Of a DNA stretch of 64,000 nt, positions 1 through 64,000 are shown one piece after another. This DNA comes from Marinobacter adhaerens HP15. Its GTDB lineage: Bacteria; Pseudomonadota; Gammaproteobacteria; Pseudomonadales; Oleiphilaceae. The translations under genes were made by a program, and so were the position numbers. The stretch covers positions 1,364,001 through 1,428,000 of the forward strand of contig NC_017506.1 in the NCBI RefSeq assembly GCF_000166295.1, given 5' to 3'. The notes below the pieces were generated by a model that saw only the letters and a list, made by a program, of their open reading frames with translations, made no database searches and was not told the DNA's origin. The first letter of the stretch is position 1, and every line of letters starts with the position of its first letter.

Positions 1-1
1 A

Positions 2-328
2 TCCGGTAACCCGGTCGGGCAGGTTGCGGACTGCCTTCTGAACATTGAGATGGAGTTGCGGCAGCTGGGGCTCTGGGAGTCAGAGCCGCCACCGGACGAG
101 GCGTTCCAGAGTGCGCAGCCCTTTTGCATCGATACGCTGGAATTTACCCAGTGGCTGCAATTTGTTTTTGTGGAAAGAATGAAGATCATCATCGAAAACG
201 ACCACCCGTTGCCCTCGGCCTCCGGCATAGCGCCGATGGCCGAAGAGCATTTCCGGGGGCGACCGGAGTCCGGTAACAGGCTGGTTCGGGAGCTGGAGGT
301 GATCGACCGCCTGCTTAGCGGGGAGTGA
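2..328 (+). CDS. YqcC family protein (DUF446), 5' end outside the window
   Basis: The reading frame is open from the first bases of the window, so the gene begins upstream. The visible part is about 108 residues ending at the TGA before nadC. It has the features of the small cytosolic YqcC/DUF446 family: an early segment with LLNIE and LRQLGLW, a central FCIDTLEFTQWLQFVF block, and a helical C-terminus. An internal ATG at 50 is possible, but the coding-looking residues before it (QVADCLLNIE) match the usual family N-terminus, so I treat it as internal. The family function is not established. The gene converges on nadC and the two stop codons nearly touch. Confidence 0.75.
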   Translation, partial: SGNPVGQVADCLLNIEMELRQLGLWESEPPPDEAFQSAQPFCIDTLEFTQWLQFVFVERMKIIIENDHPLPSASGIAPMAEEHFRGRPESGNRLVRELEVIDRLLSGE

Positions 329-1168
329 TCAGTCCAGTCTCATTGACAGGTCGACAGCCTTTAAATCCTTGGTCAGCGCGCCAATCGAGATGAAGTCCAC
401 GCCGGTTTCGGCGATCGGCACCAGGGTGTCGGCATTGATTCCCCCGGATGCCTCCAGCTTTGCTTTGCCACCCGTGGTAGCGACCGCGGTCCGCATGTCT
501 TCAAGTGAGAACTCATCCAGCATGATGATGTCTGCACCCGCTCGAAGGGCTTGTTCCAGCTCGTCAAGGTTCTCGGTTTCCACCTCCACCGGTTTGCCTG
601 GCGCAATCCGGTGGGCGGCTTCAATGGCCTGGGCAATGGAGCCGCAGGCGGCAATGTGATTTTCTTTGATCAGGAAAGCATCCCACAGCCCGATCCGATG
701 ATTGAAGCAGCCGCCACAGGTTACAGCGTATTTCTGGGCCAGGCGCAGACCCGGCAGGGTTTTACGGGTATCCAGCAGTCGAACACCGGTGTGCGCAACC
801 CGGGCGGCATAGCCGGCGCAGGCGGTCGCAACGCCAGACAGGGACTGGAGCCAGTTCAGAGCCGCGCGTTCGGAGCTCAGCAGGCTTCGTGCCGAACCCT
901 GCATGGTAAACAACACCTGATCCGGTGACACGGTCTCGCCATCGGCCACCTGCCAGTTGAGCTCAACGGCCGGATCCACCTGTCGGAAAACCTCGTCCAC
1001 CCACTCCCTGCCCGCGATGGTGGCGGTTTCCCGCGTAATTACCCGCCCTGTTGCGTGTTTGTCGGCGGGTATCAGTCTGGCCGTGATGTCGCCATCGCCG
1101 ATGTCCTCCCGCAGACTCTGGGCAACATTTTCAATTCTGGCCTGGCGAAGGAGTTCAGGGGGGATCAT
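329..1168 (-). CDS. nadC: Nicotinate-nucleotide pyrophosphorylase (quinolinate phosphoribosyltransferase)
   Basis: This cytosolic enzyme converts quinolinate and PRPP to nicotinate mononucleotide, CO2 and pyrophosphate in de novo NAD synthesis. The 279-residue length is normal for the family. Visible signatures are the DTRKTLPG block (about residues 133-140), which binds PRPP and quinolinate, then NHRIGL and KENH (about 168-171), the EVE acidic strand near 195, MLDEF near 217 and EASGGI near 240, in the order expected for the type II PRTase barrel. It is divergent from the DUF1631 gene, with a 223-bp intergenic region. Placement beside the DUF1631 and ampD genes is common in pseudomonad relatives. 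Confidence 0.95.
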
Positions 1169-1297
1169 AGGGCAAAAAGTCCGGTGCAGTGGGTTGTCGG
1201 CGTTTCAGGCTGCCAATTCTAAAGCGCCGCTGGTGAATCGCCAAACTCTTGGGGCAGGGCTGCTAAACTGTGATGCACGTCAGGTCTACACAAAAGG

Positions 1298-1322
1298 TGA
1301 CAAAATCTGACACAACCTGACG
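1298..1322. promoter_or_regulatory. Three TGAC direct repeats spaced exactly 10 bp
   Basis: TGAC occurs at 1298, 1308 and 1318, the first two extended to TGACA, in the divergent nadC/DUF1631 intergenic region. A one-helical-turn period suggests a protein-binding array. No clear -35/-10 pair was assigned. The regulator is unknown. Confidence 0.3.
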
Positions 1323-1391
1323 TGGGCAGCTCGTATCATGTGAAGTGGAGAAATAAACAGGCAATTGTGTAAGACAGGGCGGAGCAGCGAG

Positions 1392-3689
1392 ATGGTGCAC
1401 GATAACAAGGTTGTCAGCTTTTCAGGCCAGAAACCGCCCGCCCGGTTTTCTTTGCCTGCGTCCCTCGTGCGCCTTCGTGACGCATCGGGTCAGTCCCTCA
1501 AGTCCGTTCTTGCCAGTTTTTTCGATCGTGCCGATGATGCCCTGTTTGAACTCGCCGACAGAGCCGGCTCCAACCTCGACCAGACCGCCTACTTTGATGC
1601 CATGCGGGAGCTCAGGCTTCGTCGCAAGGCCATGGTGGTCTCGATCCTCCAGTACGTCAGCCAGGCTTTCAATGAAATCGGCAGGTTCCAGCCCCAACAA
1701 AGTGCCAGGTCCCTGGATGAAGTTGACGAGGACTCTCTCAGCCTCGTTGATCATTCCCAGCTTGAGCAGCAGGTGGCAGTCGACAATCTCATAAATAAAC
1801 TCCGGAACCGTTATACCGAACAGATCCGTCTGCTTACCGTCCGGGTCGGGCATCTGGTGCCGGGCATCGAGCTGAAAGACGCACAAATGCCGCTGAGCCC
1901 TGAAATCATCTGTGGCGGTGTTGCCGAGGCCTGTGCAGACCTCGACATTGATATCCGGGCCAAGCTGGTGGTTCTGAAGCTGTTTGATCGCCTGCTTGCC
2001 GATACCCTCGGGGATTTCTACAAAGAAGCCAATCGCACCTTGATCAGTGAAGGCGTAATGCCTGACATGAAACGACCGCCCACCGGCAAGGTGCCCTCCC
2101 GCTCTGGTCAACGTGGGTCAGGAGAGAGTTCAGTGCCGACCAGTGCCAGCGGTCAGGCGGATTCTGCCAGCGAGAGTCAGGGTATGTCTCAGTCACAGGC
2201 CACTTTCTCGGAGCTCAGCGCGCTGTTGCATCGCGGTGAGTCCAATGCTGTCACTGGTGGATCCCCGGTCGGCGAAAGCTACATTGACACCGACAGGCTC
2301 ATGGCCCGTTTGACTGAAGCGCAGTCGAGTAGCAGGCAATGGGGTGAAGGTACCGTTGTACCTCTGAACGAGCAGCTTCAACCCATCCTGCGTTCCGGCG
2401 ACGGCAACAGCCTGAGCGTTGGGCAGGTCGACAGTGACGTGATCAATCTGGTTTCCATGCTGTTCGACTTTATTCTGGAAGATCGCCAACTGCATCCGGT
2501 GATGAAAGCATTGATCGGGCGCCTGCAGATTCCGGTGCTGAAAGTGGCGCTGAGTGACAAGAACTTTTTCAACCGGGGCGGTCACCCGGTTCGAAAACTG
2601 CTTAACGAGCTGGCACTCTCGGCCATTGGCTGGACCGAGAAGAAGGCCGGGCAAAGAGACCCGCTTCGGGACAAAATCGAATCAGTGGTAGATCGGGTTC
2701 TGTCTGAGTTCACTACCAACGTCTCCCTGTTCGAGGAGTTGCTGAAAGATTTCAGCCACTTCATGGATCTCGATCGCCGACGTCGTGAGCTCGTCGAGCA
2801 ACGTCTTCGGGATGCTGAAGAAGGGCGTGCTCGTCAGGAGCGGGCGTCCCAGGCGGCGGAAGGCCTGGTTCAGGAGCTGACAGAACAGCGGGACGTACCC
2901 GAACCGGTTGCCGGCCTCCTGAGCGAAGCCTGGACCCGGTACCTGCAATGGGTTGTCCTCCGGGAGGGCGAGGAAAGCGACCGGTGGCAGCACGCCCGGA
3001 ACCTGACCGAGCAGCTGGTCTGGAGTGTGGATCCGCGCCCGGTCACTGATACCACCAGGTCAGATTTGCTGAGGGCAATACCGGCCATTGTGGACGACCT
3101 TCGCAAGGCACTGCAGGATATTTCCTGGGACCCGTTTGCCACCGATGCGGCCATTCGCGACCTTGAACTTGCCCATGTGGACGTTTTCCAGCGATTGGTG
3201 ACGGCTCCGTCCAGGCCGGAATCACCTTCGGAACCAGAGGATCTGCTCGTTCCGGAACCCGCTGCTGAGCAGCCCGTCGAGCCCCCTGAGCCGGCGGCCG
3301 AAGACGCTGTCAAAGCAACGCCCTCGCCGGCCGAGCCTGAAGTGCCTGTTTCTGTGGTCAGCGAGACTGCCTCCCAGGCTGACGCTGAAACGCAGACTGC
3401 TTCAGTATCTCCAGAGTGGCTGTCAAAGGCCGAAAGCCTGCGTGTGGGTTCCTGGATTGAGCTTACCCGCGACGAAACCCGGGTGCGCTGTAAGCTTGCG
3501 GCCTTTATCAAGGCTACTGGCAAATATATCTTTGTGAATCGCAGTGGCGCGAAGGTGGCAGAGTATCTGCGTCAGGAACTGGCCGCCGACATGGAATCCG
3601 GGAAAATCAGCATGCTGGATGATGGTCTGATCTTCGACCGGGCACTGGAGTCGATCATCGACAACCTGCGCAGCAGCCGCAAGGACTGA
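1392..3689 (+). CDS. DUF1631 family protein
   Basis: This is a large, probably cytosolic protein of 765 residues. The ATG at 1392 is chosen because GGAG lies 8 bases before it; a TTG 27 bases upstream is also in frame. The sequence matches the DUF1631 family pattern: a charged helical N-terminal half, a low-complexity Ser/Gly/Gln linker near 240-290, and a second helical block with many Arg/Glu residues. A Pro/Glu/Ala-rich linker (about 610-675) precedes a C-terminal module with VGSWIELTRDETRVRCKL and a following beta-like stretch that resembles a PilZ-type fold. Related genes occur next to nadC and ampD in pseudomonads. No catalytic motif is visible, and the family role is not established. 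Confidence 0.8.
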   Translation: MVHDNKVVSFSGQKPPARFSLPASLVRLRDASGQSLKSVLASFFDRADDALFELADRAGSNLDQTAYFDAMRELRLRRKAMVVSILQYVSQAFNEIGRFQPQQSARSLDEVDEDSLSLVDHSQLEQQVAVDNLINKLRNRYTEQIRLLTVRVGHLVPGIELKDAQMPLSPEIICGGVAEACADLDIDIRAKLVVLKLFDRLLADTLGDFYKEANRTLISEGVMPDMKRPPTGKVPSRSGQRGSGESSVPTSASGQADSASESQGMSQSQATFSELSALLHRGESNAVTGGSPVGESYIDTDRLMARLTEAQSSSRQWGEGTVVPLNEQLQPILRSGDGNSLSVGQVDSDVINLVSMLFDFILEDRQLHPVMKALIGRLQIPVLKVALSDKNFFNRGGHPVRKLLNELALSAIGWTEKKAGQRDPLRDKIESVVDRVLSEFTTNVSLFEELLKDFSHFMDLDRRRRELVEQRLRDAEEGRARQERASQAAEGLVQELTEQRDVPEPVAGLLSEAWTRYLQWVVLREGEESDRWQHARNLTEQLVWSVDPRPVTDTTRSDLLRAIPAIVDDLRKALQDISWDPFATDAAIRDLELAHVDVFQRLVTAPSRPESPSEPEDLLVPEPAAEQPVEPPEPAAEDAVKATPSPAEPEVPVSVVSETASQADAETQTASVSPEWLSKAESLRVGSWIELTRDETRVRCKLAAFIKATGKYIFVNRSGAKVAEYLRQELAADMESGKISMLDDGLIFDRALESIIDNLRSSRKD

Positions 3690-3758
3690 TTCGTAGCAAC
3701 CGTGGCAACTTTGTGATTCAATCAGAGGCTGTAATGCTCTGAAACTTTTGGAATTACT

Positions 3759-4385
3759 TTGCCCGATTCAGACGTTTTTTCCGAACGCCCTACCGCCTCC
3801 GGTATCGATGGAAATTCGCTTCGCGAAACCGGGCGGATTTCCTTCGCCCGCTGGACCCCTTCGCCGAATTTCGGGCCTCGTCCGGATGGAGCGGGCATCT
3901 CTCTTCTGGTCGTCCACAATATCAGCCTGCCTCCGGGCCAGTTTGGTGGCCGCGAAATAGAAGACTTCTTCTGCAACCAACTCGACCATTCTGCGCACCC
4001 CTACTTCAAGACTATCGAGGGCGTCCAGGTGTCTGCGCACCTGCTGATTCGCCGCGATGGCGCGCTGGTGCAGTTTGTCAGCCTGCTTGATCGGGCCTGG
4101 CATGCCGGCCGATCGTGTTTTGAAGGGCAGGAGGAATGCAATGATTTTTCCATCGGGATTGAGCTGGAAGGGACCGACGACACCCCTTACACCACCGAGC
4201 AATATCGCATGCTGGCGAAAGTGGCGGACCTGATTATGACGGCCTGGCCGGATATCACGGCCAATCGGATTACCGGGCACTGCGACATTGCGCCCGGCAG
4301 GAAGAGCGATCCCGGCCCGGCTTTTGACTGGCGGTATTTCCGGTCAGCCCTGGAAATAGTCCGAGGATCGGGGAGGAACGTCTGA
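3759..4385 (+). CDS. ampD: 1,6-anhydro-N-acetylmuramyl-L-alanine amidase AmpD
   Basis: AmpD is a cytosolic zinc amidase that removes the peptide from anhydro-muropeptides during cell-wall recycling and so lowers the signal for AmpR-type beta-lactamase induction. The 208-residue product shows the zinc ligands of the family: His in VVHNISLPP (about residue 53), His in ITGHCDIAPG (about 174) and Asp in DPGPAFDW (about 184). HLLIRRDG, WHAG and FSIGIELEG are also present. The only early start I see is TTG at 3759, which leaves an N-terminus about 20 residues longer than the usual 180-190; the exact start is uncertain. The stop codon directly abuts the ATG of ampE. Confidence 0.93.
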   Translation: MPDSDVFSERPTASGIDGNSLRETGRISFARWTPSPNFGPRPDGAGISLLVVHNISLPPGQFGGREIEDFFCNQLDHSAHPYFKTIEGVQVSAHLLIRRDGALVQFVSLLDRAWHAGRSCFEGQEECNDFSIGIELEGTDDTPYTTEQYRMLAKVADLIMTAWPDITANRITGHCDIAPGRKSDPGPAFDWRYFRSALEIVRGSGRNV

Positions 4386-5272
4386 ATGGTATTTGTTGTG
4401 TTTCTTCTGGCCTACATGGTACGCAGGCGTCTGGATTCCCTGGACATGCTGTCTGGCGATGAGGTCTGGCGTCGTTGGTTCCGCTACGGCAGCCGGGTCA
4501 GGGCGGGCCATGAATCGGGGATAGCGACCGGGCTGGCACTGGTCCTGTTTCCGGCCCTGATACTGGGGCTTGCGGAATACCTGCTGGTGTCTTCTGGCTG
4601 GAGAATGGCGGCTTACCCGCTGGAGTTCCTGGTGCTGGTCGTCCTTATGGGAACGCCGGGCTGGCGACAGGTACTGCGGGCCTATGCGGAGGCGTGGCAC
4701 CGGGGAGACATGCAGTCGGCCTGGCATCATGTGAAAGACCTTCTTCCGGCCGATGAACGGGGAGCCGCAGTGTCTCCCGAGGCCATGCACCTCTCCCTGT
4801 CCAAGGCACTGATGGTTTCGGTGTTCCAGCGCTTTTTTCGGTGGCTTTCTGGTATGTGGTTGGCGGTATCGGTCTCGCGGTCCTGGCGCGTGGGCTGGTA
4901 GCGCTCGCCGAGCAATGGCCGCAGGCGCCGGCCAGGCCGAGGTTTGCAAAGATGTCTGACCTTGCCGGCTGGATTCCTGCCAGGCTTTTGTCGTTAACGT
5001 TCGGAATTGCCGGAGATCTGGCCGGCTGGCTGCGTGAAACTCGCCAGACTCTGACCGGAACCTCCAAAAAAGCGGGCGAGGTACTCATGATTTCGGCCAA
5101 CGGGTCGTTAACCGGGTATGCACTGGATCCAGCGAGGTTTTCCCGGATTCACCCGGATGAGTGGACAGCGTTTGGGGGAAGGAGTCTGCGAGCGGTAAGG
5201 GATCTGCTGAACAGAAGCATGCTGGTATGGATATGCATACTCGCCCTGCTGGTTATTTCCGGCGTCGTTTAG
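4386..5272 (+). pseudogene. ampE: AmpE-like inner membrane protein, reading frame broken near 4835
   Basis: The gene starts immediately after ampD, in the conserved ampD-ampE order. AmpE is an inner-membrane protein linked to beta-lactamase induction and has a conserved FWYVVGG motif. The first frame (4386-4901) encodes the N-terminal membrane segment and reads MVSVFQRFF before turning into nonsense. The rest continues in another frame (coding from about 4840 to 5272), with VAFWYVVGGIGLAVLARG and a C-terminal membrane helix. The break lies at TTTTTTCGG (about 4832-4840). One more T would restore a single frame of about 295 residues, the normal length. It could be a real mutation or a homopolymer sequencing error. 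Confidence 0.8.
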
Positions 5273-5314
5273 CCCGGATTTTATAAAACATTACAGTTTA
5301 ACAACAAATAAAGC

Positions 5315-5341
5315 TTAAGTTTTTAAGACTTTAGGCGACAA
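5315..5341 (+). promoter_or_regulatory. Probable sigma-28 (FliA) promoter of the chemoreceptor gene
   Basis: TTAAGTTT, 11 bases, then GGCGACAA. The FliA consensus is TAAAGTTT-N11-GCCGATAA, so the boxes match 7/8 and 6/8 with the exact spacer. It lies about 50 bases before the GTG start of the chemoreceptor gene, which fits co-expression with flagella. Confidence 0.65.
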
Positions 5342-5392
5342 TAGAAGAAAAGAATTAACGTTCAGTGGTTATTTGCCAGCACGAGGGTCCCT

Positions 5393-7423
5393 GTGAAGCA
5401 ACTCATTAATCCTGCCATTGCCCTGATGAACCGGCTGCCGATGGTCTACAAGTTCAGTCTCATCAGCATTCTGTTTCTTTTACCAATTGGTGGGCTGTCC
5501 TGGCTTGCCATTTCCGAGCTGAATCGCTCGGTTCAGACCATGACCCGGGGTGTCGAGGGGCTGGAGCAACTCCAGCAAGTGGATCGGCTGGTGGATGCGG
5601 CGATGGATTATCGAGACTATCGCTCACCGGCGATCATCAAGGATGAGAGTGCCATTACCGCAGTTTCCGAAGAAGCGGCCACTGAGATTGATAGCCTTTT
5701 GGCGGCTCTGACCGCAGAAGAGCGCTCGTTCGATACGACTGGCTCCTGGGCCGATCAGGTTGAAGGCCTTCGCCAGGAGTGGGAAGCATTGCGGGCCGAT
5801 GACAATTATCAGGGCAGCTTCGATCCTCAGTTCAAGTATTATCAGGAATTCGTCCAGAAGGCACAGGCGCTGCTTTCGGCCACCATTGAAATCTCTGGTT
5901 TGGGGCAGGGGGCCTCAAGAGAAAACCAGTTGATTCTGGGCCTGGTCCAGGACTCTCTCCCGGCTGCACGCACCGTGATCGGTCGGGCAAAATCCTACGG
6001 AATCTTCGCATTGGTCGAGGGGCAGGTAGGTTACGCCCTGAGCGAAACCCTGAACGAAATCTATGACCAGTTGACTAATCGCACCTCCTTGCTTTCACCG
6101 GCCTTGGCTCTTGCTTCTGAAGCATCGCCGGCCCTTGCCAATCAGGCAGGCAACGCCATTCAACGGGTTGACGAGAGTTTGATGGTGGTTCGGGATCATC
6201 TGGATCTGAACGTGATAACGCCCATGCGTCTGGAAATGCCCTGGACCGAATACGACGATCTGATGTCCGGGCAGTTGGCCCACTACGACGACGTCAAGAC
6301 GGCTGCCTTCAGCGTGGTCGACTCGAACCTTCGCGCACGGCTCGAGAGTGAGATCAACCAGCGTCGCCTGATCGTGGTTGCCCTGATCGCCGTGCTGCTT
6401 GTGGTTGTCTATCTCTACATCGGCTTCTTCATGTCCGTACGTACTGCCATCAACCGCTTCAGCGAAGCCGCGCGGAACGTTGCCGCCGGCGACATGACCA
6501 CGCACATCAGTTTGCGCAACCGCGATGAGCTGGGCGAGTTGACGACGGAATTCAATAACATGACCGACCGGATTGCCGAGCTGATCCGCTCTGTCAGCCG
6601 GACGACGGCGGACGTAGACCAGCAGGCCACCCGGGTCAATGACACCGCTGCGGCCAACAGCGAAGCGGTTGCGCGTCAGATGGAAGAAAGCGGCCAGATC
6701 AATGAAGCCATGAACCAGATGGTTGAGGCGGTTCATGAAGTCACCGAAAGCGCGCACCGGGTTGCGGACAGCGCGAGCAATGCCGAACAGGACACAGAAA
6801 CCGGCCGGGGCGTGGTGGCCGACACGGTTGAAACCATCAACAAGCTGGCGGGTGAAATCTCAGGCGCGGTGGAAGTGATCAACCGGGTCAGCAAGGACAG
6901 TGACAACATCAGTCAGGTGCTGGTCGAGATCAAGGCCATCGCCGAGCAGACCAACCTGCTCGCCCTGAACGCCGCGATCGAGGCGGCCCGAGCCGGGGAG
7001 CAGGGGCGTGGTTTCGCGGTGGTTGCCGATGAGGTTCGCTCGCTGTCACAGCGCACGCACAAATCGACGGAAGAAATCGAAGGCATGATTTCCCGGCTCC
7101 AGAGCGGCGTCAAGGACGCGGTGTCGGCCATGACCAACAGCCGGGACGTGACCGAGGCAACGGTGCAGAAGTCCGGAGAGGTGACAGAGGCCCTGGATAG
7201 AATCGCCAAGGGCATCTCCGTGATCGTGGATATGAGTCACCAGATCGCCCAGGCCGCCGAAGAGCAGTCTGCCGTCGCGAAAAACGTGAACTCGAACGTT
7301 GAGCAGATTGGCGAGCTGGGCCATAAAACAGCCGCCAATGCTGAAGAAACCCTGGGTTCTTCCAGAGAAATGTCGCAACTGACAGCGTCGCTTCAGCGTC
7401 TGGTGGAAGCGTTCAAGGTCTGA
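5393..7423 (+). CDS. Methyl-accepting chemotaxis protein
   Basis: This 676-residue inner-membrane chemoreceptor starts at GTG 5393. A first transmembrane helix lies at about residues 19-40, and a long helical periplasmic sensor domain follows to about 325. A second membrane helix sits at about 326-348, then a HAMP domain containing [13 protein letters not shown]. The cytoplasmic signalling hairpin has the near-invariant [19 protein letters not shown] tip around residues 516-540, which contacts CheA and CheW. The ligand cannot be read from the sequence. The sensor region looks like a long helical bundle rather than a Cache or PAS domain. A FliA-type promoter lies upstream and a strong terminator downstream. 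No CheR-binding pentapeptide tail is seen. Confidence 0.95.
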
Positions 7424-7454
7424 CCAGCGGACCTTTGCGCGCGATCAGGCGCAT

Positions 7455-7488
7455 AAAAAATCCGGCCCTCAGAGGCCGGATTTTTTTT
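7455..7488. terminator. Bidirectional rho-independent terminator
   Basis: A-run, stem TCCGGCC (7461-7467) pairing with GGCCGGA (7474-7480), then a T-run. It serves the chemoreceptor gene and the converging adenosyltransferase gene. The last codons and stop of the latter are encoded inside it. Confidence 0.92.
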
Positions 7489-8026
7489 GTTCCCAGAGAA
7501 TCTCTTCGCCACCCTCGCGCCGGGCCAGTACGCGGGCGATGACAAACAACAGATCCGATAGACGGTTCAGGTAGTGTCGGGAAGCGGTGTTGATCGAGTC
7601 CTCATGGCCGAGGGCGACGACAACCCGCTCTGCACGACGGCAGACCGCCCGGGCAAGGTGACATTGGGCGGCGCCGGGACTGCCGCCGGGCAGGACAAAA
7701 TTCTTCAGCGGTGGCAGGCCTTCGTTGTGCCGGTCCAGGGTGCCTTCCAGCCATTCGATGTGTTCGTCACCAATCACACGGCTGCCGGGGATGGCAAATT
7801 CGCCCCCCAGGTCAAACAGATGATGCTGAATGCGGCGCAGGCTCTCCACCAGTTCGTCGTCGCTGTCCAAGGTTTCGATTAGCAACCCGATATGGCAGTT
7901 GAGTTCATCAGCGGTGCCCATGGCTTCAACTCGCTGGGCATTCTTGGCAATCCGGTTGCCATCGGCCAGGCCCGTGGAGCCATCGTCTCCGGTGCGGGTG
8001 TAAATCTTGGAAAGGCGGTTGCCCAT
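7469..8026 (-). CDS. Cob(I)yrinic acid a,c-diamide adenosyltransferase, PduO type
   Basis: This cytosolic enzyme transfers the adenosyl group of ATP to reduced corrinoid to make coenzyme B12. The 185-residue length and motifs fit the PduO (MMAB-like) class: KIYTRTGDDGSTGL near the N-terminus forms the ATP loop, followed by VEAMGTADELNCHIG, HHLFDLGGE and a C-terminal helical block with RRAERVVVAL and YLNRLSDLLFV. The last residues (KKSGL) and the stop codon are encoded by the stem and A-tract of the terminator shared with the converging chemoreceptor gene. A panE-like gene lies just upstream with a 13-bp gap, so the two are probably cotranscribed. Confidence 0.93.
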   Translation of the reverse strand: MGNRLSKIYTRTGDDGSTGLADGNRIAKNAQRVEAMGTADELNCHIGLLIETLDSDDELVESLRRIQHHLFDLGGEFAIPGSRVIGDEHIEWLEGTLDRHNEGLPPLKNFVLPGGSPGAAQCHLARAVCRRAERVVVALGHEDSINTASRHYLNRLSDLLFVIARVLARREGGEEILWEQKKSGL

Positions 8027-8039
8027 CAGTCTGCTCCTG

Positions 8040-8933
8040 TTAATGTGACGACAGTTGTTGTACCCGTTCGGTCAGCATTTGGTTCACCGGCGTGTCGATA
8101 CCGAGTTCTTTTCCGAGTTTTGCCAGATACCCGTTGATAAAGTCTATCTCGGTTTGGCGTTTCCGGAGAACATCGGCACGCATCGACGATGTGTTGCCGG
8201 CGGTGTTTTGAGCGACCTGTTCAATGCGTTGGCGCAGGGAATCCGGTGTTTCCGTAATCTGGACGGCGGCGCTCATCAGCTCTGACAATTCCCGGCAAAG
8301 TTCCTCGATGGTGTCCTGATATAGCCCTGCAGACAGGATGTCGCCATTGGGGCAGTTCAGGATCGCGGTGTAGGGATTGATGCCCGCATTGATGATCAGT
8401 TTCTGCCAGAGTCGCTGGAGGATGGCCGGCTCCCGATGAATGGCCAGGCCGGAGTCTTCCAGCATGGCGACCGCGCGGTCCACCGAGAATCTGGCCTGCT
8501 CCGTCAGCGGACCCACCCAGGTATCGCCGGTACCGGCATGGACGAGAAGCCCCGGTTCAGGTCGATTTGCGCCCTCGGTGGTGCTGGCGGCCAGGATCGG
8601 GCGCTCCGGCCACCGCTCGGCGACAGATTGCTGGCTGCCCAGTCCGTTCTGGAAAAGCAGGATGGGGGTGTCAAAGGGTAATTGGTCGATCACGCCTGCC
8701 ACGGCGCTCAGGGTATCACCGGCCTTGGTTGTTACCAGCATCAGGTCCGGCGTGTCGCCGGTCCTGAGGAAGGGAATCTGTATGGAGGATTCCGGCCCCT
8801 CAAAGGGCCGGAAACGGTAATCGACGCTTGAGTCGGTGGTCTCGCCCGGTCTGGCCACGAAGGCAACGCAACCGTTGGGTAGCATTGCGCCCCAGAGCCT
8901 GCCCAGAGAGCCTGCACCGAGAATACCGATCAT
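8040..8933 (-). CDS. Ketopantoate reductase family protein (2-dehydropantoate 2-reductase-like)
   Basis: This is a 297-residue NADPH-dependent reductase of the PanE/ApbA family, which reduces 2-ketopantoate to pantoate in coenzyme A synthesis. The N-terminal nucleotide-binding loop is GAGSLGRLWG (about residues 5-14). The conserved KLIINAGINPYTAI block (about 167-180) carries the catalytic Lys and the substrate-binding Asn. The C-terminal helical domain ends with RKRQTEIDFINGYL, which is typical of the family. Several bacteria have more than one PanE-like protein, so the substrate is not certain. It sits 5 bp after valS on the same strand and upstream of the cobalamin adenosyltransferase gene. 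Confidence 0.88.
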   Translation of the reverse strand: MIGILGAGSLGRLWGAMLPNGCVAFVARPGETTDSSVDYRFRPFEGPESSIQIPFLRTGDTPDLMLVTTKAGDTLSAVAGVIDQLPFDTPILLFQNGLGSQQSVAERWPERPILAASTTEGANRPEPGLLVHAGTGDTWVGPLTEQARFSVDRAVAMLEDSGLAIHREPAILQRLWQKLIINAGINPYTAILNCPNGDILSAGLYQDTIEELCRELSELMSAAVQITETPDSLRQRIEQVAQNTAGNTSSMRADVLRKRQTEIDFINGYLAKLGKELGIDTPVNQMLTERVQQLSSH

Positions 8934-8938
8934 GCCGG

Positions 8939-11791
8939 TTACATGGCCTCGATATCGGCCCTTTGCTGGCTCAGGCGGGCCTGGCTGCTTTGGGCGTCCC
9001 GGAGTTTTTCCTGTTCCTTCTCGACCACCTCGGCTGGAGCCTTGGCCGTGAACTTCTCGTTACCCAGTTTACCCTCCAGGCGACCGATCTCTTTCTGCAG
9101 GCGTTCCAGCTCCTTGTCCAGACGCTTGAGTTCGGCATCCTTGTCAATCAGGCCGGCCATGGGGACCAGTACTTCCATGTCCCCCACCAGTTGAGTGGCA
9201 GACATGGGGGCTTTGTCACCCTCAAACCAGTCGAGGCTCTCCAGCTTGGCCAGGGAGCTCAGGAACTGGCGATTGTCATTCATGCGGCGCTGATCCTCGG
9301 CGTCTTTGCCGCGCAGCAATACCGGAATCTTCTTCGCCGGCGAGATGTTCATTTCGCCCCGGATGTTCCGCACGGCAACGATCACGCCCTTGAGCCATTC
9401 AATATCAGCGGTAACCGCTGAATCCTGCTTGGTGGCATCCGGTTGCGGGTAGGCCTGCAGCATGATGCTGTCGCCGGTCTTGCCGGCCAGGGGCGCGATC
9501 CGCTGCCAGATTTCCTCGGTGATAAACGGCATCATCGGGTGCGCCAGGCGCAGAACGGATTCCAGTACGCGCACCAGGGTGCGACGGGTGCCACGTTTGG
9601 CTTCGGCACTGGCGTCTTCATCACTGAGCACAGGCTTGGACAGTTCCAGATACCAGTCGCAGTATTCGTTCCAGATGAACTCATAGAGCGCGTAGGCCGC
9701 CAGATCGAAGCGGTACTGGTCCAGGTGACGGATCACGTCCTGCTCGCAGCTTTGCAGCTCGCTGATGATCCAGCGGTCTGCCAGAGACAGTTCCACGGGC
9801 TCGTCATTCACACCACAGTCTTCGCCTTCGGTGTTCATCAACACGTAGCGGGCTGCGTTCCAGAGCTTGTTACAGAAGTTGCGGTAGCCTTCCAGGCGCT
9901 TCATGTCCCAGTTGATGTCGCGGCCGGTCGTTGCCATGGCGGCAAGGGTGAAGCGCAGGGCATCGGTGCCGTGGGCGGTGATACCCTCCGGGAATTCCTT
10001 TTTGGTGCGCTTGCCGATTTTCTCTGCCAGCTTGGGCTGCATCAGGTTGCCGGTTCGTTTCTCCAGCAGGTCATCCAGGCTGATGCCGTCGATCATGTCC
10101 AGCGGGTCGATCACGTTGCCCTTGGACTTGGACATCTTGTCCCCGTGCTCATCACGGATAAGGCCGGTGACATAGACGGTATGGAAGGGTACCTGGGGGG
10201 TGCCGTCTTCGTTCTTCATGAAGTGCATGGTCATCATGATCATCCGGGCGACCCAGAAGAAAATGATGTCGAAGCCGGTGACCAGCACGTCGGTCGGATG
10301 GAAGGTTTTCAGGCGCTCGGTGATCTCTGGCCAGCCCAGGGTGCCGAACGTCCACAGGGCAGAGCTGAACCACGTATCAAGAACGTCTTCATCCTGCTCG
10401 AGGGCGACATTGGCGTCCAGGTTGTGCTTCTGGCGCACTTCATCTTCGCTGCGGCCCACGTAGATATTGCCGTCGGCGTCGTACCAGGCCGGAATGCGGT
10501 GGCCCCACCAGAGCTGGCGCGAGATGCACCAATCCTGGATATCGCGCATCCAGGCGAAGTACATATTCTCGTACTGCTTGGGTACGAACTGGATACGACC
10601 GTCTTCCACCGCTTCAATGGCCGGCTTGGCCAGGGTCTTGGCATCGGCAAACCACTGGTCGGTGAGCATGGGCTCGATAATCAGGCCCGACCGGTCACCG
10701 CGGGGGACGCTGAGCACATGGTCCTCGATATTCTCGACCAGCCCCTCGGCCTCCATATCGGCAACAATTTGCTTGCGCGCCGCCTCGCGGGTCAGACCAG
10801 CGTAGGCACCCGGCATGGTGCCATCGAGTTCGGTGTTTTCGGTGCCGTCGGCATTGAACACCTCGGCCACGTCGCGGATGTTGGCGTTCTGGGTCATGAC
10901 GTTAATCATCGGCAGGTTGTTGCGCTTGCCCACGGCATAGTCGTTGAAGTCGTGGGCCGGCGTGATCTTCACGCAACCGGAGCCTTTCTCCGGATCGGCG
11001 TGATGGTCGGCAACGATGGGGATACGACGGTTCACCAGCGGCAGCATCACGTGCTTGCCAATCAGGTGCTGATAACGCTCGTCTTCTGGATGCACGGCCA
11101 CGGCCGTGTCACCGAGCATGGTTTCCGGCCGGGTAGTGGCTACGATCAGGTAATCCTTGCCATCCTGGGTTTGCGTGCCGTCAGCCAGCGGGTAACGCAG
11201 GTGCCAGAAAAAGCCCTTTTCTTCCTTGTTTTCCACTTCCAGATCGGAGATGGCGGTGTGCAGTTTCGGGTCCCAGTTCACCAACCGCTTGCCGCGATAG
11301 ACAAGTCCCTCGTCGTACAGGCGGATAAACACTTCCTGAACGGCTTTGTAGAAGCCGTCGTCCATGGTGAAGCGTTCGTTGTCCCAGTCCACGGAATTGC
11401 CAAGGCGGCGGATCTGGCGGGTGATGGTGCCCCCGGAGTGCTCTTTCCAGTCCCAGATGCGCTTGATGAATTCTTCCCGGCCCAGATCGTGGCGGGTCTT
11501 GTCTTCTTCCGCAGCGAGTTTGCGCTCAACCACCATCTGGGTGGCAATGCCGGCGTGGTCGGTACCAACCGTCCACAGTGCGTTACGGCCCTGCATACGC
11601 TTGAAGCGGGTGAGGGTGTCCATGATGGTGTGCTGGAACGCGTGGCCCATGTGCAGGCTGCCGGTTACGTTGGGCGGCGGGATCGCGATGCTGTAGGACT
11701 GGCCTTCACCGCTGGGGCGGAAGTACCCTTTGGATTCCCAGTTTTCGTACCACTGGCGCTCGATGTTTTCTGGCTGGTAGGTTTTTTCCAT
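8939..11791 (-). CDS. valS: Valine--tRNA ligase
   Basis: This class I aminoacyl-tRNA synthetase charges tRNA-Val. The 950-residue product has the family layout: the HIGH-type motif in [15 protein letters not shown] (about residues 38-52), a large CP1 editing domain with [17 protein letters not shown], and the KMSKS motif in [16 protein letters not shown]. An anticodon-binding helical domain and a C-terminal coiled-coil arm ([19 protein letters not shown]) follow. It is downstream of pepA and holC, the classical gammaproteobacterial order, with about 80 bp between holC and valS. Confidence 0.98.
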
Positions 11792-11874
11792 GGGGTTCTG
11801 CAGTGACCGTTGGTTGATTCACAAGGGAAAATTGAGACGCACGATTATACATGGTCGCCCTGTTTGCGGCGAAC

Positions 11875-12387
11875 CTAACGCTTCCTCTGATCATGCATCC
11901 GGGGTTCAATCCCCAGTGCCCGCAATTGCTTGAAGTGTGACCGCGCCTGATTAAGAACATTCGGGTCGTTATGGGCAACCAGGGCCAGTCGCTTGAAACG
12001 GTCGGCATCCGCCGGCAAGGTTGCGGAGAGAATGATCACGGTATCCCAATCCTCTGGCGCCGGCGGGCAAAGCAGAATGCCAACGGGGTCGGAGCAGGTT
12101 GTGGCAGAGTCCGGAACAACGCTATGGGGGATGAATGCGTCCGGGCTGAAGTTCCAGAGCAGGTCGTCCAGCTCTTCTGCGTGTTGCATGGTATCGCACA
12201 CGACGCACACGCGGTCGCCTTGCTGCCAGGCTTTGTCCACGAGTTTTGCAGCGTGGAGATTGCGGGCGGCGGGCGTGTTCTGGGCAAGGATGTGAAACCA
12301 GTAGCGCTGGTTCCGGTCTTCCTGTCCGGAGTGGCCGGCAGCTGGGCTGCCGGTCTCCGAGGAGCTGGAGGGCTTACTTTCCTGCAT
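11875..12387 (-). CDS. holC: DNA polymerase III chi subunit
   Basis: The chi subunit links the clamp-loader psi subunit to single-stranded-DNA-binding protein. The product is 170 residues, longer than the usual 140-150. The extra N-terminal part (about 25 residues rich in Ser, Glu and Gly) precedes the family start at RYWFHILAQ. Recognisable blocks are AAKLVDKAWQQGDRVCVVCD, LDDLLWNFSPDAFIPHSV and the VIILSATLPADADRF strand-loop near the C-terminus. The gene overlaps the end of pepA by 14 bp and precedes valS; this pepA-holC-valS order strongly supports the call. A later start after the extension cannot be excluded. Confidence 0.9.
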   Translation of the reverse strand: MQESKPSSSSETGSPAAGHSGQEDRNQRYWFHILAQNTPAARNLHAAKLVDKAWQQGDRVCVVCDTMQHAEELDDLLWNFSPDAFIPHSVVPDSATTCSDPVGILLCPPAPEDWDTVIILSATLPADADRFKRLALVAHNDPNVLNQARSHFKQLRALGIEPRMHDQRKR

Positions 12388-13867
12388 GGGACATCAGGTA
12401 GTCGACCAGCATGGGCACCGGGCGACCGGATGAGCCCTTGGCTTTGCCGGAGTGCCAGGCGGTGCCGGCGATGTCCAGGTGCGCCCAGCGATAGTCCTTG
12501 GCAAAGCGGGAAAGGAAACAGGCCGCTGTTATGGTCCCTGCAGGGCGGCCACCGATGTTCGCCATGTCGGCAAAGTTGCTGTCGAGCTGGCTCTGGTATT
12601 CGTCCCAGAGCGGCAGGCGCCATGCCCGGTCACCGGCACGCTCGCCGGCGGCAAGGAGCTCATTGGCCAGCTCATCGTTGTTGGCCAGCAGTCCGGTGGC
12701 GTGATTGCCAAGAGCAATGATGCAGGCGCCGGTCAGGGTTGCCAGATCGATGACGGCGGCCGGGTCAAACTTCTTCACATAGGTGAGGGCATCGCACAAT
12801 ACCAGGCGCCCCTCGGCGTCGGTGTTGAGGATTTCAACAGTCATGCCGGAGAGCGTGGTCACAATATCGCCAGGGCGGGAAGCGCCGCCATCCGGCATGT
12901 TCTCTGCTGCGGCAATCACAGCCACCACGTTGATCTTGGGTTGAGTTTCGGCGAGCACTTTCATGGCGCCGAAGACACTGGCGGAGCCGCCCATGTCGTA
13001 CTTCATTTCATCCATGCCCTCGCCGGGCTTGAGGCTGATACCGCCGGTGTCGAAGGTGATACCTTTGCCCACAAGTACGTGGGGCTTGTCCTTGGCCTTG
13101 CCACCACGGTATTCCATCACGATCAGTCGCGGCGGTTGGGTGCTGCCTTTGCCCACGGCCAGGATGGTGTTCATGCCCATCTTTTCCATCTGCTTTTCGT
13201 CAAGCACTTCGGTCTTGATGCAGTCGTAATCCTTAGCCAGCTTCTTGGCTTGCTGAGCCAGCCATTCCGGGTGGCAGATGTTGGGCGGCGTGTTGCCCAG
13301 ATCCCGGGTGAGATTCATACCACGGCCGGTGGCCAGACCGAGGTTGAAGGCATCCTTGAGGGCCTTGCCGGCACTGGAGGCATGCACAATAGCTTTGTTG
13401 AGCTTCCGGGCGGCGGGTTTTTCGCTCTTGAAGTCGCTGAAGGTGTAAAGCTGATCTTCAAGGGTCCGGCCAATCAGGCTGAGGCGGGCTGCTTCAGAAC
13501 TCACAGCTTCTTCGCCGGTTACAGGGGTATCTGCGAGGGCGATCGCGACGCTTTTGGACGGACCGTCCTTGAGCGCGGTCATCATCGCGATCAACGCTTT
13601 ACGGTAGTTGGCGGGGCTGCGATCTTCATCCTTGCCAGTACCAACCACAAGCAGGCGAGTCCAGGGCTGATCGGTCAGGGGAATGGTCAGCGTCGTGGCA
13701 TTCTTGCCGGACAGGTCACCGGCCTTCTGGAGTGTCTTGATCATCCCGCCCAGAGCCTCATCGGCCTGATTCGTCGAATCGGGCCAGGTGCCTTTCTCAG
13801 GCAAGCCAACTACGAGACAGTCTGCTTTGGTGCTGGCGATGGCTTTACTGCTCAGGCTGAAATTCAT
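12374..13867 (-). CDS. pepA: Leucyl aminopeptidase (M17 family)
   Basis: This cytosolic dinuclear-metal aminopeptidase trims N-terminal residues; PepA homologues can also bind DNA. The 497-residue length is normal. The catalytic domain has VGKGITFDTGGISLKPG (metal-binding Lys and Asp), DEMKYDMGGSASV, and the diagnostic NTDAEGRLVLCDALTYV motif with the metal-binding Asp/Glu pair and catalytic Arg. It is the first gene of the pepA-holC-valS group and is divergent from lptF across about 240 bp. Confidence 0.97.
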   Translation of the reverse strand: MNFSLSSKAIASTKADCLVVGLPEKGTWPDSTNQADEALGGMIKTLQKAGDLSGKNATTLTIPLTDQPWTRLLVVGTGKDEDRSPANYRKALIAMMTALKDGPSKSVAIALADTPVTGEEAVSSEAARLSLIGRTLEDQLYTFSDFKSEKPAARKLNKAIVHASSAGKALKDAFNLGLATGRGMNLTRDLGNTPPNICHPEWLAQQAKKLAKDYDCIKTEVLDEKQMEKMGMNTILAVGKGSTQPPRLIVMEYRGGKAKDKPHVLVGKGITFDTGGISLKPGEGMDEMKYDMGGSASVFGAMKVLAETQPKINVVAVIAAAENMPDGGASRPGDIVTTLSGMTVEILNTDAEGRLVLCDALTYVKKFDPAAVIDLATLTGACIIALGNHATGLLANNDELANELLAAGERAGDRAWRLPLWDEYQSQLDSNFADMANIGGRPAGTITAACFLSRFAKDYRWAHLDIAGTAWHSGKAKGSSGRPVPMLVDYLMSHAGK

Positions 13868-14109
13868 GGCAACTCCTGTTGATTGTTCACGAGGCTCCCG
13901 CCGGCGGCGGGAATCGTTCTTGATTGTGATCTAGTCTAGCATTGGGGCTTGCGGGGAAATTATCAAGCGATTGGCGCCGCTTCCGTGCCTGTATGTGCCT
14001 TCATGCCGGTGTAATGCCGCTACTCTGTCATTCGGCACCAAGGTTACATAGAATACGCGCAGTTCCCAGCGACCTCCACGTTTCAGCGGATACCGCCAGA
14101 GAGACCGAT

Positions 14110-15219
14110 TTGAGCATCATTTTCCGTTACCTCATACGCCAGATCATGATCAGCATGGTTGCCGTTTCGGGCATCCTGCTGCTGGTGTTTATGAGCGGCC
14201 GTTTCCTGAAATATCTCGACAGTGCGGCCCAGGGCAGCATTTCGGCCGGTGTGCTGCTGGAGATCATGGCCTTCCGGTTTCCGGGTTTTCTTGAGCTGAT
14301 TCTGCCCCTCGGGTTGTTCATCGGCATCCTGCTCGCCTATGGGCGTATGTATCTCGAAAGCGAAATGACGGTCCTGTCCGCCTGTGGGGTGAGTGACAAG
14401 GCACTGTTGGGAAAAACGCTTCTGGGCAGTCTGCCAGTGATGATCATTGTCGGTGCCATGAGTCTTTACGTGTCGCCCTGGGGAATGAATCAGGTTCAGG
14501 AAATTCTGAACGAACAACGAAAGGCAACCGAGTTTGAAATGCTTGCGCCCGGGCGCTTCCAGGATTTTTCCTCTGGCGGACGGGTGACCTACACCGAGGC
14601 TTTGAGTGAAGATAAACGCCAGTTGCAGGGCGTTTTTATCGCCGAGTACGCACCGGACGGGCGTGGCCTGACGATCATAACCGCAGATTCCGGCTCCCAG
14701 CTGATCGATCCGGAAACCGGCAGCCGTTTTCTCATTCTGGAAAACGGTGGTCGCTTTGAGGGCGCCGCGGGCCAGTTGAATTACAATGTGATCGATTTCG
14801 AAGCCTACGGTCTGAAGATCGAGGGCGGCGAGGCTGGCACCAAGCAGCGGGAAGAGGGCGCCAGTACCTGGAGCCTGATGCAGTCAGACCGCCTGGAAGA
14901 TCGTGCGTTGCTGCACTGGCGATTTTCGCTGCCGCTCATCGTGCCAATCGTAACGTTGCTGGCAGTGAGGCTGAGCCGCGTGAATCCGCGCCAGGGCCGG
15001 TTCTTTCATCTGTTACCGGCAATGCTTGTCTACATTACTTATCTGGGCCTACTCATTGTAGCCCGGGACTGGCTGGCGGCCGGCAAGGTCCCGGAATGGC
15101 TGGGCATGCTCTGGGTCCACGCGTTGTTCCTCGGCTTCGGGCTATGGCTTCAGTTCGGCCCCGCGTGGTTGTACCGCCGGCGCCTGATTCGGGATGGGGG
15201 TGCTCGTGCGCAAAATTGA
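14110..15219 (+). CDS. lptF: LPS export ABC transporter permease LptF
   Basis: LptF is one of the two inner-membrane permeases of the LptB2FG complex that extracts lipopolysaccharide and drives it to the outer membrane. I place the start at TTG 14110 (product SIIFRYLIRQ..., 369 residues). This matches the family N-terminus and length; the frame is open for another 168 bases upstream, but that stretch is not LptF-like. Membrane helices are visible at the N-terminus (ISMVAVSGILLLVFMSG), near residues 50-120, and as three helices near the C-terminus. A periplasmic beta-jellyroll domain lies between. It overlaps lptG by 26 bp and is divergent from pepA, the usual arrangement. Confidence 0.93.
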   Translation: MSIIFRYLIRQIMISMVAVSGILLLVFMSGRFLKYLDSAAQGSISAGVLLEIMAFRFPGFLELILPLGLFIGILLAYGRMYLESEMTVLSACGVSDKALLGKTLLGSLPVMIIVGAMSLYVSPWGMNQVQEILNEQRKATEFEMLAPGRFQDFSSGGRVTYTEALSEDKRQLQGVFIAEYAPDGRGLTIITADSGSQLIDPETGSRFLILENGGRFEGAAGQLNYNVIDFEAYGLKIEGGEAGTKQREEGASTWSLMQSDRLEDRALLHWRFSLPLIVPIVTLLAVRLSRVNPRQGRFFHLLPAMLVYITYLGLLIVARDWLAAGKVPEWLGMLWVHALFLGFGLWLQFGPAWLYRRRLIRDGGARAQN

Positions 15220-16267
15220 CGGGTATGTAATGCGCTCGGTTGGCGGCGCGATGTTCCTCGTGATGATGGTGGTGTTGTCCCTTGATCTCATTTTTGCGTT
15301 CATCGCCGAACTGGATGACATCCGCAACAACTACCAGATCCTGGACGCACTCTGGTATGTCTTTCTGACCCTGCCAAGACGAATCTACGATTATCTGCCG
15401 CTGGGTGCCTTCATGGGTTGCCTGGTGGGCCTGGGTTCTATGGCCAGTTCCTCGGAGTTGACGGTTGTACGGGCTGCCGGCGTATCGCTCAAGCGTATTG
15501 TCTGGTCCGCAATGAAGCCGGCGCTGGTTATCGTGGTTCTGGGTGTATTGATAGGCGAATATCTGGCTCCGCCTGCCGAGCGTGTGGCCCAGAGTTACAA
15601 GGCGGTGGCATTGGGCGCCGGTAGCAACGTGGCGTCGGCTTCGGGGGTCTGGCACAAGGAAGGGGATTCATACATCCATCTGAATGCCGTGCAACCGAAT
15701 GGCGTCCTGCATGGGGTGTCGCGTTTCCAGTTTGATGATGATCGGCAGCTGCTGGCCGCAAGTTTTGCGGAGCGAGCGATTTATCAGGGCGACCACTGGT
15801 TGCTCGAGAATGTTCGCACCACGAGCTTCGAGGATGATCGGACAGTGCGGGTTGACGACCGGACCCTGCGCTGGGAAACCGGCCTCTCGCCCGGCGTTCT
15901 CAGCGTGTTGATCGTGAAGCCCGAGAATCTTTCGATGACCGGACTCTACACATACGCCACCTATCTTGGCGAGCAAAGCCTGAACGCCTCCCGCTATTGG
16001 CTGGCGTTCTGGAAGAAGGCGCTCATGCCTCTGGGAACGGCGGTCATGGTGCTGGTGGCAATATCCTTCATCTTTGGGCCATTGCGCTCGGTCACCATGG
16101 GATTCCGGGTGTTTACCGGGCTGTTGGTGGGGCTTCTGTTCAAATATATGCAGGATTTTCTTGGGCCAATGAGCCTTGTATACGGGTTCAACCCAATGCT
16201 TGCGGTGCTGGTGCCCATCGCGGTAAGCGCCGTGGCTGGTGGCATCCTGATGCGGCGGGCTGGTTGA
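15194..16267 (+). CDS. lptG: LPS export ABC transporter permease LptG
   Basis: LptG is the partner of LptF in the LPS transport complex. The 357-residue protein has the same layout: an N-terminal helix with MFLVMMVVLSLDLIFAF, a second and third helix around YLPLGAFMGCLVGLGSMASSSELTVVRAAGVS (the region that couples to the LptB ATPase), a periplasmic domain in the middle, and three C-terminal helices. ATG 15194 lies inside the end of lptF, indicating translational coupling. GTG codons at 15200 and 15206 are alternatives. Confidence 0.95.
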   Translation: MGVLVRKIDGYVMRSVGGAMFLVMMVVLSLDLIFAFIAELDDIRNNYQILDALWYVFLTLPRRIYDYLPLGAFMGCLVGLGSMASSSELTVVRAAGVSLKRIVWSAMKPALVIVVLGVLIGEYLAPPAERVAQSYKAVALGAGSNVASASGVWHKEGDSYIHLNAVQPNGVLHGVSRFQFDDDRQLLAASFAERAIYQGDHWLLENVRTTSFEDDRTVRVDDRTLRWETGLSPGVLSVLIVKPENLSMTGLYTYATYLGEQSLNASRYWLAFWKKALMPLGTAVMVLVAISFIFGPLRSVTMGFRVFTGLLVGLLFKYMQDFLGPMSLVYGFNPMLAVLVPIAVSAVAGGILMRRAG

Positions 16268-16296
16268 CCAGCCCTGCTATCCCACCGGCTAAACCA

Positions 16297-16836
16297 TTAC
16301 TTTTTGGTCGCTTCTTTGGGTATGGATACAACCACGCTGTCAGAGAGGCGGTCGGTAATGGACAGACCATTGATCGGATAGAACAGCGCAACAATAGCCG
16401 GGATGCCCAGAAACAGGGTGGCAGCTCCGAGGTAGTAGCTTCCCAGAAGTGTCAGGAAGATCACAGCCGCCGCCGTCACGTAACGCCTGAGCGCCTTGCT
16501 CCAGCTCACCGAAGTACCATCAATGTTTTCAATGCGAATCCGCCAGACCTGCATCCCCAGGGTCTGGCCAATGCGCGTCCAGAAATAGGCAAAGAACAGG
16601 TAAAGGATGAGGAACAACGTGAACGTCAGCCCCGGGTCCCCGGAAAGCTGGCCTGCCTCGGCCATCTGTTCGTACCTGTCCCAGCCGGTGATCCAGCCGG
16701 CCACCATGGTGTATCCCCAGGTAGCGACAAGCAGCACGGCAATGCTGATCAAACCGTCGTAAATAATGGCAAGGGCACGTTTGAGGGCGGTGGCTGGTGG
16801 GAATAGTTCCTCGGCGTCATGGAAGCGTCGGGGCAT
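16297..16836 (-). CDS. RDD family membrane protein
   Basis: This small inner-membrane protein of 179 residues belongs to the RDD family (Arg-Asp-Asp), whose members have been linked to transport, but the substrate is unknown here. An N-terminal charged segment leads to LKRALAIIYDGLISIAVLLVATWG. The middle carries the conserved FFAYFWTRIGQTLGMQVWRIRI block and the pre-helix SWSKALRRYV. The first motif here reads KRALAIIYD rather than a strict RDD. It converges with lptG, with about 30 bp between stop codons. Confidence 0.85.
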   Translation of the reverse strand: MPRRFHDAEELFPPATALKRALAIIYDGLISIAVLLVATWGYTMVAGWITGWDRYEQMAEAGQLSGDPGLTFTLFLILYLFFAYFWTRIGQTLGMQVWRIRIENIDGTSVSWSKALRRYVTAAAVIFLTLLGSYYLGAATLFLGIPAIVALFYPINGLSITDRLSDSVVVSIPKEATKK

Positions 16837-16977
16837 GGAATCTCCTGTGATGTTTCACGTTTTTCCTGTTCTCGGCGTGTGCTAGAGTAGCGGATTTGCA
16901 CAAGCATGTAAGTATCCGTATTCAATCGCGGACCGGGCGGCATTTCCGTCGGGTTTCTGGAAAGGTATCAAAGGGCT

Positions 16978-19608
<2,631 letters not shown>

Positions 19609-19637
19609 GCAACTGTTTTTGTCGGCGGGCTGGGGTT

Positions 19638-19681
19638 TATAATCCCGCCCGTTTCTTCTAAGTGGCGGAGTGTCACTCCGC
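19638..19681 (+). promoter_or_regulatory. Possible lysC promoter and adjacent palindrome
   Basis: A TATAAT hexamer lies at 19638-19643 in the alaS-lysC gap, with only a weak T-rich -35 region. A perfect inverted repeat, GCGGAGTG-T-CACTCCGC, follows at 19665-19681, within a likely leader transcript. It could be an operator or an RNA hairpin; it has no terminator T-run. Confidence 0.35.
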
Positions 19682-19713
19682 TGTGAGTCCCCGTTTCGGA
19701 TATTGGGAAAATA

Positions 19714-20952
19714 ATGGCTCTGTTGGTTCAGAAATTTGGTGGCACATCGGTTGGAACAACCGAGCGTATTGAAGCGGTAGCCGAGAAGGTGAGCCGTTTT
19801 CGGAAGGAAGGTCATGATGTTGTTGTCGTGGTTTCCGCCATGAGCGGTGAAACCAACCGGCTGATCGCCCTGGCCAACAACATCATGGAGGAGCCGACAC
19901 CGCGTGAGATGGATGTGCTGGTATCCACTGGTGAGCAGGTAACCATTGCGCTCCTGTCCATGGCGCTGCAGAAGCTCGGTTGTGAAGCACGGTCCTACAC
20001 CGGTTCTCAGGTGCGCATCCTGACCGACAGCAGCCATACCAAGGCGCGGATCAAACAGATCGATGAGCAGCGCATGCGCGAAGATCTGGATGCTGGTCGA
20101 GTGGTTGTGGTTGCCGGATTCCAGGGCATCGACGAGAGTGGAAACATCACCACGCTCGGGCGTGGCGGCTCCGATACCACAGCGGTGGCTCTGGCGGCAG
20201 CGCTCAGGGCAGACGAATGCCAGATTTATACTGACGTTGACGGTGTCTACACAACCGACCCAAGGGTTGTCGACACTGCGCGCAGGCTTGAACGGATTAC
20301 GTTCGAGGAAATGCTTGAAATGGCGAGTCTGGGTTCGAAAGTGCTCCAGATCCGCTCGGTAGAATTTGCAGGTAAATACAACGTTCCATTAAGGGTTCTT
20401 TCCAGCTTCCAGGAAGGCGAGGGCACCCTGATTACTCTTGAGGATGAAAACGCCATGGAACAACCGGTTGTTTCCGGCATCGCTTTTAACCGTGATGAAG
20501 CCAAACTGACCATTGCCGGCGTACCGGACACCCCGGGCAGCGCGCTGCGTATTCTGAAGCCGGTGAGTGACGCCAATATCGAAGTGGATATGATCGTGCA
20601 GAACGTGGGTGAGGATAACCGCACAGCCTTCACGTTCACCGTCCATCGCAATGATTTCAAGCGTGCGAAAGAAGTGCTTCAGCGTGTTGCTGACGAACTG
20701 GGCGCTCGTGAAGTGGCCGGCGACAGCAAGATTGCCAAAGTCAGCATCGTGGGTGTCGGTATGCGTTCTCACGCTGGTGTGGCAACTCAGATGTTCGAGG
20801 CGCTGTCCAACGAGGGAATCAATATCCAGATGATCTCCACATCAGAAATCAAGATTTCCGTGGTGATCGACGAGAAATACCTTGAGCTTGCGGTTCGCGC
20901 GCTTCACAGTGCATTTGAACTGGACAAGCCCGCGGTATCGGAAGAGGCCTGA
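19714..20952 (+). CDS. lysC: Aspartate kinase, monofunctional with C-terminal ACT domains
   Basis: This cytosolic enzyme phosphorylates aspartate, the first step to lysine, methionine, threonine and diaminopimelate. The 412-residue product starts with the kinase motif [10 protein letters not shown]. It continues through [30 protein letters not shown] and [14 protein letters not shown], all in the amino-acid kinase domain. The C-terminal third has two ACT regulatory modules (around [13 protein letters not shown] and [16 protein letters not shown], with [15 protein letters not shown]), which bind the feedback effector. Its position between alaS and csrA is conserved in Pseudomonas-like genomes. 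Confidence 0.97.
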
Positions 20953-21141
20953 AAACCGCAGATAAAAGGTCGGTCTGCGGGGCCTCCGAAAAAAGGGCAT
21001 CATATACTGAGCCTATGACAAACGTGCACCGTATAAGGGAATGTGCGTCTACAGATCAGTAAGTGATCCCACTATAAAAGCAATAAATAGATCAAAAAAC
21101 CATTTATCGGAACAGGTAGCTCTGGATAGGGAGTAAGGGAT

Positions 21142-21339
21142 ATGTTGATTTTGACTCGCCGCGTGGGCGAAACTCTGATGGTCGGCGACGATATCACCGT
21201 CACCGTCCTGGGAGTGAAAGGCAATCAGGTGCGCATTGGCGTCAATGCCCCGAAAGAAGTCGCGGTACACCGTGAAGAAATCTACCAGCGGATTCAGTCG
21301 GAAAAAGGCTCTGAAGAGCCCGAGCCCGGCAACAGCTGA
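21142..21339 (+). CDS. csrA: Carbon storage regulator CsrA (RsmA)
   Basis: CsrA is a small homodimeric RNA-binding protein that binds GGA motifs in leaders and controls carbon flow, motility and biofilm genes after transcription. The 65-residue protein begins with [18 protein letters not shown] and contains [23 protein letters not shown], which holds the RNA-binding strand and its key Arg. A GGAGTAAGGGAT ribosome-binding region precedes the ATG. It lies between lysC and tRNA-Ser, the conserved location, and a strong terminator follows. Confidence 0.98.
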
Positions 21340-21346
21340 GAGACAG

Positions 21347-21380
21347 AAAGCCGTTCAAGGGAAACCTGAACGGCTTTTTT
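21347..21380 (+). terminator. Rho-independent terminator after csrA
   Basis: AAAGCCGTTCA pairs with TGAACGGCTTT across a short GGGAAACC-type loop, followed by a T-run. It ends the csrA transcript before the tRNA genes. Confidence 0.9.
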
Positions 21381-21465
21381 GATGGTGTGGGGAAACGGGC
21401 CCGAAAAATCTCGTGTCAACCCTATGAAAACAGAAAAATTATGGTAGTATACGCCCCGTTCTCAA

Positions 21466-21557
<92 letters not shown>

Positions 21558-21619
21558 TCCTTTTTTGAGGAAAGCGAGACAGGTTGAAGTAGCACTCAAC
21601 CACAGCAAGTGATCAATGT

Positions 21620-21696
21620 GCGGCTGTAGCTCAGCTGGATAGAGTACCTGGCTACGAACCAGGCGGTCGGAGGTTCGAATCCTCCCAGCCGCGCCA
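21620..21696 (+). tRNA. tRNA-Arg (ACG), copy 1
   Basis: 77 nt. Acceptor GCGGCTG pairs with CAGCCGC, the D-arm has AGCTCAGCTGGATAGAG, and the anticodon loop CTACGAA gives ACG at 21654-21656 (inosine at the wobble position, reads CGU/CGC/CGA). CCA is encoded. Confidence 0.97.
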
Positions 21697-21721
21697 TCGA
21701 TCAACCTGCCACAAGTTTTAA

Positions 21722-21798
21722 GCGGCTGTAGCTCAGCTGGATAGAGTACCTGGCTACGAACCAGGCGGTCGGAGGTTCGAATCCTCCCAGCCGCGCCA
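21722..21798 (+). tRNA. tRNA-Arg (ACG), copy 2
   Basis: Identical to copy 1 over the full 77 nt, 25 bp downstream of it; anticodon ACG at 21756-21758. A recent tandem duplication or gene conversion is likely. A terminator hairpin follows. Confidence 0.97.
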
Positions 21799-21811
21799 TA
21801 TTAAGATCAAG

Positions 21812-21850
21812 ACGCCTCAGTTTGTGAACCTCACAGGCTGAGGCGTTTTG
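21812..21850 (+). terminator. Terminator-like hairpin after the tRNA cluster
   Basis: ACGCCTCAG (21812-21820) pairs with CTGAGGCGT (21838-21846), with inner TGTGA/TCACA pairing, then TTTG. The T-run is short. Confidence 0.75.
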
Positions 21851-21859
21851 CTTTGTATA

Positions 21860-21990
21860 GCTGGGAGGATTTGAACCGATAAGAGGTTCGACCGAAACCC
21901 ACGCAGTGGGTTGAGGAACGCCGGAGCCACGCGACGGCGACCCCGAAGGGGTGAGGGCCTAAGGCCCGAATAATCCTCCCAGCCGCGCCA
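21860..21990. repeat. tRNA-Arg-derived inverted-repeat element
   Basis: A GC-rich segment is bounded by a 12-bp perfect inverted repeat, GCTGGGAGGATT (21860-21871) and AATCCTCCCAGC (21972-21983). The right arm extends to AATCCTCCCAGCCGCGCCA (21972-21990), which is exactly the last 19 nt of the two tRNA-Arg genes. The left arm, read on the minus strand, resembles the T-arm/acceptor side of the same tRNA. Inside are small hairpins (AACCCACGCAGTGGGTT; GGGCCTAAGGCCC). A minus-strand open frame crossing it is probably not a gene. It looks like a tRNA-linked repeat or the scar of an insertion at the tRNA 3' end. Confidence 0.6.
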
Positions 21991-22002
21991 TATCAAATAA
22001 AG

Positions 22003-22027
22003 AACCCCGCCTCGTGCGGGGTTTTTT
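22003..22027. terminator. Rho-independent terminator
   Basis: AACCCCGC (22003-22010) pairs with GCGGGGTT (22016-22023), followed by TTTT. It closes the tRNA/repeat region; the next 150 bp before the LOG-family gene hold no gene I can support. Confidence 0.85.
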
Positions 22028-22182
22028 ATTTGCATCTCCTGCTGACCCATGGACAGCATAACCTCGCCTGACTACTTTATTTAGTAAAACCTCCTTGCCC
22101 ATCAACCTCTCGGCGTGTGCGTCTTGAGAGGCCATTTGAGCGGGCATTGACTCAATGAGTCCCTGATTGGCTGACTGGATTT

Positions 22183-23145
22183 ATGTCCAAAGATTGGGAT
22201 CCCCACAAGTCCGTACCGCCCCCCGTTCATCGAGTCGAACGAAAGGAGCCTTTGCCCTGGCAAACGCCAAAAGCGGCGGAGGACGACCCGGAAGCACTTG
22301 AGCGCGTTCAGGCACTGATTGCGAGTCCGGGTTATCGTCAGGCGGACCGCGATGTTGAGTTTCTCAACGAGGAAGACACCCGTGGTGTTCGCCTGCAAAT
22401 TGACTATCTGAAACCCGAACTTTTGCTTAAGAAGCATGGAATCGAGCACACCATCGTAGTGTTTGGTAGCACTCGCCTGCATCAACCCGAGGCGGCACGC
22501 CGTAAAGTTGCAGCTCTCGAGGAGGCATCGGCGGGCAGCCCTGAAAACGAGGACCTCCAGTGTCGTCTGCAAGTGGCAAAGGCGATTGAATCGAAAAGCC
22601 GTTACTACGAGGAAGCGAGGAGATTGGGAAGGTTGGTTGCGGAATGCGGGGAGGGCCCCGAGGATTCTCGTGTGACGATGGTTACGGGCGGTGGGCCGGG
22701 TATCATGGAGGCGGCAAATCGGGGCGCTTTTGACGTGGGGGCCAAATCTGTCGGTCTAAATATTACGTTGCCCCATGAGCAGTTTCCCAATCCCTACATT
22801 ACCCCGGACCTGTGTTTCCGGTTTCACTATTTTGCCATGCGTAAACTCCACTTTCTGAAGCGGGCAAAAGCACTCGTTGCCTTTCCAGGGGGCTATGGCA
22901 CGCTGGATGAGCTGTTCGAAACGCTGACACTCGTGCAGACCCGGACCATTGCGCCGTTACCGATCGTTCTGGTAGGTGAATCGTTTTGGCGCCAGGCAGT
23001 GAATATCGATTTCCTTGTCGCTGAGGGTGTGATCGACGAAGAGGATCGTGAATTGTTCTGGTATGCCGAAACCGCTGAGGAAATATGGGACGGAATCCGA
23101 CACTGGCATCGGGCCAGCGGCAGCCCTCTGCCTAACAACAATTAA
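22183..23145 (+). CDS. LOG family protein (nucleotide phosphoribohydrolase-like)
   Basis: This 320-residue cytosolic protein belongs to the LOG/YgdH family, whose characterised members cleave nucleoside 5'-monophosphates to base and ribose 5-phosphate. The Rossmann-like core shows VVFGSTR, the TGGGPGIMEAANRGAF glycine-rich loop, a FHYFAMRKLHF segment and the hallmark PGGYGTLDELFE motif. An N-terminal extension of about 85 residues precedes the core. Older annotations call such proteins lysine decarboxylases, which the motif does not support. It lies 13 bp before the beta-CASP nuclease gene and is probably cotranscribed with it. The substrate is unknown. Confidence 0.88.
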   Translation: MSKDWDPHKSVPPPVHRVERKEPLPWQTPKAAEDDPEALERVQALIASPGYRQADRDVEFLNEEDTRGVRLQIDYLKPELLLKKHGIEHTIVVFGSTRLHQPEAARRKVAALEEASAGSPENEDLQCRLQVAKAIESKSRYYEEARRLGRLVAECGEGPEDSRVTMVTGGGPGIMEAANRGAFDVGAKSVGLNITLPHEQFPNPYITPDLCFRFHYFAMRKLHFLKRAKALVAFPGGYGTLDELFETLTLVQTRTIAPLPIVLVGESFWRQAVNIDFLVAEGVIDEEDRELFWYAETAEEIWDGIRHWHRASGSPLPNNN

Positions 23146-23158
23146 GGGAAACAGGCTG

Positions 23159-24553
23159 ATGGAAATTTCATTTCACGGAGCCGATCTGGGCGTAACCGGA
23201 TCATGTCATCTGGTCCAATGCGGCGGCCAGAAGATATTGATCGATTGCGGCCTTTACCAGGGAGGGCACGAACTGAATGAAGAAAATCGGGCGCCGCTTG
23301 GTTTTGATCCGGCTGATATAGATTACCTTTTGCTCACTCACGCCCACCTCGATCATTGCGGTCGAATACCGCTTCTGGTGAATCGAGGTTTTCGGGGCGA
23401 AATCATCACCACCGCTGCAAGCAGAGAGTTGGCCAAGCTGGTTATGCTGGATGCGGCAGGGCTTCAGGAAGAAGAGGCTGAGAGACAGGCCCGAAGACAT
23501 GCTCGACACGGGCACAATAAAGAAGAGCTGACTGGCCCGCTATACACAACGCTTGATGCGCTCAACAGCCTCGATCATTTTGGGCGCACAGCGACGTATG
23601 GGGAGGCTATAGCCCTTGGAAAGGGCGTTCAGGCGACTTTTTCTGATGCCGGGCATATTCTGGGTTCCGCATCTGTTTTGCTGGAACTTGAAGAGGAAGG
23701 AAGAAAGAGGCGGGTGTTGTTTTCCGGGGACCTTGGCTACCAGGGGCGCGCTATACTGCGGGATCCGAATCCGCCTTCAGATGTGGATGTGGTCGTGATG
23801 GAAACAACCTACGGCGATCGTCTGCACAAGTCGCTGAGGCCATCCGTTGAAGAGCTCTATGAGGCAATCAACAGCACGTTCGCAGCTGGCGGAAATGTCA
23901 TCATCCCTACCTTTGCCCTGGAACGAGCCCAGGAGATTCTTTATTACCTTCGGGAGGGTATCAAGGCTGGAAGCCTCTCTGGATCAATTCAGGTGTTCCT
24001 GGATTCCCCGATGGCAATCTCTGCGACAGAGATCTTTCGACGTCACCCGGAGTGCTATGACAAAGACGCCTGCGAACTGTTCAGTGAAGGACACGATCCT
24101 TTTAATTTTCCCGGCCTCCACTTCGTGCGTCAGACGTCCGAGTCGATGGCTCTGAATCGGCTGGGAGGTGGGGCCGTCATAATGGCAGGTTCCGGGATGT
24201 GCACGGGTGGCAGGGTTCGTCACCACCTCAAACATCACTTGTGGCGCAAGGACTCCAGTATCGTGTTCGTGGGCTTTGCCGCCAGGGGCACGTTGGCGAG
24301 GCTCATCGTGGATGGCGCCAAAGAAATTCGACTGTTCGGCGAGGAGATTCCGGTACGAGCCAACATCCATACCATTGGAGGATTTTCCGCCCACGCCGAC
24401 CGCGATGAGCTCTTGGCCTGGCACCGTCGAACCGGGAGTCCGGCTCGAACGTTCCTGGTCCACGGCGAGCAAGATACGATGGAGTCGTTTGCTGCGCAGT
24501 TGAGTAACACGGAGGTCATCATGCCAGGCCTACACGAGGAGTATTCCCTCTAG
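23159..24553 (+). CDS. Beta-CASP metallo-beta-lactamase-fold nuclease
   Basis: This 464-residue protein is of the MBL/beta-CASP/RMMBL type, likely an RNA-processing nuclease related to YSH1/CPSF-73-like hydrolases. ATG 23159 is chosen because AGGGAAACAG precedes it and the protein starts at the beta-lactamase strand. Metal-binding HAHLDHCGRIP (about residues 58-68), DAGHILGS, FSGDLG and the beta-CASP motifs METTYGDR, FALERAQE and GSGMCTGGRVRHHLKHH are present. The RMMBL motif GGFSAHADRDEL and final VHGEQD complete the site. It follows the LOG-family gene closely and is followed by a terminator-like hairpin. Confidence 0.92.
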   Translation: MEISFHGADLGVTGSCHLVQCGGQKILIDCGLYQGGHELNEENRAPLGFDPADIDYLLLTHAHLDHCGRIPLLVNRGFRGEIITTAASRELAKLVMLDAAGLQEEEAERQARRHARHGHNKEELTGPLYTTLDALNSLDHFGRTATYGEAIALGKGVQATFSDAGHILGSASVLLELEEEGRKRRVLFSGDLGYQGRAILRDPNPPSDVDVVVMETTYGDRLHKSLRPSVEELYEAINSTFAAGGNVIIPTFALERAQEILYYLREGIKAGSLSGSIQVFLDSPMAISATEIFRRHPECYDKDACELFSEGHDPFNFPGLHFVRQTSESMALNRLGGGAVIMAGSGMCTGGRVRHHLKHHLWRKDSSIVFVGFAARGTLARLIVDGAKEIRLFGEEIPVRANIHTIGGFSAHADRDELLAWHRRTGSPARTFLVHGEQDTMESFAAQLSNTEVIMPGLHEEYSL

Positions 24554-24584
24554 TTTGCTGGCCACTGCCAAGTGCAAGAAAACC

Positions 24585-24613
24585 AGGGGGGCGAGGTGAG
24601 CGTGCCCCTTTTT
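24585..24613 (+). terminator. Probable terminator after the beta-CASP gene
   Basis: A GGGG-rich strand pairs with GCCCC, followed by TTTTTG, between the stop codons of the nuclease and the converging chemoreceptor gene. The stem is short. Confidence 0.6.
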
Positions 24614-24625
24614 GTTATCAGGAAC

Positions 24626-26482
24626 CTACAGCCGGAATCGCGCGACCAGATTCTGCAAATCGCTGCCGAGTCTGGCCAGTTCGCTGCTGGAGCTGGCGGT
24701 CTGGTTCGATGAGGCGGCGGACTGATCGGTAACATCCCGAATGCTGGTAATGTTCTGGTTGATTTCCTCGGCCACCGAAGTCTGTTGTTCGGAAGCTGTG
24801 GCAATCTGACTGTTGTACTGTTTGATCTCCTCCACAGCACGGGCAATGCGCTCAATGGTCGTTCCGGTTGCCGTGGCACGTTCAAGGGTGTTCGAGGCCA
24901 TGGTGGTGCTGGACTCCATCGCGGACACCGAGTCACCGGCGCTGTTCTGAAGTGACGTTACCAGAGTCTCGATTTCCTGGGCCGATGATTGTGTCCGCTG
25001 TGCGAGAGAGCGCACCTCATCGGCCACCACGGCAAAGCCGCGGCCCTGCTCACCAGCCCGGGCTGCCTCAATAGCGGCGTTCAGCGCCAGCAGGTTGGTC
25101 TGTTCGGCGACGGATTTGATCACATCCAGAACGGTCCCGATGTTGGCGGTTTCTTTCTGGAGTCCCTGGATGGTCTCCATGCTCTGGCTGACTTCGCGTG
25201 CCAGATTGTTGACCTGATCCACGGTCGCGCGGACTTCCCGCTCGCCGTCGCTGGCCTGGCTGGCCGCATCGGCGGCCACGGAAAAGGCCTGTTCGGCGCT
25301 GCGGGCGATCTCACTAACGGTTGCGGTCATTTCGTTCATGGCGGTAGCAACCTGATCGGTTTCCTGCTTCTGACGATTGATGCCATCGCTGGTCTGGCTG
25401 GTAACAGTTGAGAGTTCTTCTGCCGAGGCTGCAATATTGGACGCCCCCGACTCAATACTTCTTACCAATTCCCGGAGGCTGGTCACCATGGTAGCCAGGG
25501 CAGCCATCAGTCGTCCGATCTCGTTGGTACCGCTGGCCTTGATATCTACGGTCAGGTTGCCGGAAGCCACCTCGGAGGCGATGTTCACTGCCTGGTTAAC
25601 GGGGGAGACGATGGCGCGGGTAATGAGCAGGGCCATCAGGATGCCAAGAATAAGAGCGATACCGGTTGCGCCGAAGATCAACCAGGAAGCCTGCTCACGA
25701 TCAGCCTCCATTTTCTGAGCCTGGAGCGCCCGTAGGCCATTAGCCTGCTCGATGGCATTTCTCGCAGTGCTGACCATATCATCAGACAGCTGCTCTCCCG
25801 TGTTGGTCAGATCCACAACCGCTCGAAATTCGCTGACGTAAGTGTCGAGCGCTGCATTGATCTGCTTTTTCTCGTCGTCAGTGATTGCCGCTGATTTCAG
25901 AGGGCCCTGGACTCTTTTCGCGTCCTCAAGATACGCCTTCACACTGGCGTCGTCCTGCTCGATGAGGAATTTGCGTTCCGAGCGGCGCATGTCTTCAAAA
26001 ATGGCGGAGGCAAAGAACAGAGAGCTGTGGGCCTTCAGGGAAGATCCGAAGATGCGGGCACTGGTTTCAAGGCGTTCGAGCGCTGCGTCCCGTTCATCAA
26101 TGTTGGTTTCAACCTCGCCCATGAGCCGCTGGTATTGTTTTACGTCTGTCTGAATCTGTCCCAAGGTTTCAATATCTGCGGGTGCAACGAGTAGTGGCTT
26201 GATCTTACTTATCAGGTCCAGAACCCGGTCGCCCTGGGCCTGAGTTCGGGCAACAGCCTGCGCCTCACCGGTCAGCAAGAAGTTCTTCTCCTCAACCCGG
26301 GCTTCGGTCAGGTTGGTGTTTACCTGCCCGAGCATGGCAACAATGTTCGAACGTTGGCCATAGCTCTCCAGGGCCCGATCACCTACCAATCCAACTACGA
26401 TGGTCAGCAACAGGAGAACCGCAAAGCCGCCAGCCAATCTGGTCCGGATGGTCATGTTGGTGAAGAAGCTCGAGACTGTCAT
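24626..26482 (-). CDS. Methyl-accepting chemotaxis protein
   Basis: This is a 618-residue chemoreceptor. ATG 26482 is chosen because AAGGA precedes it; the open frame extends 135 bases further upstream without chemoreceptor-like sequence. An N-terminal membrane helix ([18 protein letters not shown]) is followed by a helical periplasmic domain of about 250 residues, in the size range of helical bimodular sensors. A second helix ([19 protein letters not shown]), HAMP ([17 protein letters not shown]) and a signalling domain with [19 protein letters not shown] follow. Periplasmic repeats such as [11 protein letters not shown] and [11 protein letters not shown] support the bimodular reading. The ligand is unknown. 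No FliA promoter was found upstream. Confidence 0.93.
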
Positions 26483-27104
26483 GGTTGTCCTTACTTGCTT
26501 GAGGGCAGCATCAAAGCGTGGTTTTGCCTCATTTTTAGCACGAGGCAGCAAACGAAATTGATACACCGAGGAAATTTGGAATCTTTTATTTGCAACTATT
26601 AAGGCCGCTTTTATCAAAAGAATCCAGAGGCATACCGTAACAGATAGTTTCTGGACGAGTTTATTTGATACGGAAATGCAGTCATTCGCCGAAATAAAAA
26701 ATCATTAAGCAGTGAGCCTACAAGGACTCGAGGGTGAACACTGCCTGATTGGTATTGAGGTCTGCTCGACTTTGAGCGTGCGACAAAAAGTCACACCTAT
26801 CGATTTGGTGGCTAGACAGGGACGACTGGCTGCAACTGCGAGTGGTGTTATGGAGTTTTCTTTCACAGGTAATTGTCATGAGACTCCTGTTGGTGGGGGT
26901 CTCATGGCTGAGTATACGGCCGATCGCGATGTTGCACCTTTGCGCTTCTGGCAAAAGCATGAGAACTGTTCGTGCTAGATTGTTCTACTAGTTGTAACTA
27001 AAAAGCATTTGCTTATCAGTTTTTGTGCTTTACGATTGTGAATGAACGGTAATCTTGAACTGCTCTATGTTTTGGATTTTCTGAACTGCATTAGGGAAAG
27101 CATT
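26483..27104. other. 622-bp intergenic region with a strong hairpin
   Basis: The region is A/T-rich and divergent between the second chemoreceptor and the choice-of-anchor gene. Open frames of 80-88 codons on both strands lack family features and convincing ribosome-binding sites. The one clear structure is an inverted repeat, CATGAGACTCC (26877-26887) against GGGGTCTCATG (26896-26906), with one wobble pair and an 8-nt loop. No T-run follows. It may be an operator or leader RNA structure. No c-di-GMP (GEMM) riboswitch core is seen. Confidence 0.5.
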
Positions 27105-28823
27105 ATGACTACTACAAAAAATGATTTTGCGAGAAATCGACTTGCTAGCGCCGTGTTTTGTTCCATGATTGGCCTGCCGTGTGTGGCTGTTGCGGCAACG
27201 ATGGAGGGAGTGAACGAAGAAAACCTTGCGGTTCCACCGGTTGAAGGTAAAACCCTGGTGTATACCGATACAGAGGGAACTGCCAGCTTTGGGTGGCTCG
27301 ATCCGGTTAACGATTTTGGCAATGTAGGGTTGGGGATCAAGGTCTATAACGAGCCGTTCACCGCCCAGCAGACATACGATTTTGCCGGTTGCCTGATGGC
27401 CCAGCCCGATCGTGCCCCCGGCGACAACTGTACAGCCCCGCCTGATTCCGGAAAGCGTTTCAAGCTCAAAACAACCGAAACCAATGGTCCCATCGACATC
27501 GTTGTCGACGTGTCAGCCGATGATTCTGTAAGTCTCTACCGGGTGATTGGCAAGTTTTCCAATCTTACCGACGCCTCCAATTCGGTTGGCGGTGATTTGA
27601 ATGCGATCCGTTTCGAGCTCGGTTTTGGGGTTGGAAGCGAGTTTATGCGTTCATCTGTTGGTGATGGCCTCGGCTTTGGTTTCGCTGGTAATGACAAGCT
27701 TAGCATCGGGCCGGTTGGCAAATACCCCGGTGGTCTTTTTGGCGGAAGTAAAGTGGAAGGCCTTCCGTTCTTCAGTACCGAAGTTGCGCCTTTCACGGAA
27801 TCGGTAGGAACGGCTGCCGATGGAGATGTGCTTGAAACCAATGGCACCATTGCCACGCAGTACAGTTCTTTGTTTGGTGATTGGCGGACGCTGAGCGAAA
27901 CGCCCACGGGATGGTTTATTGATCACGACGGTAATCCGGCCAACGACTCGATCCTTCTGGCTTATAACGCCGGAACGGCTTCCGCGCCGGATTGGCAGAC
28001 TTATGAAAAAGTCTTTAGTACGACAGTTGAGGTAGATGCCGATGGCGACAATACGGTAGATACTCTCGCTGATCGATGGGATCCCAACAGCATTAACTTC
28101 GACCCGAGCGTAGCCGATGATGTAGGGCCAATTGTGGATACCTTGGGTGAGGGGGATGCCCAAGATACTGTACCTGATGCAATTTCATTGAATCAGTCTT
28201 CTGCTGCTGGCCTGTATGTTGCCGATTACAACAATACGGGCGAGGGTTTCAAAGTCCTGATCGATGGCGAGGCTGTAGCCATTGATGCCTTCGCCGAGTG
28301 GGCTAATCAACCTCCGAAAGTGCTCAATACTTCAGACGGCTCCCTCTACGCTACATGGAGGTCTGATGAGGGTGAGGATGGGTTGTATGAGTTGGCAGAC
28401 GGCTCGTTCGAAACTCTTGAGGCTGTAAACGCGACGATTCTGGCTGATGAAGCGGCATATGAACGCGTTGCCGGTTATGTTCAAGGCCCGATTGAAGATC
28501 TCGCCAACGTCAATATCAACCCCACAATTTCAGTGGGCGCGGCTGCCAATTGGCCAACCTGTACTGGTGATGGTGTGAGTACGACTTGTAGCTTCACGTT
28601 CAGGGTTACCGGTCTGAATGGTGCAGTTGATGATCCGATGATTCCAGATACTCCGGTTGAACCCGAGCCTGAAGAGCCCACTGCAGCGTCCAGTAGTGGC
28701 GGCGGTACCATCTTTGGTTGCACCGCAGGCAAACCAGGTGCTCCGTTCGATCCGGTTCTGCCGGGCCTGGTGCTGATGGCGATGGGCGGCTTGTGGGCGC
28801 GTAAGCGTCTACGCAATGCCTGA
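27105..28823 (+). CDS. Secreted choice-of-anchor-type protein with C-terminal sorting tail
   Basis: The 572-residue exported protein has an N-terminal signal peptide ending near VAVAA. ATG 27105 has GGGAAAG before it. The body is acidic, Gly/Asp/Asn-rich and beta-like, with few Lys, and includes FGWLDPVNDFGNVGLGIKVYN and VDADGDNTVDTLADRWDP, a dockerin-like calcium-loop pattern. The C-terminus has a Pro/Glu-rich linker, then GGGTIFGCTAGKPGAPFD, a hydrophobic helix and a final RKRLR. This Cys-helix-basic tail resembles short CTERM sorting signals (JDVT-CTERM-like) used with an intramembrane protease rather than LPXTG. The overall resemblance to 'choice-of-anchor F' proteins is from memory. The binding target is unknown. 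Confidence 0.65.
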   Translation: MTTTKNDFARNRLASAVFCSMIGLPCVAVAATMEGVNEENLAVPPVEGKTLVYTDTEGTASFGWLDPVNDFGNVGLGIKVYNEPFTAQQTYDFAGCLMAQPDRAPGDNCTAPPDSGKRFKLKTTETNGPIDIVVDVSADDSVSLYRVIGKFSNLTDASNSVGGDLNAIRFELGFGVGSEFMRSSVGDGLGFGFAGNDKLSIGPVGKYPGGLFGGSKVEGLPFFSTEVAPFTESVGTAADGDVLETNGTIATQYSSLFGDWRTLSETPTGWFIDHDGNPANDSILLAYNAGTASAPDWQTYEKVFSTTVEVDADGDNTVDTLADRWDPNSINFDPSVADDVGPIVDTLGEGDAQDTVPDAISLNQSSAAGLYVADYNNTGEGFKVLIDGEAVAIDAFAEWANQPPKVLNTSDGSLYATWRSDEGEDGLYELADGSFETLEAVNATILADEAAYERVAGYVQGPIEDLANVNINPTISVGAAANWPTCTGDGVSTTCSFTFRVTGLNGAVDDPMIPDTPVEPEPEEPTAASSSGGGTIFGCTAGKPGAPFDPVLPGLVLMAMGGLWARKRLRNA

Positions 28824-28850
28824 ATAATCTCGAGGTAAAAGGCGCAAATA

Positions 28851-28884
28851 AAAAGCGGGGCTGACAATCAGCCCCGCTTTTTTG
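28851..28884. terminator. Bidirectional rho-independent terminator
   Basis: AAAAGCGGGGCTGA (28851-28864) pairs with TCAGCCCCGCTTTT (28869-28882) around a 4-nt loop, with further T's. It lies between the converging choice-of-anchor and Gly/Gln-rich genes. Confidence 0.93.
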
Positions 28885-28907
28885 TGGCCCGGAACAGCAA
28901 TGTCCGA

Positions 28908-29324
28908 CTACTGGCTGTTTGATCCTTTCATCTTATACTGCTGATTCTTGCCGTTACCGCCACCCCCGGCGCCTTGCCCATTTTGCTGGCCCATACCCTG
29001 GCCCATGCCTTGCCCGTTCTTCTGGCCCATGCCCTGGCCTTTACCCATGCCTTGTCCGGAACCCTGTCCCATGCCGTTCCTGAGCTCAACGCCACGCTCT
29101 CTGGCTCGTTCCATCATCCGTTCATGGTGGAGCTGGCGGTACTTCGCACGCTCGGCGTCGGTGTTCAGGTTGCGCATGGTTTCCCGGTGCTGTTGCAGCT
29201 CTTGCTGGGTCATCAGTTCCCGTCCGAAAACCTGGTCGTCCGATTGGGCGGCAACCGGCATACTGGCCAAAGACGCCAGTAACGTGGCGCCAGCTATCAA
29301 GCTCAATGATTTTTTCACTCTCAT
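28908..29324 (-). CDS. Small secreted Gly/Gln/Met/Asn-rich repeat protein
   Basis: I do not recognise a family for this 138-residue exported protein. ATG 29324 is chosen because GGGGA precedes it; the frame is open further upstream. It starts MRVKKSLSLIAGATLLASLASMPVAAQ, so it has a signal peptide cut near VAAQ. A charged helical segment (about residues 30-75) contains VFGRELMTQQELQQHRET and many Arg. The last third repeats GMGQ/GQGMGQ/GQKNGQ units and ends in Gly/Asn/Lys. The sequence could be disordered or RNA-like-charged; no enzyme motif is visible. It is set off from neighbours by a terminator downstream and a repeat-bearing promoter region upstream. Confidence 0.7.
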   Translation of the reverse strand: MRVKKSLSLIAGATLLASLASMPVAAQSDDQVFGRELMTQQELQQHRETMRNLNTDAERAKYRQLHHERMMERARERGVELRNGMGQGSGQGMGKGQGMGQKNGQGMGQGMGQQNGQGAGGGGNGKNQQYKMKGSNSQ

Positions 29325-29391
29325 GGTTAATCCCCTTCGTTCTATGGATATAACTAAAGTATAGGCCAAGTCAGAAGTTTTGGGGTTATGA

Positions 29392-29427
29392 GTAGTACCT
29401 ATGTATTTCCCGGGTGCATGTAGTACC
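29392..29427 (-). promoter_or_regulatory. Direct repeats upstream of the secreted repeat protein
   Basis: GTAGTACC occurs at 29392-29399 and 29420-29427 on the plus strand (28-bp period), 68 bp and more before the minus-strand start codon. A -10-like TATACT lies between these repeats and the gene (near 29358). This layout fits activator sites, but the regulator is unknown. Confidence 0.4.
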
Positions 29428-29457
29428 AAAAGGGTGTATCTGCGGTTGAGTAGTGCG

Positions 29458-29994
29458 TTACCACATCAGATCATCAGGGATTTCGTAGCCTGCGTAAGGA
29501 TCATCCTCGCCTGCATCGTCCTGTTTGCGATCATGAAGTACCACCACGGCGCTCTCATCCCGCTCCATGATTTTTCGGGCAACACCTTCCGCCACAATCT
29601 CGTAGTTATCGTTCACGAAAACAATTGCCAGGCGGCCGCGGGATAGCTGATCGACCATAGTGTCGTCTACGAAGAGCTTCTTGATCTTTTTGTCATGAAC
29701 AAACTGATAGGAGGTTTCGCCGCGGCTTCGGTCCAGCCGGTTGGTTTCTACCAATTGCCGGATCTGGGCCTGGATGGCTTTCTTTTCGGCAGCGCGCTGG
29801 CGCTCCAGGTTGAGTTGGCGATCCCGCTCTGCTTTTTCCTCACGGGCCTGACGTGCACGGATCTCGGCCTCGTTAACTTCCACAGCCCCCTTGGGTTGCT
29901 GCTTTCTTTTCTTCCGTTTTTCGCTGCGAATGGCCTTGGCTTTTTTCTCGTCGGCAAGGCCGGCCTTCAGCAATTGATCCTGCAGGGATGCCAT
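29458..29994 (-). CDS. DUF2058 family protein (YaiL-like)
   Basis: This 178-residue cytosolic protein starts MASLQDQLLKAGLADEKKAK and continues in a strongly basic, coiled-coil-prone segment (many K, R, E, Q to about residue 85). A compact C-terminal domain has SYQFVHDKKIKKLFVDD and GRLAIVFVNDNYEIVAEGVARKI. These are the features of DUF2058 (YaiL) proteins, often described as nucleoprotein/polynucleotide-associated; the function is not established. It is divergent from dbpA with about 105 bp between start codons. Confidence 0.85.
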   Translation of the reverse strand: MASLQDQLLKAGLADEKKAKAIRSEKRKKRKQQPKGAVEVNEAEIRARQAREEKAERDRQLNLERQRAAEKKAIQAQIRQLVETNRLDRSRGETSYQFVHDKKIKKLFVDDTMVDQLSRGRLAIVFVNDNYEIVAEGVARKIMERDESAVVVLHDRKQDDAGEDDPYAGYEIPDDLMW

Positions 29995-30100
29995 CAGTAA
30001 CTCCGTTCTTTCGTTGCATATTCTGGTATCATTTCGGCCTAGTATACGCCCTCATTATTGCCTTCATAACCAGCTTCCGCTGAATCCGGGATTTTCTTCT

Positions 30101-31474
30101 ATGTCTTCTTTTAACGACTTTGGCCTGTCTACCGCCATGTGCTCGAACCTTAACCAGCTGGGGTTTGCCCAACCCACGGAGATTCAGGCGAAGGCCATTG
30201 CCCCGGGGCTGGCGGGAAAAGACATCATTGCCATGGCCAAAACCGGTAGCGGAAAAACGGCGGCGTTTGGCATCAGCCTGGTTGAGCGGCTCAATCCCCG
30301 TCTGTTCGCGGTTCAGGCGCTCGTGCTGTGCCCGACCCGTGAGCTGGCAGACCAGGTCGCCAAAGCTATCCGTGAGCTGGCGAGGGCCCGGGACAATATC
30401 AAGGTGCTGACTCTGTGTGGTGGTGTTGCCATCGGCCCCCAGATCGGGTCCCTGAGCCATGGCGCTCACATTGTTGTGGGTACCCCGGGCAGGATTCAGG
30501 ACCACCTGCGAAAGCAGACCCTCTCGCTGGTGCGGCTTAAAACCGTGGTGCTTGATGAGGCGGACCGAATGCTGGATATGGGGTTTCAGGAAGCGATGGA
30601 AGACATCCTGTCCCAGACTCCGCCATCACGCCAGACCATGATGTTTTCGGCGACCTGGCCGGCGCCCATCCGTGAATTGAGCAAGCAGTACCAGAAAAGC
30701 CCGGTAGACGTTCGGGCCGAGGACACCGGTGACAACCCGGACATTGAAGAGCTGTTCTACGAAGTGTCGCCACAGTCCAAATCGGATGCCATCGTAGCGC
30801 TGCTTTCCGAGCGTCAGCCCGAGTCCTGCATCGTTTTCTGCACCACCAAACAGCAGTGCGACGACATGGCGGCGGAACTCGGTGAGCGGGGTTTCTCTGC
30901 GCTGCCTTTGCATGGCGATCTGGAGCAACGGGATCGAGACAGCGTGCTCGTGCGCTTTGGCAATCAGAGCTGCTCCATCCTGGTTGCCACCGACGTGGCT
31001 GCCCGTGGCCTCGACATAAAGTCTCTGCCCCTGGTTATCAACGCCGAGCCCGCGCGGGATCCTGAAGTTCATACCCATCGGATCGGGCGCACCGGCCGGG
31101 CGGGGGAGCAGGGTCATGCCGTTACCTTCTGCACGCCGGCCCAGGGGCACAAGATTACCCGCATTGAGTCCGAAAGAGGCCGCAGCGTGACATGGGGAGA
31201 CACAGAGAAACTCCTGGCGACGCCGCTGAAATCTGTCGTGCCCGCCATGAAGACCCTGTGCATTGCCGGTGGTCGCAAAGACAAGGTCCGTCCTGGCGAT
31301 GTCCTGGGTGCCCTGACGGGCGAAGCAGGCCTGCCTGGCAAAGCTGTCGGCAAGATTGATCTGTTTGATCATCAGTGTTTTGTCGCGGTAGAGAAGTCGC
31401 TTGCAGCTAAGGCATTGGCCAGGCTCGAAAGTGGCAAGGTCAAGGGGCGGAAAATACGCGTTCGATATGCCTGA
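30101..31474 (+). CDS. dbpA: ATP-dependent RNA helicase DbpA
   Basis: DbpA is a DEAD-box helicase that acts on the peptidyl-transferase hairpin of 23S rRNA during 50S assembly. The 457-residue product (ATG 30101, MSSFNDFGLS) has the Q motif region, AKTGSGKTAAFG (Walker A), PTRELADQVA, VLDEADRMLDMG (DEAD), SAT, and HRIGRTGRAG. The C-terminal domain, TLCIAGGRKDKVRPGDVLGAL to the end, matches the DbpA RNA-binding module that gives rRNA specificity. An in-frame longer start upstream is not supported. Confidence 0.95.
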   Translation: MSSFNDFGLSTAMCSNLNQLGFAQPTEIQAKAIAPGLAGKDIIAMAKTGSGKTAAFGISLVERLNPRLFAVQALVLCPTRELADQVAKAIRELARARDNIKVLTLCGGVAIGPQIGSLSHGAHIVVGTPGRIQDHLRKQTLSLVRLKTVVLDEADRMLDMGFQEAMEDILSQTPPSRQTMMFSATWPAPIRELSKQYQKSPVDVRAEDTGDNPDIEELFYEVSPQSKSDAIVALLSERQPESCIVFCTTKQQCDDMAAELGERGFSALPLHGDLEQRDRDSVLVRFGNQSCSILVATDVAARGLDIKSLPLVINAEPARDPEVHTHRIGRTGRAGEQGHAVTFCTPAQGHKITRIESERGRSVTWGDTEKLLATPLKSVVPAMKTLCIAGGRKDKVRPGDVLGALTGEAGLPGKAVGKIDLFDHQCFVAVEKSLAAKALARLESGKVKGRKIRVRYA

Positions 31475-31622
31475 ATGAGAATTGCTTCGTCTGTATAAAT
31501 GCGTGTCTTTTCGGGCCGCGACGCTCGGAAACCCCGTATAGATTTTTGCATTCAGGTTGCCCGGGCACCCTGAAAACGGTAAATTACGCAGGATTTTGCC
31601 CCCCGAATTGTCGCGGAAGCGT

Positions 31623-31640
31623 GTTAGACCTTAGTCTAAC
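31623..31640. promoter_or_regulatory. Perfect inverted repeat upstream of oadGAB
   Basis: GTTAGAC-CTTA-GTCTAAC lies 58 bp before the oadG start codon. It is a good operator candidate for the oxaloacetate decarboxylase operon; no T-run, so not a terminator. The protein that binds it is unknown. Confidence 0.45.
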
Positions 31641-31697
31641 TGGTCAGTCCGGGCACAGATCGGGAGAAATATAAATCAATACAGGTAGCTGTTCGAT

Positions 31698-31949
31698 ATG
31701 AATGACCTGATGTCACAAGCCGTCGATCTGATGATTGCCGGAATGGGGTTTGTATTCGTGTTCCTCATTATTCTGGTGTTCGCGACACTCCTCATGTCCA
31801 AGCTCATAGGACGGTTTGCGCCGCCAGAGCCGGCAACCCCGGCCAAAACGCCACGTGCCAAGCCGAAGGCGCCCGCGTCGGTTGACCCTGACACCGCCGA
31901 GGCCATCAAGAAGGCGATTGCACAATTCCGGTCCCGCCACAAGAAGTGA
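31698..31949 (+). CDS. oadG: Oxaloacetate decarboxylase gamma subunit
   Basis: This small inner-membrane subunit of the Na+-pumping oxaloacetate decarboxylase helps assemble the alpha and beta subunits. The 83-residue protein has one N-terminal membrane helix (LMIAGMGFVFVFLIILVFATLLM), a Pro/Ala/Lys linker and a charged C-terminal helix. Its place directly before oadA, 41 bp upstream, secures the call, since the sequence itself is short. Confidence 0.92.
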   Translation: MNDLMSQAVDLMIAGMGFVFVFLIILVFATLLMSKLIGRFAPPEPATPAKTPRAKPKAPASVDPDTAEAIKKAIAQFRSRHKK

Positions 31950-31990
31950 ACCGGTAAAAGACTAGAACCTTTAAACAGAAGGCTGACACG

Positions 31991-33778
31991 ATGACTGACA
32001 CAAAGAAACCGCTGGGGATTACGGACGTTATCCTGCGTGACGCCCACCAGTCCCTGCTTGCCACCCGTATGCGGCTGGATGACATGCTGCCAATTGCCGA
32101 GAAACTCGACAAGGTAGGTTTCTGGTCCCTGGAATCCTGGGGTGGCGCTACCTTTGATTCCTGCATTCGCTACCTGGGCGAAGATCCCTGGGAGCGCATC
32201 CGCGAGCTGAAAAAAGCCATGCCCAACACCCAGCAGCAGATGCTGCTGCGCGGTCAGAACCTGCTGGGCTATCGTCATTATGCGGATGATGTGGTGGACC
32301 GTTTCTGTGAGCGTGCCGCTGAAAATGGCGTTGACGTATTCCGTATTTTCGATGCGATGAACGATCCCCGTAACCTGGATCGTGCCATTAAGGCCGTACG
32401 CAAGACCGGCAAGCATGCCCAGGGCACCATTGCCTACACCACCAGCCCGGTGCACACCATCGAGATGTGGGTAGAGCTGGCGAAAGAAGTTGCCGACATG
32501 GGTGCGGACTCCATTGCGATCAAGGACATGGCCGGTATCCTCAAGCCGTACGTGGCCTATGATCTGGTCAGCCGTCTGAAGAAAGAGCTGGACATTCCGA
32601 TTCACATGCAGTGCCACGCCACTACCGGCATGTCGACTGCCACCGCCATCAAGGCGGCGGAAGCCGGTATCGATAACGTGGATACCGCGATTTCCTCAAT
32701 GAGTATGACCTACGGCCATTCGCCCACTGAAGCCGTGGTTGCGATTCTTGAGGGTACAGACCGTGATACGGGCCTGGATCTGAACCTGCTGGAAGAAATT
32801 GCCGCTTACTTCCGCCAGGTGCGTAAGAAGTACGCGAAATTCGAAGGCAGCCTGCGTGGCACCGATTCCCGCATCCTGATTGCCCAGGTACCGGGTGGCA
32901 TGCTCACCAACATGGAAAACCAGCTGCGTGAGCAGAACGCCAGCGACAAGTTCGATCAGGTTCTGGACGAGATTCCCAAGGTTCGAGAAGACCTGGGCTT
33001 CATCCCGCTGGTAACCCCGACTTCCCAGATCGTCGGTACCCAGGCGGTACTGAACGTTCTGACCGGCGAGCGCTACAAGTCCATCTCCAAAGAAACTTCT
33101 GCGATCCTGAAAGGCGAGTACGGTGCTGCACCGGCGCCGATGAACAAGGAACTGCAGGAGCGTGTTCTGGATGGCAAAGAGCCTGTGACCTGTCGTCCGG
33201 CGGATCTGCTTGAGCCGGAAATGGACAAGCTGACTGACGAGCTCAAGAAGCTGGCCGACGAGAAGGGCATCAAGCTGTCTGACAACGTTGAAGACGACGT
33301 TCTCACCTACGCGCTGTTCCCGCAGATCGGCCTGAAGTTCCTGGAAAACCGTGACAACCCGGATGCGTTCGAGCCGGTTCCGACCGCTGAAAGCGCTGCT
33401 CCGGCCGCGAAGTCTGAAGGCCCTGAGACCTACACCGTTGAAGTGAATGGCAAGAAGTTTGTGGTTGCCGTTTCCGAAGGTGGAGAGATCAGCCAGATTC
33501 AGGGCGAGGGCGGTGCCGCTTCCGCTCCGGCTGCTTCCTCAGCTCCGGCACCCGCAGCGGGTGAAGGCGAGCCTGTGGTTGCACCGCTGGGCGGCAACAT
33601 CTTCAAGGTTCTGGTTTCTCCGGGTGAAACCGTGGAAGAGGGCGATGTAATGATTATCCTCGAGGCCATGAAAATGGAAACCGAGGTTCGCGCGCCGAAA
33701 GCCGGCACAATCGGCGAAGTCTTCATCAAGGTCGGTGATGCCGTCTCTCCTGATGATGAAATGCTGACAATCGCATAA
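31991..33778 (+). CDS. oadA: Oxaloacetate decarboxylase alpha subunit (biotin enzyme)
   Basis: The alpha subunit transfers the carboxyl group from oxaloacetate to biotin, releasing pyruvate. The 595-residue product begins with the carboxyltransferase motif [19 protein letters not shown] and includes [16 protein letters not shown] and HCHATTG-type [10 protein letters not shown] conserved C-terminal carboxylase domain follows, then an Ala/Pro-rich linker (about residues 510-525) and a biotinyl domain with EAMKMET (Lys near 561). It is gene 2 of oadGAB. Some relatives serve as pyruvate carboxylase subunit B, but oadG and oadB favour the sodium-pump form. Confidence 0.96.
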
Positions 33779-33791
33779 GGGCCAGCATTCC

Positions 33792-35126
33792 ATGGATAAA
33801 TTAATGACGCTCTGGACAGGCAGTGGCCTGTTCAACATCGAGATCGGCCAGGTGATCATGATCGCCATCGGTCTTCTTCTTCTTTTCCTTGCCATTCGCA
33901 AGGGGTTTGAGCCATTGCTTCTGGTACCCATCGGGTTCGGCGGCATCCTGGCGAATATTCCGGAGGCAGGCCTTGCCCTGACTGCGGCGGAAAATGCTAT
34001 CCACTTTGCCCTGAAGAATGAGGCAGGCCAGATTCTGGCCGCCCTGGCCGCTCCTCTGGATGTTGCCTATCAGGCCGGGCAGGCAGTAACGCCCGAGCTG
34101 AAAGAAGCCTTCAAGGTGGCCGTAAAAGAGGCCAGCTACTCCGAAATGGCGATGGCCAACTCCCTGGCCCAGGATTTCGGTTACGGCAATGGCATGCTGT
34201 ATAACTTCTACTCCGTGGTTATCGGCAGTACCGTTGGCCCGCTGTTGATCTTCATGGGCGTGGGCGCCATGACCGATTTCGGTCCGCTGCTGGCTAACCC
34301 CAAGACGATGCTTTTGGGCGCTGCTGCCCAGTTCGGCATCTTTGGTACCGTAATCGGTGCTGCCCTGCTGGACTGGACCGGTGTTCTGGATTTCAACATT
34401 CTGGAAGCGGCTGCCATTGGCATCATCGGTGGTGCTGACGGCCCAACCTCCATCTATGTTGCCAGCGTTCTGGCGCCGCACCTGCTGGGTGCGATTGCGG
34501 TCTCTGCCTATGCCTATATGGCCATGGTGCCGATGATCCAGCCGCCGATCATGAAGGCGCTGACCTCTCCTGAAGAGCGCAAGATCAAGATGACGCAGCT
34601 GCGTCCGGTCAGCAAGAAAGAGAAGATCGTCTTCCCGCTGGTGGTTCTGATTGCGGTCGTTCTGTTCCTGCCGGATGCGGCACCGCTGCTCGGTATGTTC
34701 TGCTTCGGTAACCTCATGCGTGAGTGTGGCGTGGTCGAGCGTTTGAGCGACACGGCCCAGAATGCTCTGATCAACATCGTGACCATTTTCCTTGGCCTGT
34801 CCGTTGGTTCCAAGCTGATGGCAGACAAGTTCCTGGACGCCCAGACCCTGGGTATCCTGGGCTTGGGTATCGTGGCCTTCGGTGTGGGTACTGCCTCGGG
34901 TGTTCTGATGGCGAAGCTGATGAACAAGCTGAGCAAAGAGCAGATCAACCCGCTGATCGGTTCTGCCGGTGTATCTGCGGTGCCGATGGCAGCGCGGGTC
35001 TCCAACAAGGTGGGCCTGGAAGCCAACCCGCAGAACTTCCTGCTGATGCACGCAATGGGCCCGAACGTGGCCGGCGTTATTGGCTCTGCGGTTGCTGCTG
35101 GTGTGATGATAAAGCTTTTGAGCTGA
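33792..35126 (+). CDS. oadB: Oxaloacetate decarboxylase beta subunit, sodium pump
   Basis: The beta subunit is an integral membrane protein that decarboxylates carboxybiotin and uses the energy to export Na+. The 444-residue product has many membrane helices, [18 protein letters not shown] near the start, [25 protein letters not shown] (the conserved Asp-containing ion-path region), and [18 protein letters not shown] near the C-terminus. It completes oadGAB, 13 bp after oadA, and is followed by a terminator. Confidence 0.96.
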
Positions 35127-35143
35127 TTATCGGCCCGCAGTAC

Positions 35144-35171
35144 AAAAACCCCGCCTCTGTGCGGGGTTTTT
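35144..35171. terminator. Bidirectional rho-independent terminator
   Basis: AAAAACCCCGC (35144-35154) pairs with GCGGGGTTTTT (35161-35171). It separates oadB from the converging dnaE2. Confidence 0.93.
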
Positions 35172-35175
35172 GTGT

Positions 35176-38100
35176 CTAATGGAAATTCCTGGAATTCACG
35201 GGTAACGACTGAATCAGGTGGCTGAGGTCCGAAAGCCGCCCGGCCATCACATGAACAATGTCCCCCTGTCGCTCCAGAACTCCCTTCACATGCAGCAATC
35301 GCGCAGTCAGTAACGGCTTGCGCTGCCGCCGTGCTGTTTCCAGCCAGACCACCACGTTCACGTTGCCGGTTTCGTCTTCCAGAGTGACGAAAGTGACGCC
35401 GGAGGCGGAGCCTGGACGCTGGCGGCCAGTGACCAGGCCAGCAACCTGCACCGGAATGCCGGCTTTGGTACTTTTCAGTTGTTCGGCACTGAGGCAGAAC
35501 TTCAGATGGCCCTGGTCCCGCAGTAACGCCAGAGGGTGACGCTGCAGGGTGAGGCCCTGGCTGGCGTAGTCGGCCAGCACATTCTGGCCTTCGGAGGGTT
35601 CCGGTAATTGCTCACAGTAGTCCGGTTGATAGTCGACAGCGGTCTCTTCAGCGAACAGTTCCGTGGGCTGCTCGTGATCAAGCAGTTGCCAGTAAGCCTG
35701 GTGGCGATTGGCGGTGAAGCCCGGCATGGCGTTGGCCCCGGCCAGCAGCTCCATATCCCGCTGGTTCAGGGCGGCCAGTCGGCGAAGCTCGCTGGCAGAG
35801 CGGTAGCCCTCTGCTGGCCGGTTCTGGTGGATACGCTCGGCGCCGTAAACGGACAGGCCCTGAATAATTCTCAGGCCCAGGCGCAGATGGCGGTTTTCGC
35901 CTTGCAGGGTGTGGTCCCACTGGCTGGCATTTACATCCGGCGGTAGCACGGTGACATTGTGCCGGCGGGCATCCTGCACCAGTTGTGACGGGGAATAGAA
36001 CCCCATGGGCTGGCTGTTGAGCAGGGCGCAGTAGAAGGCTGCCGGGTAGTGCCGTTTGATCCAGGCCGAGACGTAGACCAGCAGGGCAAAGCTGGCGGCG
36101 TGGGATTCGGGGAAGCCATAGCCGCCAAAGCCGCAGATCTGCTGGTACAGCCGTTCGGCGAAGTCGGCATCGTGGCCACGCTCGAGCATACCGGTGACCA
36201 GCTTTTCCCGGAACGGGGTCAGGTCGCCATGGGATTTCCAGGCCGCCATGGCCCGGCGCAACTGGTCGGCTTCGCCGGCGGAGAAGCCGGCCGCCACCAT
36301 GGCCAGTTTGATCACCTGTTCCTGGAAGATGGGCACACCGAGGGTGCGCTCCAGCACCTTGCGCACGGCATCGTTCGGGTAATCCACCGGCTCCAGGCCG
36401 TGCTTGCGGCGCAGGTACGGGTGCACCATGTCACCCTGGATGGGGCCCGGCCGCACGATGGCCACTTCGATCACCAGGTCGTAATAGGTTTCAGGTTTCA
36501 GGCGGGGCAGCATGTTGATCTGGGCCCGGGACTCCACCTGGAAAACCCCGATGCTGTCGCCTGTCTGAAGCATGGCGTAGGTGTCACGGTCTTCCTGGGG
36601 AATGTCCTGTATCCGGAAAGGCTGGCCTTTCTCATCGCTGATCAGTTCCAGCGCTTTTCGAATGGCGGAGAGCATGCCAAGGGCCAGCACATCCACCTTC
36701 ATCAGCCCCAGGCTCTCAAGGTCGTCCTTGTCCCACTGGATTACAGTGCGGTCGGTCATGGCAGCGTTCTCTACCGGCACCAGTTCGGCCAGTGGCCCGG
36801 CGCTGATCACGAAACCGCCCACGTGCTGGGACAGATGCCGGGGGAAGCCCAGCAGGGTATTCACCAGGGTGAAGAACTGGTCCGCCACCTGTGGGTTGCG
36901 GGTGATTTTCTTGTCGAGAATCTGCTGGCGCCAGTTGGTGGCCTTGTCCCGCCAGTCGATGCCTTCCAGCAGCTGTTCCACCAGGGCCGGATCAAACCCC
37001 AGGGCCTTGCCAACATCCCGAATGGCGCTTTTGGGCCGGTAACGGATCACCGTGGCAGCCAGGGCGGCGCGCTCACGGGTATAGCGCCGGTAGATATACT
37101 GGATAACCTCTTCACGCCGCTCGTGCTCGAAATCCACATCGATATCGGGCGGCTCGTTCCGGTCTTTCGAAATAAACCGCTCGAACAGCAGTTCCACCCG
37201 GGCCGGGTTCACCTCGGTTATGCCAAGGCAGTAGCAGACCGCGGAGTTGGCCGCCGAACCCCGGCCCTGGCAGAGAATCCCACGGCTGCGGGCAAAGTCC
37301 ACGATATCGTGGATTGTGAGGAAGTAATGCTCGTAGTTCATCTCCGAGATCAGGCCCAGCTCCTTGCGGATCAGGCTCTGAACCTGCAGTGGTGTGCCAT
37401 CCGGGTAACGCCGGCGCTCGCCTTCGCGGGTCAGCCGTTTCAGGTAGCCGGCCGGAGTTTCACCCTCCGGCACCAGATCTGGCGGGTACTCATAGCGCAG
37501 GCTGCCGGGCTCGAAGGTGCACTGGCTGGCAATGGCCAGGGTTTCATGCAGCCAGGCTTCCGGAAACAGCCGTTGCAGAACGGGCAGGGGACGCAGGTAT
37601 CGCTCGCCATTCTGGAACAGGCAGTGGCCGGCATTCTCTAGATTGGTGTGATTGCGCAGGGCTGTCAGTACATCCTGCAGCGGCTGGCGCTCCCGGCTGT
37701 GCATGTGCACCTCGCCCACGGCAGCCACGGGAATGCGCAGCTGATCGGCCAGCCAGTGTATCCGCGCCAGCCGCTGCTCCTCGCCGGATTCCAGGGTGCG
37801 GGCCGCGGCAATCCAGATCCGGGGATCAAACAGGCGGGCCAGCCACTCGCCGCAGGCCAGCGCTTGATCGGAATCCGCTTCGGTAGGCGATGGGGGCAGC
37901 CACAGGCACAGGCAGTCATTCAGGGTGTGGGTTTCAATGTCCCGGTAAAACAGCTGGTAATGGCCTTTCTCAGCCCGACGGCGGCCGGTAGTGATCAACT
38001 GGCAAAGCTGGCCATAGCCTTTGCGCGTGCGGGCCAGAAGGATAAAGCGGGGCTGAGTGGCGCCGGCGGGGGCATCCGACAACTCAAACCAGCTGCCGGT

Positions 38101-38295
38101 AATGAGTTTTACAGGACTTTCTGCCAGCGCCGCCCAGGCCCGGGGAATGCCGGCAACGGAGCAGGCATCGGTGATGGCCAGGGCGGTGTAGCCCAGCTCA
38201 TGCGCTCGCTCAGCCAGTTCGTGGGGGTGAGAGGCCCCGGTGAGGAAGGTGAAATTGCTGAAGCAAAACAGCTCTGCATACTGCTGCACGGACAT
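35176..38295 (-). CDS. dnaE2: Error-prone DNA polymerase DnaE2
   Basis: This C-family polymerase supports damage-induced mutagenesis and lesion bypass with ImuA and ImuB. The 1,039-residue product starts at ATG 38295, which overlaps the imuB stop by one base (TGATG). The PHP domain is N-terminal (FTFLTGASHPHELAERA). The catalytic segment carries PPDIDVDFEHERREEVIQYI, the aspartate motif of C-family polymerases, and RGSAANSAVCYCLGIT. The HhH/OB region near the C-terminus has VQVAGLVTGRQRPGSA and VTLEDETGNVNVVVW. It is the last gene of the SOS cassette. Confidence 0.96.
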   Translation of the reverse strand: MSVQQYAELFCFSNFTFLTGASHPHELAERAHELGYTALAITDACSVAGIPRAWAALAESPVKLITGSWFELSDAPAGATQPRFILLARTRKGYGQLCQLITTGRRRAEKGHYQLFYRDIETHTLNDCLCLWLPPSPTEADSDQALACGEWLARLFDPRIWIAAARTLESGEEQRLARIHWLADQLRIPVAAVGEVHMHSRERQPLQDVLTALRNHTNLENAGHCLFQNGERYLRPLPVLQRLFPEAWLHETLAIASQCTFEPGSLRYEYPPDLVPEGETPAGYLKRLTREGERRRYPDGTPLQVQSLIRKELGLISEMNYEHYFLTIHDIVDFARSRGILCQGRGSAANSAVCYCLGITEVNPARVELLFERFISKDRNEPPDIDVDFEHERREEVIQYIYRRYTRERAALAATVIRYRPKSAIRDVGKALGFDPALVEQLLEGIDWRDKATNWRQQILDKKITRNPQVADQFFTLVNTLLGFPRHLSQHVGGFVISAGPLAELVPVENAAMTDRTVIQWDKDDLESLGLMKVDVLALGMLSAIRKALELISDEKGQPFRIQDIPQEDRDTYAMLQTGDSIGVFQVESRAQINMLPRLKPETYYDLVIEVAIVRPGPIQGDMVHPYLRRKHGLEPVDYPNDAVRKVLERTLGVPIFQEQVIKLAMVAAGFSAGEADQLRRAMAAWKSHGDLTPFREKLVTGMLERGHDADFAERLYQQICGFGGYGFPESHAASFALLVYVSAWIKRHYPAAFYCALLNSQPMGFYSPSQLVQDARRHNVTVLPPDVNASQWDHTLQGENRHLRLGLRIIQGLSVYGAERIHQNRPAEGYRSASELRRLAALNQRDMELLAGANAMPGFTANRHQAYWQLLDHEQPTELFAEETAVDYQPDYCEQLPEPSEGQNVLADYASQGLTLQRHPLALLRDQGHLKFCLSAEQLKSTKAGIPVQVAGLVTGRQRPGSASGVTFVTLEDETGNVNVVVWLETARRQRKPLLTARLLHVKGVLERQGDIVHVMAGRLSDLSHLIQSLPVNSRNFH

Positions 38296-39713
38296 CAGCC
38301 AAACCACCCATGCACAAACCAGCCTTCCCGGGCATCCCGGAAGACCCAGGCCAACTGGCCGCTGCTCAACTGGGCAATGTAATAATCCCGGTGCACGCGC
38401 TGGCCATCCCACCAGCCACCGCTGATGCGCTCAGGCCCGGAAAACCAGGTAACAGGCGCCTCGGTCAGCGGTTGCGGGCCTTTTAACAACCAGAGCGGCC
38501 GCCTGGGCAGTTCTGCTGCCGGTACTAGCGGCGTTCCGGTTTTACGCAGAACTTCCGAGGCCGACCAGGCCCGTTCGGGACGATGATCCGCCTGGGGCGA
38601 GAGCTGCCTGAGAGCCTGATCGCCCAGACGCGCCTGCAGCCGGCTGATCAGGGTATGCCAGGCTTCATTCAGATCCTGGGTTTCACCCAGCAGATCCTGC
38701 CCGGAGGGTGCTTCCCGTGACAGGAAACGCTTCACCAGCAAAACCATGGAGATAACCGGGGCGCTCAGGGAATGTTGCTCCAACCGCAGACGAACCAGGT
38801 TCAGGAAATGATCGGCCCGGTGCTCCGGCCCGGATGTGCGAATCTGCAGCCGGGTTGGTTCCGCATGCCGGTGCTTAAGAACCAGCCGCAGGCTGTCGGT
38901 ATCCTGCTGGCGCCAGCACAGATCCTCTTCCAGTTCGACAAGCATGCGCTGGAGCGGAAACAGCAGCCCCTGGGTGTGTTCTATTTCCTGCACAAAATCC
39001 GCCTGTTGCCGGAACGAGTGGGGCGGCTGCCAGGGCGTGCGGGGATCTGGCCGGGTGCCCTGGATTTTCTGGATGTAAGCCAGTAACTCCGGAGACAGGC
39101 GCCGCGCCAGTTCGCCGGGCGGTAAATCAAACACCTCTCCCAGCGTGTTCAGCCCCAGGCGCCGCAAACGGGTACAGGCTTTCTCGTTGAATTCCGCTGC
39201 CAGCAGGGGCATCTGGCTCAGGCTTCGAAGAATGTGGCCTTTGTCTGCCGTGCATTCCCCCTTGCCGGCGCGGGCAATCAGCCGGGCCGCCAAAGGGGTA
39301 TAGCCAATACCGATCCAGGCATTCAGCTGGCGCTCATTCAGCCCCTGTTCCACGGTTTGCCAAACGGCGGGCAGCCCGCCATACAGTTTTTGAAGGCTGC
39401 CAATTTCGGCTAACAGACCATCGGGCGGCACCAGCACAATATGGGCCGCATAGCGGTACAGCCAGCGGGCCTGATCTTCCAGAATCCTGGCTTCCTGGGT
39501 TTCATCGGCCCGCACCATGCCCAGATCCGGCGCCAGGCTGATGGCGGTTTTCAGGCGCATGCCGCTACGAATACCCTGGCTCCTGGCGTCCGGGCAGGCC
39601 TGGATCACCTTCTGGCCAGAGCCTTCAACCACCACCAGGGCGCCCTCATCTTCACGGGTGCGCCGAATATGGTCCAGCACCAGGTGCGGGAAATGCAGAT
39701 ACAGCCAGAGCAT
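38295..39713 (-). CDS. imuB: Y-family-like polymerase protein ImuB
   Basis: ImuB is a Y-family relative that lacks polymerase activity and acts as the hub linking DnaE2, ImuA and the beta clamp. The 472-residue protein begins MLWLYLHFPHLVLD where active Y polymerases have an Asp-rich DxD strand; the usual Ser-Asp-Glu site reads DGLLAEIGSLQKLYGG here. So the catalytic acids look absent or altered, as expected for ImuB. The C-terminal third contains RPLWLLKGPQPLTEAPVTWFSGPERISGGWW, a segment often seen in ImuB. It overlaps dnaE2 by 1 bp and starts 9 bp after imuA ends. Confidence 0.92.
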   Translation of the reverse strand: MLWLYLHFPHLVLDHIRRTREDEGALVVVEGSGQKVIQACPDARSQGIRSGMRLKTAISLAPDLGMVRADETQEARILEDQARWLYRYAAHIVLVPPDGLLAEIGSLQKLYGGLPAVWQTVEQGLNERQLNAWIGIGYTPLAARLIARAGKGECTADKGHILRSLSQMPLLAAEFNEKACTRLRRLGLNTLGEVFDLPPGELARRLSPELLAYIQKIQGTRPDPRTPWQPPHSFRQQADFVQEIEHTQGLLFPLQRMLVELEEDLCWRQQDTDSLRLVLKHRHAEPTRLQIRTSGPEHRADHFLNLVRLRLEQHSLSAPVISMVLLVKRFLSREAPSGQDLLGETQDLNEAWHTLISRLQARLGDQALRQLSPQADHRPERAWSASEVLRKTGTPLVPAAELPRRPLWLLKGPQPLTEAPVTWFSGPERISGGWWDGQRVHRDYYIAQLSSGQLAWVFRDAREGWFVHGWFG

Positions 39714-39722
39714 GGAGCGTTA

Positions 39723-40412
39723 TTACCCGGTTGAACCCGACCATGGGCCCCGGACAACCCGGGTGGTTTCACGGAAGGAGAGATCGGCCCGCTGGGCCAT
39801 GGCCAGTGAACAGCGCTGCCCGGGCCAGCTCCCCCGGCGCTTGAGCACATTCACCTTGAGATCCTGCTGCTCCCCCGGTTCCAGCTCCAGCCGCAGGGCA
39901 GCCGGAGAATTCTGCCCGGCGTAACGTCGTTCCCTGAACAGCACACACACATTGCTCCCGGCTTCGGCGGCCAGTTGCAGGCGACGGACTTCCCGTGAGG
40001 CCAGCTTTCCCGGCCAGGCCATCACCAGGCCGGTTACTGGTGAGCGCAGGCAGTTCTCCAGTGTCCACAGAGAGTCGCCTTCATCGTCGGTATGGATCAG
40101 TACCACCTGGTCCAGATTGACGCCTTCCCGGGCCAGGGCAGGGGCATAAGGCGTATGTGGCGGATTCAGCCAGAACACGCTTTTGCCCTCATTGCACACC
40201 CGTTGCATAAGAGGCAGCAGCAAATGCAGCTCGCCAATACCCGGTGCATCCAGCAGGCATTCGCTCAGTGCGCCCCGGGGCCAGCCCAGGCCGCCGAGCT
40301 GGTTATCCAGCACCTGGTAACCGGTTGATTCCGCAGGCTGTGTAGTCTGGGTGTGGCGGTGCCCCTGCCAGACACGGGCATCCTGCATCAGCGTGTTCAG
40401 AAGCTCGCTCAT
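39723..40412 (-). CDS. imuA: Translesion synthesis-associated protein ImuA
   Basis: ImuA is a RecA-fold protein that works with ImuB and DnaE2. The 229-residue product starts MSELLNTLMQDARVWQG at ATG 40412, chosen because GAGAG precedes it and the LexA box sits just upstream. Core features are GYQVLDNQLGGLGWPRGALSE, GIGELHLLLPLM, a VFWLNPPHTPYAPAL block and VLIHTDDEGDSLW. No canonical Walker A (GxxxxGK[ST]) is seen in the usual place; the Gly-rich segment reads APGIGELHL. It leads the imuA-imuB-dnaE2 operon. Confidence 0.92.
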   Translation of the reverse strand: MSELLNTLMQDARVWQGHRHTQTTQPAESTGYQVLDNQLGGLGWPRGALSECLLDAPGIGELHLLLPLMQRVCNEGKSVFWLNPPHTPYAPALAREGVNLDQVVLIHTDDEGDSLWTLENCLRSPVTGLVMAWPGKLASREVRRLQLAAEAGSNVCVLFRERRYAGQNSPAALRLELEPGEQQDLKVNVLKRRGSWPGQRCSLAMAQRADLSFRETTRVVRGPWSGSTG

Positions 40413-40431
40413 GATGAAAACTCTCGAAATA

Positions 40432-40447
40432 CTGTTTAAATATACAG
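40432..40447. promoter_or_regulatory. LexA (SOS) box upstream of imuA
   Basis: CTGT-TTAAATAT-ACAG matches CTGT-N8-ACAG exactly, and the palindrome extends to AATACTGT...ACAGTATT (40428-40451). It lies 20 bp upstream of the imuA start, so the whole mutasome operon should be repressed by LexA and induced by DNA damage. Confidence 0.93.
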
Positions 40448-40540
40448 TATTCGGAAAGCGGCCGGATTTCAAGAGAAGGGTTGATAAAGCGAAGGGCACG
40501 ACCCACGCTTGTAATACAGCCATCAACCATGGAGGTTGAA

Positions 40541-40888
40541 ATGAGTGACCTGAAAGCACACAGCTGTGAAGCCTGCAGCCCGAACGCAAGCAAGGCGACC
40601 GAGGAAGAAAAGCAGCAGCTGCATAAAGAGGTTCCAGACTGGGAAATTCTGGAAATTGACGGGGAAGAACAGCTTCATAAGGTCTACAAACTTAAAAACT
40701 TTGTGAAGGCCCTGGAACTCACCAACAAAATTGGCGAACTTGCCGAAGAAGAAGACCATCACCCCGTGGTTGTTCTGGAGTACGGCAAAGTTGCAGTGAG
40801 CTGGTGGAGCCACGAAATCGGCGGTCTGCACAAGAACGACTTTATCCTGGCAGCGAGAACCGACGCTGCTTTCAACGACATGCAATAA
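40541..40888 (+). CDS. Pterin-4a-carbinolamine dehydratase family protein
   Basis: This small cytosolic enzyme dehydrates 4a-hydroxytetrahydrobiopterin during aromatic amino-acid hydroxylation; homologues can be a transcription coactivator. The 115-residue protein starts at ATG 40541, with GGAGG just before it. The active-site motif is EEEDHHPVVVLEYGKVAVSWWSH, with the family's two adjacent His and the downstream His and Asp (LHKND). It is divergent from imuA with the LexA box between them. The gene symbol phhB is common for such proteins; no phenylalanine hydroxylase gene is in this window. Confidence 0.88.
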   Translation: MSDLKAHSCEACSPNASKATEEEKQQLHKEVPDWEILEIDGEEQLHKVYKLKNFVKALELTNKIGELAEEEDHHPVVVLEYGKVAVSWWSHEIGGLHKNDFILAARTDAAFNDMQ

Positions 40889-40950
40889 TCCCAATCGCGG
40901 CGGAACCCGGCTTCCGCCGCGCTCCTTCCGGACCGGAGACCACCAGACGA

Positions 40951-41226
40951 ATGGTTGAAAACCGCACCGATAACCCCCTGACCCTGAAGCTCGGCAGGGA
41001 AGAGCTCATCATCCGGCGCCGCTACGAAGTGGTCAGCATCATCAACGACTTTTTCATCGCCATCTGGTTTCTGGTGGGGAGCATCCTGTTCCTCTTCCCG
41101 GAATACGAGAAAGCGGCCATCTGGCTGTTTATCATTGGCAGCTTCCAGTTCCTGATCCGCCCCACCATCCGGCTTATCAGCCACATTCACGTTAAGCGAA
41201 TTCCAGCCAGTAACTGGGAGAGTTAG
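40951..41226 (+). CDS. YrhK family membrane protein
   Basis: This is a 91-residue inner-membrane protein with a YrhK-like domain. ATG 40951 is chosen because GGAG precedes it and because the frame before it is not hydrophobic. After REELIIRRRYEVVSIINDFF come two membrane helices (IAIWFLVGSILFLF and AAIWLFIIGSFQFLIRPTI) and a short basic tail (LISHIHVKR). The function is not established. It is followed by the integron-like region. Confidence 0.85.
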   Translation: MVENRTDNPLTLKLGREELIIRRRYEVVSIINDFFIAIWFLVGSILFLFPEYEKAAIWLFIIGSFQFLIRPTIRLISHIHVKRIPASNWES

Positions 41227-41557
41227 AAGCCTTCGTCAACCGGGCTGCGCACCCCAAAAACAGTTCAGGAGTTTGACGACGAATTTGTCGCTGCCGCACA
41301 ACTCCAACAATCACATGAGAAATGACGGTAACTATCTGATAGGTTTGAGAAGTTAGAAAAGGAAAGGCGGAGTTATACGGCTATGGCGGGAGCCGGAGTG
41401 ACTCAGGGGAGGGCGTATAACTCCGACGGTAACCGTGGTAAATGATGCTCAAGAAATTGTTTTTAATAGAGAAGTTTGTTTTTCTTGAGCGCGTTTGAAT
41501 GGAGTTTTACGAACGCGTTCGTATAATTAGCTGTTAAGTGTTTTCAGGGAGGAAACT
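41227..41557. other. 331-bp gene-free region with several palindromes
   Basis: This gap before the DUF3291 gene holds a 12-bp perfect inverted repeat (41368-41379 / 41414-41425), a second 10-bp perfect one (41447-41456 / 41481-41490) and the palindrome ACGAACGCGTTCGT (41509-41522). A -10-like TATAAT at 41522-41527 is the best candidate promoter for the first cassette gene. No protein-coding gene is supported. Confidence 0.55.
41372..41539. other. Possible gene-free integron cassette / attC-like site
   Basis: GTTATAC at 41372-41378 could be a cassette start, and GTATAAC at 41415-41421 is its exact reverse complement, as R'' should be. The element would close at GTTAAGT (41533-41539), with an inner stem GCTCAAGAAA/TTTCTTGAGC. 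A gene-free cassette of this size is unusual, so this is a tentative reading; a simple operator palindrome is the alternative. Confidence 0.3.
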
Positions 41558-42055
41558 GTGAGTAAGTATCAGATTGCCCAGCTCAACATTGCCACACTAA
41601 TGGCTCCAATCGATTCGCCTCAGCTTTCAGATTTCGTCGCGAATTTGGACAGGATCAACGCGTTGGCTGAGGACTCCCCTGGTTTCGTCTGGCGCTTGCA
41701 AACAGACGAAGGTGATGCCACCGGCATTGATTATTTCGGCTCCGATAAGATCGTAAATCTTTCTCTCTGGGACTCAGTTGAGGCTTTGCATAATTACGTG
41801 TATCGGTCTGCCCACGTCGAGATCATGCGACGCAAGAAAGAGTGGTTCCTCAAAATGGGAGAGGCATACATGGTTCTTTGGTGGGTGCCTGCCGGTCACA
41901 TTCCCTCAGTCGACGAAGCGGCGCAAAAGCTGAACATCTTGCGAGAGCACGGACCAACCGCCGAGGCTTTCACGTTCAAAAAAGCGTTCCCGGCTCCCAG
42001 TGAATTGGCCAGTGTGCCGACCGATACTTTGGATGGTGAATGTCCAGCCACTTAA
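41558..42055 (+). CDS. DUF3291 domain-containing protein (cassette gene)
   Basis: This 165-residue soluble protein starts at GTG 41558 with GGGAGGAAACT before it. It has IAQLNIATLMAPIDSPQLSDFVANLDRIN, GFVWRLQTDEGDATG, NLSLWDSVEALHNYVYRSAHVEIMRRKKEWF and YMVLWWVPAGHIPSVDEAAQKL, which fits the DUF3291 family (a ferredoxin-like fold in the monooxygenase-like dimeric alpha/beta-barrel group). No cofactor or catalytic residue is evident. The stop codon lies in the R'' box ACTTAAC, so it is the first gene of the cassette array. Confidence 0.75.
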   Translation: MSKYQIAQLNIATLMAPIDSPQLSDFVANLDRINALAEDSPGFVWRLQTDEGDATGIDYFGSDKIVNLSLWDSVEALHNYVYRSAHVEIMRRKKEWFLKMGEAYMVLWWVPAGHIPSVDEAAQKLNILREHGPTAEAFTFKKAFPAPSELASVPTDTLDGECPAT

Positions 42056-42134
42056 CAAATCAATTAAGTTTGTTGCGGCCTACGGCCTCCACCGGACGGC
42101 CCTGTCGGGCCGCCGCTTTTTTTCGGCGTTATGT
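42050..42134 (+). other. attC-like recombination site 1
   Basis: R'' ACTTAAC (42050-42056), a GC-rich folded middle with GCGGCC and GGCCGC arms, and R' GTTATGT (42128-42134). Cassette 1 begins with GTTAAGT, the exact complement of its R''. Confidence 0.7.
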
Positions 42135-42143
42135 GGCTACTGA

Positions 42144-42471
42144 ATGAGCATTGAGATCGTTCTTGCAATATCAGCCTCCCTCTTGATCCTTCCGGTTTTG
42201 ATCACCCGCTGGCTATGGTTTTGGGTTTTCTCGTTGGTATTGGGGCTCCCGATGATTGGAGTTTGGGCGGTGTATTTTTACCAAACATCGCAGCCTGAAT
42301 ACTCTGGTTCTCCACAGGAGTTTTTTCGGCATTCTCATAATGGTGCTGATCTCAGGATCCTTAGCATTGGGAATGTTCCTGCGGTACATTCGGTGGGTAA
42401 TTGGAATTAAAGTACACGAAATTAAGACCGCAAAGGCGTTGGACTCCGGCGGCTCAGGGAGCAACACATAA
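42144..42471 (+). pseudogene. Small membrane protein cassette gene, frame broken near 42321
   Basis: ATG 42144 starts 16 bp after the cassette core. The first frame encodes two membrane helices (VLAISASLLILPVLITRW and FWVFSLVLGLPMIGVWAVYF) and a Ser/Gly/Pro segment ending EFF. After TTTTTTCGG (about 42322-42330) the plausible continuation is in another frame and gives a third helix (GILIMVLISGSLALGMF), then a basic tail and stop codon inside R'' ACATAAC. With one T fewer in the run, one continuous protein of about 108 residues results. No family is recognised. It may be a true pseudogene or a sequencing error. Confidence 0.6.
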
Positions 42472-42552
42472 CCAACTGTTGTAGTTCGTTCCCGGCCTGG
42501 CGGGCGTCTACCGGGCGCCCTAGTCGGGTGCCGTTTAATATTGGCATTAACT
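42466..42552 (+). other. attC-like recombination site 2
   Basis: R'' ACATAAC (42466-42472) is the exact complement of the GTTATGT that begins cassette 2. A GC-rich hairpin-forming middle (GGGCG/CGCCC) follows, and the core ATTAACT is at 42546-42552. Confidence 0.65.
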
Positions 42553-42572
42553 GTCACTGAAAAGGAGTTCAC

Positions 42573-42938
42573 ATGGGCTATCAGGCGATTAATTTTAAAA
42601 ACAAGCTCGGCCTCTTCGATGAGCAATGGTCACCGAAGGTCATCGCTGAGATGAATGACTATCAGTTTAAAGTCGTTAAAATCCAGGGCGAGTTTGTGTG
42701 GCACGATCACAAAGACACAGACGAGACTTTTATAGTCCTTGAGGGCAGCCTCAGAATCAATTTCAGAGACGGGCATGTGGACCTATCTGAAGGCGAAATG
42801 TACGTGGTCCAGAAGGGCGTTGAACACAAGCCTTTTGCGGAACATGAGGCAAAGGTTCTACTTATCGAGCCACGTGGAGTCGTGAACACTGGCGACGAAA
42901 CTGGTACCCAGACGGCAGAGAATGACGTTTGGATCTAA
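42573..42938 (+). CDS. Cupin domain-containing protein (cassette gene)
   Basis: This 121-residue soluble protein has AAGGAG and 6 bases before ATG 42573. Its single cupin barrel carries [16 protein letters not shown] (metal-binding His pair and Glu) and a second motif near [21 protein letters not shown], with a further His. Such proteins are often small isomerases, sugar-binding or unknown; no substrate can be named. It lies inside the cassette array with a 27-bp leader after its core and a stop 3 bp before the R'' of site 3. Confidence 0.8.
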
Positions 42939-42941
42939 ATT

Positions 42942-43052
42942 GGTAAACACAAAGTCATCAAGTTCGTTCCTGGCCGAAGGCCCTTCAACGGACGTGCATT
43001 ACATTGCGACTTCGGCTCCATTACATGGGCGCGCATTCTGCAAGCGTTAGTT
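42942..43052 (+). other. attC-like recombination site 3
   Basis: GGTAAAC (42942-42948) opposite GTTAGTT (43046-43052), preceded by CAAGC, the usual end of an R' box (AAGCGTTAG). The middle has GGCCGAAGGCC and other short arms. R'' matches its cassette start at only 5 of 7 positions, so it is degenerate. Confidence 0.55.
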
Positions 43053-43075
43053 ACCAAAGGAAATCGAGCATTGTG

Positions 43076-43141
43076 ATGTCGAAACTTATCCTCTTTGCCA
43101 TAAGTGTAGAATCGAGAAAATCTGCTAAAAATTGGCTTTAA
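43076..43141 (+). CDS. Possible 21-codon micro-ORF in a very short cassette
   Basis: ATG 43076 to TAA 43141 would encode 21 residues (starts MSKLILFAISVE). AAAGGA lies about 14 bases upstream. It fills the roughly 148-bp cassette between cores at 43046 and 43194 and, like the other array genes, ends at the attC. Coding potential cannot be judged from so short a frame; it may be a decayed cassette remnant. Confidence 0.25.
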   Translation: MSKLILFAISVESRKSAKNWL

Positions 43142-43200
43142 TGCGACCGATTTTCGGCCCCTTCGCGGCGCCAAATCGGAGTTTGAGCCAGGCATTAGCT
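43136..43200 (+). other. attC-like recombination site 4
   Basis: TTTAATGC (43138-43145) can pair with GCATTAGC (43192-43199), with an inner stem CCGATTT/AAATCGG. The core ATTAGCT lies at 43194-43200. It is a short, degenerate site. Confidence 0.5.
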
Positions 43201-43228
43201 GCAACTAGAAGGGAATCAGAGAAGAATA

Positions 43229-43609
43229 ATGGGAACAGAGTTTTATATAACCCTCTTGGCTGTCGGGTTGGGGATTATCGCTCTACTATGGTTGCCGGTC
43301 TTATGGGCCTACATTTATGCGCGATGGCAAGGCATTTCTGAACCGGTACGATTTGCGTTTTATAGTGGTTGTGTCACGTATGGCATTCCGATGCTCGTTG
43401 GAGCAATAACTGTGATACCTCTGCTGCTGGTGCTGGCCAAGGTTGCACCTCAGCAATGTTTTGATGCTCCGGGCAGTTGGGTTTGTGCAACCTATGATTC
43501 TATCGACGATTGGTTGGAGACAATTGCAACGTTGATGACCATTGTGATTGCCATCTTTTGCCCGGCTTATTTTAACCGGCATGTTTGGTCAAGGAGTGAA
43601 GGTAGTTAA
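43229..43609 (+). CDS. Small inner-membrane protein of unknown function (cassette gene)
   Basis: This 126-residue protein starts at ATG 43229, 35 bp after its cassette core. Four membrane helices are visible: FYITLLAVGLGIIALLWLPV, GCVTYGIPMLVGAITVIPLL, a segment near LLVLAKVA, and IATLMTIVIAIFCPAYF. Cys residues lie at CVTY, CFDAPGSWVC and CPAYF. I do not recognise a family. The stop codon is inside the R'' box of site 5, as in cassettes 1 and 2. Confidence 0.65.
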   Translation: MGTEFYITLLAVGLGIIALLWLPVLWAYIYARWQGISEPVRFAFYSGCVTYGIPMLVGAITVIPLLLVLAKVAPQQCFDAPGSWVCATYDSIDDWLETIATLMTIVIAIFCPAYFNRHVWSRSEGS

Positions 43610-43693
43610 ACAGTCGATCAACCGGACACGAAAAGCATACCGCTTGTGCTTCCCTCCGCTGGTGTTCCGGTAGCGGTTACCTTGGCATTATCT
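43605..43693 (+). other. attC-like recombination site 5
   Basis: GTTAAAC (43605-43611), an inner stem CCGGACAC/GTGTTCCGG, and the core ATTATCT (43687-43693). The fit to its cassette start is imperfect. Confidence 0.55.
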
Positions 43694-43739
43694 GTAAATA
43701 CGAGCTGTTCTTAGTCGGTCTCCATAGGATTCCCAAGCC

Positions 43740-44276
43740 ATGAAATTCTCGAAGTATAGCCAGTCTGATCGTCAGGAAATCGAGGCCCTGTTTACCCGGA
43801 CATTCTCTGATTCAGAAGGTGAGTCCGAGGGAAAGCTGATTGGGCATCTGGTGCATGAGTTGATGAATGGGGCCGAAACCGATGACATTTTCGGGTTCAT
43901 CGCTACCGAGCAAGGGCAGATAGTCGGCTGTACCTTTTTCACGAGATTGTCGTTCGGCTCCCGCGTAAACGCTTTCATGTTGTCACCGGTAGCCGTTGAT
44001 ATAGACCATCAGGGGAAAGGCGTTGGTCAAAAACTGATTAACTTTGGCATTGACCACTTGCGTGAACGGGGTGTCGAACTCATTTTTACCTACGGTGATC
44101 CGAACTACTATTCAAAAGTGGGTTTCGAGCACGTACCTCAAGAGGTTGCGGAAGCGCCATTTAAATTAACCCATCCAGAGGGGTGGCTGGGGCAGTCGTT
44201 GGATGGCGGCAGTATTAAGCTCCCACTGGGGCAGGCGTGTTGCGTTGAGGCATTCAACGATCCTCAATATTGGTAG
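43740..44276 (+). CDS. GNAT family N-acetyltransferase (last cassette gene)
   Basis: This 178-residue cytosolic acetyl-CoA-dependent transferase resembles the YhbS type. MKFSKYSQSDRQEIEALFTRTF starts the fold. The acetyl-CoA loop is DHQGKGVGQKLINFGIDHL (Q/RxxGxG/A), followed by GDPNYYSKVGFEHV. The substrate is unknown. ATG 43740 is 53 bp after the last core. The gene overlaps the converging aspartoacylase-like gene by 13 bp and is not followed by an attC, so the array may be cut off here. Confidence 0.85.
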   Translation: MKFSKYSQSDRQEIEALFTRTFSDSEGESEGKLIGHLVHELMNGAETDDIFGFIATEQGQIVGCTFFTRLSFGSRVNAFMLSPVAVDIDHQGKGVGQKLINFGIDHLRERGVELIFTYGDPNYYSKVGFEHVPQEVAEAPFKLTHPEGWLGQSLDGGSIKLPLGQACCVEAFNDPQYW

Positions 44277-45409
44277 ATCCATCGACCGCACCGAGAATCA
44301 CATATCAATTCGCGTAAGACGGAAGTCCGTGACGAGCCGCCGCTTCGCTTGGCGTCAAAAAATGGCTCCCCCGTTGCCTTGACCGCATAAAACAGGCAGT
44401 CACTCTTCGCAATAACCGGGTTGGTGGTAATCATAAAGGTCCTGAGGGCCTGGGCGGGGTAGATCTTCCCATCCCTGACCTGAAGTACCTGTGTCATGTT
44501 CTCTTTTCGGTTGTGGCCGATCGCGGTGAGTATGCCGAGGCCTTTTTTGCCAACCCACCCCAGGGGCTCATCCGGAGACACGATTCCGAAATTACGATGT
44601 TCAATGTCGGGGGGGAAGGTCAGGTCGGCGTGGCCGGTGGGCTCGAGGCGGTATTCTATGGTTGCTTCAGGCGCCAGTTCCACCCGGATCGGATTGCGCA
44701 GTACGGTGACGTCCCAGTCCGCTTTTTCCAGTGACAACACATCTGGCCTTGAGCAATACCGGACGAGTCCCTCATAGGCCAGTTCATGTGCCTGTTCGTC
44801 CTGGGAACCACCACACTCGATGGTTACTGTGGGCACCTCCTGCTCGGAATATTCCATCAGCGCCCCCAGGCGTAGATCCGTTATGATCAGGCGGTCGGTA
44901 AAGAGCGATGTCAGTGCCTGATGCGCCGCGTCATTGGTGATGGACACGGCGAACGCAGGGCCTGAACCTGAGGTGTTGTGAACATCCAGCAGGCATTCGG
45001 GCTTCGCGTTATGGAGCTCTACCAGCATGGCCCTGGCAATCGCCCCTTCTTCTCCCTCGAACGGTTCCTTGAAACATCGGTTGAGGTCACGTCCGTCAGG
45101 AAGCTGTCGCCATGAGAGTGTGGGAGGAATCTTCGCAGGGTAGATACCGCCCAGAAGAAACAGCATGTTAACTGCCGGGGTGTGCTGTTCGAGCAGCCAT
45201 CGATGAAGCGCAAGCAGGCCAGAAGGCTCATTGCCGTGAAGCAGCGTTGCCATGGCTCGGGTCCGGGAGCGATCACGACCAGCAACACGAATAATCGTGG
45301 GCTTTTGTAGCTGGTCCAACCACTCAAGGGCGGAGCGGCCCAGGGTCCGGGGGGAGGGATCATTCAAATAATCGAGGACGTTCGAGTTACTCACGGCGAC
45401 AATGTCCAT
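44264..45409 (-). CDS. Succinylglutamate desuccinylase/aspartoacylase family protein
   Basis: This 381-residue zinc amidase is of the M14-like AstE/AspA group. Zinc-site motifs are LLHGNEPSG (about residues 56-64) and DVHNTSGSG (about 142-150), with GGIYPAKIP and YSEQEVPTVTIECGG (catalytic Glu region). It overlaps the GCS2-like ligase by 19 bp and reads after it, so the two are translationally coupled. The last codons (RWIYQY) lie on the antisense side of the GNAT gene; the true C-terminus may have been replaced when the cassettes arrived. The substrate is unknown. Confidence 0.82.
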   Translation of the reverse strand: MDIVAVSNSNVLDYLNDPSPRTLGRSALEWLDQLQKPTIIRVAGRDRSRTRAMATLLHGNEPSGLLALHRWLLEQHTPAVNMLFLLGGIYPAKIPPTLSWRQLPDGRDLNRCFKEPFEGEEGAIARAMLVELHNAKPECLLDVHNTSGSGPAFAVSITNDAAHQALTSLFTDRLIITDLRLGALMEYSEQEVPTVTIECGGSQDEQAHELAYEGLVRYCSRPDVLSLEKADWDVTVLRNPIRVELAPEATIEYRLEPTGHADLTFPPDIEHRNFGIVSPDEPLGWVGKKGLGILTAIGHNRKENMTQVLQVRDGKIYPAQALRTFMITTNPVIAKSDCLFYAVKATGEPFFDAKRSGGSSRTSVLRELICDSRCGRWIYQY

Positions 45410-46875
45410 TCATGGAGCGGCGTATTTGTCTTCTGGTTGGCTATGTACAGGGAGAGCATGGTCTGGAAGGCCTCATCGGGGCTCAGGGATTTGAACAGGG
45501 ATTCGGTGATTTGGCGTTGCCACCGGGCGCCCGACATGGCGGTTTCAATGCGGCCTTCGATAATTCCCAGCAAGCGGTGAATTTCTGACTCGTCCACGGC
45601 TGTTTGTGCCAGTGCGTCCCGGGCGCGGGGTAGCAGATCCCGGGCCACGGTTAACAGGGGCGTATCCTGCAACTGAACCTGATTCTTGTGTGGCCATATG
45701 ATTTCTGCGCCAACGCCATATTTCGCGGCGCGGTAGAAGTTGTGCTCCGTGTAATGGAAGGGAAGTATCGACGTCAGATGATGAATATCATCAAGGACTG
45801 CCAGCGCAGCGCCAATTATGAACAGCCCGTTCGCACACATATCAGCAGCCGTAGGGCCTGCGGGCATTGAGCGAATCTCGATGCGCAGGTGGCCGCCTTC
45901 GGTATGGTCGTAGATGGCACGGTTCCAGGGCCAGGTGGTTCCCTGGTGCAGTCGCAGTTCAGCCAGTTTCGGCACATCACCGCGATCAATCACCGCCATC
46001 GGGTCTTCCTCCGACATCAGTGGAATGATGGGCGGATAGAGCGATGCCGAGGCGGCAAAGAGTTCCCAGGCGCTGCGTGTCCAGCCATTGCCGTAGTATA
46101 CCCGTGGCGGATGGCGCCAGGTTTTATGGTTGGGCGATCGGCTGTCGATGGATTGCTTGAACAGGGCAATGCGGGTTTCGTCCCACAGGTGGTGGCCAAA
46201 CAGGCTGGGTGAGTTGCTGGCCAGAGCGAGGACAACCGGCGTGACCAGTTGGACCGCATTGAAGTAATCGGCAAAACGGTGTGCGGGCACCCGCCAGTGA
46301 AGCTGGAAGGAGGTGTTTGCTCCTTCCATGTAGACGTCGTCAGCTTCCAGATTGATAACGTCGTTGCCACCAATATGGATGCTGAATGGCTCTCCCCGTT
46401 GCTGGATCAGCGCTTTGGATAACGCATGATAGCGGGGCTCGTCTGTCATTGCCTTCGCACCCATATCAGACTGGCGAAGCGTGGGCAGAATGCCGATCGG
46501 CACCAGTTCTCCATCCAGTGATGCGGCGTGCTGGTTGATCCGTTGGATCGCAGAGAGCAACTCCTGCTCTGTTCTGGCGAAGGGAGAGCCCTTGAAAGCC
46601 TGGGGGCTGAGATTGTATTCGAGATTGAAGCGGTTAAGCTCAACCGTCAGTTGAGGGTCCTGAACGCGGGCGGCGATTTCCGTGTTGATGGGTTGAACGC
46701 GCAGGTCCGGGTTTACGATGTAGAACTCTACCTCCGCTCCGATAGAGCTTGCGCCTTCGCCAAAGCCGGGCCGGTTCAGAAGACGAGTAAGTGCTTTAAG
46801 ATCCGTCCTGACCTTGGCGGCAAAACGTTCAAACTCTTCCGGCGCAAACTCTGTTGTCTTGATCGACAGTCCCAC
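45391..46875 (-). CDS. Glutamate-cysteine ligase family protein (GCS2-like)
   Basis: The 494-residue protein belongs to the carboxylate-amine/GCS2 ligase family. It has GAEVEFYIVNPDLRV near the N-terminus (Glu residues for Mg-ATP), RFNLEYNLSPQAF, EGANTSFQLHWRVP, LASNSPSLFGHHLWDETRIALF and HLRIEIRSMPAGPTAADMCAN. Family members join amino acids through gamma-glutamyl bonds, but true glutathione synthesis cannot be claimed. The overlap with an aspartoacylase-like amidase suggests a make-and-trim pair acting on a small amide. Confidence 0.8.
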   Translation of the reverse strand: MGLSIKTTEFAPEEFERFAAKVRTDLKALTRLLNRPGFGEGASSIGAEVEFYIVNPDLRVQPINTEIAARVQDPQLTVELNRFNLEYNLSPQAFKGSPFARTEQELLSAIQRINQHAASLDGELVPIGILPTLRQSDMGAKAMTDEPRYHALSKALIQQRGEPFSIHIGGNDVINLEADDVYMEGANTSFQLHWRVPAHRFADYFNAVQLVTPVVLALASNSPSLFGHHLWDETRIALFKQSIDSRSPNHKTWRHPPRVYYGNGWTRSAWELFAASASLYPPIIPLMSEEDPMAVIDRGDVPKLAELRLHQGTTWPWNRAIYDHTEGGHLRIEIRSMPAGPTAADMCANGLFIIGAALAVLDDIHHLTSILPFHYTEHNFYRAAKYGVGAEIIWPHKNQVQLQDTPLLTVARDLLPRARDALAQTAVDESEIHRLLGIIEGRIETAMSGARWQRQITESLFKSLSPDEAFQTMLSLYIANQKTNTPLHEWTLSP

Positions 46876-46944
46876 GTCAACGTCATCCTCGCACCCACTT
46901 ATCTTGATAGTAGTGGAAGATGTGCGCCAACGTTAACTGCCGAG

Positions 46945-47817
46945 TCAGTGCCGGTTGAGAAACTCAAACACCGACGCAAAATCCTTGCGGCCCCAGCCAC
47001 TACTGCTGGCACTGCCGTAGACTTCTTTGGCCAGGTTGGCCAGATACAGCGGCTGACCCACTTCGTAGGCCGTTTGCTCCAACAAGTGCAGGTCCTTGTG
47101 CATCAGCTCGAGCGGGAACTGGGCGTCAAAGTCCCCATTGCGGATCAGCTCGGCCTTGCCGCCGATAAAGGGCGGAGTCACAGGTAAGTTTGGCAGTGTG
47201 TCCATCAGGAAATCTCTTGAGAACCCCAGTTTCTCGCCCAACAAAGTGGTCTCGGCAAAGGCGAGCATGGACTGCGCCAGCATGGCATTCACCAGCATTT
47301 TGAAGGCGGTTCCGCGACCGACCTGGCCCACGTGCACAATTTTCTTGCCCATGGTTTGAAGGAGCGGCTCTACCGATTGAAAGTCCTCGTCGTCGGCGCC
47401 AACCAGGAAGGTCAGTTCGCCGCTTGCAGCCGGCTCACGGGTGCCGGCAACCGGGGCATCCATGAACCGAATGCCTTGAGCTCTGGCGACTTCTCCGGCG
47501 TACTCGGTGAACGATGGGTTCACAGTGGAGCAATCCACCCAGAGGGCATTCTCCGCCATGGCGCTGACAAATCCATCCTCGCCGAGGGCCATGTCCTGAA
47601 CAACGGGAGGAGAGGCGAGCATTGAGAAGACCACATCCGCCTGCCGAACGGCGTCGGCCGCCGAATCGGCGACTTTTGCGCCTTTATCTTTCAGAGATTT
47701 TTCGGCTTCAGTCGATCGGTTGAAGACGATCAGGTTGACGTCGCCCTTGTCCAGAAGGTTCGCTGCCATACGCGAACCCATGATGCCAAGTCCGATAAAA
47801 GCTAATGTTTGCGTCAT
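46945..47817 (-). CDS. NAD(P)-dependent 3-hydroxyisobutyrate dehydrogenase family oxidoreductase
   Basis: This 290-residue beta-hydroxyacid dehydrogenase has an N-terminal nucleotide loop FIGLGIMGSRMAANLLDKG, the substrate signature DAPVAGTREPAASGELTFLVGAD, and the catalytic Lys region GRGTAFKMLVNAMLAQ. Members oxidise 3-hydroxyisobutyrate, tartronate semialdehyde or gamma-hydroxybutyrate-type substrates; the exact one is unknown. It is a single gene between the GCS2 pair and the sulfate importer. Confidence 0.9.
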   Translation of the reverse strand: MTQTLAFIGLGIMGSRMAANLLDKGDVNLIVFNRSTEAEKSLKDKGAKVADSAADAVRQADVVFSMLASPPVVQDMALGEDGFVSAMAENALWVDCSTVNPSFTEYAGEVARAQGIRFMDAPVAGTREPAASGELTFLVGADDEDFQSVEPLLQTMGKKIVHVGQVGRGTAFKMLVNAMLAQSMLAFAETTLLGEKLGFSRDFLMDTLPNLPVTPPFIGGKAELIRNGDFDAQFPLELMHKDLHLLEQTAYEVGQPLYLANLAKEVYGSASSSGWGRKDFASVFEFLNRH

Positions 47818-48059
47818 CTGTGTCTGCTCCGGTTAATGCATACCCAGGCTCTATTCTCTTTACCTGTGGTCGTGATGGTTCAATTCAAGGCTGGTTACTC
47901 CCAGGCGTTATAACCAAACGCTTTTAAACCAGTCGGAAATTATCTAGTCAGGGCATTGTTGTTCATAGACTCCTACCTTATCTTTGCGTTCTAAGAAAGC
48001 GCCGACCTATTCCTCTGGCGTATATAAAGATTCCGAGTTAACTGGGAGCTCTGCCGACT

Positions 48060-49094
48060 ATGCCGAATTCGATTTTTTCTGGTTCCAAAGCCCGTAAGGG
48101 CCTGTGGTTCAGTGCGCTGGCGCTGGCGTTCTCGCTGACAGGGCCGGCTTCTGCCCAGGAGCGTGAGCTTCTGAACTCATCCTACGACATTGCCCGCGAG
48201 CTGTTTGCCGAATACAACGTTCTTTTCCAGGACTATTGGAAAGAAAAAACCGGCGAAACCGTCGATATCCAGCAGTCACACGCTGGCTCTTCCAAGCAAG
48301 CGCGCGCCATCCTGCAGGGGCTGGGTGCGGATGTGGTTACCTACAACCAGGTCACCGACGTAAACATTCTGGCCGAACGCGGCAATCTGATTCCCGAGGA
48401 CTGGGCATCACGCCTGCCAAATAACAGCTCTCCGTACTATTCCACCATGGCGTTCCTGGTGCGCGAGGGTAACCCCAAGAATATCCAGAACTGGGATGAT
48501 CTGATCCGCGAAGATGTCGAACTGATCATGCCGAACCCGAAAACCTCCGGTAACGGCCGCTATACCTACCTGGCGGCGCTGGGTTTTGCCCAGGACAAGT
48601 TCGGTGACGACCAGGAGAAGATTGATGCTTTCCTCAGCGACCTGCTGGGCCAGGTTAAGGTATTCGACTCCGGCGGTCGTGGTGCCACCACCACGTTTGT
48701 GGAACGGGGCCTGGGTGATGTGCTGCTGACCTTCGAATCCGAAGTGAACAACATTCCGGCCCTGAACCCGGACAAGAATTTCCAGGTTGTGGTCCCGAAA
48801 GTGAGTTTCCTGGCCGAGTTCCCGGTGACCTGGATCGACAAGAACATCGAGAAGAAGGGCACCGAAGAACTGGCTCAGGCCTACTTGAAGCATCTGTACT
48901 CCGAAGAAGCCCAGCGCATGCTGGCTGGATTCAACTACCGGGTGCACAACGAAACCGTGAAAGCGGAAGTGGCTGACAAGTTCCCCGAACTGAAGCTGAT
49001 GCCGATTCAGGACATCGCCGGCAGCTGGGAAAATGCCATGGAGACCCACTTTGCCAGTGGCGGCAAACTGGACCAGTTGCAGCGTCGCCGCTAA
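48060..49094 (+). CDS. cysP: Sulfate ABC transporter substrate-binding protein
   Basis: This is the periplasmic sulfate/thiosulfate-binding protein, 344 residues. A signal peptide ends near GPASAQ. The Sbp/CysP signature [21 protein letters not shown] and [38 protein letters not shown] and [13 protein letters not shown] are present. It leads cysT-cysW-cysA. Whether it should be named sbp or cysP cannot be settled by eye. Confidence 0.93.
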
Positions 49095-49112
49095 GGGATG
49101 CGCAGCTGATTC

Positions 49113-49985
49113 ATGGCCACCACCGACGTTTCGGAGCGCCCGTCAAAGCGGCTGAGCGCTCCCGCCACCAAACGCGTTTTGCCGGGGTTCGGACTGAGCC
49201 TCGGCATTTCGCTTTTCTTTATCAGCCTGGTGCTGCTTCTGCCCATCAGCGGCCTGTTCATTCGTGCCGCCGGCATGGGGTGGGAGCAGTTCTGGTTTGT
49301 GATCACCGATCCGCGGGTGGTTGCGTCCTATAAAGTCACCGCGCTGGCAGCCCTGGCAGCTTCCCTGTTCAACTGCGTGTTCGGCCTGCTGATGGCCTGG
49401 GTGCTGGTGCGTTACGAGTTTCCCGGGAAGCGGCTGCTGGATGCGATCATGGATCTGCCGTTCGCGCTGCCAACCGCCGTGGCCGGCATCACGCTGGCAA
49501 CCCTGTTTGCCGAGAATGGCTGGTATGGGCAGTATCTCGCGGACCTGGGTATTGAAGTGGCATTCACACCGCTGGGTATTGTGGTGGCGATGGCCTTTAC
49601 CAGTGTGCCGTTTGTGGTGCGCACGGTTCAGCCGGTACTGGAGGAAATGGCGCCGGAGGATGAAGAAGCGGCCATGAGCCTCGGTGCTTCCGACATGACG
49701 GTCTTTCGGAAGATCCTGTTCCCGACACTCTGGCCGGCTGTGGTGACCGGGGGTGCGCTTTCGTTTGCCCGCAGCCTTGGGGAATACGGCGCGGTTATTT
49801 TTATTGCCGGCAACTCACCCTACATCAGTGAAGTGATCAGTTTGATGATCTTTGTTCGTCTGGAGGAATACGATTTTCCGGCGGCCAGTGCCATTGCCGC
49901 AGTGGTGATGACGGTATCGCTGTTGCTGCTCCTGGCGATCAACGTCTGGCAGGGGCGCTATCTCAAGCGCCTGCACGGAGGTTAG
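49113..49985 (+). CDS. cysT: Sulfate ABC transporter permease CysT
   Basis: This is an inner-membrane permease of the sulfate importer, 290 residues. Multiple helices include LGISLFFISLVLLLPISGLF, the DLPFALPTAVAGITLATLF segment, and the EAA loop DEEAAMSLGASDMTVFRKILFPTLWPAV, which contacts the CysA ATPase. ATG 49113 is 18 bp after the binding-protein gene. Confidence 0.95.
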   Translation: MATTDVSERPSKRLSAPATKRVLPGFGLSLGISLFFISLVLLLPISGLFIRAAGMGWEQFWFVITDPRVVASYKVTALAALAASLFNCVFGLLMAWVLVRYEFPGKRLLDAIMDLPFALPTAVAGITLATLFAENGWYGQYLADLGIEVAFTPLGIVVAMAFTSVPFVVRTVQPVLEEMAPEDEEAAMSLGASDMTVFRKILFPTLWPAVVTGGALSFARSLGEYGAVIFIAGNSPYISEVISLMIFVRLEEYDFPAASAIAAVVMTVSLLLLLAINVWQGRYLKRLHGG

Positions 49986-49988
49986 GGT

Positions 49989-50819
49989 ATGGCTGCGCGC
50001 AAACATCGCCGCGTTGGCGACAGCCCTCTGGTTCGTCGCACTCTGATCGGAATCGCCGTCGGCCTGACGGTGCTTCTGCTGTTTATGCCCCTGGTGCTGA
50101 TTTTTGTGCAAGCGTTTGCCGAGGGCTGGGTCGGTTACGTCAGCAATATTCTCAACGAGTACACGCTTCATGCTATTGGCCTGACGCTCGTGGTTGCGCT
50201 GCTTACGGTCCCGTTGAATATGGTGTTCGGCGTGTTCCTGGCCTGGCTGGTGACCCGCTTCCGGTTCCCCGGGCGCAAGTTGCTCACCACATTGATTGAT
50301 ATTCCGTTTGCCGTATCTCCGGTGGTTGCCGGCCTGCTTTTCCTGCTGCTCTACGGTAGCAATGGCTGGGTGGGGCGGTGGCTCGGTGAGTACGACATTC
50401 AACTGATGTTCTCCTGGCCCGGCATCGTGATGGTAACCGTGTTTGTGACCTGTCCGTTTGTGGCCAGGGAGCTGATTCCGCTGATGCAACAACAGGGTCG
50501 GGAAGAGGAAGAGGCCGGTGTGGTGCTGGGCGCGTCCGGCTGGCAGCTGTTCCGACGCGTGACCCTCCCGAATATCCGCTGGGCGCTCCTTTACGGCGTG
50601 ATCCTCACCAACGCCCGGGCTGTAGGCGAGTTCGGTGCCGTGTCGGTGGTCTCCGGCAACATCCGGGGCGAGACCAATACGCTGCCGTTGCAGGTAGAGC
50701 TGCTTTACCAGGATTACAACACCGTGGGCGCCTTTGCAGCTTCTTCGCTGCTTGCAGGCATTGCGCTGATCACGCTTGTCGTCAAGGCCATCGTTGAATG
50801 GCGTCAGAGTCGTAACTAA
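49989..50819 (+). CDS. cysW: Sulfate ABC transporter permease CysW
   Basis: This second sulfate permease has 276 residues. It has IDIPFAVSPVVAGLLFLLLYG and the ATPase-contacting loop EEEEAGVVLGASGWQLFRRVTLPNIRWAL. It starts 3 bp after cysT and is followed by cysA after 9 bp, so the operon is tightly coupled. Confidence 0.95.
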   Translation: MAARKHRRVGDSPLVRRTLIGIAVGLTVLLLFMPLVLIFVQAFAEGWVGYVSNILNEYTLHAIGLTLVVALLTVPLNMVFGVFLAWLVTRFRFPGRKLLTTLIDIPFAVSPVVAGLLFLLLYGSNGWVGRWLGEYDIQLMFSWPGIVMVTVFVTCPFVARELIPLMQQQGREEEEAGVVLGASGWQLFRRVTLPNIRWALLYGVILTNARAVGEFGAVSVVSGNIRGETNTLPLQVELLYQDYNTVGAFAASSLLAGIALITLVVKAIVEWRQSRN

Positions 50820-50828
50820 GGGTTTCCA

Positions 50829-51917
50829 ATGAGCATCGAGATACAGGGTATCAACAAGTTTTTCGACAAGTTCCAGGCCCTGCATGACATCAATCTGACC
50901 ATTCCGGATGGCCAGCTCACGGCGTTGCTGGGCCCTTCCGGTTCGGGCAAGACCACGCTGCTGCGGATCATTGCCGGCCTGGAAACTCCCGAAGAGGGCA
51001 GAATCCGGTTCAGCGGCAAGGATGTGACCGATCTGCATGTGCGGGACCGGCGTGTGGGGTTTGTGTTCCAGCACTATGCGTTGTTTCGTCACATGACAGT
51101 GGCCGAGAACGTGGCCTTTGGCCTCAATGTGCTTCCGCGCAAGGAGCGTCCCGGCAAGCCGGAAATCCGCAAGCGGGTAAAAGACCTGCTGGAAATGGTT
51201 CAGCTGGAACACCTGGCCGACCGTTACCCCGCGCAGCTTTCAGGTGGGCAGAAGCAACGCATCGCCCTGGCGCGGGCCATGGCCATGCGCCCGGAGATTC
51301 TTTTACTGGATGAGCCCTTCGGGGCGCTTGATGCCAAAGTGCGAAAAGACCTTCGCCGCTGGCTGCGCAGCCTCCACGATGAGCTGCATTTCACCAGTGT
51401 GTTCGTGACCCACGATCAGGAGGAGGCCCTGGAGCTCTCCGATCAGGTGGTTGTGATGAGCAATGGCCGGATTGAGCAGGTTGATACACCCCTGGAGCTC
51501 TATGGTCGCCCGGACAGCCGGTTTGTATTCGAGTTTCTGGGGCAGGTGAATGTGCTGTCTGGCAAGATCCGCGATGGTGTCATGCGCCAGGGTGACGCCT
51601 GGATTCGACTGCCCGAAGGCTGTGAAAACGATGACGCGCAGCTCTACCTGAGGCCCCACGAAGTGCGCCTCACCCAGTCGGCCAGTGACGATGCCCATCT
51701 GCCTTTCCGGATCGAGGCCATCAACCTGATCGGTGCGGAAGTACGCATCGAACTCAAACCCGATGGCTGGGAGTGCGAGGAGCTTTGGGAAGTTGGCATC
51801 AGCCATACCGAGTTCAACGCCCGTCAGCCCCAGCGGGGTGACCGCTGCTTCGCCGTGCCGGATGTGGGGCATCTGTTCTGCGAACACTCACAGGAGCCCA
51901 AGACGCTCGTCTGGTAG
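50829..51917 (+). CDS. cysA: Sulfate/thiosulfate import ATP-binding protein CysA
   Basis: This ABC ATPase powers sulfate import; 362 residues. Walker A is GPSGSGKTTLLRI, the signature LSGGQKQRIALARAMA, Walker B ILLLDEPFGALD and the switch His in VFVTHDQEEALELSD. The C-terminal domain has FEFLGQVNVLSGKI and LYLRPHEVRL, a regulatory TOBE/OB-type part. It is the last gene of cysPTWA. Confidence 0.96.
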   Translation: MSIEIQGINKFFDKFQALHDINLTIPDGQLTALLGPSGSGKTTLLRIIAGLETPEEGRIRFSGKDVTDLHVRDRRVGFVFQHYALFRHMTVAENVAFGLNVLPRKERPGKPEIRKRVKDLLEMVQLEHLADRYPAQLSGGQKQRIALARAMAMRPEILLLDEPFGALDAKVRKDLRRWLRSLHDELHFTSVFVTHDQEEALELSDQVVVMSNGRIEQVDTPLELYGRPDSRFVFEFLGQVNVLSGKIRDGVMRQGDAWIRLPEGCENDDAQLYLRPHEVRLTQSASDDAHLPFRIEAINLIGAEVRIELKPDGWECEELWEVGISHTEFNARQPQRGDRCFAVPDVGHLFCEHSQEPKTLVW

Positions 51918-52065
51918 ACCTGATGGCAACTACCCGGTGATTGATGAGCCGGGTACTTGCCCCAGATCATCTCTGGATTCTGTCCCTTGCCTATAATTCT
52001 CTGCATCAGAGAGTTTGCTGCCATCATTTCCCTCAAGGCAGGGGTAAAACCGGGATGAACTGGAC
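51918..52065 (+). other. Intergenic region with a hairpin after cysA
   Basis: TACCCGG (51931-51937) pairs with CCGGGTA (51949-51955), with no T-run. It could slow or end the sulfate transcript, but a rho-independent terminator is not proven. Confidence 0.3.
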
Positions 52066-53361
52066 ATGACCGAAAGTTCGCCAACGCCTCCTTCTCCAGA
52101 ACTTCGACACCGCATCATGGCGGGTTTTATCGGTAATGTCGTGGAGTGGTACGACTTTGCCGTTTATGGCTATCTGGCCGGAGTTATTGCTCCGGTTTTC
52201 TTTTCGTCTGCCAATCCAACGGCAGCGCTTATCGGCACCTACGGCATATTTGCTGCCGGCTTCATCATGCGGCCCCTGGGGGCGGCGGTTTTCGGCTGGT
52301 TTGGGGACCGGTACGGGCGTGCTCGTACCATGCAAATCTCTGTAATGCTGATGGCATTGCCGACCCTGCTGCTCGGGATGCTTCCCTCCTATCAGCAGGC
52401 CGGCTTACTCGCTCCAGTCTTGCTGGTTCTGATCCGATTGCTTCAAGGCCTTTCTGTTGGCGGCGAATTTTCATCCTCGGCGACCTACCTGGTTGAGACG
52501 GCTCCCGATGGTAAACGAGGTCTGACGGGCAGTTGGGCCAACATCGGCTCGATGACGGGCTCTTTGCTGGGCGTTGCTGCGGCGGCACTGGTAACCAATA
52601 CCCTGGATGAACAAACATTGAGTGACTGGGGCTGGCGCCTGCCGTTTCTTGGAGGCGCCATTCTGGGCATTGCCGCCATCGCGATTCGCCGGAACCTGCA
52701 CAACTCAGAGCGATTCAGTCAGCACCATGAGAATCGCGACGAAACATCGCCGCTTCTGCAGGCGTTTACAACCAATCGGCGGGAAACCCTTCTTGCACTG
52801 GCCTTCGCTTCAAGTTACGGGACGTGCTACTACATTGTGTTTGTTTATCTGCCGGAATGGCTCTCGGCCCAGGAACTGCTGTCTCGCGGAACAGCTTTGT
52901 TGATCAACACGGGCATGATGCTGCTTGTCATCCCGGCGATGCCGCTGTTTGCGATCGTGGGTGATCGATGGCTTCGTCGAAGGAGCTGGATAGCCATCTC
53001 TTTGTTTCTGCTTACCGTGGTCGCCTGGCCGCTTCATGCCTGGATGCTAAGCTCCGGCGGTTCACTGTATGTGGTGGTATTGGCACACGCTCTGGTGTTC
53101 TTGCTGCTGGCCATTCCATTGGGCTCCGCACCCGCACTGTTTGTGGAGATGTTTCCGGAGAGCGACCGTTTATCCGGCTATTCTGTAGCCTTCAATCTTG
53201 GCCTGGGTGTATTCGGCGGACTCACACCGATGATTGCCACGTCGTTGATTGCAACAACCGGTGTTGTGACGGCACCGGCCATGTATCTGGCAGTAACCGC
53301 CTTCATTGCCGTGCTGGCTCTCATCGCCATGCCGGATCGAAGCCGGGAGCCGCTGCGATGA
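52066..53361 (+). CDS. MFS transporter, MHS-type
   Basis: This 431-residue inner-membrane permease of the major facilitator superfamily has 12 likely helices. The opening NVVEWYDFAVYGYLAGVIAP and the loop motif GWFGDRYGRARTMQISV are typical of the metabolite/H+ symporter (MHS) type. RLLQGLSVGGEFSSSATYLVE and a C-terminal PLGSAPALFVEMFP segment also fit. Possible substrates include betaine or organic acids; none can be named. It overlaps the next gene by 4 bp (ATGA). Confidence 0.88.
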   Translation: MTESSPTPPSPELRHRIMAGFIGNVVEWYDFAVYGYLAGVIAPVFFSSANPTAALIGTYGIFAAGFIMRPLGAAVFGWFGDRYGRARTMQISVMLMALPTLLLGMLPSYQQAGLLAPVLLVLIRLLQGLSVGGEFSSSATYLVETAPDGKRGLTGSWANIGSMTGSLLGVAAAALVTNTLDEQTLSDWGWRLPFLGGAILGIAAIAIRRNLHNSERFSQHHENRDETSPLLQAFTTNRRETLLALAFASSYGTCYYIVFVYLPEWLSAQELLSRGTALLINTGMMLLVIPAMPLFAIVGDRWLRRRSWIAISLFLLTVVAWPLHAWMLSSGGSLYVVVLAHALVFLLLAIPLGSAPALFVEMFPESDRLSGYSVAFNLGLGVFGGLTPMIATSLIATTGVVTAPAMYLAVTAFIAVLALIAMPDRSREPLR

Positions 53362-54332
53362 CTCGCCCATCGCAAAAGAGGGTAAGTAACGTGATACGCC
53401 TTGCATTGGTTCTGTCTTTTCTGGCTATGGCAGCCTGCGATGGGAGTTCCGGCAATCTGGCTCTGGGGACGCTTGAGCGGGATCGAATTGCCCATACCGC
53501 AACCGCCAGTGAAGTTGTTGTTGAGCTCCCTGTCCCGCCCGGCTCGCCGGTTGAAAAAGGGAGTGTGTTGGTAAAACTCGACGATACGCTGCAGCGGGCG
53601 GAGGTTGACCGGGCCTCAGCCCAGTTGTCAGAGGCCGTCGCCAATCTTGAAAAACTCCGACACGGAGCACGACCGGAGGAAGTGGCGGCAGCGAGAGCGA
53701 ATGTGGCCGGGGCCCGGGCGGAACTCATCGAGAGTGAGGCCAATTATTCACGCATCCTCAACCTCAGGAATCAGAATCTGGCCAGTCAGGCCGACCTGGA
53801 CAAGGCGATCGCCTTGCGCGACGCCAATCATGCGAAGCTGCTCAATGCGCAGGAAGCCTTGCTGGAATTAACCAATGGCGCTCGTGAAGAGGATTTGAGA
53901 GCGGCCGAGTCCAGAGTGGATGCGGCAAGCGCGATGCTCGCCCGTGAAAAAAAACACCTCGCCGATCTGACCGTTGTCGCGACACGGGATGGTATTCTCG
54001 ACAACCTTCCCTGGAATCTGGGGGAGCGAGTAACCGCAGGCAGCCCTCTGGCGATTGTTCTGGCCGGCAAGGCGCCGTTTGCCAGGGTTTATGTGCCAGA
54101 GCCCTATCGGGTAAAGCTGGCGATTGGTGACGAGCTGACTGTGCGTGTGGATGGTCTTGGCCGAACCATAAAGGGCCGTTTGCGTTGGATTGCCACGGAG
54201 CCTGCATTCACGCCTTACTTTGCGCTTAATCAGGAAGAACGTGCGCGGCTGATGTACCGGGCAGAGGTCCAGCTTCCTGAGGCAGAGGCTGCTTTACCGA
54301 ACGGAGTGCCGGCCCAGGTTGAGTTGCCATGA
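53358..54332 (+). CDS. HlyD/membrane-fusion family lipoprotein
   Basis: The 324-residue periplasmic adaptor starts at ATG 53358, overlapping the MFS stop codon. The N-terminus LALVLSFLAMAAC is a lipoprotein signal with Cys at the lipobox. A beta-barrel/lipoyl piece (VVELPVPPGSPVEKGSVLVKLDD) flanks a long coiled coil (about residues 65-200, many Ala/Glu/Arg), and DNLPWNLGERVTAGSPLAIVL returns to the lipoyl half. It belongs with the ABC genes downstream. Confidence 0.88.
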   Translation: MTRPSQKRVSNVIRLALVLSFLAMAACDGSSGNLALGTLERDRIAHTATASEVVVELPVPPGSPVEKGSVLVKLDDTLQRAEVDRASAQLSEAVANLEKLRHGARPEEVAAARANVAGARAELIESEANYSRILNLRNQNLASQADLDKAIALRDANHAKLLNAQEALLELTNGAREEDLRAAESRVDAASAMLAREKKHLADLTVVATRDGILDNLPWNLGERVTAGSPLAIVLAGKAPFARVYVPEPYRVKLAIGDELTVRVDGLGRTIKGRLRWIATEPAFTPYFALNQEERARLMYRAEVQLPEAEAALPNGVPAQVELP

Positions 54333-55255
54333 GTGAATGGGTCATCCGCGCGGAAGGGCTTAGCCGGAATTTCGGCGATACCAGGGCTGTTCAGTCGCTG
54401 GATCTGGAGGTCGAGCGAGGCCGCATTTATGGTTTTCTGGGGCCAAACGGCAGTGGCAAGACCACGGCCATCCGAATGTTGATCGGTCTGTTAAAGCCAA
54501 GCTCCGGAACCGCGGAGGTGCTTGGTTATGGCTTGCCAGCCGGTGCCGAGAAACTCAGGCGGCGGATCGGGTACATGACCCAGAAATTCTCCCTGTATGA
54601 TGATTTGACCGTTCAGGAAAATCTCCGGTTTATCGCCAGCATTTACAGCTTGTCTGCGAACCAGCTGCGCTCAAGGGTTGAGGATCTGCTTGTTATCTAT
54701 GGGCTGCGTGACAGCCGGCATCAGTTGGCAGGAAGCATGAGCGGCGGGCAGCGCCAACGCCTCAGCCTTGCTGCGGCAACACTGCACAAGCCAGATCTGC
54801 TGTTCCTGGATGAACCCACTTCGGCGGTGGATCCCCAGAGTCGCCGGGACTTCTGGGAGCAGTTGTTTGATCTCAGTGATGCCGGAACGACGATCATGGT
54901 CTCAACCCATTACATGGACGAGGCGGAGCGTTGCCACAAGTTGGCCATTCTCGAGACGGGGATCAAGCGAGCCGATGGTGCACCGGATGAGTTGATGAAG
55001 AACATGGGCGCCAGGGTTGTTGAGGTCAGTTCTGCAAATCTCCGCGTGTTAAAGCATCGGCTTCTTGAGTTGCCAGACGTGATATCCGCAGCGCAACTTG
55101 GCGCGCGGCTTCGAGTGCTGGTGAAGAACCGGGTTAGCAGTCCGGTTGCGTATCTTTCGGGGCAACCTTTTATCGGAACAGGGGACAGTCTTACCGAGGT
55201 GCGCCCAAGCCTGGAGGATGTTTTCGTAACCAGTACGGGAAGAGGCCGACAATGA
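54329..55255 (+). CDS. ABC transporter ATP-binding protein (ABC-2 type export)
   Basis: This 308-residue ATPase shows Walker A GPNGSGKTTAIRMLIG, Q-loop MTQKFSLYDDLTV, signature MSGGQRQRLSLAAA, Walker B LLFLDEPTSAVDP and switch His in VSTHYMDEAERC. The YbhF-like QKFSLYDDLT sequence and the following ABC-2 permease indicate an exporter for drugs or envelope parts. It overlaps the neighbouring genes by 4 bp each. Confidence 0.93.
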   Translation: MSEWVIRAEGLSRNFGDTRAVQSLDLEVERGRIYGFLGPNGSGKTTAIRMLIGLLKPSSGTAEVLGYGLPAGAEKLRRRIGYMTQKFSLYDDLTVQENLRFIASIYSLSANQLRSRVEDLLVIYGLRDSRHQLAGSMSGGQRQRLSLAAATLHKPDLLFLDEPTSAVDPQSRRDFWEQLFDLSDAGTTIMVSTHYMDEAERCHKLAILETGIKRADGAPDELMKNMGARVVEVSSANLRVLKHRLLELPDVISAAQLGARLRVLVKNRVSSPVAYLSGQPFIGTGDSLTEVRPSLEDVFVTSTGRGRQ

Positions 55256-56397
55256 ACAGCCTCCGACGCATCCGAGCCATTTTTGGCAAGGAGTTGATTC
55301 AGCTCCGGCGGGACCGGATGACGTTCGGCATGATCGTTATGATTCCGCTGCTCCAGCTGTTGCTATTCGGCTATGCCATCAATACGAACATCCGCCATAT
55401 CCCGGTAGGCATTGTCGATTTCAGCCAGAGCGGCCTGAGTCGGGAGATCGTGCAGATTGTGAAAGCCACGCAAGTGGTTGAGATCAGATCCTACTTTGAG
55501 AGCGTAGAGAAAGCGCAGGCGGCCATTGCCAGTGCTGAAGTCAGGGCCGTCCTCATCATCCCTGAAGATGTTGATAACCGCTTGGCGCGGCACCAATCAT
55601 TGGGCTTTGGTTCGCCCCCTGCCACCGATGAAGAAACCAGCCAACCCATCGCCCAATGGATTGCCGATGGCTCCGATACGATCATTGCCTCTGCCATCAA
55701 GAGTCTGCGTGGCATGCCGCTGGCCGAATTGCTGGACCGTCCTGTCAATCGCGTTACACCCACCTTTGAAGTGACGCTGCTCTATAACCCCGAGCAACGC
55801 ACAGTCGTCAATATTGTGCCGGGTCTGGTCGCGATCATTCTGACCATGACCATGATCATGTTTACCTCTGCCGCAATCGTCCGCGAGCGGGAGAGGGGCA
55901 ACATGGAAATGTTGATATCGACGCCGGTGCGACCGATTGAACTGATGATCGGGAAGATCATTCCGTACATTTTTATTGGCGTGATTCAGGTCAGCATCAT
56001 CCTGGGGCTGGGCCGGGTGTTGTTCCATGTTCCGGTAGAAGGCGGGTTGGCCCAGCTCGCAGGCGTCACCTTCCTGTTCATCACCGCAAGCCTGACGCTT
56101 GGGCTGGTCATTTCAACGATTGCCCGGAACCAGCTACAGTCAATGCAGATGACGGTGTTTGTTCTGATGCCCTCGATTCTGTTGTCGGGGTTCGTATTTC
56201 CCTATGAGGGCATGCCTGTCGCAGCCCAGTATATTGCAGAGGCACTGCCCGCGACGCATTTCATGCACCTGGTTCGCGGAGTGGTTCTGAGGGACGTTGA
56301 GGTAACGAATATGGCGTCGGATGTCTACTGGCTGGCGCTGTTCACCCTTGGCGGCCTGCTCGTTGCGTCACTCAGGTTCAAGAAGCGTCTCGAATAG
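55252..56397 (+). CDS. ABC-2 family transporter permease
   Basis: The 381-residue permease of the YbhS/YhhJ type begins with a cytosolic stretch, then IVMIPLLQLLLFGYAINTNIR. A large periplasmic domain follows (NIRHIPVGIVDFSQSGLSREI to about residue 175). Five more helices follow, with MFTSAAIVRERERGNMEMLISTPVRPIELMIGK, the ABC-2 signature loop. It is the last gene of the MFS-adaptor-ATPase-permease operon. Confidence 0.93.
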   Translation: MNSLRRIRAIFGKELIQLRRDRMTFGMIVMIPLLQLLLFGYAINTNIRHIPVGIVDFSQSGLSREIVQIVKATQVVEIRSYFESVEKAQAAIASAEVRAVLIIPEDVDNRLARHQSLGFGSPPATDEETSQPIAQWIADGSDTIIASAIKSLRGMPLAELLDRPVNRVTPTFEVTLLYNPEQRTVVNIVPGLVAIILTMTMIMFTSAAIVRERERGNMEMLISTPVRPIELMIGKIIPYIFIGVIQVSIILGLGRVLFHVPVEGGLAQLAGVTFLFITASLTLGLVISTIARNQLQSMQMTVFVLMPSILLSGFVFPYEGMPVAAQYIAEALPATHFMHLVRGVVLRDVEVTNMASDVYWLALFTLGGLLVASLRFKKRLE

Positions 56398-56435
56398 TTG
56401 TGCCCAGGTAATGCCGACACGATCAGGAGGATGTA

Positions 56436-58835
56436 ATGTCACTACCCGCGCCATTGACCGAAAACCAGGTCTATCACGGTTGCCCGGAAGACAAGCTGGA
56501 TTTCCAGACCACCGAAGACCTGCAGGACCTCGAGCGTCCGTATGGTCAGGACCGGGTACTGCGGGCGCTGGAATTTGGTGCCGGTATTCAGGCAGACGGT
56601 TTCAATCTCTTTGTTCTCGGACCCTCCGGTGCCGGCAAGCACGAGCTGGTCGAACGCTTTCTTTGCCTGCATGCGGCAAGCCAGCCGGTCCCGCCGGATT
56701 GGTGCCATGTCTACAACTTCCAGTTTTCAGAGCGGCCACGCGCCATTCGACTGCCGGCCGGTGAAGGGCGGCAATTCAAGAAACACATGAATGAACTGGC
56801 AGAGGAGCTCCGAACAGCAATCCCTGCTGCCTTCGAAAGCGAGGAATACCAGGCCAGGTTGCAGGAACTCCAGGAAGAAATGGCCAAGCGTCAGCATCAG
56901 GGCCTGTTTGATATCCAGGAAGAGGCGAGCCGGAACAACATTGCCATGATCACCACGCCGGCCGGCTTTACCTTTGCCCCGATGCGCAAGGGCGAGGTGA
57001 TCGACCCGGAGGAATACAAGAACTTCTCGGACGAGGAGAAAGCGCTGGTCGAATCCAAGGTTGAGGAGCTTCAGAAAAAGCTTCAGCAAACCATCCAGCA
57101 GATACCCAGGATGCGGAAGGAGGTCAGGGAAAGAGTCCATGCCCTGAATGAAGAAATGGTGCAGCTGACCCTGGGCGGTCCGATTGGGGAGTTGAGGGAA
57201 AAATGGTCCCACCTGCAGGATATCGTCGAGTACCTGGATGCCGTTCGCGAGGATGTGGTTGAGCACGCCGAGGCCTTTCAGGATACCGATAACGGGCCTC
57301 CGGCGGGCCTGTTGGCAAGGTACAAGGTCAATTTGCTGGTCGATAATGCCGAGACGGCCGGCGCGCCCGTTATCTACGAGGACCTGCCCAACCATCAGCA
57401 TCTTGCGGGGCAGATTGAACATCGGGCCCGGCAGGGTAATCTCTATACCGATTTCACGCTGATTCGTGGCGGTTCCATGCACCGGGCCAGTGGCGGCTAT
57501 CTGATCATTGATGCGCGCAGGGTACTGACACAGCCGATGGCGTGGGAAAGCCTGAAGCGGATCCTGTCCTCCGGTGAGGTTCGAATCGAGTCACTGGAGC
57601 GGCTTTACGGGTTGGTGAGTACCGTCAGCCTGCAGCCGGAGCCCATTCCGGTGTCGGTCAAGGTGGTTCTGCTCGGGGACCGGATGCTCTATTACCTGCT
57701 GTCCCGCTATGATCCGGACTTTCTGGACCTGTTCAAAGTAGAAGCGGATTTCGAGGACGACCTGGACCGCAATGAAGAATGCTATGAACTCTACGCGCGC
57801 ATGATCGCCACCATGGCCCGGGGCCTGAAAATGCGACCGCTGGAGCGAAGCGCCGTGGCCCGGCTGATTGAACATGCCAGCCGGCTGGCAGCAGACCAGC
57901 GCAAACTGACCGCCCACGACCGGGTGCTGCGCGATATTCTGAGCGAGGCAGACCACTGGGCGGGACAGGCCGGGGCCGATACGGTTGAAGCCAGCCATCT
58001 CCAGCAGGCAATTGATGAACGGGAATACCGGGCCAGCCGGGTCCGGGAACGAAGCCGTGAGCAAATCAGCCGGGGTGTGGTGATGATAGCCACTACTGGC
58101 GATGAGGTAGCTCAGGTAAATGGTCTTTCGGTGCTCAGGCTTGGGGCGTCGATGTTCGGGCAGCCTACCCGGATTACCGCCACGGCCCGTCCCGGTAAAG
58201 GGCAGGTGGTGGATATCGAGCGTGAGGCCAAACTCGGCGGCCCCATTCACAGCAAGGCCGTGATGATTCTTTCCCGCTTCCTGGCGAGCCGGTACGCTGG
58301 CGACGGCGAACTGTCCCTGTCCGCGAGTCTCGCCTTCGAGCAATCCTACGGTGGTGTTGAGGGCGATTCCGCGTCGGTAGCGGAAACCTGCGTGCTGCTT
58401 TCAGCCATTTCCCGGGTGCCAATCAAGCAGGCCTTCGCGGTCACGGGGTCGATGAACCAGCATGGTGAAGTTCAGGCCGTGGGCGGAGTGAACGAGAAGA
58501 TTGAGGGCTTTTTCGATGTCTGCAAAGAGGCCGGCGACGTTCGCGGGCAGGGCGTTTTGCTGCCTGCAAGCAATGTTGAGCACCTCATGCTGAGAGCCGA
58601 TGTGAGGCAGGCGATCGCTGAAGACCGGTTCCGGATCTATCCGATTTCAAGCATCAATGAGGCAATTGAGCTGCTAACCGGTCTTGAGCCCGGAGAACCG
58701 GATAGTAATGGCGAGTTCCCCGAGAACAGCTTCAATCACCGGGTTGCCGAACGCCTGGAGAAGTTCGCGGAGGCCAGCAAGAAACGGGACGAGAACGGAG
58801 AAGCGAACAGCAGCGGAGGCAAGGATCGTGACTGA
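56436..58835 (+). CDS. Lon-like ATP-dependent protease
   Basis: The 799-residue protein is a Lon-family peptidase of the AAA type found with stress genes; it is not the standard Lon. The P-loop is GPSGAGKHELVERF (about residues 62-70). A coiled middle (about 130-270) and DARRVLTQPMAWESLKRIL follow. The proteolytic domain has GDSASVAETCVLLSAIS with Ser near 645 and GGVNEKIEGFFDVC with Lys near 688, the Ser-Lys dyad. The N-terminal domain of housekeeping Lon is missing. Confidence 0.88.
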   Translation: MSLPAPLTENQVYHGCPEDKLDFQTTEDLQDLERPYGQDRVLRALEFGAGIQADGFNLFVLGPSGAGKHELVERFLCLHAASQPVPPDWCHVYNFQFSERPRAIRLPAGEGRQFKKHMNELAEELRTAIPAAFESEEYQARLQELQEEMAKRQHQGLFDIQEEASRNNIAMITTPAGFTFAPMRKGEVIDPEEYKNFSDEEKALVESKVEELQKKLQQTIQQIPRMRKEVRERVHALNEEMVQLTLGGPIGELREKWSHLQDIVEYLDAVREDVVEHAEAFQDTDNGPPAGLLARYKVNLLVDNAETAGAPVIYEDLPNHQHLAGQIEHRARQGNLYTDFTLIRGGSMHRASGGYLIIDARRVLTQPMAWESLKRILSSGEVRIESLERLYGLVSTVSLQPEPIPVSVKVVLLGDRMLYYLLSRYDPDFLDLFKVEADFEDDLDRNEECYELYARMIATMARGLKMRPLERSAVARLIEHASRLAADQRKLTAHDRVLRDILSEADHWAGQAGADTVEASHLQQAIDEREYRASRVRERSREQISRGVVMIATTGDEVAQVNGLSVLRLGASMFGQPTRITATARPGKGQVVDIEREAKLGGPIHSKAVMILSRFLASRYAGDGELSLSASLAFEQSYGGVEGDSASVAETCVLLSAISRVPIKQAFAVTGSMNQHGEVQAVGGVNEKIEGFFDVCKEAGDVRGQGVLLPASNVEHLMLRADVRQAIAEDRFRIYPISSINEAIELLTGLEPGEPDSNGEFPENSFNHRVAERLEKFAEASKKRDENGEANSSGGKDRD

Positions 58836-59694
58836 TAGGCCAGCAGACCAGGCTGATCCCGGCACCACAACCGGTCGTGTACTGGTACTTCTCGATGGTT
58901 CCAGGATGAGTTACGCCGCCTTGCAGGCTGCGGTCGGGATTGCCGCGAATACCGGTGCCGATGTGCTCGGTGTGTTTGTTGAGGAGCTGAATCAGCTGCG
59001 AAGCGCCGGCTATGGTTTTGCCCGCGAAGTGGGCGGTTCGTCCGGTATCAGCCGCCCCCTGGCTGCTGGCGACGTTGAACAGCGAATGCAAAGGTTGGCG
59101 AGCGAGGCCCGCCGTGCTCTTGCCGGTGCCGTCGCGTCATACGGTGGCAGGCAATCCTTGAGTGTCGCCCGGGGCCATGTGATTGATGAGGTGCTGGCGC
59201 TCGCCGGCCCTCAGGATCTTCTGGTGCTGGGCCGCGTTGGTTGGTCCTCCGAGCCCGGTGCGCGCTTGGGCTCGACGGCAAAAGGGCTGGTTCGTCGTTC
59301 CCGGGGAAGGGTCTTGCTCTGGTGTGAAAGTCGGGCCGAACCTTTGGGCAGGGTTGTGGTGTTTCTCAATGACCATCATGGCGCTAACGGCCGAGCTGTC
59401 CAGGCAACCGCTGAGGTGGTTCGTCATTCCCACCGGCCCGTGACACTACTGTTGGGCGCTGACTCGACGGTCTCAGCCGACGATCTTAAAGGCGTCGCGC
59501 AGGACCTGGGTATTCAGGAATCGGAGCTTCGTGTAAGGTCTCTGCCATCAACGGATCCGGCTGTTGTGGCCGGAATTCTACGACAGGAAAGGGCGGTAGA
59601 GCTGGTGCTAAGCCGAGAATGCACACTGCTCCAGGAGCCCGGCGCAGAGCGATTGTTGGTGGCCCTGAACCTTCCCGTCACGGTCACGCCCTGA
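58828..59694 (+). CDS. Universal-stress-like protein, tandem domain
   Basis: The 288-residue cytosolic protein starts at GTG 58828 and overlaps the Lon-like gene by 8 bp; longer in-frame starts upstream are not supported. GRVLVLLDGSRMSYAALQAAVGIA matches the UspA first strand and helix, and LGSTAKGLVRRSRGRVLLW is the late USP motif (the usual G-2x-G-9x-G(S/T) ATP loop is altered). A second half resembles the first more weakly. Its function may be stress protection; the ligand is unknown. Confidence 0.7.
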   Translation: MTDRPADQADPGTTTGRVLVLLDGSRMSYAALQAAVGIAANTGADVLGVFVEELNQLRSAGYGFAREVGGSSGISRPLAAGDVEQRMQRLASEARRALAGAVASYGGRQSLSVARGHVIDEVLALAGPQDLLVLGRVGWSSEPGARLGSTAKGLVRRSRGRVLLWCESRAEPLGRVVVFLNDHHGANGRAVQATAEVVRHSHRPVTLLLGADSTVSADDLKGVAQDLGIQESELRVRSLPSTDPAVVAGILRQERAVELVLSRECTLLQEPGAERLLVALNLPVTVTP

Positions 59695-59729
59695 ATCCCA
59701 TCGGTTGCTCCATAGGTCTTGATTAGCTG

Positions 59730-60449
59730 ATGTTTATAGATGTTCTCTCCATTGTTGGACTGACCGTCCTTGCCGGCGCCTGCATTCCACTGGGCGGACT
59801 GCTCGCCAGCTTTGAACGGATCCGACCCAATTGGCTGGAGCAGGAGTTTCGCCATTTCGTGATCGCGCTCGGTGGCGGCATCCTGCTTGGCGCGATCGCT
59901 GTGGTTTTTATTCCGGAAGGCCGATCCAGCATGGGAGGATCCCTTCTTGCGATTCCGGCTATTCTTGCGGGCGGGCTCATATTCTTCCTGATAGAGCGGG
60001 TTCTCGGTTTGAAACGCCGTGAATCTCCGCAGCTCCTGGGTGTGATGCTGGATTTTATTCCGGAAGCTGCCGCGCTGGGCGGGCTCGCCGTGGTGAACAC
60101 CGAGATTGCGCTGCTCATGGCGTTACTCATTGCCTTGCAGAACTTGCCGGAAGGGTTCAACGCCTATCGGGAGTTGCTTTACCTGAAAGGCCACAGCTCC
60201 CGAAAGACGCTGGTCTTTATGAGTAGCCTGGTGATCACAGGTCCGGTGGCCGGCCTGTTTGGCTATTTCTTCTTGTCGGAGCGCCCCGTATTACTGGGCT
60301 CACTGATGCTGATGGCTTCCGGGGGTATTCTGTACCTGATTTTCCAGGACATCGCTCCTCAGTCGAGGCTTGACCGGCATTGGGGGCCACCTCTGGGAGC
60401 GGTCCTTGGGTTCTGTATTACCCTGTTCAGTCATGACCTGGTGATCTAG
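59730..60449 (+). CDS. ZIP family divalent metal transporter
   Basis: The 239-residue inner-membrane protein has about eight helices. Metal-site motifs are DFIPEAAALGG (usual HSxPEG-like pattern is altered here) and ALQNLPEGFNAY, where many relatives have HNxPEG. The N-terminal GACIPLGGLLASFERIRP fits ZIP proteins. Loss of the first His may change metal choice. It follows the USP-like gene by 35 bp and converges with ftsH. Confidence 0.8.
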   Translation: MFIDVLSIVGLTVLAGACIPLGGLLASFERIRPNWLEQEFRHFVIALGGGILLGAIAVVFIPEGRSSMGGSLLAIPAILAGGLIFFLIERVLGLKRRESPQLLGVMLDFIPEAAALGGLAVVNTEIALLMALLIALQNLPEGFNAYRELLYLKGHSSRKTLVFMSSLVITGPVAGLFGYFFLSERPVLLGSLMLMASGGILYLIFQDIAPQSRLDRHWGPPLGAVLGFCITLFSHDLVI

Positions 60450-60464
60450 GCCATGACTTGAGTA

Positions 60465-62378
60465 TCAGGCAATCTTCCGTGCATCTTCCTTGCGCAGGAT
60501 TTCCTCGACGTCCTCTGCTGACAGCGTTTCCTGTTTCAGCACGGCTTTGGCCAATGCGTCCAACTGGTTTCGGTGCTCGGTCAGGAAGTCGAGGGTTGCC
60601 TTCTCGAGGGCCAGGAGCTGGGACTGGATTTCCTCGTCAATCATTTCAGCCATCTTTTCGCTGAACTCCCTCGGCATGCCCATCTCCCGGCCCAGGAAAA
60701 CATGTTCCTCGCCGATGTTCAGGCCCAGCGGGCCGATCTTTTCGCTCATGCCCCACTGGCCGATCATCTTGCGTATCAGCGCGGTGGCCTCCTTGAGGTC
60801 GTTCTGGGCGCCGGTACTGACTTCTCCGTAGATCAGCTTTTCCGAGCAGCGACCGCCAAGCATCACCTTGATGCGATCCTTCAGGTAGCTTTCGGTGTAG
60901 GTGTAGTGATCTTCCCGGGGGGTTTGTTCCGTCACTCCCATGGCCATGCCGTGAGGAATGATGGTCAACTTGGTAAGCGGGTCCGCGTTCGGCATATAGT
61001 AGGCCATGATGGCGTGGCCACACTCGTGGTAGGCAACGGCCTCACGCTCCTGCGGGTTCAGCTTGGTATCCCGTTCTTCACCGAGAATAATTCTGTCCCG
61101 GGCCAGATCAAAGCAATGGGCATTCACCTCATGCAGGCTTTCGCGGGCTGCGGTGAGCGCCGCTTCATTTACGAGGTTCTTGAGATCCGCCCCGGAAAAG
61201 CCGATGGTGCGTGCGGCCAGTTGATCCAGGTCGACATCATTCGCCAGGGGGACCTTTCGCACGTGAACGGCCAGGATCGCCGCGCGGGCCTCCTTGTGGG
61301 GGCGGTCGAGAGTGATCTTGCGGTCAAAACGGCCCGGGCGGAGCAGGGCACTGTCGAGTACGTCCGGCCGGTTGGTGGCAGCCAGTACCAGAACATTTTC
61401 GTGAGCCTCGAAACCGTCCATTTCCGTGAGGATCTGGTTCAGTGTCTGCTCTCGTTCATCATGGCCACCACCCAGGCCCGCACCACGTGATCGGCCAATG
61501 GCATCCAGTTCGTCGATGAAAATCAGCGCCGGCGCGTCTTTCCGGGCTTCCTTGAACATGTCCCGAACCCGCGCGGCGCCGACACCCACGAACATCTCGA
61601 TGAATTCCGAGGCGCTGATGCTGTAGAAGGGCACTTCGGCTTCGCCGGCGATGGCCCGGGCCAGTAGTGTCTTGCCGGTGCCCGGCGGGCCGACCAGAAG
61701 CACGCCCTTGGGCATGACGGCACCCAGTGCCCGGTATTTTTCGGGAGATTTCAGGAAATCGATGATCTCGGCAATTTCCCGCTTGGCGGATTCAATGCCG
61801 GCCACGTCATCCAGGGTGGCGGTAGAGGTTTCCTTGTGGGCCCGCCGTGCCTTGGAGCGGCTAAAATCAAACGGGCCGCCACCCTGTGTCATGCGTTTCT
61901 GCGCCGCACCCCAGAACCAGAACATCAGCGCCAGCAGCAGGATCCAGGGCAGGAAGCCGCGAATCATTTCCTGCCACCAGGGCAGACCTGATGGCGTGGC
62001 CCGAATGGTGACACTGTGCTCTTCAAGAAGGTTGAGCAGCGACGGGTCTTCCATGGGCGGGCGGATGGTATGGAAACCGGGCGTGCTGGTGTGGGGTGGG
62101 CTGTCAGAGCTGAAATCGGCTGCACCGCTGTCGGTGAACAAGCCGGTAATGGCTTCTTCTTTCAACGTGACTTCTGCCACCTGATTGTTCACAACAGCCG
62201 TCTTGAATTCCGAGTAGGCGAGGTCCTGAAGCCGCGGTTGTCCGCCATCCTGCAGCCAGAGCACCATCAGGAAGATGGCAGCGCTCAGCCAAAGGAACGC
62301 ATACTGGTTCTGAATGACCGGTTGTTGGTTCTGATCCGGTTTCTGTTGCTGGTTGTCTGGCCCGCTCGGTGCTGTCAT
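60465..62378 (-). CDS. ftsH: ATP-dependent zinc metalloprotease FtsH (likely accessory copy)
   Basis: FtsH is a membrane-anchored AAA protease; 637 residues from ATG 62378, chosen because GGAG precedes it and because it overlaps the YkoF-like stop (ATGA). Two N-terminal membrane helices flank a periplasmic domain. Walker A is GPPGTGKT (about residue 228), Walker [11 protein letters not shown], the second region of homology [17 protein letters not shown], and zinc site HECGH (about 451). It lies in a stress cluster, not next to the RNA methyltransferase and folP genes usual for the housekeeping copy. Confidence 0.92.
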
Positions 62379-62623
62379 TTCGGTCTCCGGTCGCCCTCCA
62401 TGATCTTCGCCACGAAGACAGATTTGCCGTAGGTCTCGAACGACCATTTCATGGTGTCCGAGAGCACGCCCATAACCTCATCATAGTCGCCGAAAATCTC
62501 GGTGCTCATTCGCCCCGGGTAGACTTCCAGTCCGGTCTGCTCCAGGCGCGCGATCAGGTCTTTGATTGGCTGCTTGTACTCCTCTTTCAGGGGATAGCAG
62601 CTCAGTTGTACAGAAAGATACAT
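62375..62623 (-). CDS. YkoF-like thiamine/HMP-binding domain protein
   Basis: This 82-residue protein starts at ATG 62623 with GGAGG before it; longer frames upstream read through unrelated sequence. It has MYLSVQLSCYPLKEEYKQPI, GLEVYPGRMSTEIFGDYDEVM and SVFVAKIMEGDRR, resembling the YkoF/TtuA-type ligand-binding fold. The role is uncertain. It is translationally coupled to ftsH. Confidence 0.65.
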   Translation of the reverse strand: MYLSVQLSCYPLKEEYKQPIKDLIARLEQTGLEVYPGRMSTEIFGDYDEVMGVLSDTMKWSFETYGKSVFVAKIMEGDRRPK

Positions 62624-62663
62624 AAAGCCTCCATTCAGGTCAGTGACCCTGGTCAATTGCCCG

Positions 62664-64000
62664 TTAATAGCCCATGGCCGACGAAGTGCTCCTTCTCGGG
62701 TCCGCGCCACCATTGAGAACACCGTCTTCGTCAATCAGGATGCTCTGGATGGCGCCCATGGCTGATCCACCGACCACCGTGTGCCCCCGCTCCTGCAGAA
62801 GCCGGATGGTGTCGGGGCTGATGCCCTGTTCGATCCGGATTTCATCCGGCAGCCACTGGTGGTGCATGCGCGGCGCGCTCACGGCGGTCTGGACGTTCAT
62901 TCCATGATCAATCACATTGAGGATCACCTGCAAGGTGGTGGTAATGATCCGGGAGCCTCCGGGGCTGCCGGTCACCAGAACGTTCTTGCCATCCTTCTTA
63001 ACGATAGTGGGCGACATGGAGCTCAGCATGCGTTTGCCTGGCTCGACCTTGTTGGCTTCGCCGCCGATCAGGCCATAGGCGTTGGGTACACCGGGCTTGG
63101 CACTGAAGTCGTCCATTTCGTTGTTAAGCAGGAATCCAGCGCCTTCCACCGTAATGCCTGACCCGTAACTGAAATTGATGGTGTAGGTGTTGGACACGGC
63201 GTTGCCCCATTTATCCACAACGGAAAAATGGGTGGTTTCAGGGCTTTCCCAGGCAGCCGGCTGGCCGGGATTGATGTCGTTGGCCGGTCGTGCCCTGTCT
63301 GGATCAATGCCTTTGCGCAGTTCTTCTGCGTAGCCTTTGCTGGTTAACCCCGCCAGCGGCACCTCCACATAATCCGTGTCGCCGAGGTATTTTGAACGGT
63401 CCGCGTAGGCCAGTTTCATGGCTTCGGCCATGTGATGAATCGCATCAGCGGAGTTATGGCCAAACTCGGCCATCGGGAAGCCTTCCAGGATATTCAGGAT
63501 CTGGACAATGTGCGTGCCACCGGAGGAGGGCGGCGACATCGAGAAAATATCGTACCCGCGATAGTTGCCGTGAACCGGCGCCCGGACAACCGGGCGATAG
63601 TCTTTCAGGTCCTGGTGCGTGATGAGGCCGCCATTCCGTTCCATTTCGCTGGCAATCAGATCGGCGGTTTCGCCTTCGTAAAAGCCTTTCACGCCGTTGT
63701 CGGCAATGCGCTGGAGTGTTGCCGCCAGTTCCGGCTGTCGAAAGCGTTCCCCGGGCTGCCAGGCGCTGCCGTCTTCCTTATAAAAGGTGTCACGGGTGGC
63801 GGGCCATCGCTCGAGTCTCTCCCGGGCCTGCTCCAGACCTTCAGTAAAACGCTGGGGCACTACGAAACCGTCTTGGGCCAGTTTGATGGCCGGCGCCAGT
63901 GCCTGCTTGAGGGTAATGGTGCCGTGCCGCTCCAGCGCCAGTGCAAGGCCGGCAACTGTGCCCGGAACCCCTGCGGCCAGGTGGGTAAAACGACTGCGGT
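62664..64000 (-). CDS. ggt: Gamma-glutamyltransferase, 5' part outside the window
   Basis: This periplasmic enzyme transfers or hydrolyses gamma-glutamyl groups, for example from glutathione. The frame is open through the window edge; a GTG at 63860 is internal, because the residues before it (AAGVPGTVAGLALALERHG...) continue the family pattern. The self-cleavage site is before Thr in ETTHFSVVD (about 63234), then NTYTINFSYGSG, PGKRMLSSMSPTIV and TGSPGGSRIITT, which form the active site of the small subunit. It precedes the YkoF-like and ftsH genes on the same strand. Confidence 0.95.
   Translation of the reverse strand, partial: RSRFTHLAAGVPGTVAGLALALERHGTITLKQALAPAIKLAQDGFVVPQRFTEGLEQARERLERWPATRDTFYKEDGSAWQPGERFRQPELAATLQRIADNGVKGFYEGETADLIASEMERNGGLITHQDLKDYRPVVRAPVHGNYRGYDIFSMSPPSSGGTHIVQILNILEGFPMAEFGHNSADAIHHMAEAMKLAYADRSKYLGDTDYVEVPLAGLTSKGYAEELRKGIDPDRARPANDINPGQPAAWESPETTHFSVVDKWGNAVSNTYTINFSYGSGITVEGAGFLLNNEMDDFSAKPGVPNAYGLIGGEANKVEPGKRMLSSMSPTIVKKDGKNVLVTGSPGGSRIITTTLQVILNVIDHGMNVQTAVSAPRMHHQWLPDEIRIEQGISPDTIRLLQERGHTVVGGSAMGAIQSILIDEDGVLNGGADPRRSTSSAMGY

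Follow-up and report, generated by a model that had tools for sequence, protein, structure and literature searches.

The short same-strand genes up to position 44,354 of the window, the whole stretch of 64,000 nucleotides analysed from Marinobacter adhaerens HP15, belong to the imuA-linked chromosomal integron of the genus, in which the integrase gene intI has been deleted, attI kept and the distal attC sites left to decay—more than a mere cluster of attC sites. We assign a probability of about 0.93 to this being a sedentary chromosomal integron at the imuA-linked site that lost intI through a deletion of about 1 kb. The first-pass annotation had proposed a CALIN, i.e., a cluster of attC sites without an integron integrase (IntegronFinder 2.0, PMC9024848), and this is supported: two or more attC sites lie near one another, and the genome has no intI above the cut-off. 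Same-strand short genes, leaders following (G/A)TT cores and attC-like spacers are all present in the sequence, and the array it had placed at 41533–44276 is real; its right edge, however, lies at about 44,354, and the attI side begins to the left of 41,533. The features of the region are as follows.

40541–40888, + strand: phhB-type pterin-4a-carbinolamine dehydratase gene, left flank, beside imuA (Pfam PF01329, 1.1e-28; NCBIfam NF002016 above cut-off; relatives with the same flank)
40951–41226, + strand: YrhK-like gene, last of the left flank (PF14145, 3.2e-26)
41223–41258, − strand: intI remnant, last 11 codons and stop (tblastn, 100% over residues 320–330 of G107 IntI)
41260–41294, no strand: deletion junction (blastn to L071rc ends at 5739 and restarts at 6783)
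41295–41537, + strand: leader and attI region (86.9% DNA identity to the G107 intI–attI region), core AATTAGCTG^TTA, the crossover falling between 41533 and 41534
41534–42128, + strand: cassette 1, DUF3291 gene 41558–42055 and attC1 (PF11695, 7.3e-62)
42050–42134, + strand: attC1, R'' and R' intact (attC model, 77.6 bits, E 4.2e-17)
42129–42546, + strand: cassette 2, small gene, frames 42144–42410 and 42256–42471
42466–42552, + strand: attC2, R' ATTA in place of GTTA (attC model, 46.5 bits, E 2e-9)
42547–43046, + strand: cassette 3, cupin_2 gene 42573–42938 (PF07883, 2e-11)
42944–43052, + strand: attC3, R'' damaged (attC model, 33.2 bits, E 3.9e-6)
43047–43194, + strand: cassette 4, about 150 bases, no frame above 22 codons inside
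43123–43200, + strand: attC4, degenerate (11.3 bits, E 0.083, filters off)
43195–43687, + strand: cassette 5, 126-aa gene 43229–43609 (no Pfam match)
43606–43693, + strand: attC5, degenerate (no model match; identity to model-positive sites)
43688–44354, + strand: cassette 6, GNAT acetyltransferase gene 43740–44276 (PF13527, 3.8e-12)
44300–44360, + strand: terminal attC, marking the right edge and sharing bases with the end of the aspA-like gene (attC model, 23.0 bits, E 0.0014 over 64 kb)
44264–45409, − strand: aspartoacylase-like (aspA-like) gene, right flank

At the left end of the array, the stop codon of the YrhK-like gene overlaps that of intI. As a lone protein match the 33-base remnant is not significant (tblastn E values of 0.26 and 0.086); it sits at the exact position and frame, within a 98% DNA match to genome G107 over 41141–41259. 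Missing at the junction is about 1 kb, comprising intI codons 1–319, the start and the LexA-like box known from relatives, with CTGTN8ACAG found near the intI start in five of six relatives scanned (the exception being G108) and absent from the window. On the other side, attI adjoins the first cassette, as indicated by homology to the attI regions of intact integrons and by the conserved core, which occurs in five of six relatives scanned (not in G035); parts of the G108 and G079 intI–attI regions are 80–82% identical at the DNA level. A search for a sigma-70-type promoter near attI returned none, with two sites in the whole region against 3.0 expected. The genome-wide intI search advised by the first-pass annotation found no gene above the curated cut-off (TIGR02249: top score 82.8 bits, cut-off 265), and the functional intI expected of a sedentary chromosomal integron is reduced to its last 11 codons and stop. 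The possibility that a lone IntI-like domain at C1:3666135-3666452 derives from the lost intI was discarded: this open frame of 105 aa has about 30% identity to the N-termini of IntI proteins and lies outside all five attC clusters of the genome.

Complete integrons with a full intI occupy the same place, between imuA/phhB/yrhK and the aspartoacylase-like gene, in G107, G079 and G034, where the stretches searched yielded 15, 30 and 6 attC matches, respectively. These elements share site, flanks, attI and attC families with the window, but they have a full intI and other cassettes. The YrhK-like gene adjoins intI in G107 (as a shortened copy), G034, G116 and G035, and the right-flank homology starts at 44339–44359 in six relatives. 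The aspartoacylase-like gene encodes 381 aa in the window and 351 aa in each of the six nearest relatives listed; the difference of 30 aa corresponds to antisense reading across the terminal attC and the last part of cassette 6. Across the genus, 119 genomes have imuA; 32 of them carry a full intI on the same strand no more than 5 kb away, and nine others have partial matches within 6 kb, one or more of these at the end of a contig. Fifty genus genomes carry a full intI that has no imuA on its contig at a distance of 10 kb or less; four of these intI were compared, and they are 43–50% identical to the imuA-linked type. The imuA-linked place is thus a recurrent integron site in Marinobacter, though not its only one.

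The deletion junction itself is shared with G018 (Marinobacter flavimaris), the nearest of nine relatives over a 10 kb stretch (96%), whereas intI loss in G108 and G069 looks different. Since G107, which still has its intI, is nearly as similar to the window as G018 in part of that stretch, the junction could have been gained by homologous recombination rather than by descent. Both cassette 2 and the aspA-like gene, the latter at its end, look altered by indels in homopolymer runs, as might be expected if the missing intI were an assembly or sequencing artefact; however, G018 carries the same junction with its own substitutions, and the window genome is 99.99% complete in three contigs, leaving an artefact with next to no probability.

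The attC sites were sought with a covariance model built from 36 sites, all of them from relatives, with the window sites kept out of training. The model gave four matches in order within 2.3 kb, all at E ≤ 0.0014, and no other in the 64 kb at E up to 10; a point against it is one match in a longer local scan, L114:15971-16054 (27.0 bits), some 7 kb from its cluster. The attC-model check suggested at the outset thus recovered four array sites, including the terminal attC, which had been overlooked. A strict pattern (RYYYAAC...GTTRRRY) detected no site in the window and recovered few from real arrays, and it was dropped in favour of repeats and the covariance model because many sites deviate from it base by base. 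In the consensus of the relatives' sites, the stem carries an unpaired A, six of eight pairs show compensatory change and the R boxes fall outside the predicted stem. Within the window, only site 1 has all its box letters intact. When five sites were folded alone with DNA parameters, the bottom strand was slightly lower in energy in all five, by 0.1 to 2.5 kcal/mol (values without a significance test), a difference on which no conclusion is based. Cassette-3 homology stops inside attC3, at 42994–42995, in three loci (L131, L133 and L135), and the right part of the site resembles another attC type in L071 and L076, so that attC3 looks like a hybrid of two types. The degenerate attC4 matches parts of the G034 and G079 arrays at 79–80% identity, and attC5 is 77–80% identical to model-positive sites in G016 (29 bits) and a Providencia plasmid (29.2 bits). 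An Rfam scan at gathering scores gave no match in the array, the window holding only three tRNA genes and a weak RtT.

A further signature noted at first sight, namely the exact complementarity between the R'' box and the first bases of the same cassette, holds in cassettes 1 (GTTAAGT/ACTTAAC) and 2 (GTTATGT/ACATAAC); it fails in cassettes 3–6, where the best 7-mers within 12 bases of the expected place agree at 4, 4, 5 and 5 of their 7 positions. In four other arrays of the genus and genome, the rule is exact in 56/67 adjacent site pairs versus 56/1388 (4%) non-adjacent ones, which places the two exact matches well above chance. Stop codons had been described inside R'' in cassettes 1, 2 and 5: this stands for cassette 1, while in cassette 5 the R'' departs from consensus and in cassette 2, as its gene looks frameshifted, the stop lies within R'' only if the downstream frame of 71 aa, starting at TTG, is read.

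The whole of cassette 1 is present at 89–94% DNA identity in four other species (G024, G061, G006 and G112), with homology running from 41533 to 42131–42137; it extends from crossover to crossover in four of the five loci compared, the gene being known from 21 other genomes. Cassette 2 also occurs in G058 (95% DNA identity) and G084 (86%), where its first frame is matched only to residue 61, inside a longer open frame, and the gene seems to have undergone a frameshift at a T run near 42320. The cupin gene of cassette 3 has homologues in nine other genus genomes and the cassette 5 gene in four (34–52% identity), the latter's product being, by its look, a membrane protein. Homology of cassette 6 to G018 begins exactly at the crossover, 43688, at 94.6% DNA identity. 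The genes had been taken as unknown; three of the five clear ones belong to named families (DUF3291, cupin and GNAT). PADLOC gave no match for the cassette proteins of the window.

Same-strand genes, short spacers and GC-rich hairpins would also suit an ordinary operon or gene island in which terminator-like hairpins resemble attC fortuitously. Three terminator-like sites do occur in the region, yet shuffles give 4.1 expected, and the attC model matches reach E values down to 4e-17. Moreover, homology borders coincide with crossover points, relatives hold full integrons at the same site and the cassette genes are not kept together in the genus. A conserved operon, which the first-pass annotation had named as the contrary outcome, was sought among 124 genus genomes (the window's own included), where the genes of cassettes 1, 2, 3 and 5 are found in 22, 3, 10 and 5, respectively, and do not form one. 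Outside the genus, in plasmid and phage records only, no record held most of the region and phage records gave no match, single pieces being matched by a cupin gene at 66–70% and attC-like stretches. Because four other species carry cassette 1 with both its borders at the crossover points, we read the region as a cassette array, and the operon alternative carries a negligible probability.

The same genome, itself devoid of intI, holds four further attC clusters, with at least 31 attC-model matches in five clusters overall (150 of 2471 first-look candidates scored). No trace of intI was detected at these four with integrases of two lineages, showing that such clusters exist here and lending some plausibility to a CALIN formed by off-site insertion or a relocated cassette block never tied to intI at this locus. 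Since this locus still shows the intI tail and the attI region, set between flanks like those of intact integrons, that origin is very improbable. The other arrays of the genome keep nearly intact attC sites (R'' TAAC in 25/27, R' GTTA in 24/27), and intI loss alone therefore does not explain the attC decay seen in the window.

Recombination in trans by a transient integrase, e.g., from the second intI lineage of the genus, would make the array something other than a dead remnant. The intact attI and attC1, the 89–94% identity of cassette 1 to copies in other species and the 50 genomes with an intI unlinked to imuA are in line with this idea; however, no such integrase gene passes the cut-off in the genome, the distal attC sites are decayed and a deletion common to M. 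flavimaris argues against a momentary state, so we consider it unlikely. Equally doubtful is its extension to the whole genus, whereby the imuA–imuB-tied site repeatedly loses its integrase while arrays and attI persist and a second, diverged IntI lineage acts in trans. If true, integrase loss would be a reversible switch instead of decay.

For the preferred reading, a degraded sedentary integron, we propose a history that builds on the observed homology to intact integrons, cassette boundaries, deletion and shared junction. Cassettes would have been captured successively at attI by IntI-catalysed attI × attC recombination, newer insertions presumably pushing older ones rightwards. In the simplest view, a common ancestor with M. 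flavimaris had already lost intI, and the junction was passed on by descent. The array would then have become a static block, probably immobile at present, with attI and attC1 intact and the distal sites decayed. The cassette genes are presumably expressed.

This kind of element, a degraded sedentary chromosomal integron, is already known; what is added here is direct evidence of its origin. A title-based literature search, whose scope left out most subscription journals, found no paper on chromosomal integrons of Marinobacter. Whereas CALIN origins are mostly inferred, one syntenic site here displays intact integrons, a shared deletion and two losses that look different (G108 and G069), from which one could measure how fast integrases are lost, arrays freeze and attC sites decay. 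As set out in the IntegronFinder 2.0 description (PMC9024848), CALINs resemble the window in their closely spaced attC sites (at least two) and lack of intI; the window, however, retains attI and a piece of intI, and its ancestral state is visible in relatives. In the ilvD-linked integrons of Xanthomonas (PMC12444791), intI is inactivated in many strains by frameshifts, stops or large deletions, and the array content of such strains is fixed. The window element is similarly chromosomal, at a fixed site and with an inactivated intI, but it belongs to another genus and to the imuA/phhB/yrhK site, with one junction common to two species and other losses separate. Finally, the halophilic gammaproteobacterium Halorhodospira halochloris has a CALIN with an attC array in a genome without intI, as in the window, and carries group II introns (PMC7923331), which the Rfam scan did not find in the window; the excerpted text of that report mentions no attI or intI remnant, whereas the window has both.

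To recognize attC sites without circular proof, we built a covariance model (R1) from relatives alone and left the window out of its training. Self-comparison of the integron arrays in three genus genomes (G107, G034 and G079) yielded 40 repeats, mostly of 50-130 bases, and R1 was constructed from 36 trimmed and aligned repeats carrying both the TAAC and GTTA boxes (9 from G107, 1 from G034 and 26 from G079). The consensus is a stem with one unpaired A, showing compensatory change in 6 of 8 pairs. Across the 64-kb window, R1 gave four matches (E up to 10), all on the + strand, in order and within the array. Three of them bear out the attC-like spacers that the first-pass annotation had claimed for its row of short genes at 41,533-44,276, and the fourth lies to the right of that stretch. 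A filters-off scan of 40500-45500 added site 4, along with one chance-like 4.7-bit match outside the array.

42050-42134, + strand, attC1, R1 match
42466-42552, + strand, attC2, R1 match
42944-43052, + strand, attC3, R1 match
43123-43200, attC4 (site 4), R1 score of 11.3 bits with filters off
44300-44360, + strand, terminal attC, R1 match

R1 supports sites 1, 2 and 3, gives site 4 a low score and failed to match site 5 even with filters off. Site 5 nevertheless resembles, at 77-80% identity, four sites that R1 does match: two in G016 (about 29 bits), one in G034 (31.4 bits) and one on a Providencia plasmid (29.2 bits).

In an integron cassette, the terminal R'' box is complementary to that cassette's own first bases. 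This rule was exact in 56 of 67 neighbouring site pairs from four arrays (those of G107 and G079 and two others of the window genome), against 56 of 1388 non-neighbouring pairs from the same arrays. The complementarity reported in the window was confirmed as exact for cassettes 1 and 2 but does not extend to cassettes 3 to 6; there, the closest 7-mer around the expected position fits 4 or 5 of 7 bases. The box letters agree with this failure: with the six window sites placed as for the pair count, R'' TAAC and R' GTTA are each kept at 2 of 6, compared with 50/50 and 48/50 in G107, G079 and G034—a biased contrast, as 35 of the 50 comparison sites trained R1, all training sites were picked for their boxes and R1 favours boxes. 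The decay also stands in contrast to the other arrays of this intI-less genome, whose sites are nearly intact.

Integron cassettes recombine by the attI × attC mechanism, and we examined cassette borders with queries extended beyond each cassette. Homology to cassette 1 (89-94% identity) starts at 41,533 and ends at 42,131-42,137 in G024, G061, G006 and G112, and thus covers the cassette from the core of attI to that of attC1. A fifth locus, G029, matches from 41,535 up to 42,059. Homology to cassette 2 begins at 42,125-42,126 in G058 and G084. For cassette 3, four of the five loci begin to match at 42,541-42,569 and the remaining one at 42,483, and the left border of cassette 6 (43,688) is common to the window and Marinobacter flavimaris (G018). 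An R1-positive attC lies directly 3' of the gene in 4/5 fetched cassette-1 loci and 3/5 cassette-3 loci. Among 124 genus genomes, the window's own included, the genes of cassettes 1, 2, 3 and 5 occur in 22, 3, 10 and 5, respectively. The 20 relative loci first fetched held no match to any of the five cassette proteins save a 33% GNAT in G069; the G018 GNAT (95%) was found on the next stretch, beyond those loci. These alignments indicate that the cassettes move.

Three cassettes encode recognizable families:

Cassette 1, DUF3291
Cassette 3, cupin_2
Cassette 6, GNAT

Cassettes 2 and 5 look like putative small membrane proteins; the cassette 2 gene is apparently frameshifted in a T run at 42310-42330, with longer open frames in G058 and G084. 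Cassette 4 holds no open frame of more than 22 codons. Cassette 6 compared with G018 gives a dN/dS of 0.36 from 16 differences, too few to claim selection. PADLOC returned no match for the window's cassette proteins, and no promoter was listed near attI. On the right, the chromosome of relatives restarts at 44,339-44,359, adjoining the terminal attC. The aspA-like flank gene there—a name supported by a sub-threshold AstE_AspA match—encodes 381 aa, versus 351 aa in the six nearest relatives listed, and its extra end is read antisense across the last part of cassette 6 and the terminal attC. The ligase-like flank gene (45391-46875) is 99.4% identical to G018 and the adjoining aspA-like gene only 88.6%, a contrast that may point to a local recombination or rearrangement.

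The claim that the array lacks an integrase was upheld by a TIGR02249 search of the genome, in which the best match, at 82.8 bits, fell below the cut-off of 265. Matches above this cut-off occur in 84 of the 124 genus genomes. A full intI lies within 5 kb of imuA on the same strand in 32 of 119 genomes with imuA, and 9 more hold partial matches within 6 kb of imuA, of which one or more are truncated where the contig ends. Moreover, 50 genomes carry a full intI unlinked to imuA (e.g., loci L116-L119). Four of these were compared with the imuA-linked type and share 43-50% identity with it, so the genus has a second IntI lineage. Elsewhere in the window genome (C1:3666135-3666452; L017:1459-1776), a lone 105-aa open frame is about 30% identical to IntI N-termini and holds the integrase N-terminal SAM-like domain alone, without the catalytic part.

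The flanking genes are the key to the array's origin. G107, G079 and G034 share one arrangement: imuB, imuA, phhB, yrhK, intI, attI, cassettes, and then genes that we take to be aspA-like and glutamate-cysteine ligase-like; intI diverges from the cassettes, and yrhK is shortened in G107 and G079. The window keeps these flanks, but all that is left of intI is the final 11 codons with the stop. Homology to G107 ends at 41,259 and restarts at 41,295, about 1.0 kb further on in G107; this second stretch takes in the leader, reaches the attI core and is 86.9% identical. In 5 of the 6 relatives scanned, the motif CTGTN8ACAG, presumably a LexA-like box, lies close to the start of intI; the window lacks it. 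G018, the nearest of 9 relatives compared over 24000-34000 (96% over 9.4 kb, with G107 reaching 95% across 5.8 kb and 83% across 3.4 kb), shares the deletion junction and carries a further deletion towards attI. G108 retains a different, N-terminal intI piece, and no intI or attI match was found at the integron site of G069. Together, the common junction, the G108 piece and the G069 site make three intI losses at the imuA-linked site among near species likely.

The window genome contains 31 R1 matches in five clusters, none isolated (150 of 2471 first-look candidates scored); a longer local scan added cluster sites and one 27.0-bit match about 7 kb off its cluster (L114). The four extra clusters, the biggest with 17 R1 matches, are:

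C1:976459-985889 (L112), with a Barstar-like gene
C1 3833-3840 kb (L113), with an MNT/HEPN-like nucleotidyltransferase pair and an Mrr-like protein
C1 4389946-4392999 (L114)
C1 1518153-1519099 (L115)

No trace of intI was found beside these four with integrases of the two lineages; they may have lost a linked intI recently or have arrived as blocks. In L115, a CBASS of two genes (a CD-NTase and a Cap15-type receptor; 6129-7684, - strand) lies directly before an attC site, with sites at 6026-6100 and 5154-5224, and thus looks as though the entire defence operon formed one cassette; the opposite side of the CBASS yielded no attC. A cassette-like gene row beside traN in the IncC plasmid pCHS4.1-1 of Providencia rettgeri (L145, 191241-196885) has 6 R1 matches, two of its sites being 80-83% identical to attC5 and attC1 of the window.

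Our literature search, judged by title, found no paper on chromosomal integrons of Marinobacter. Parallels exist in other systems: PMC7923331 describes a CALIN without intI in a halophile, and PMC12444791 describes Xanthomonas integrons with inactivated intI.
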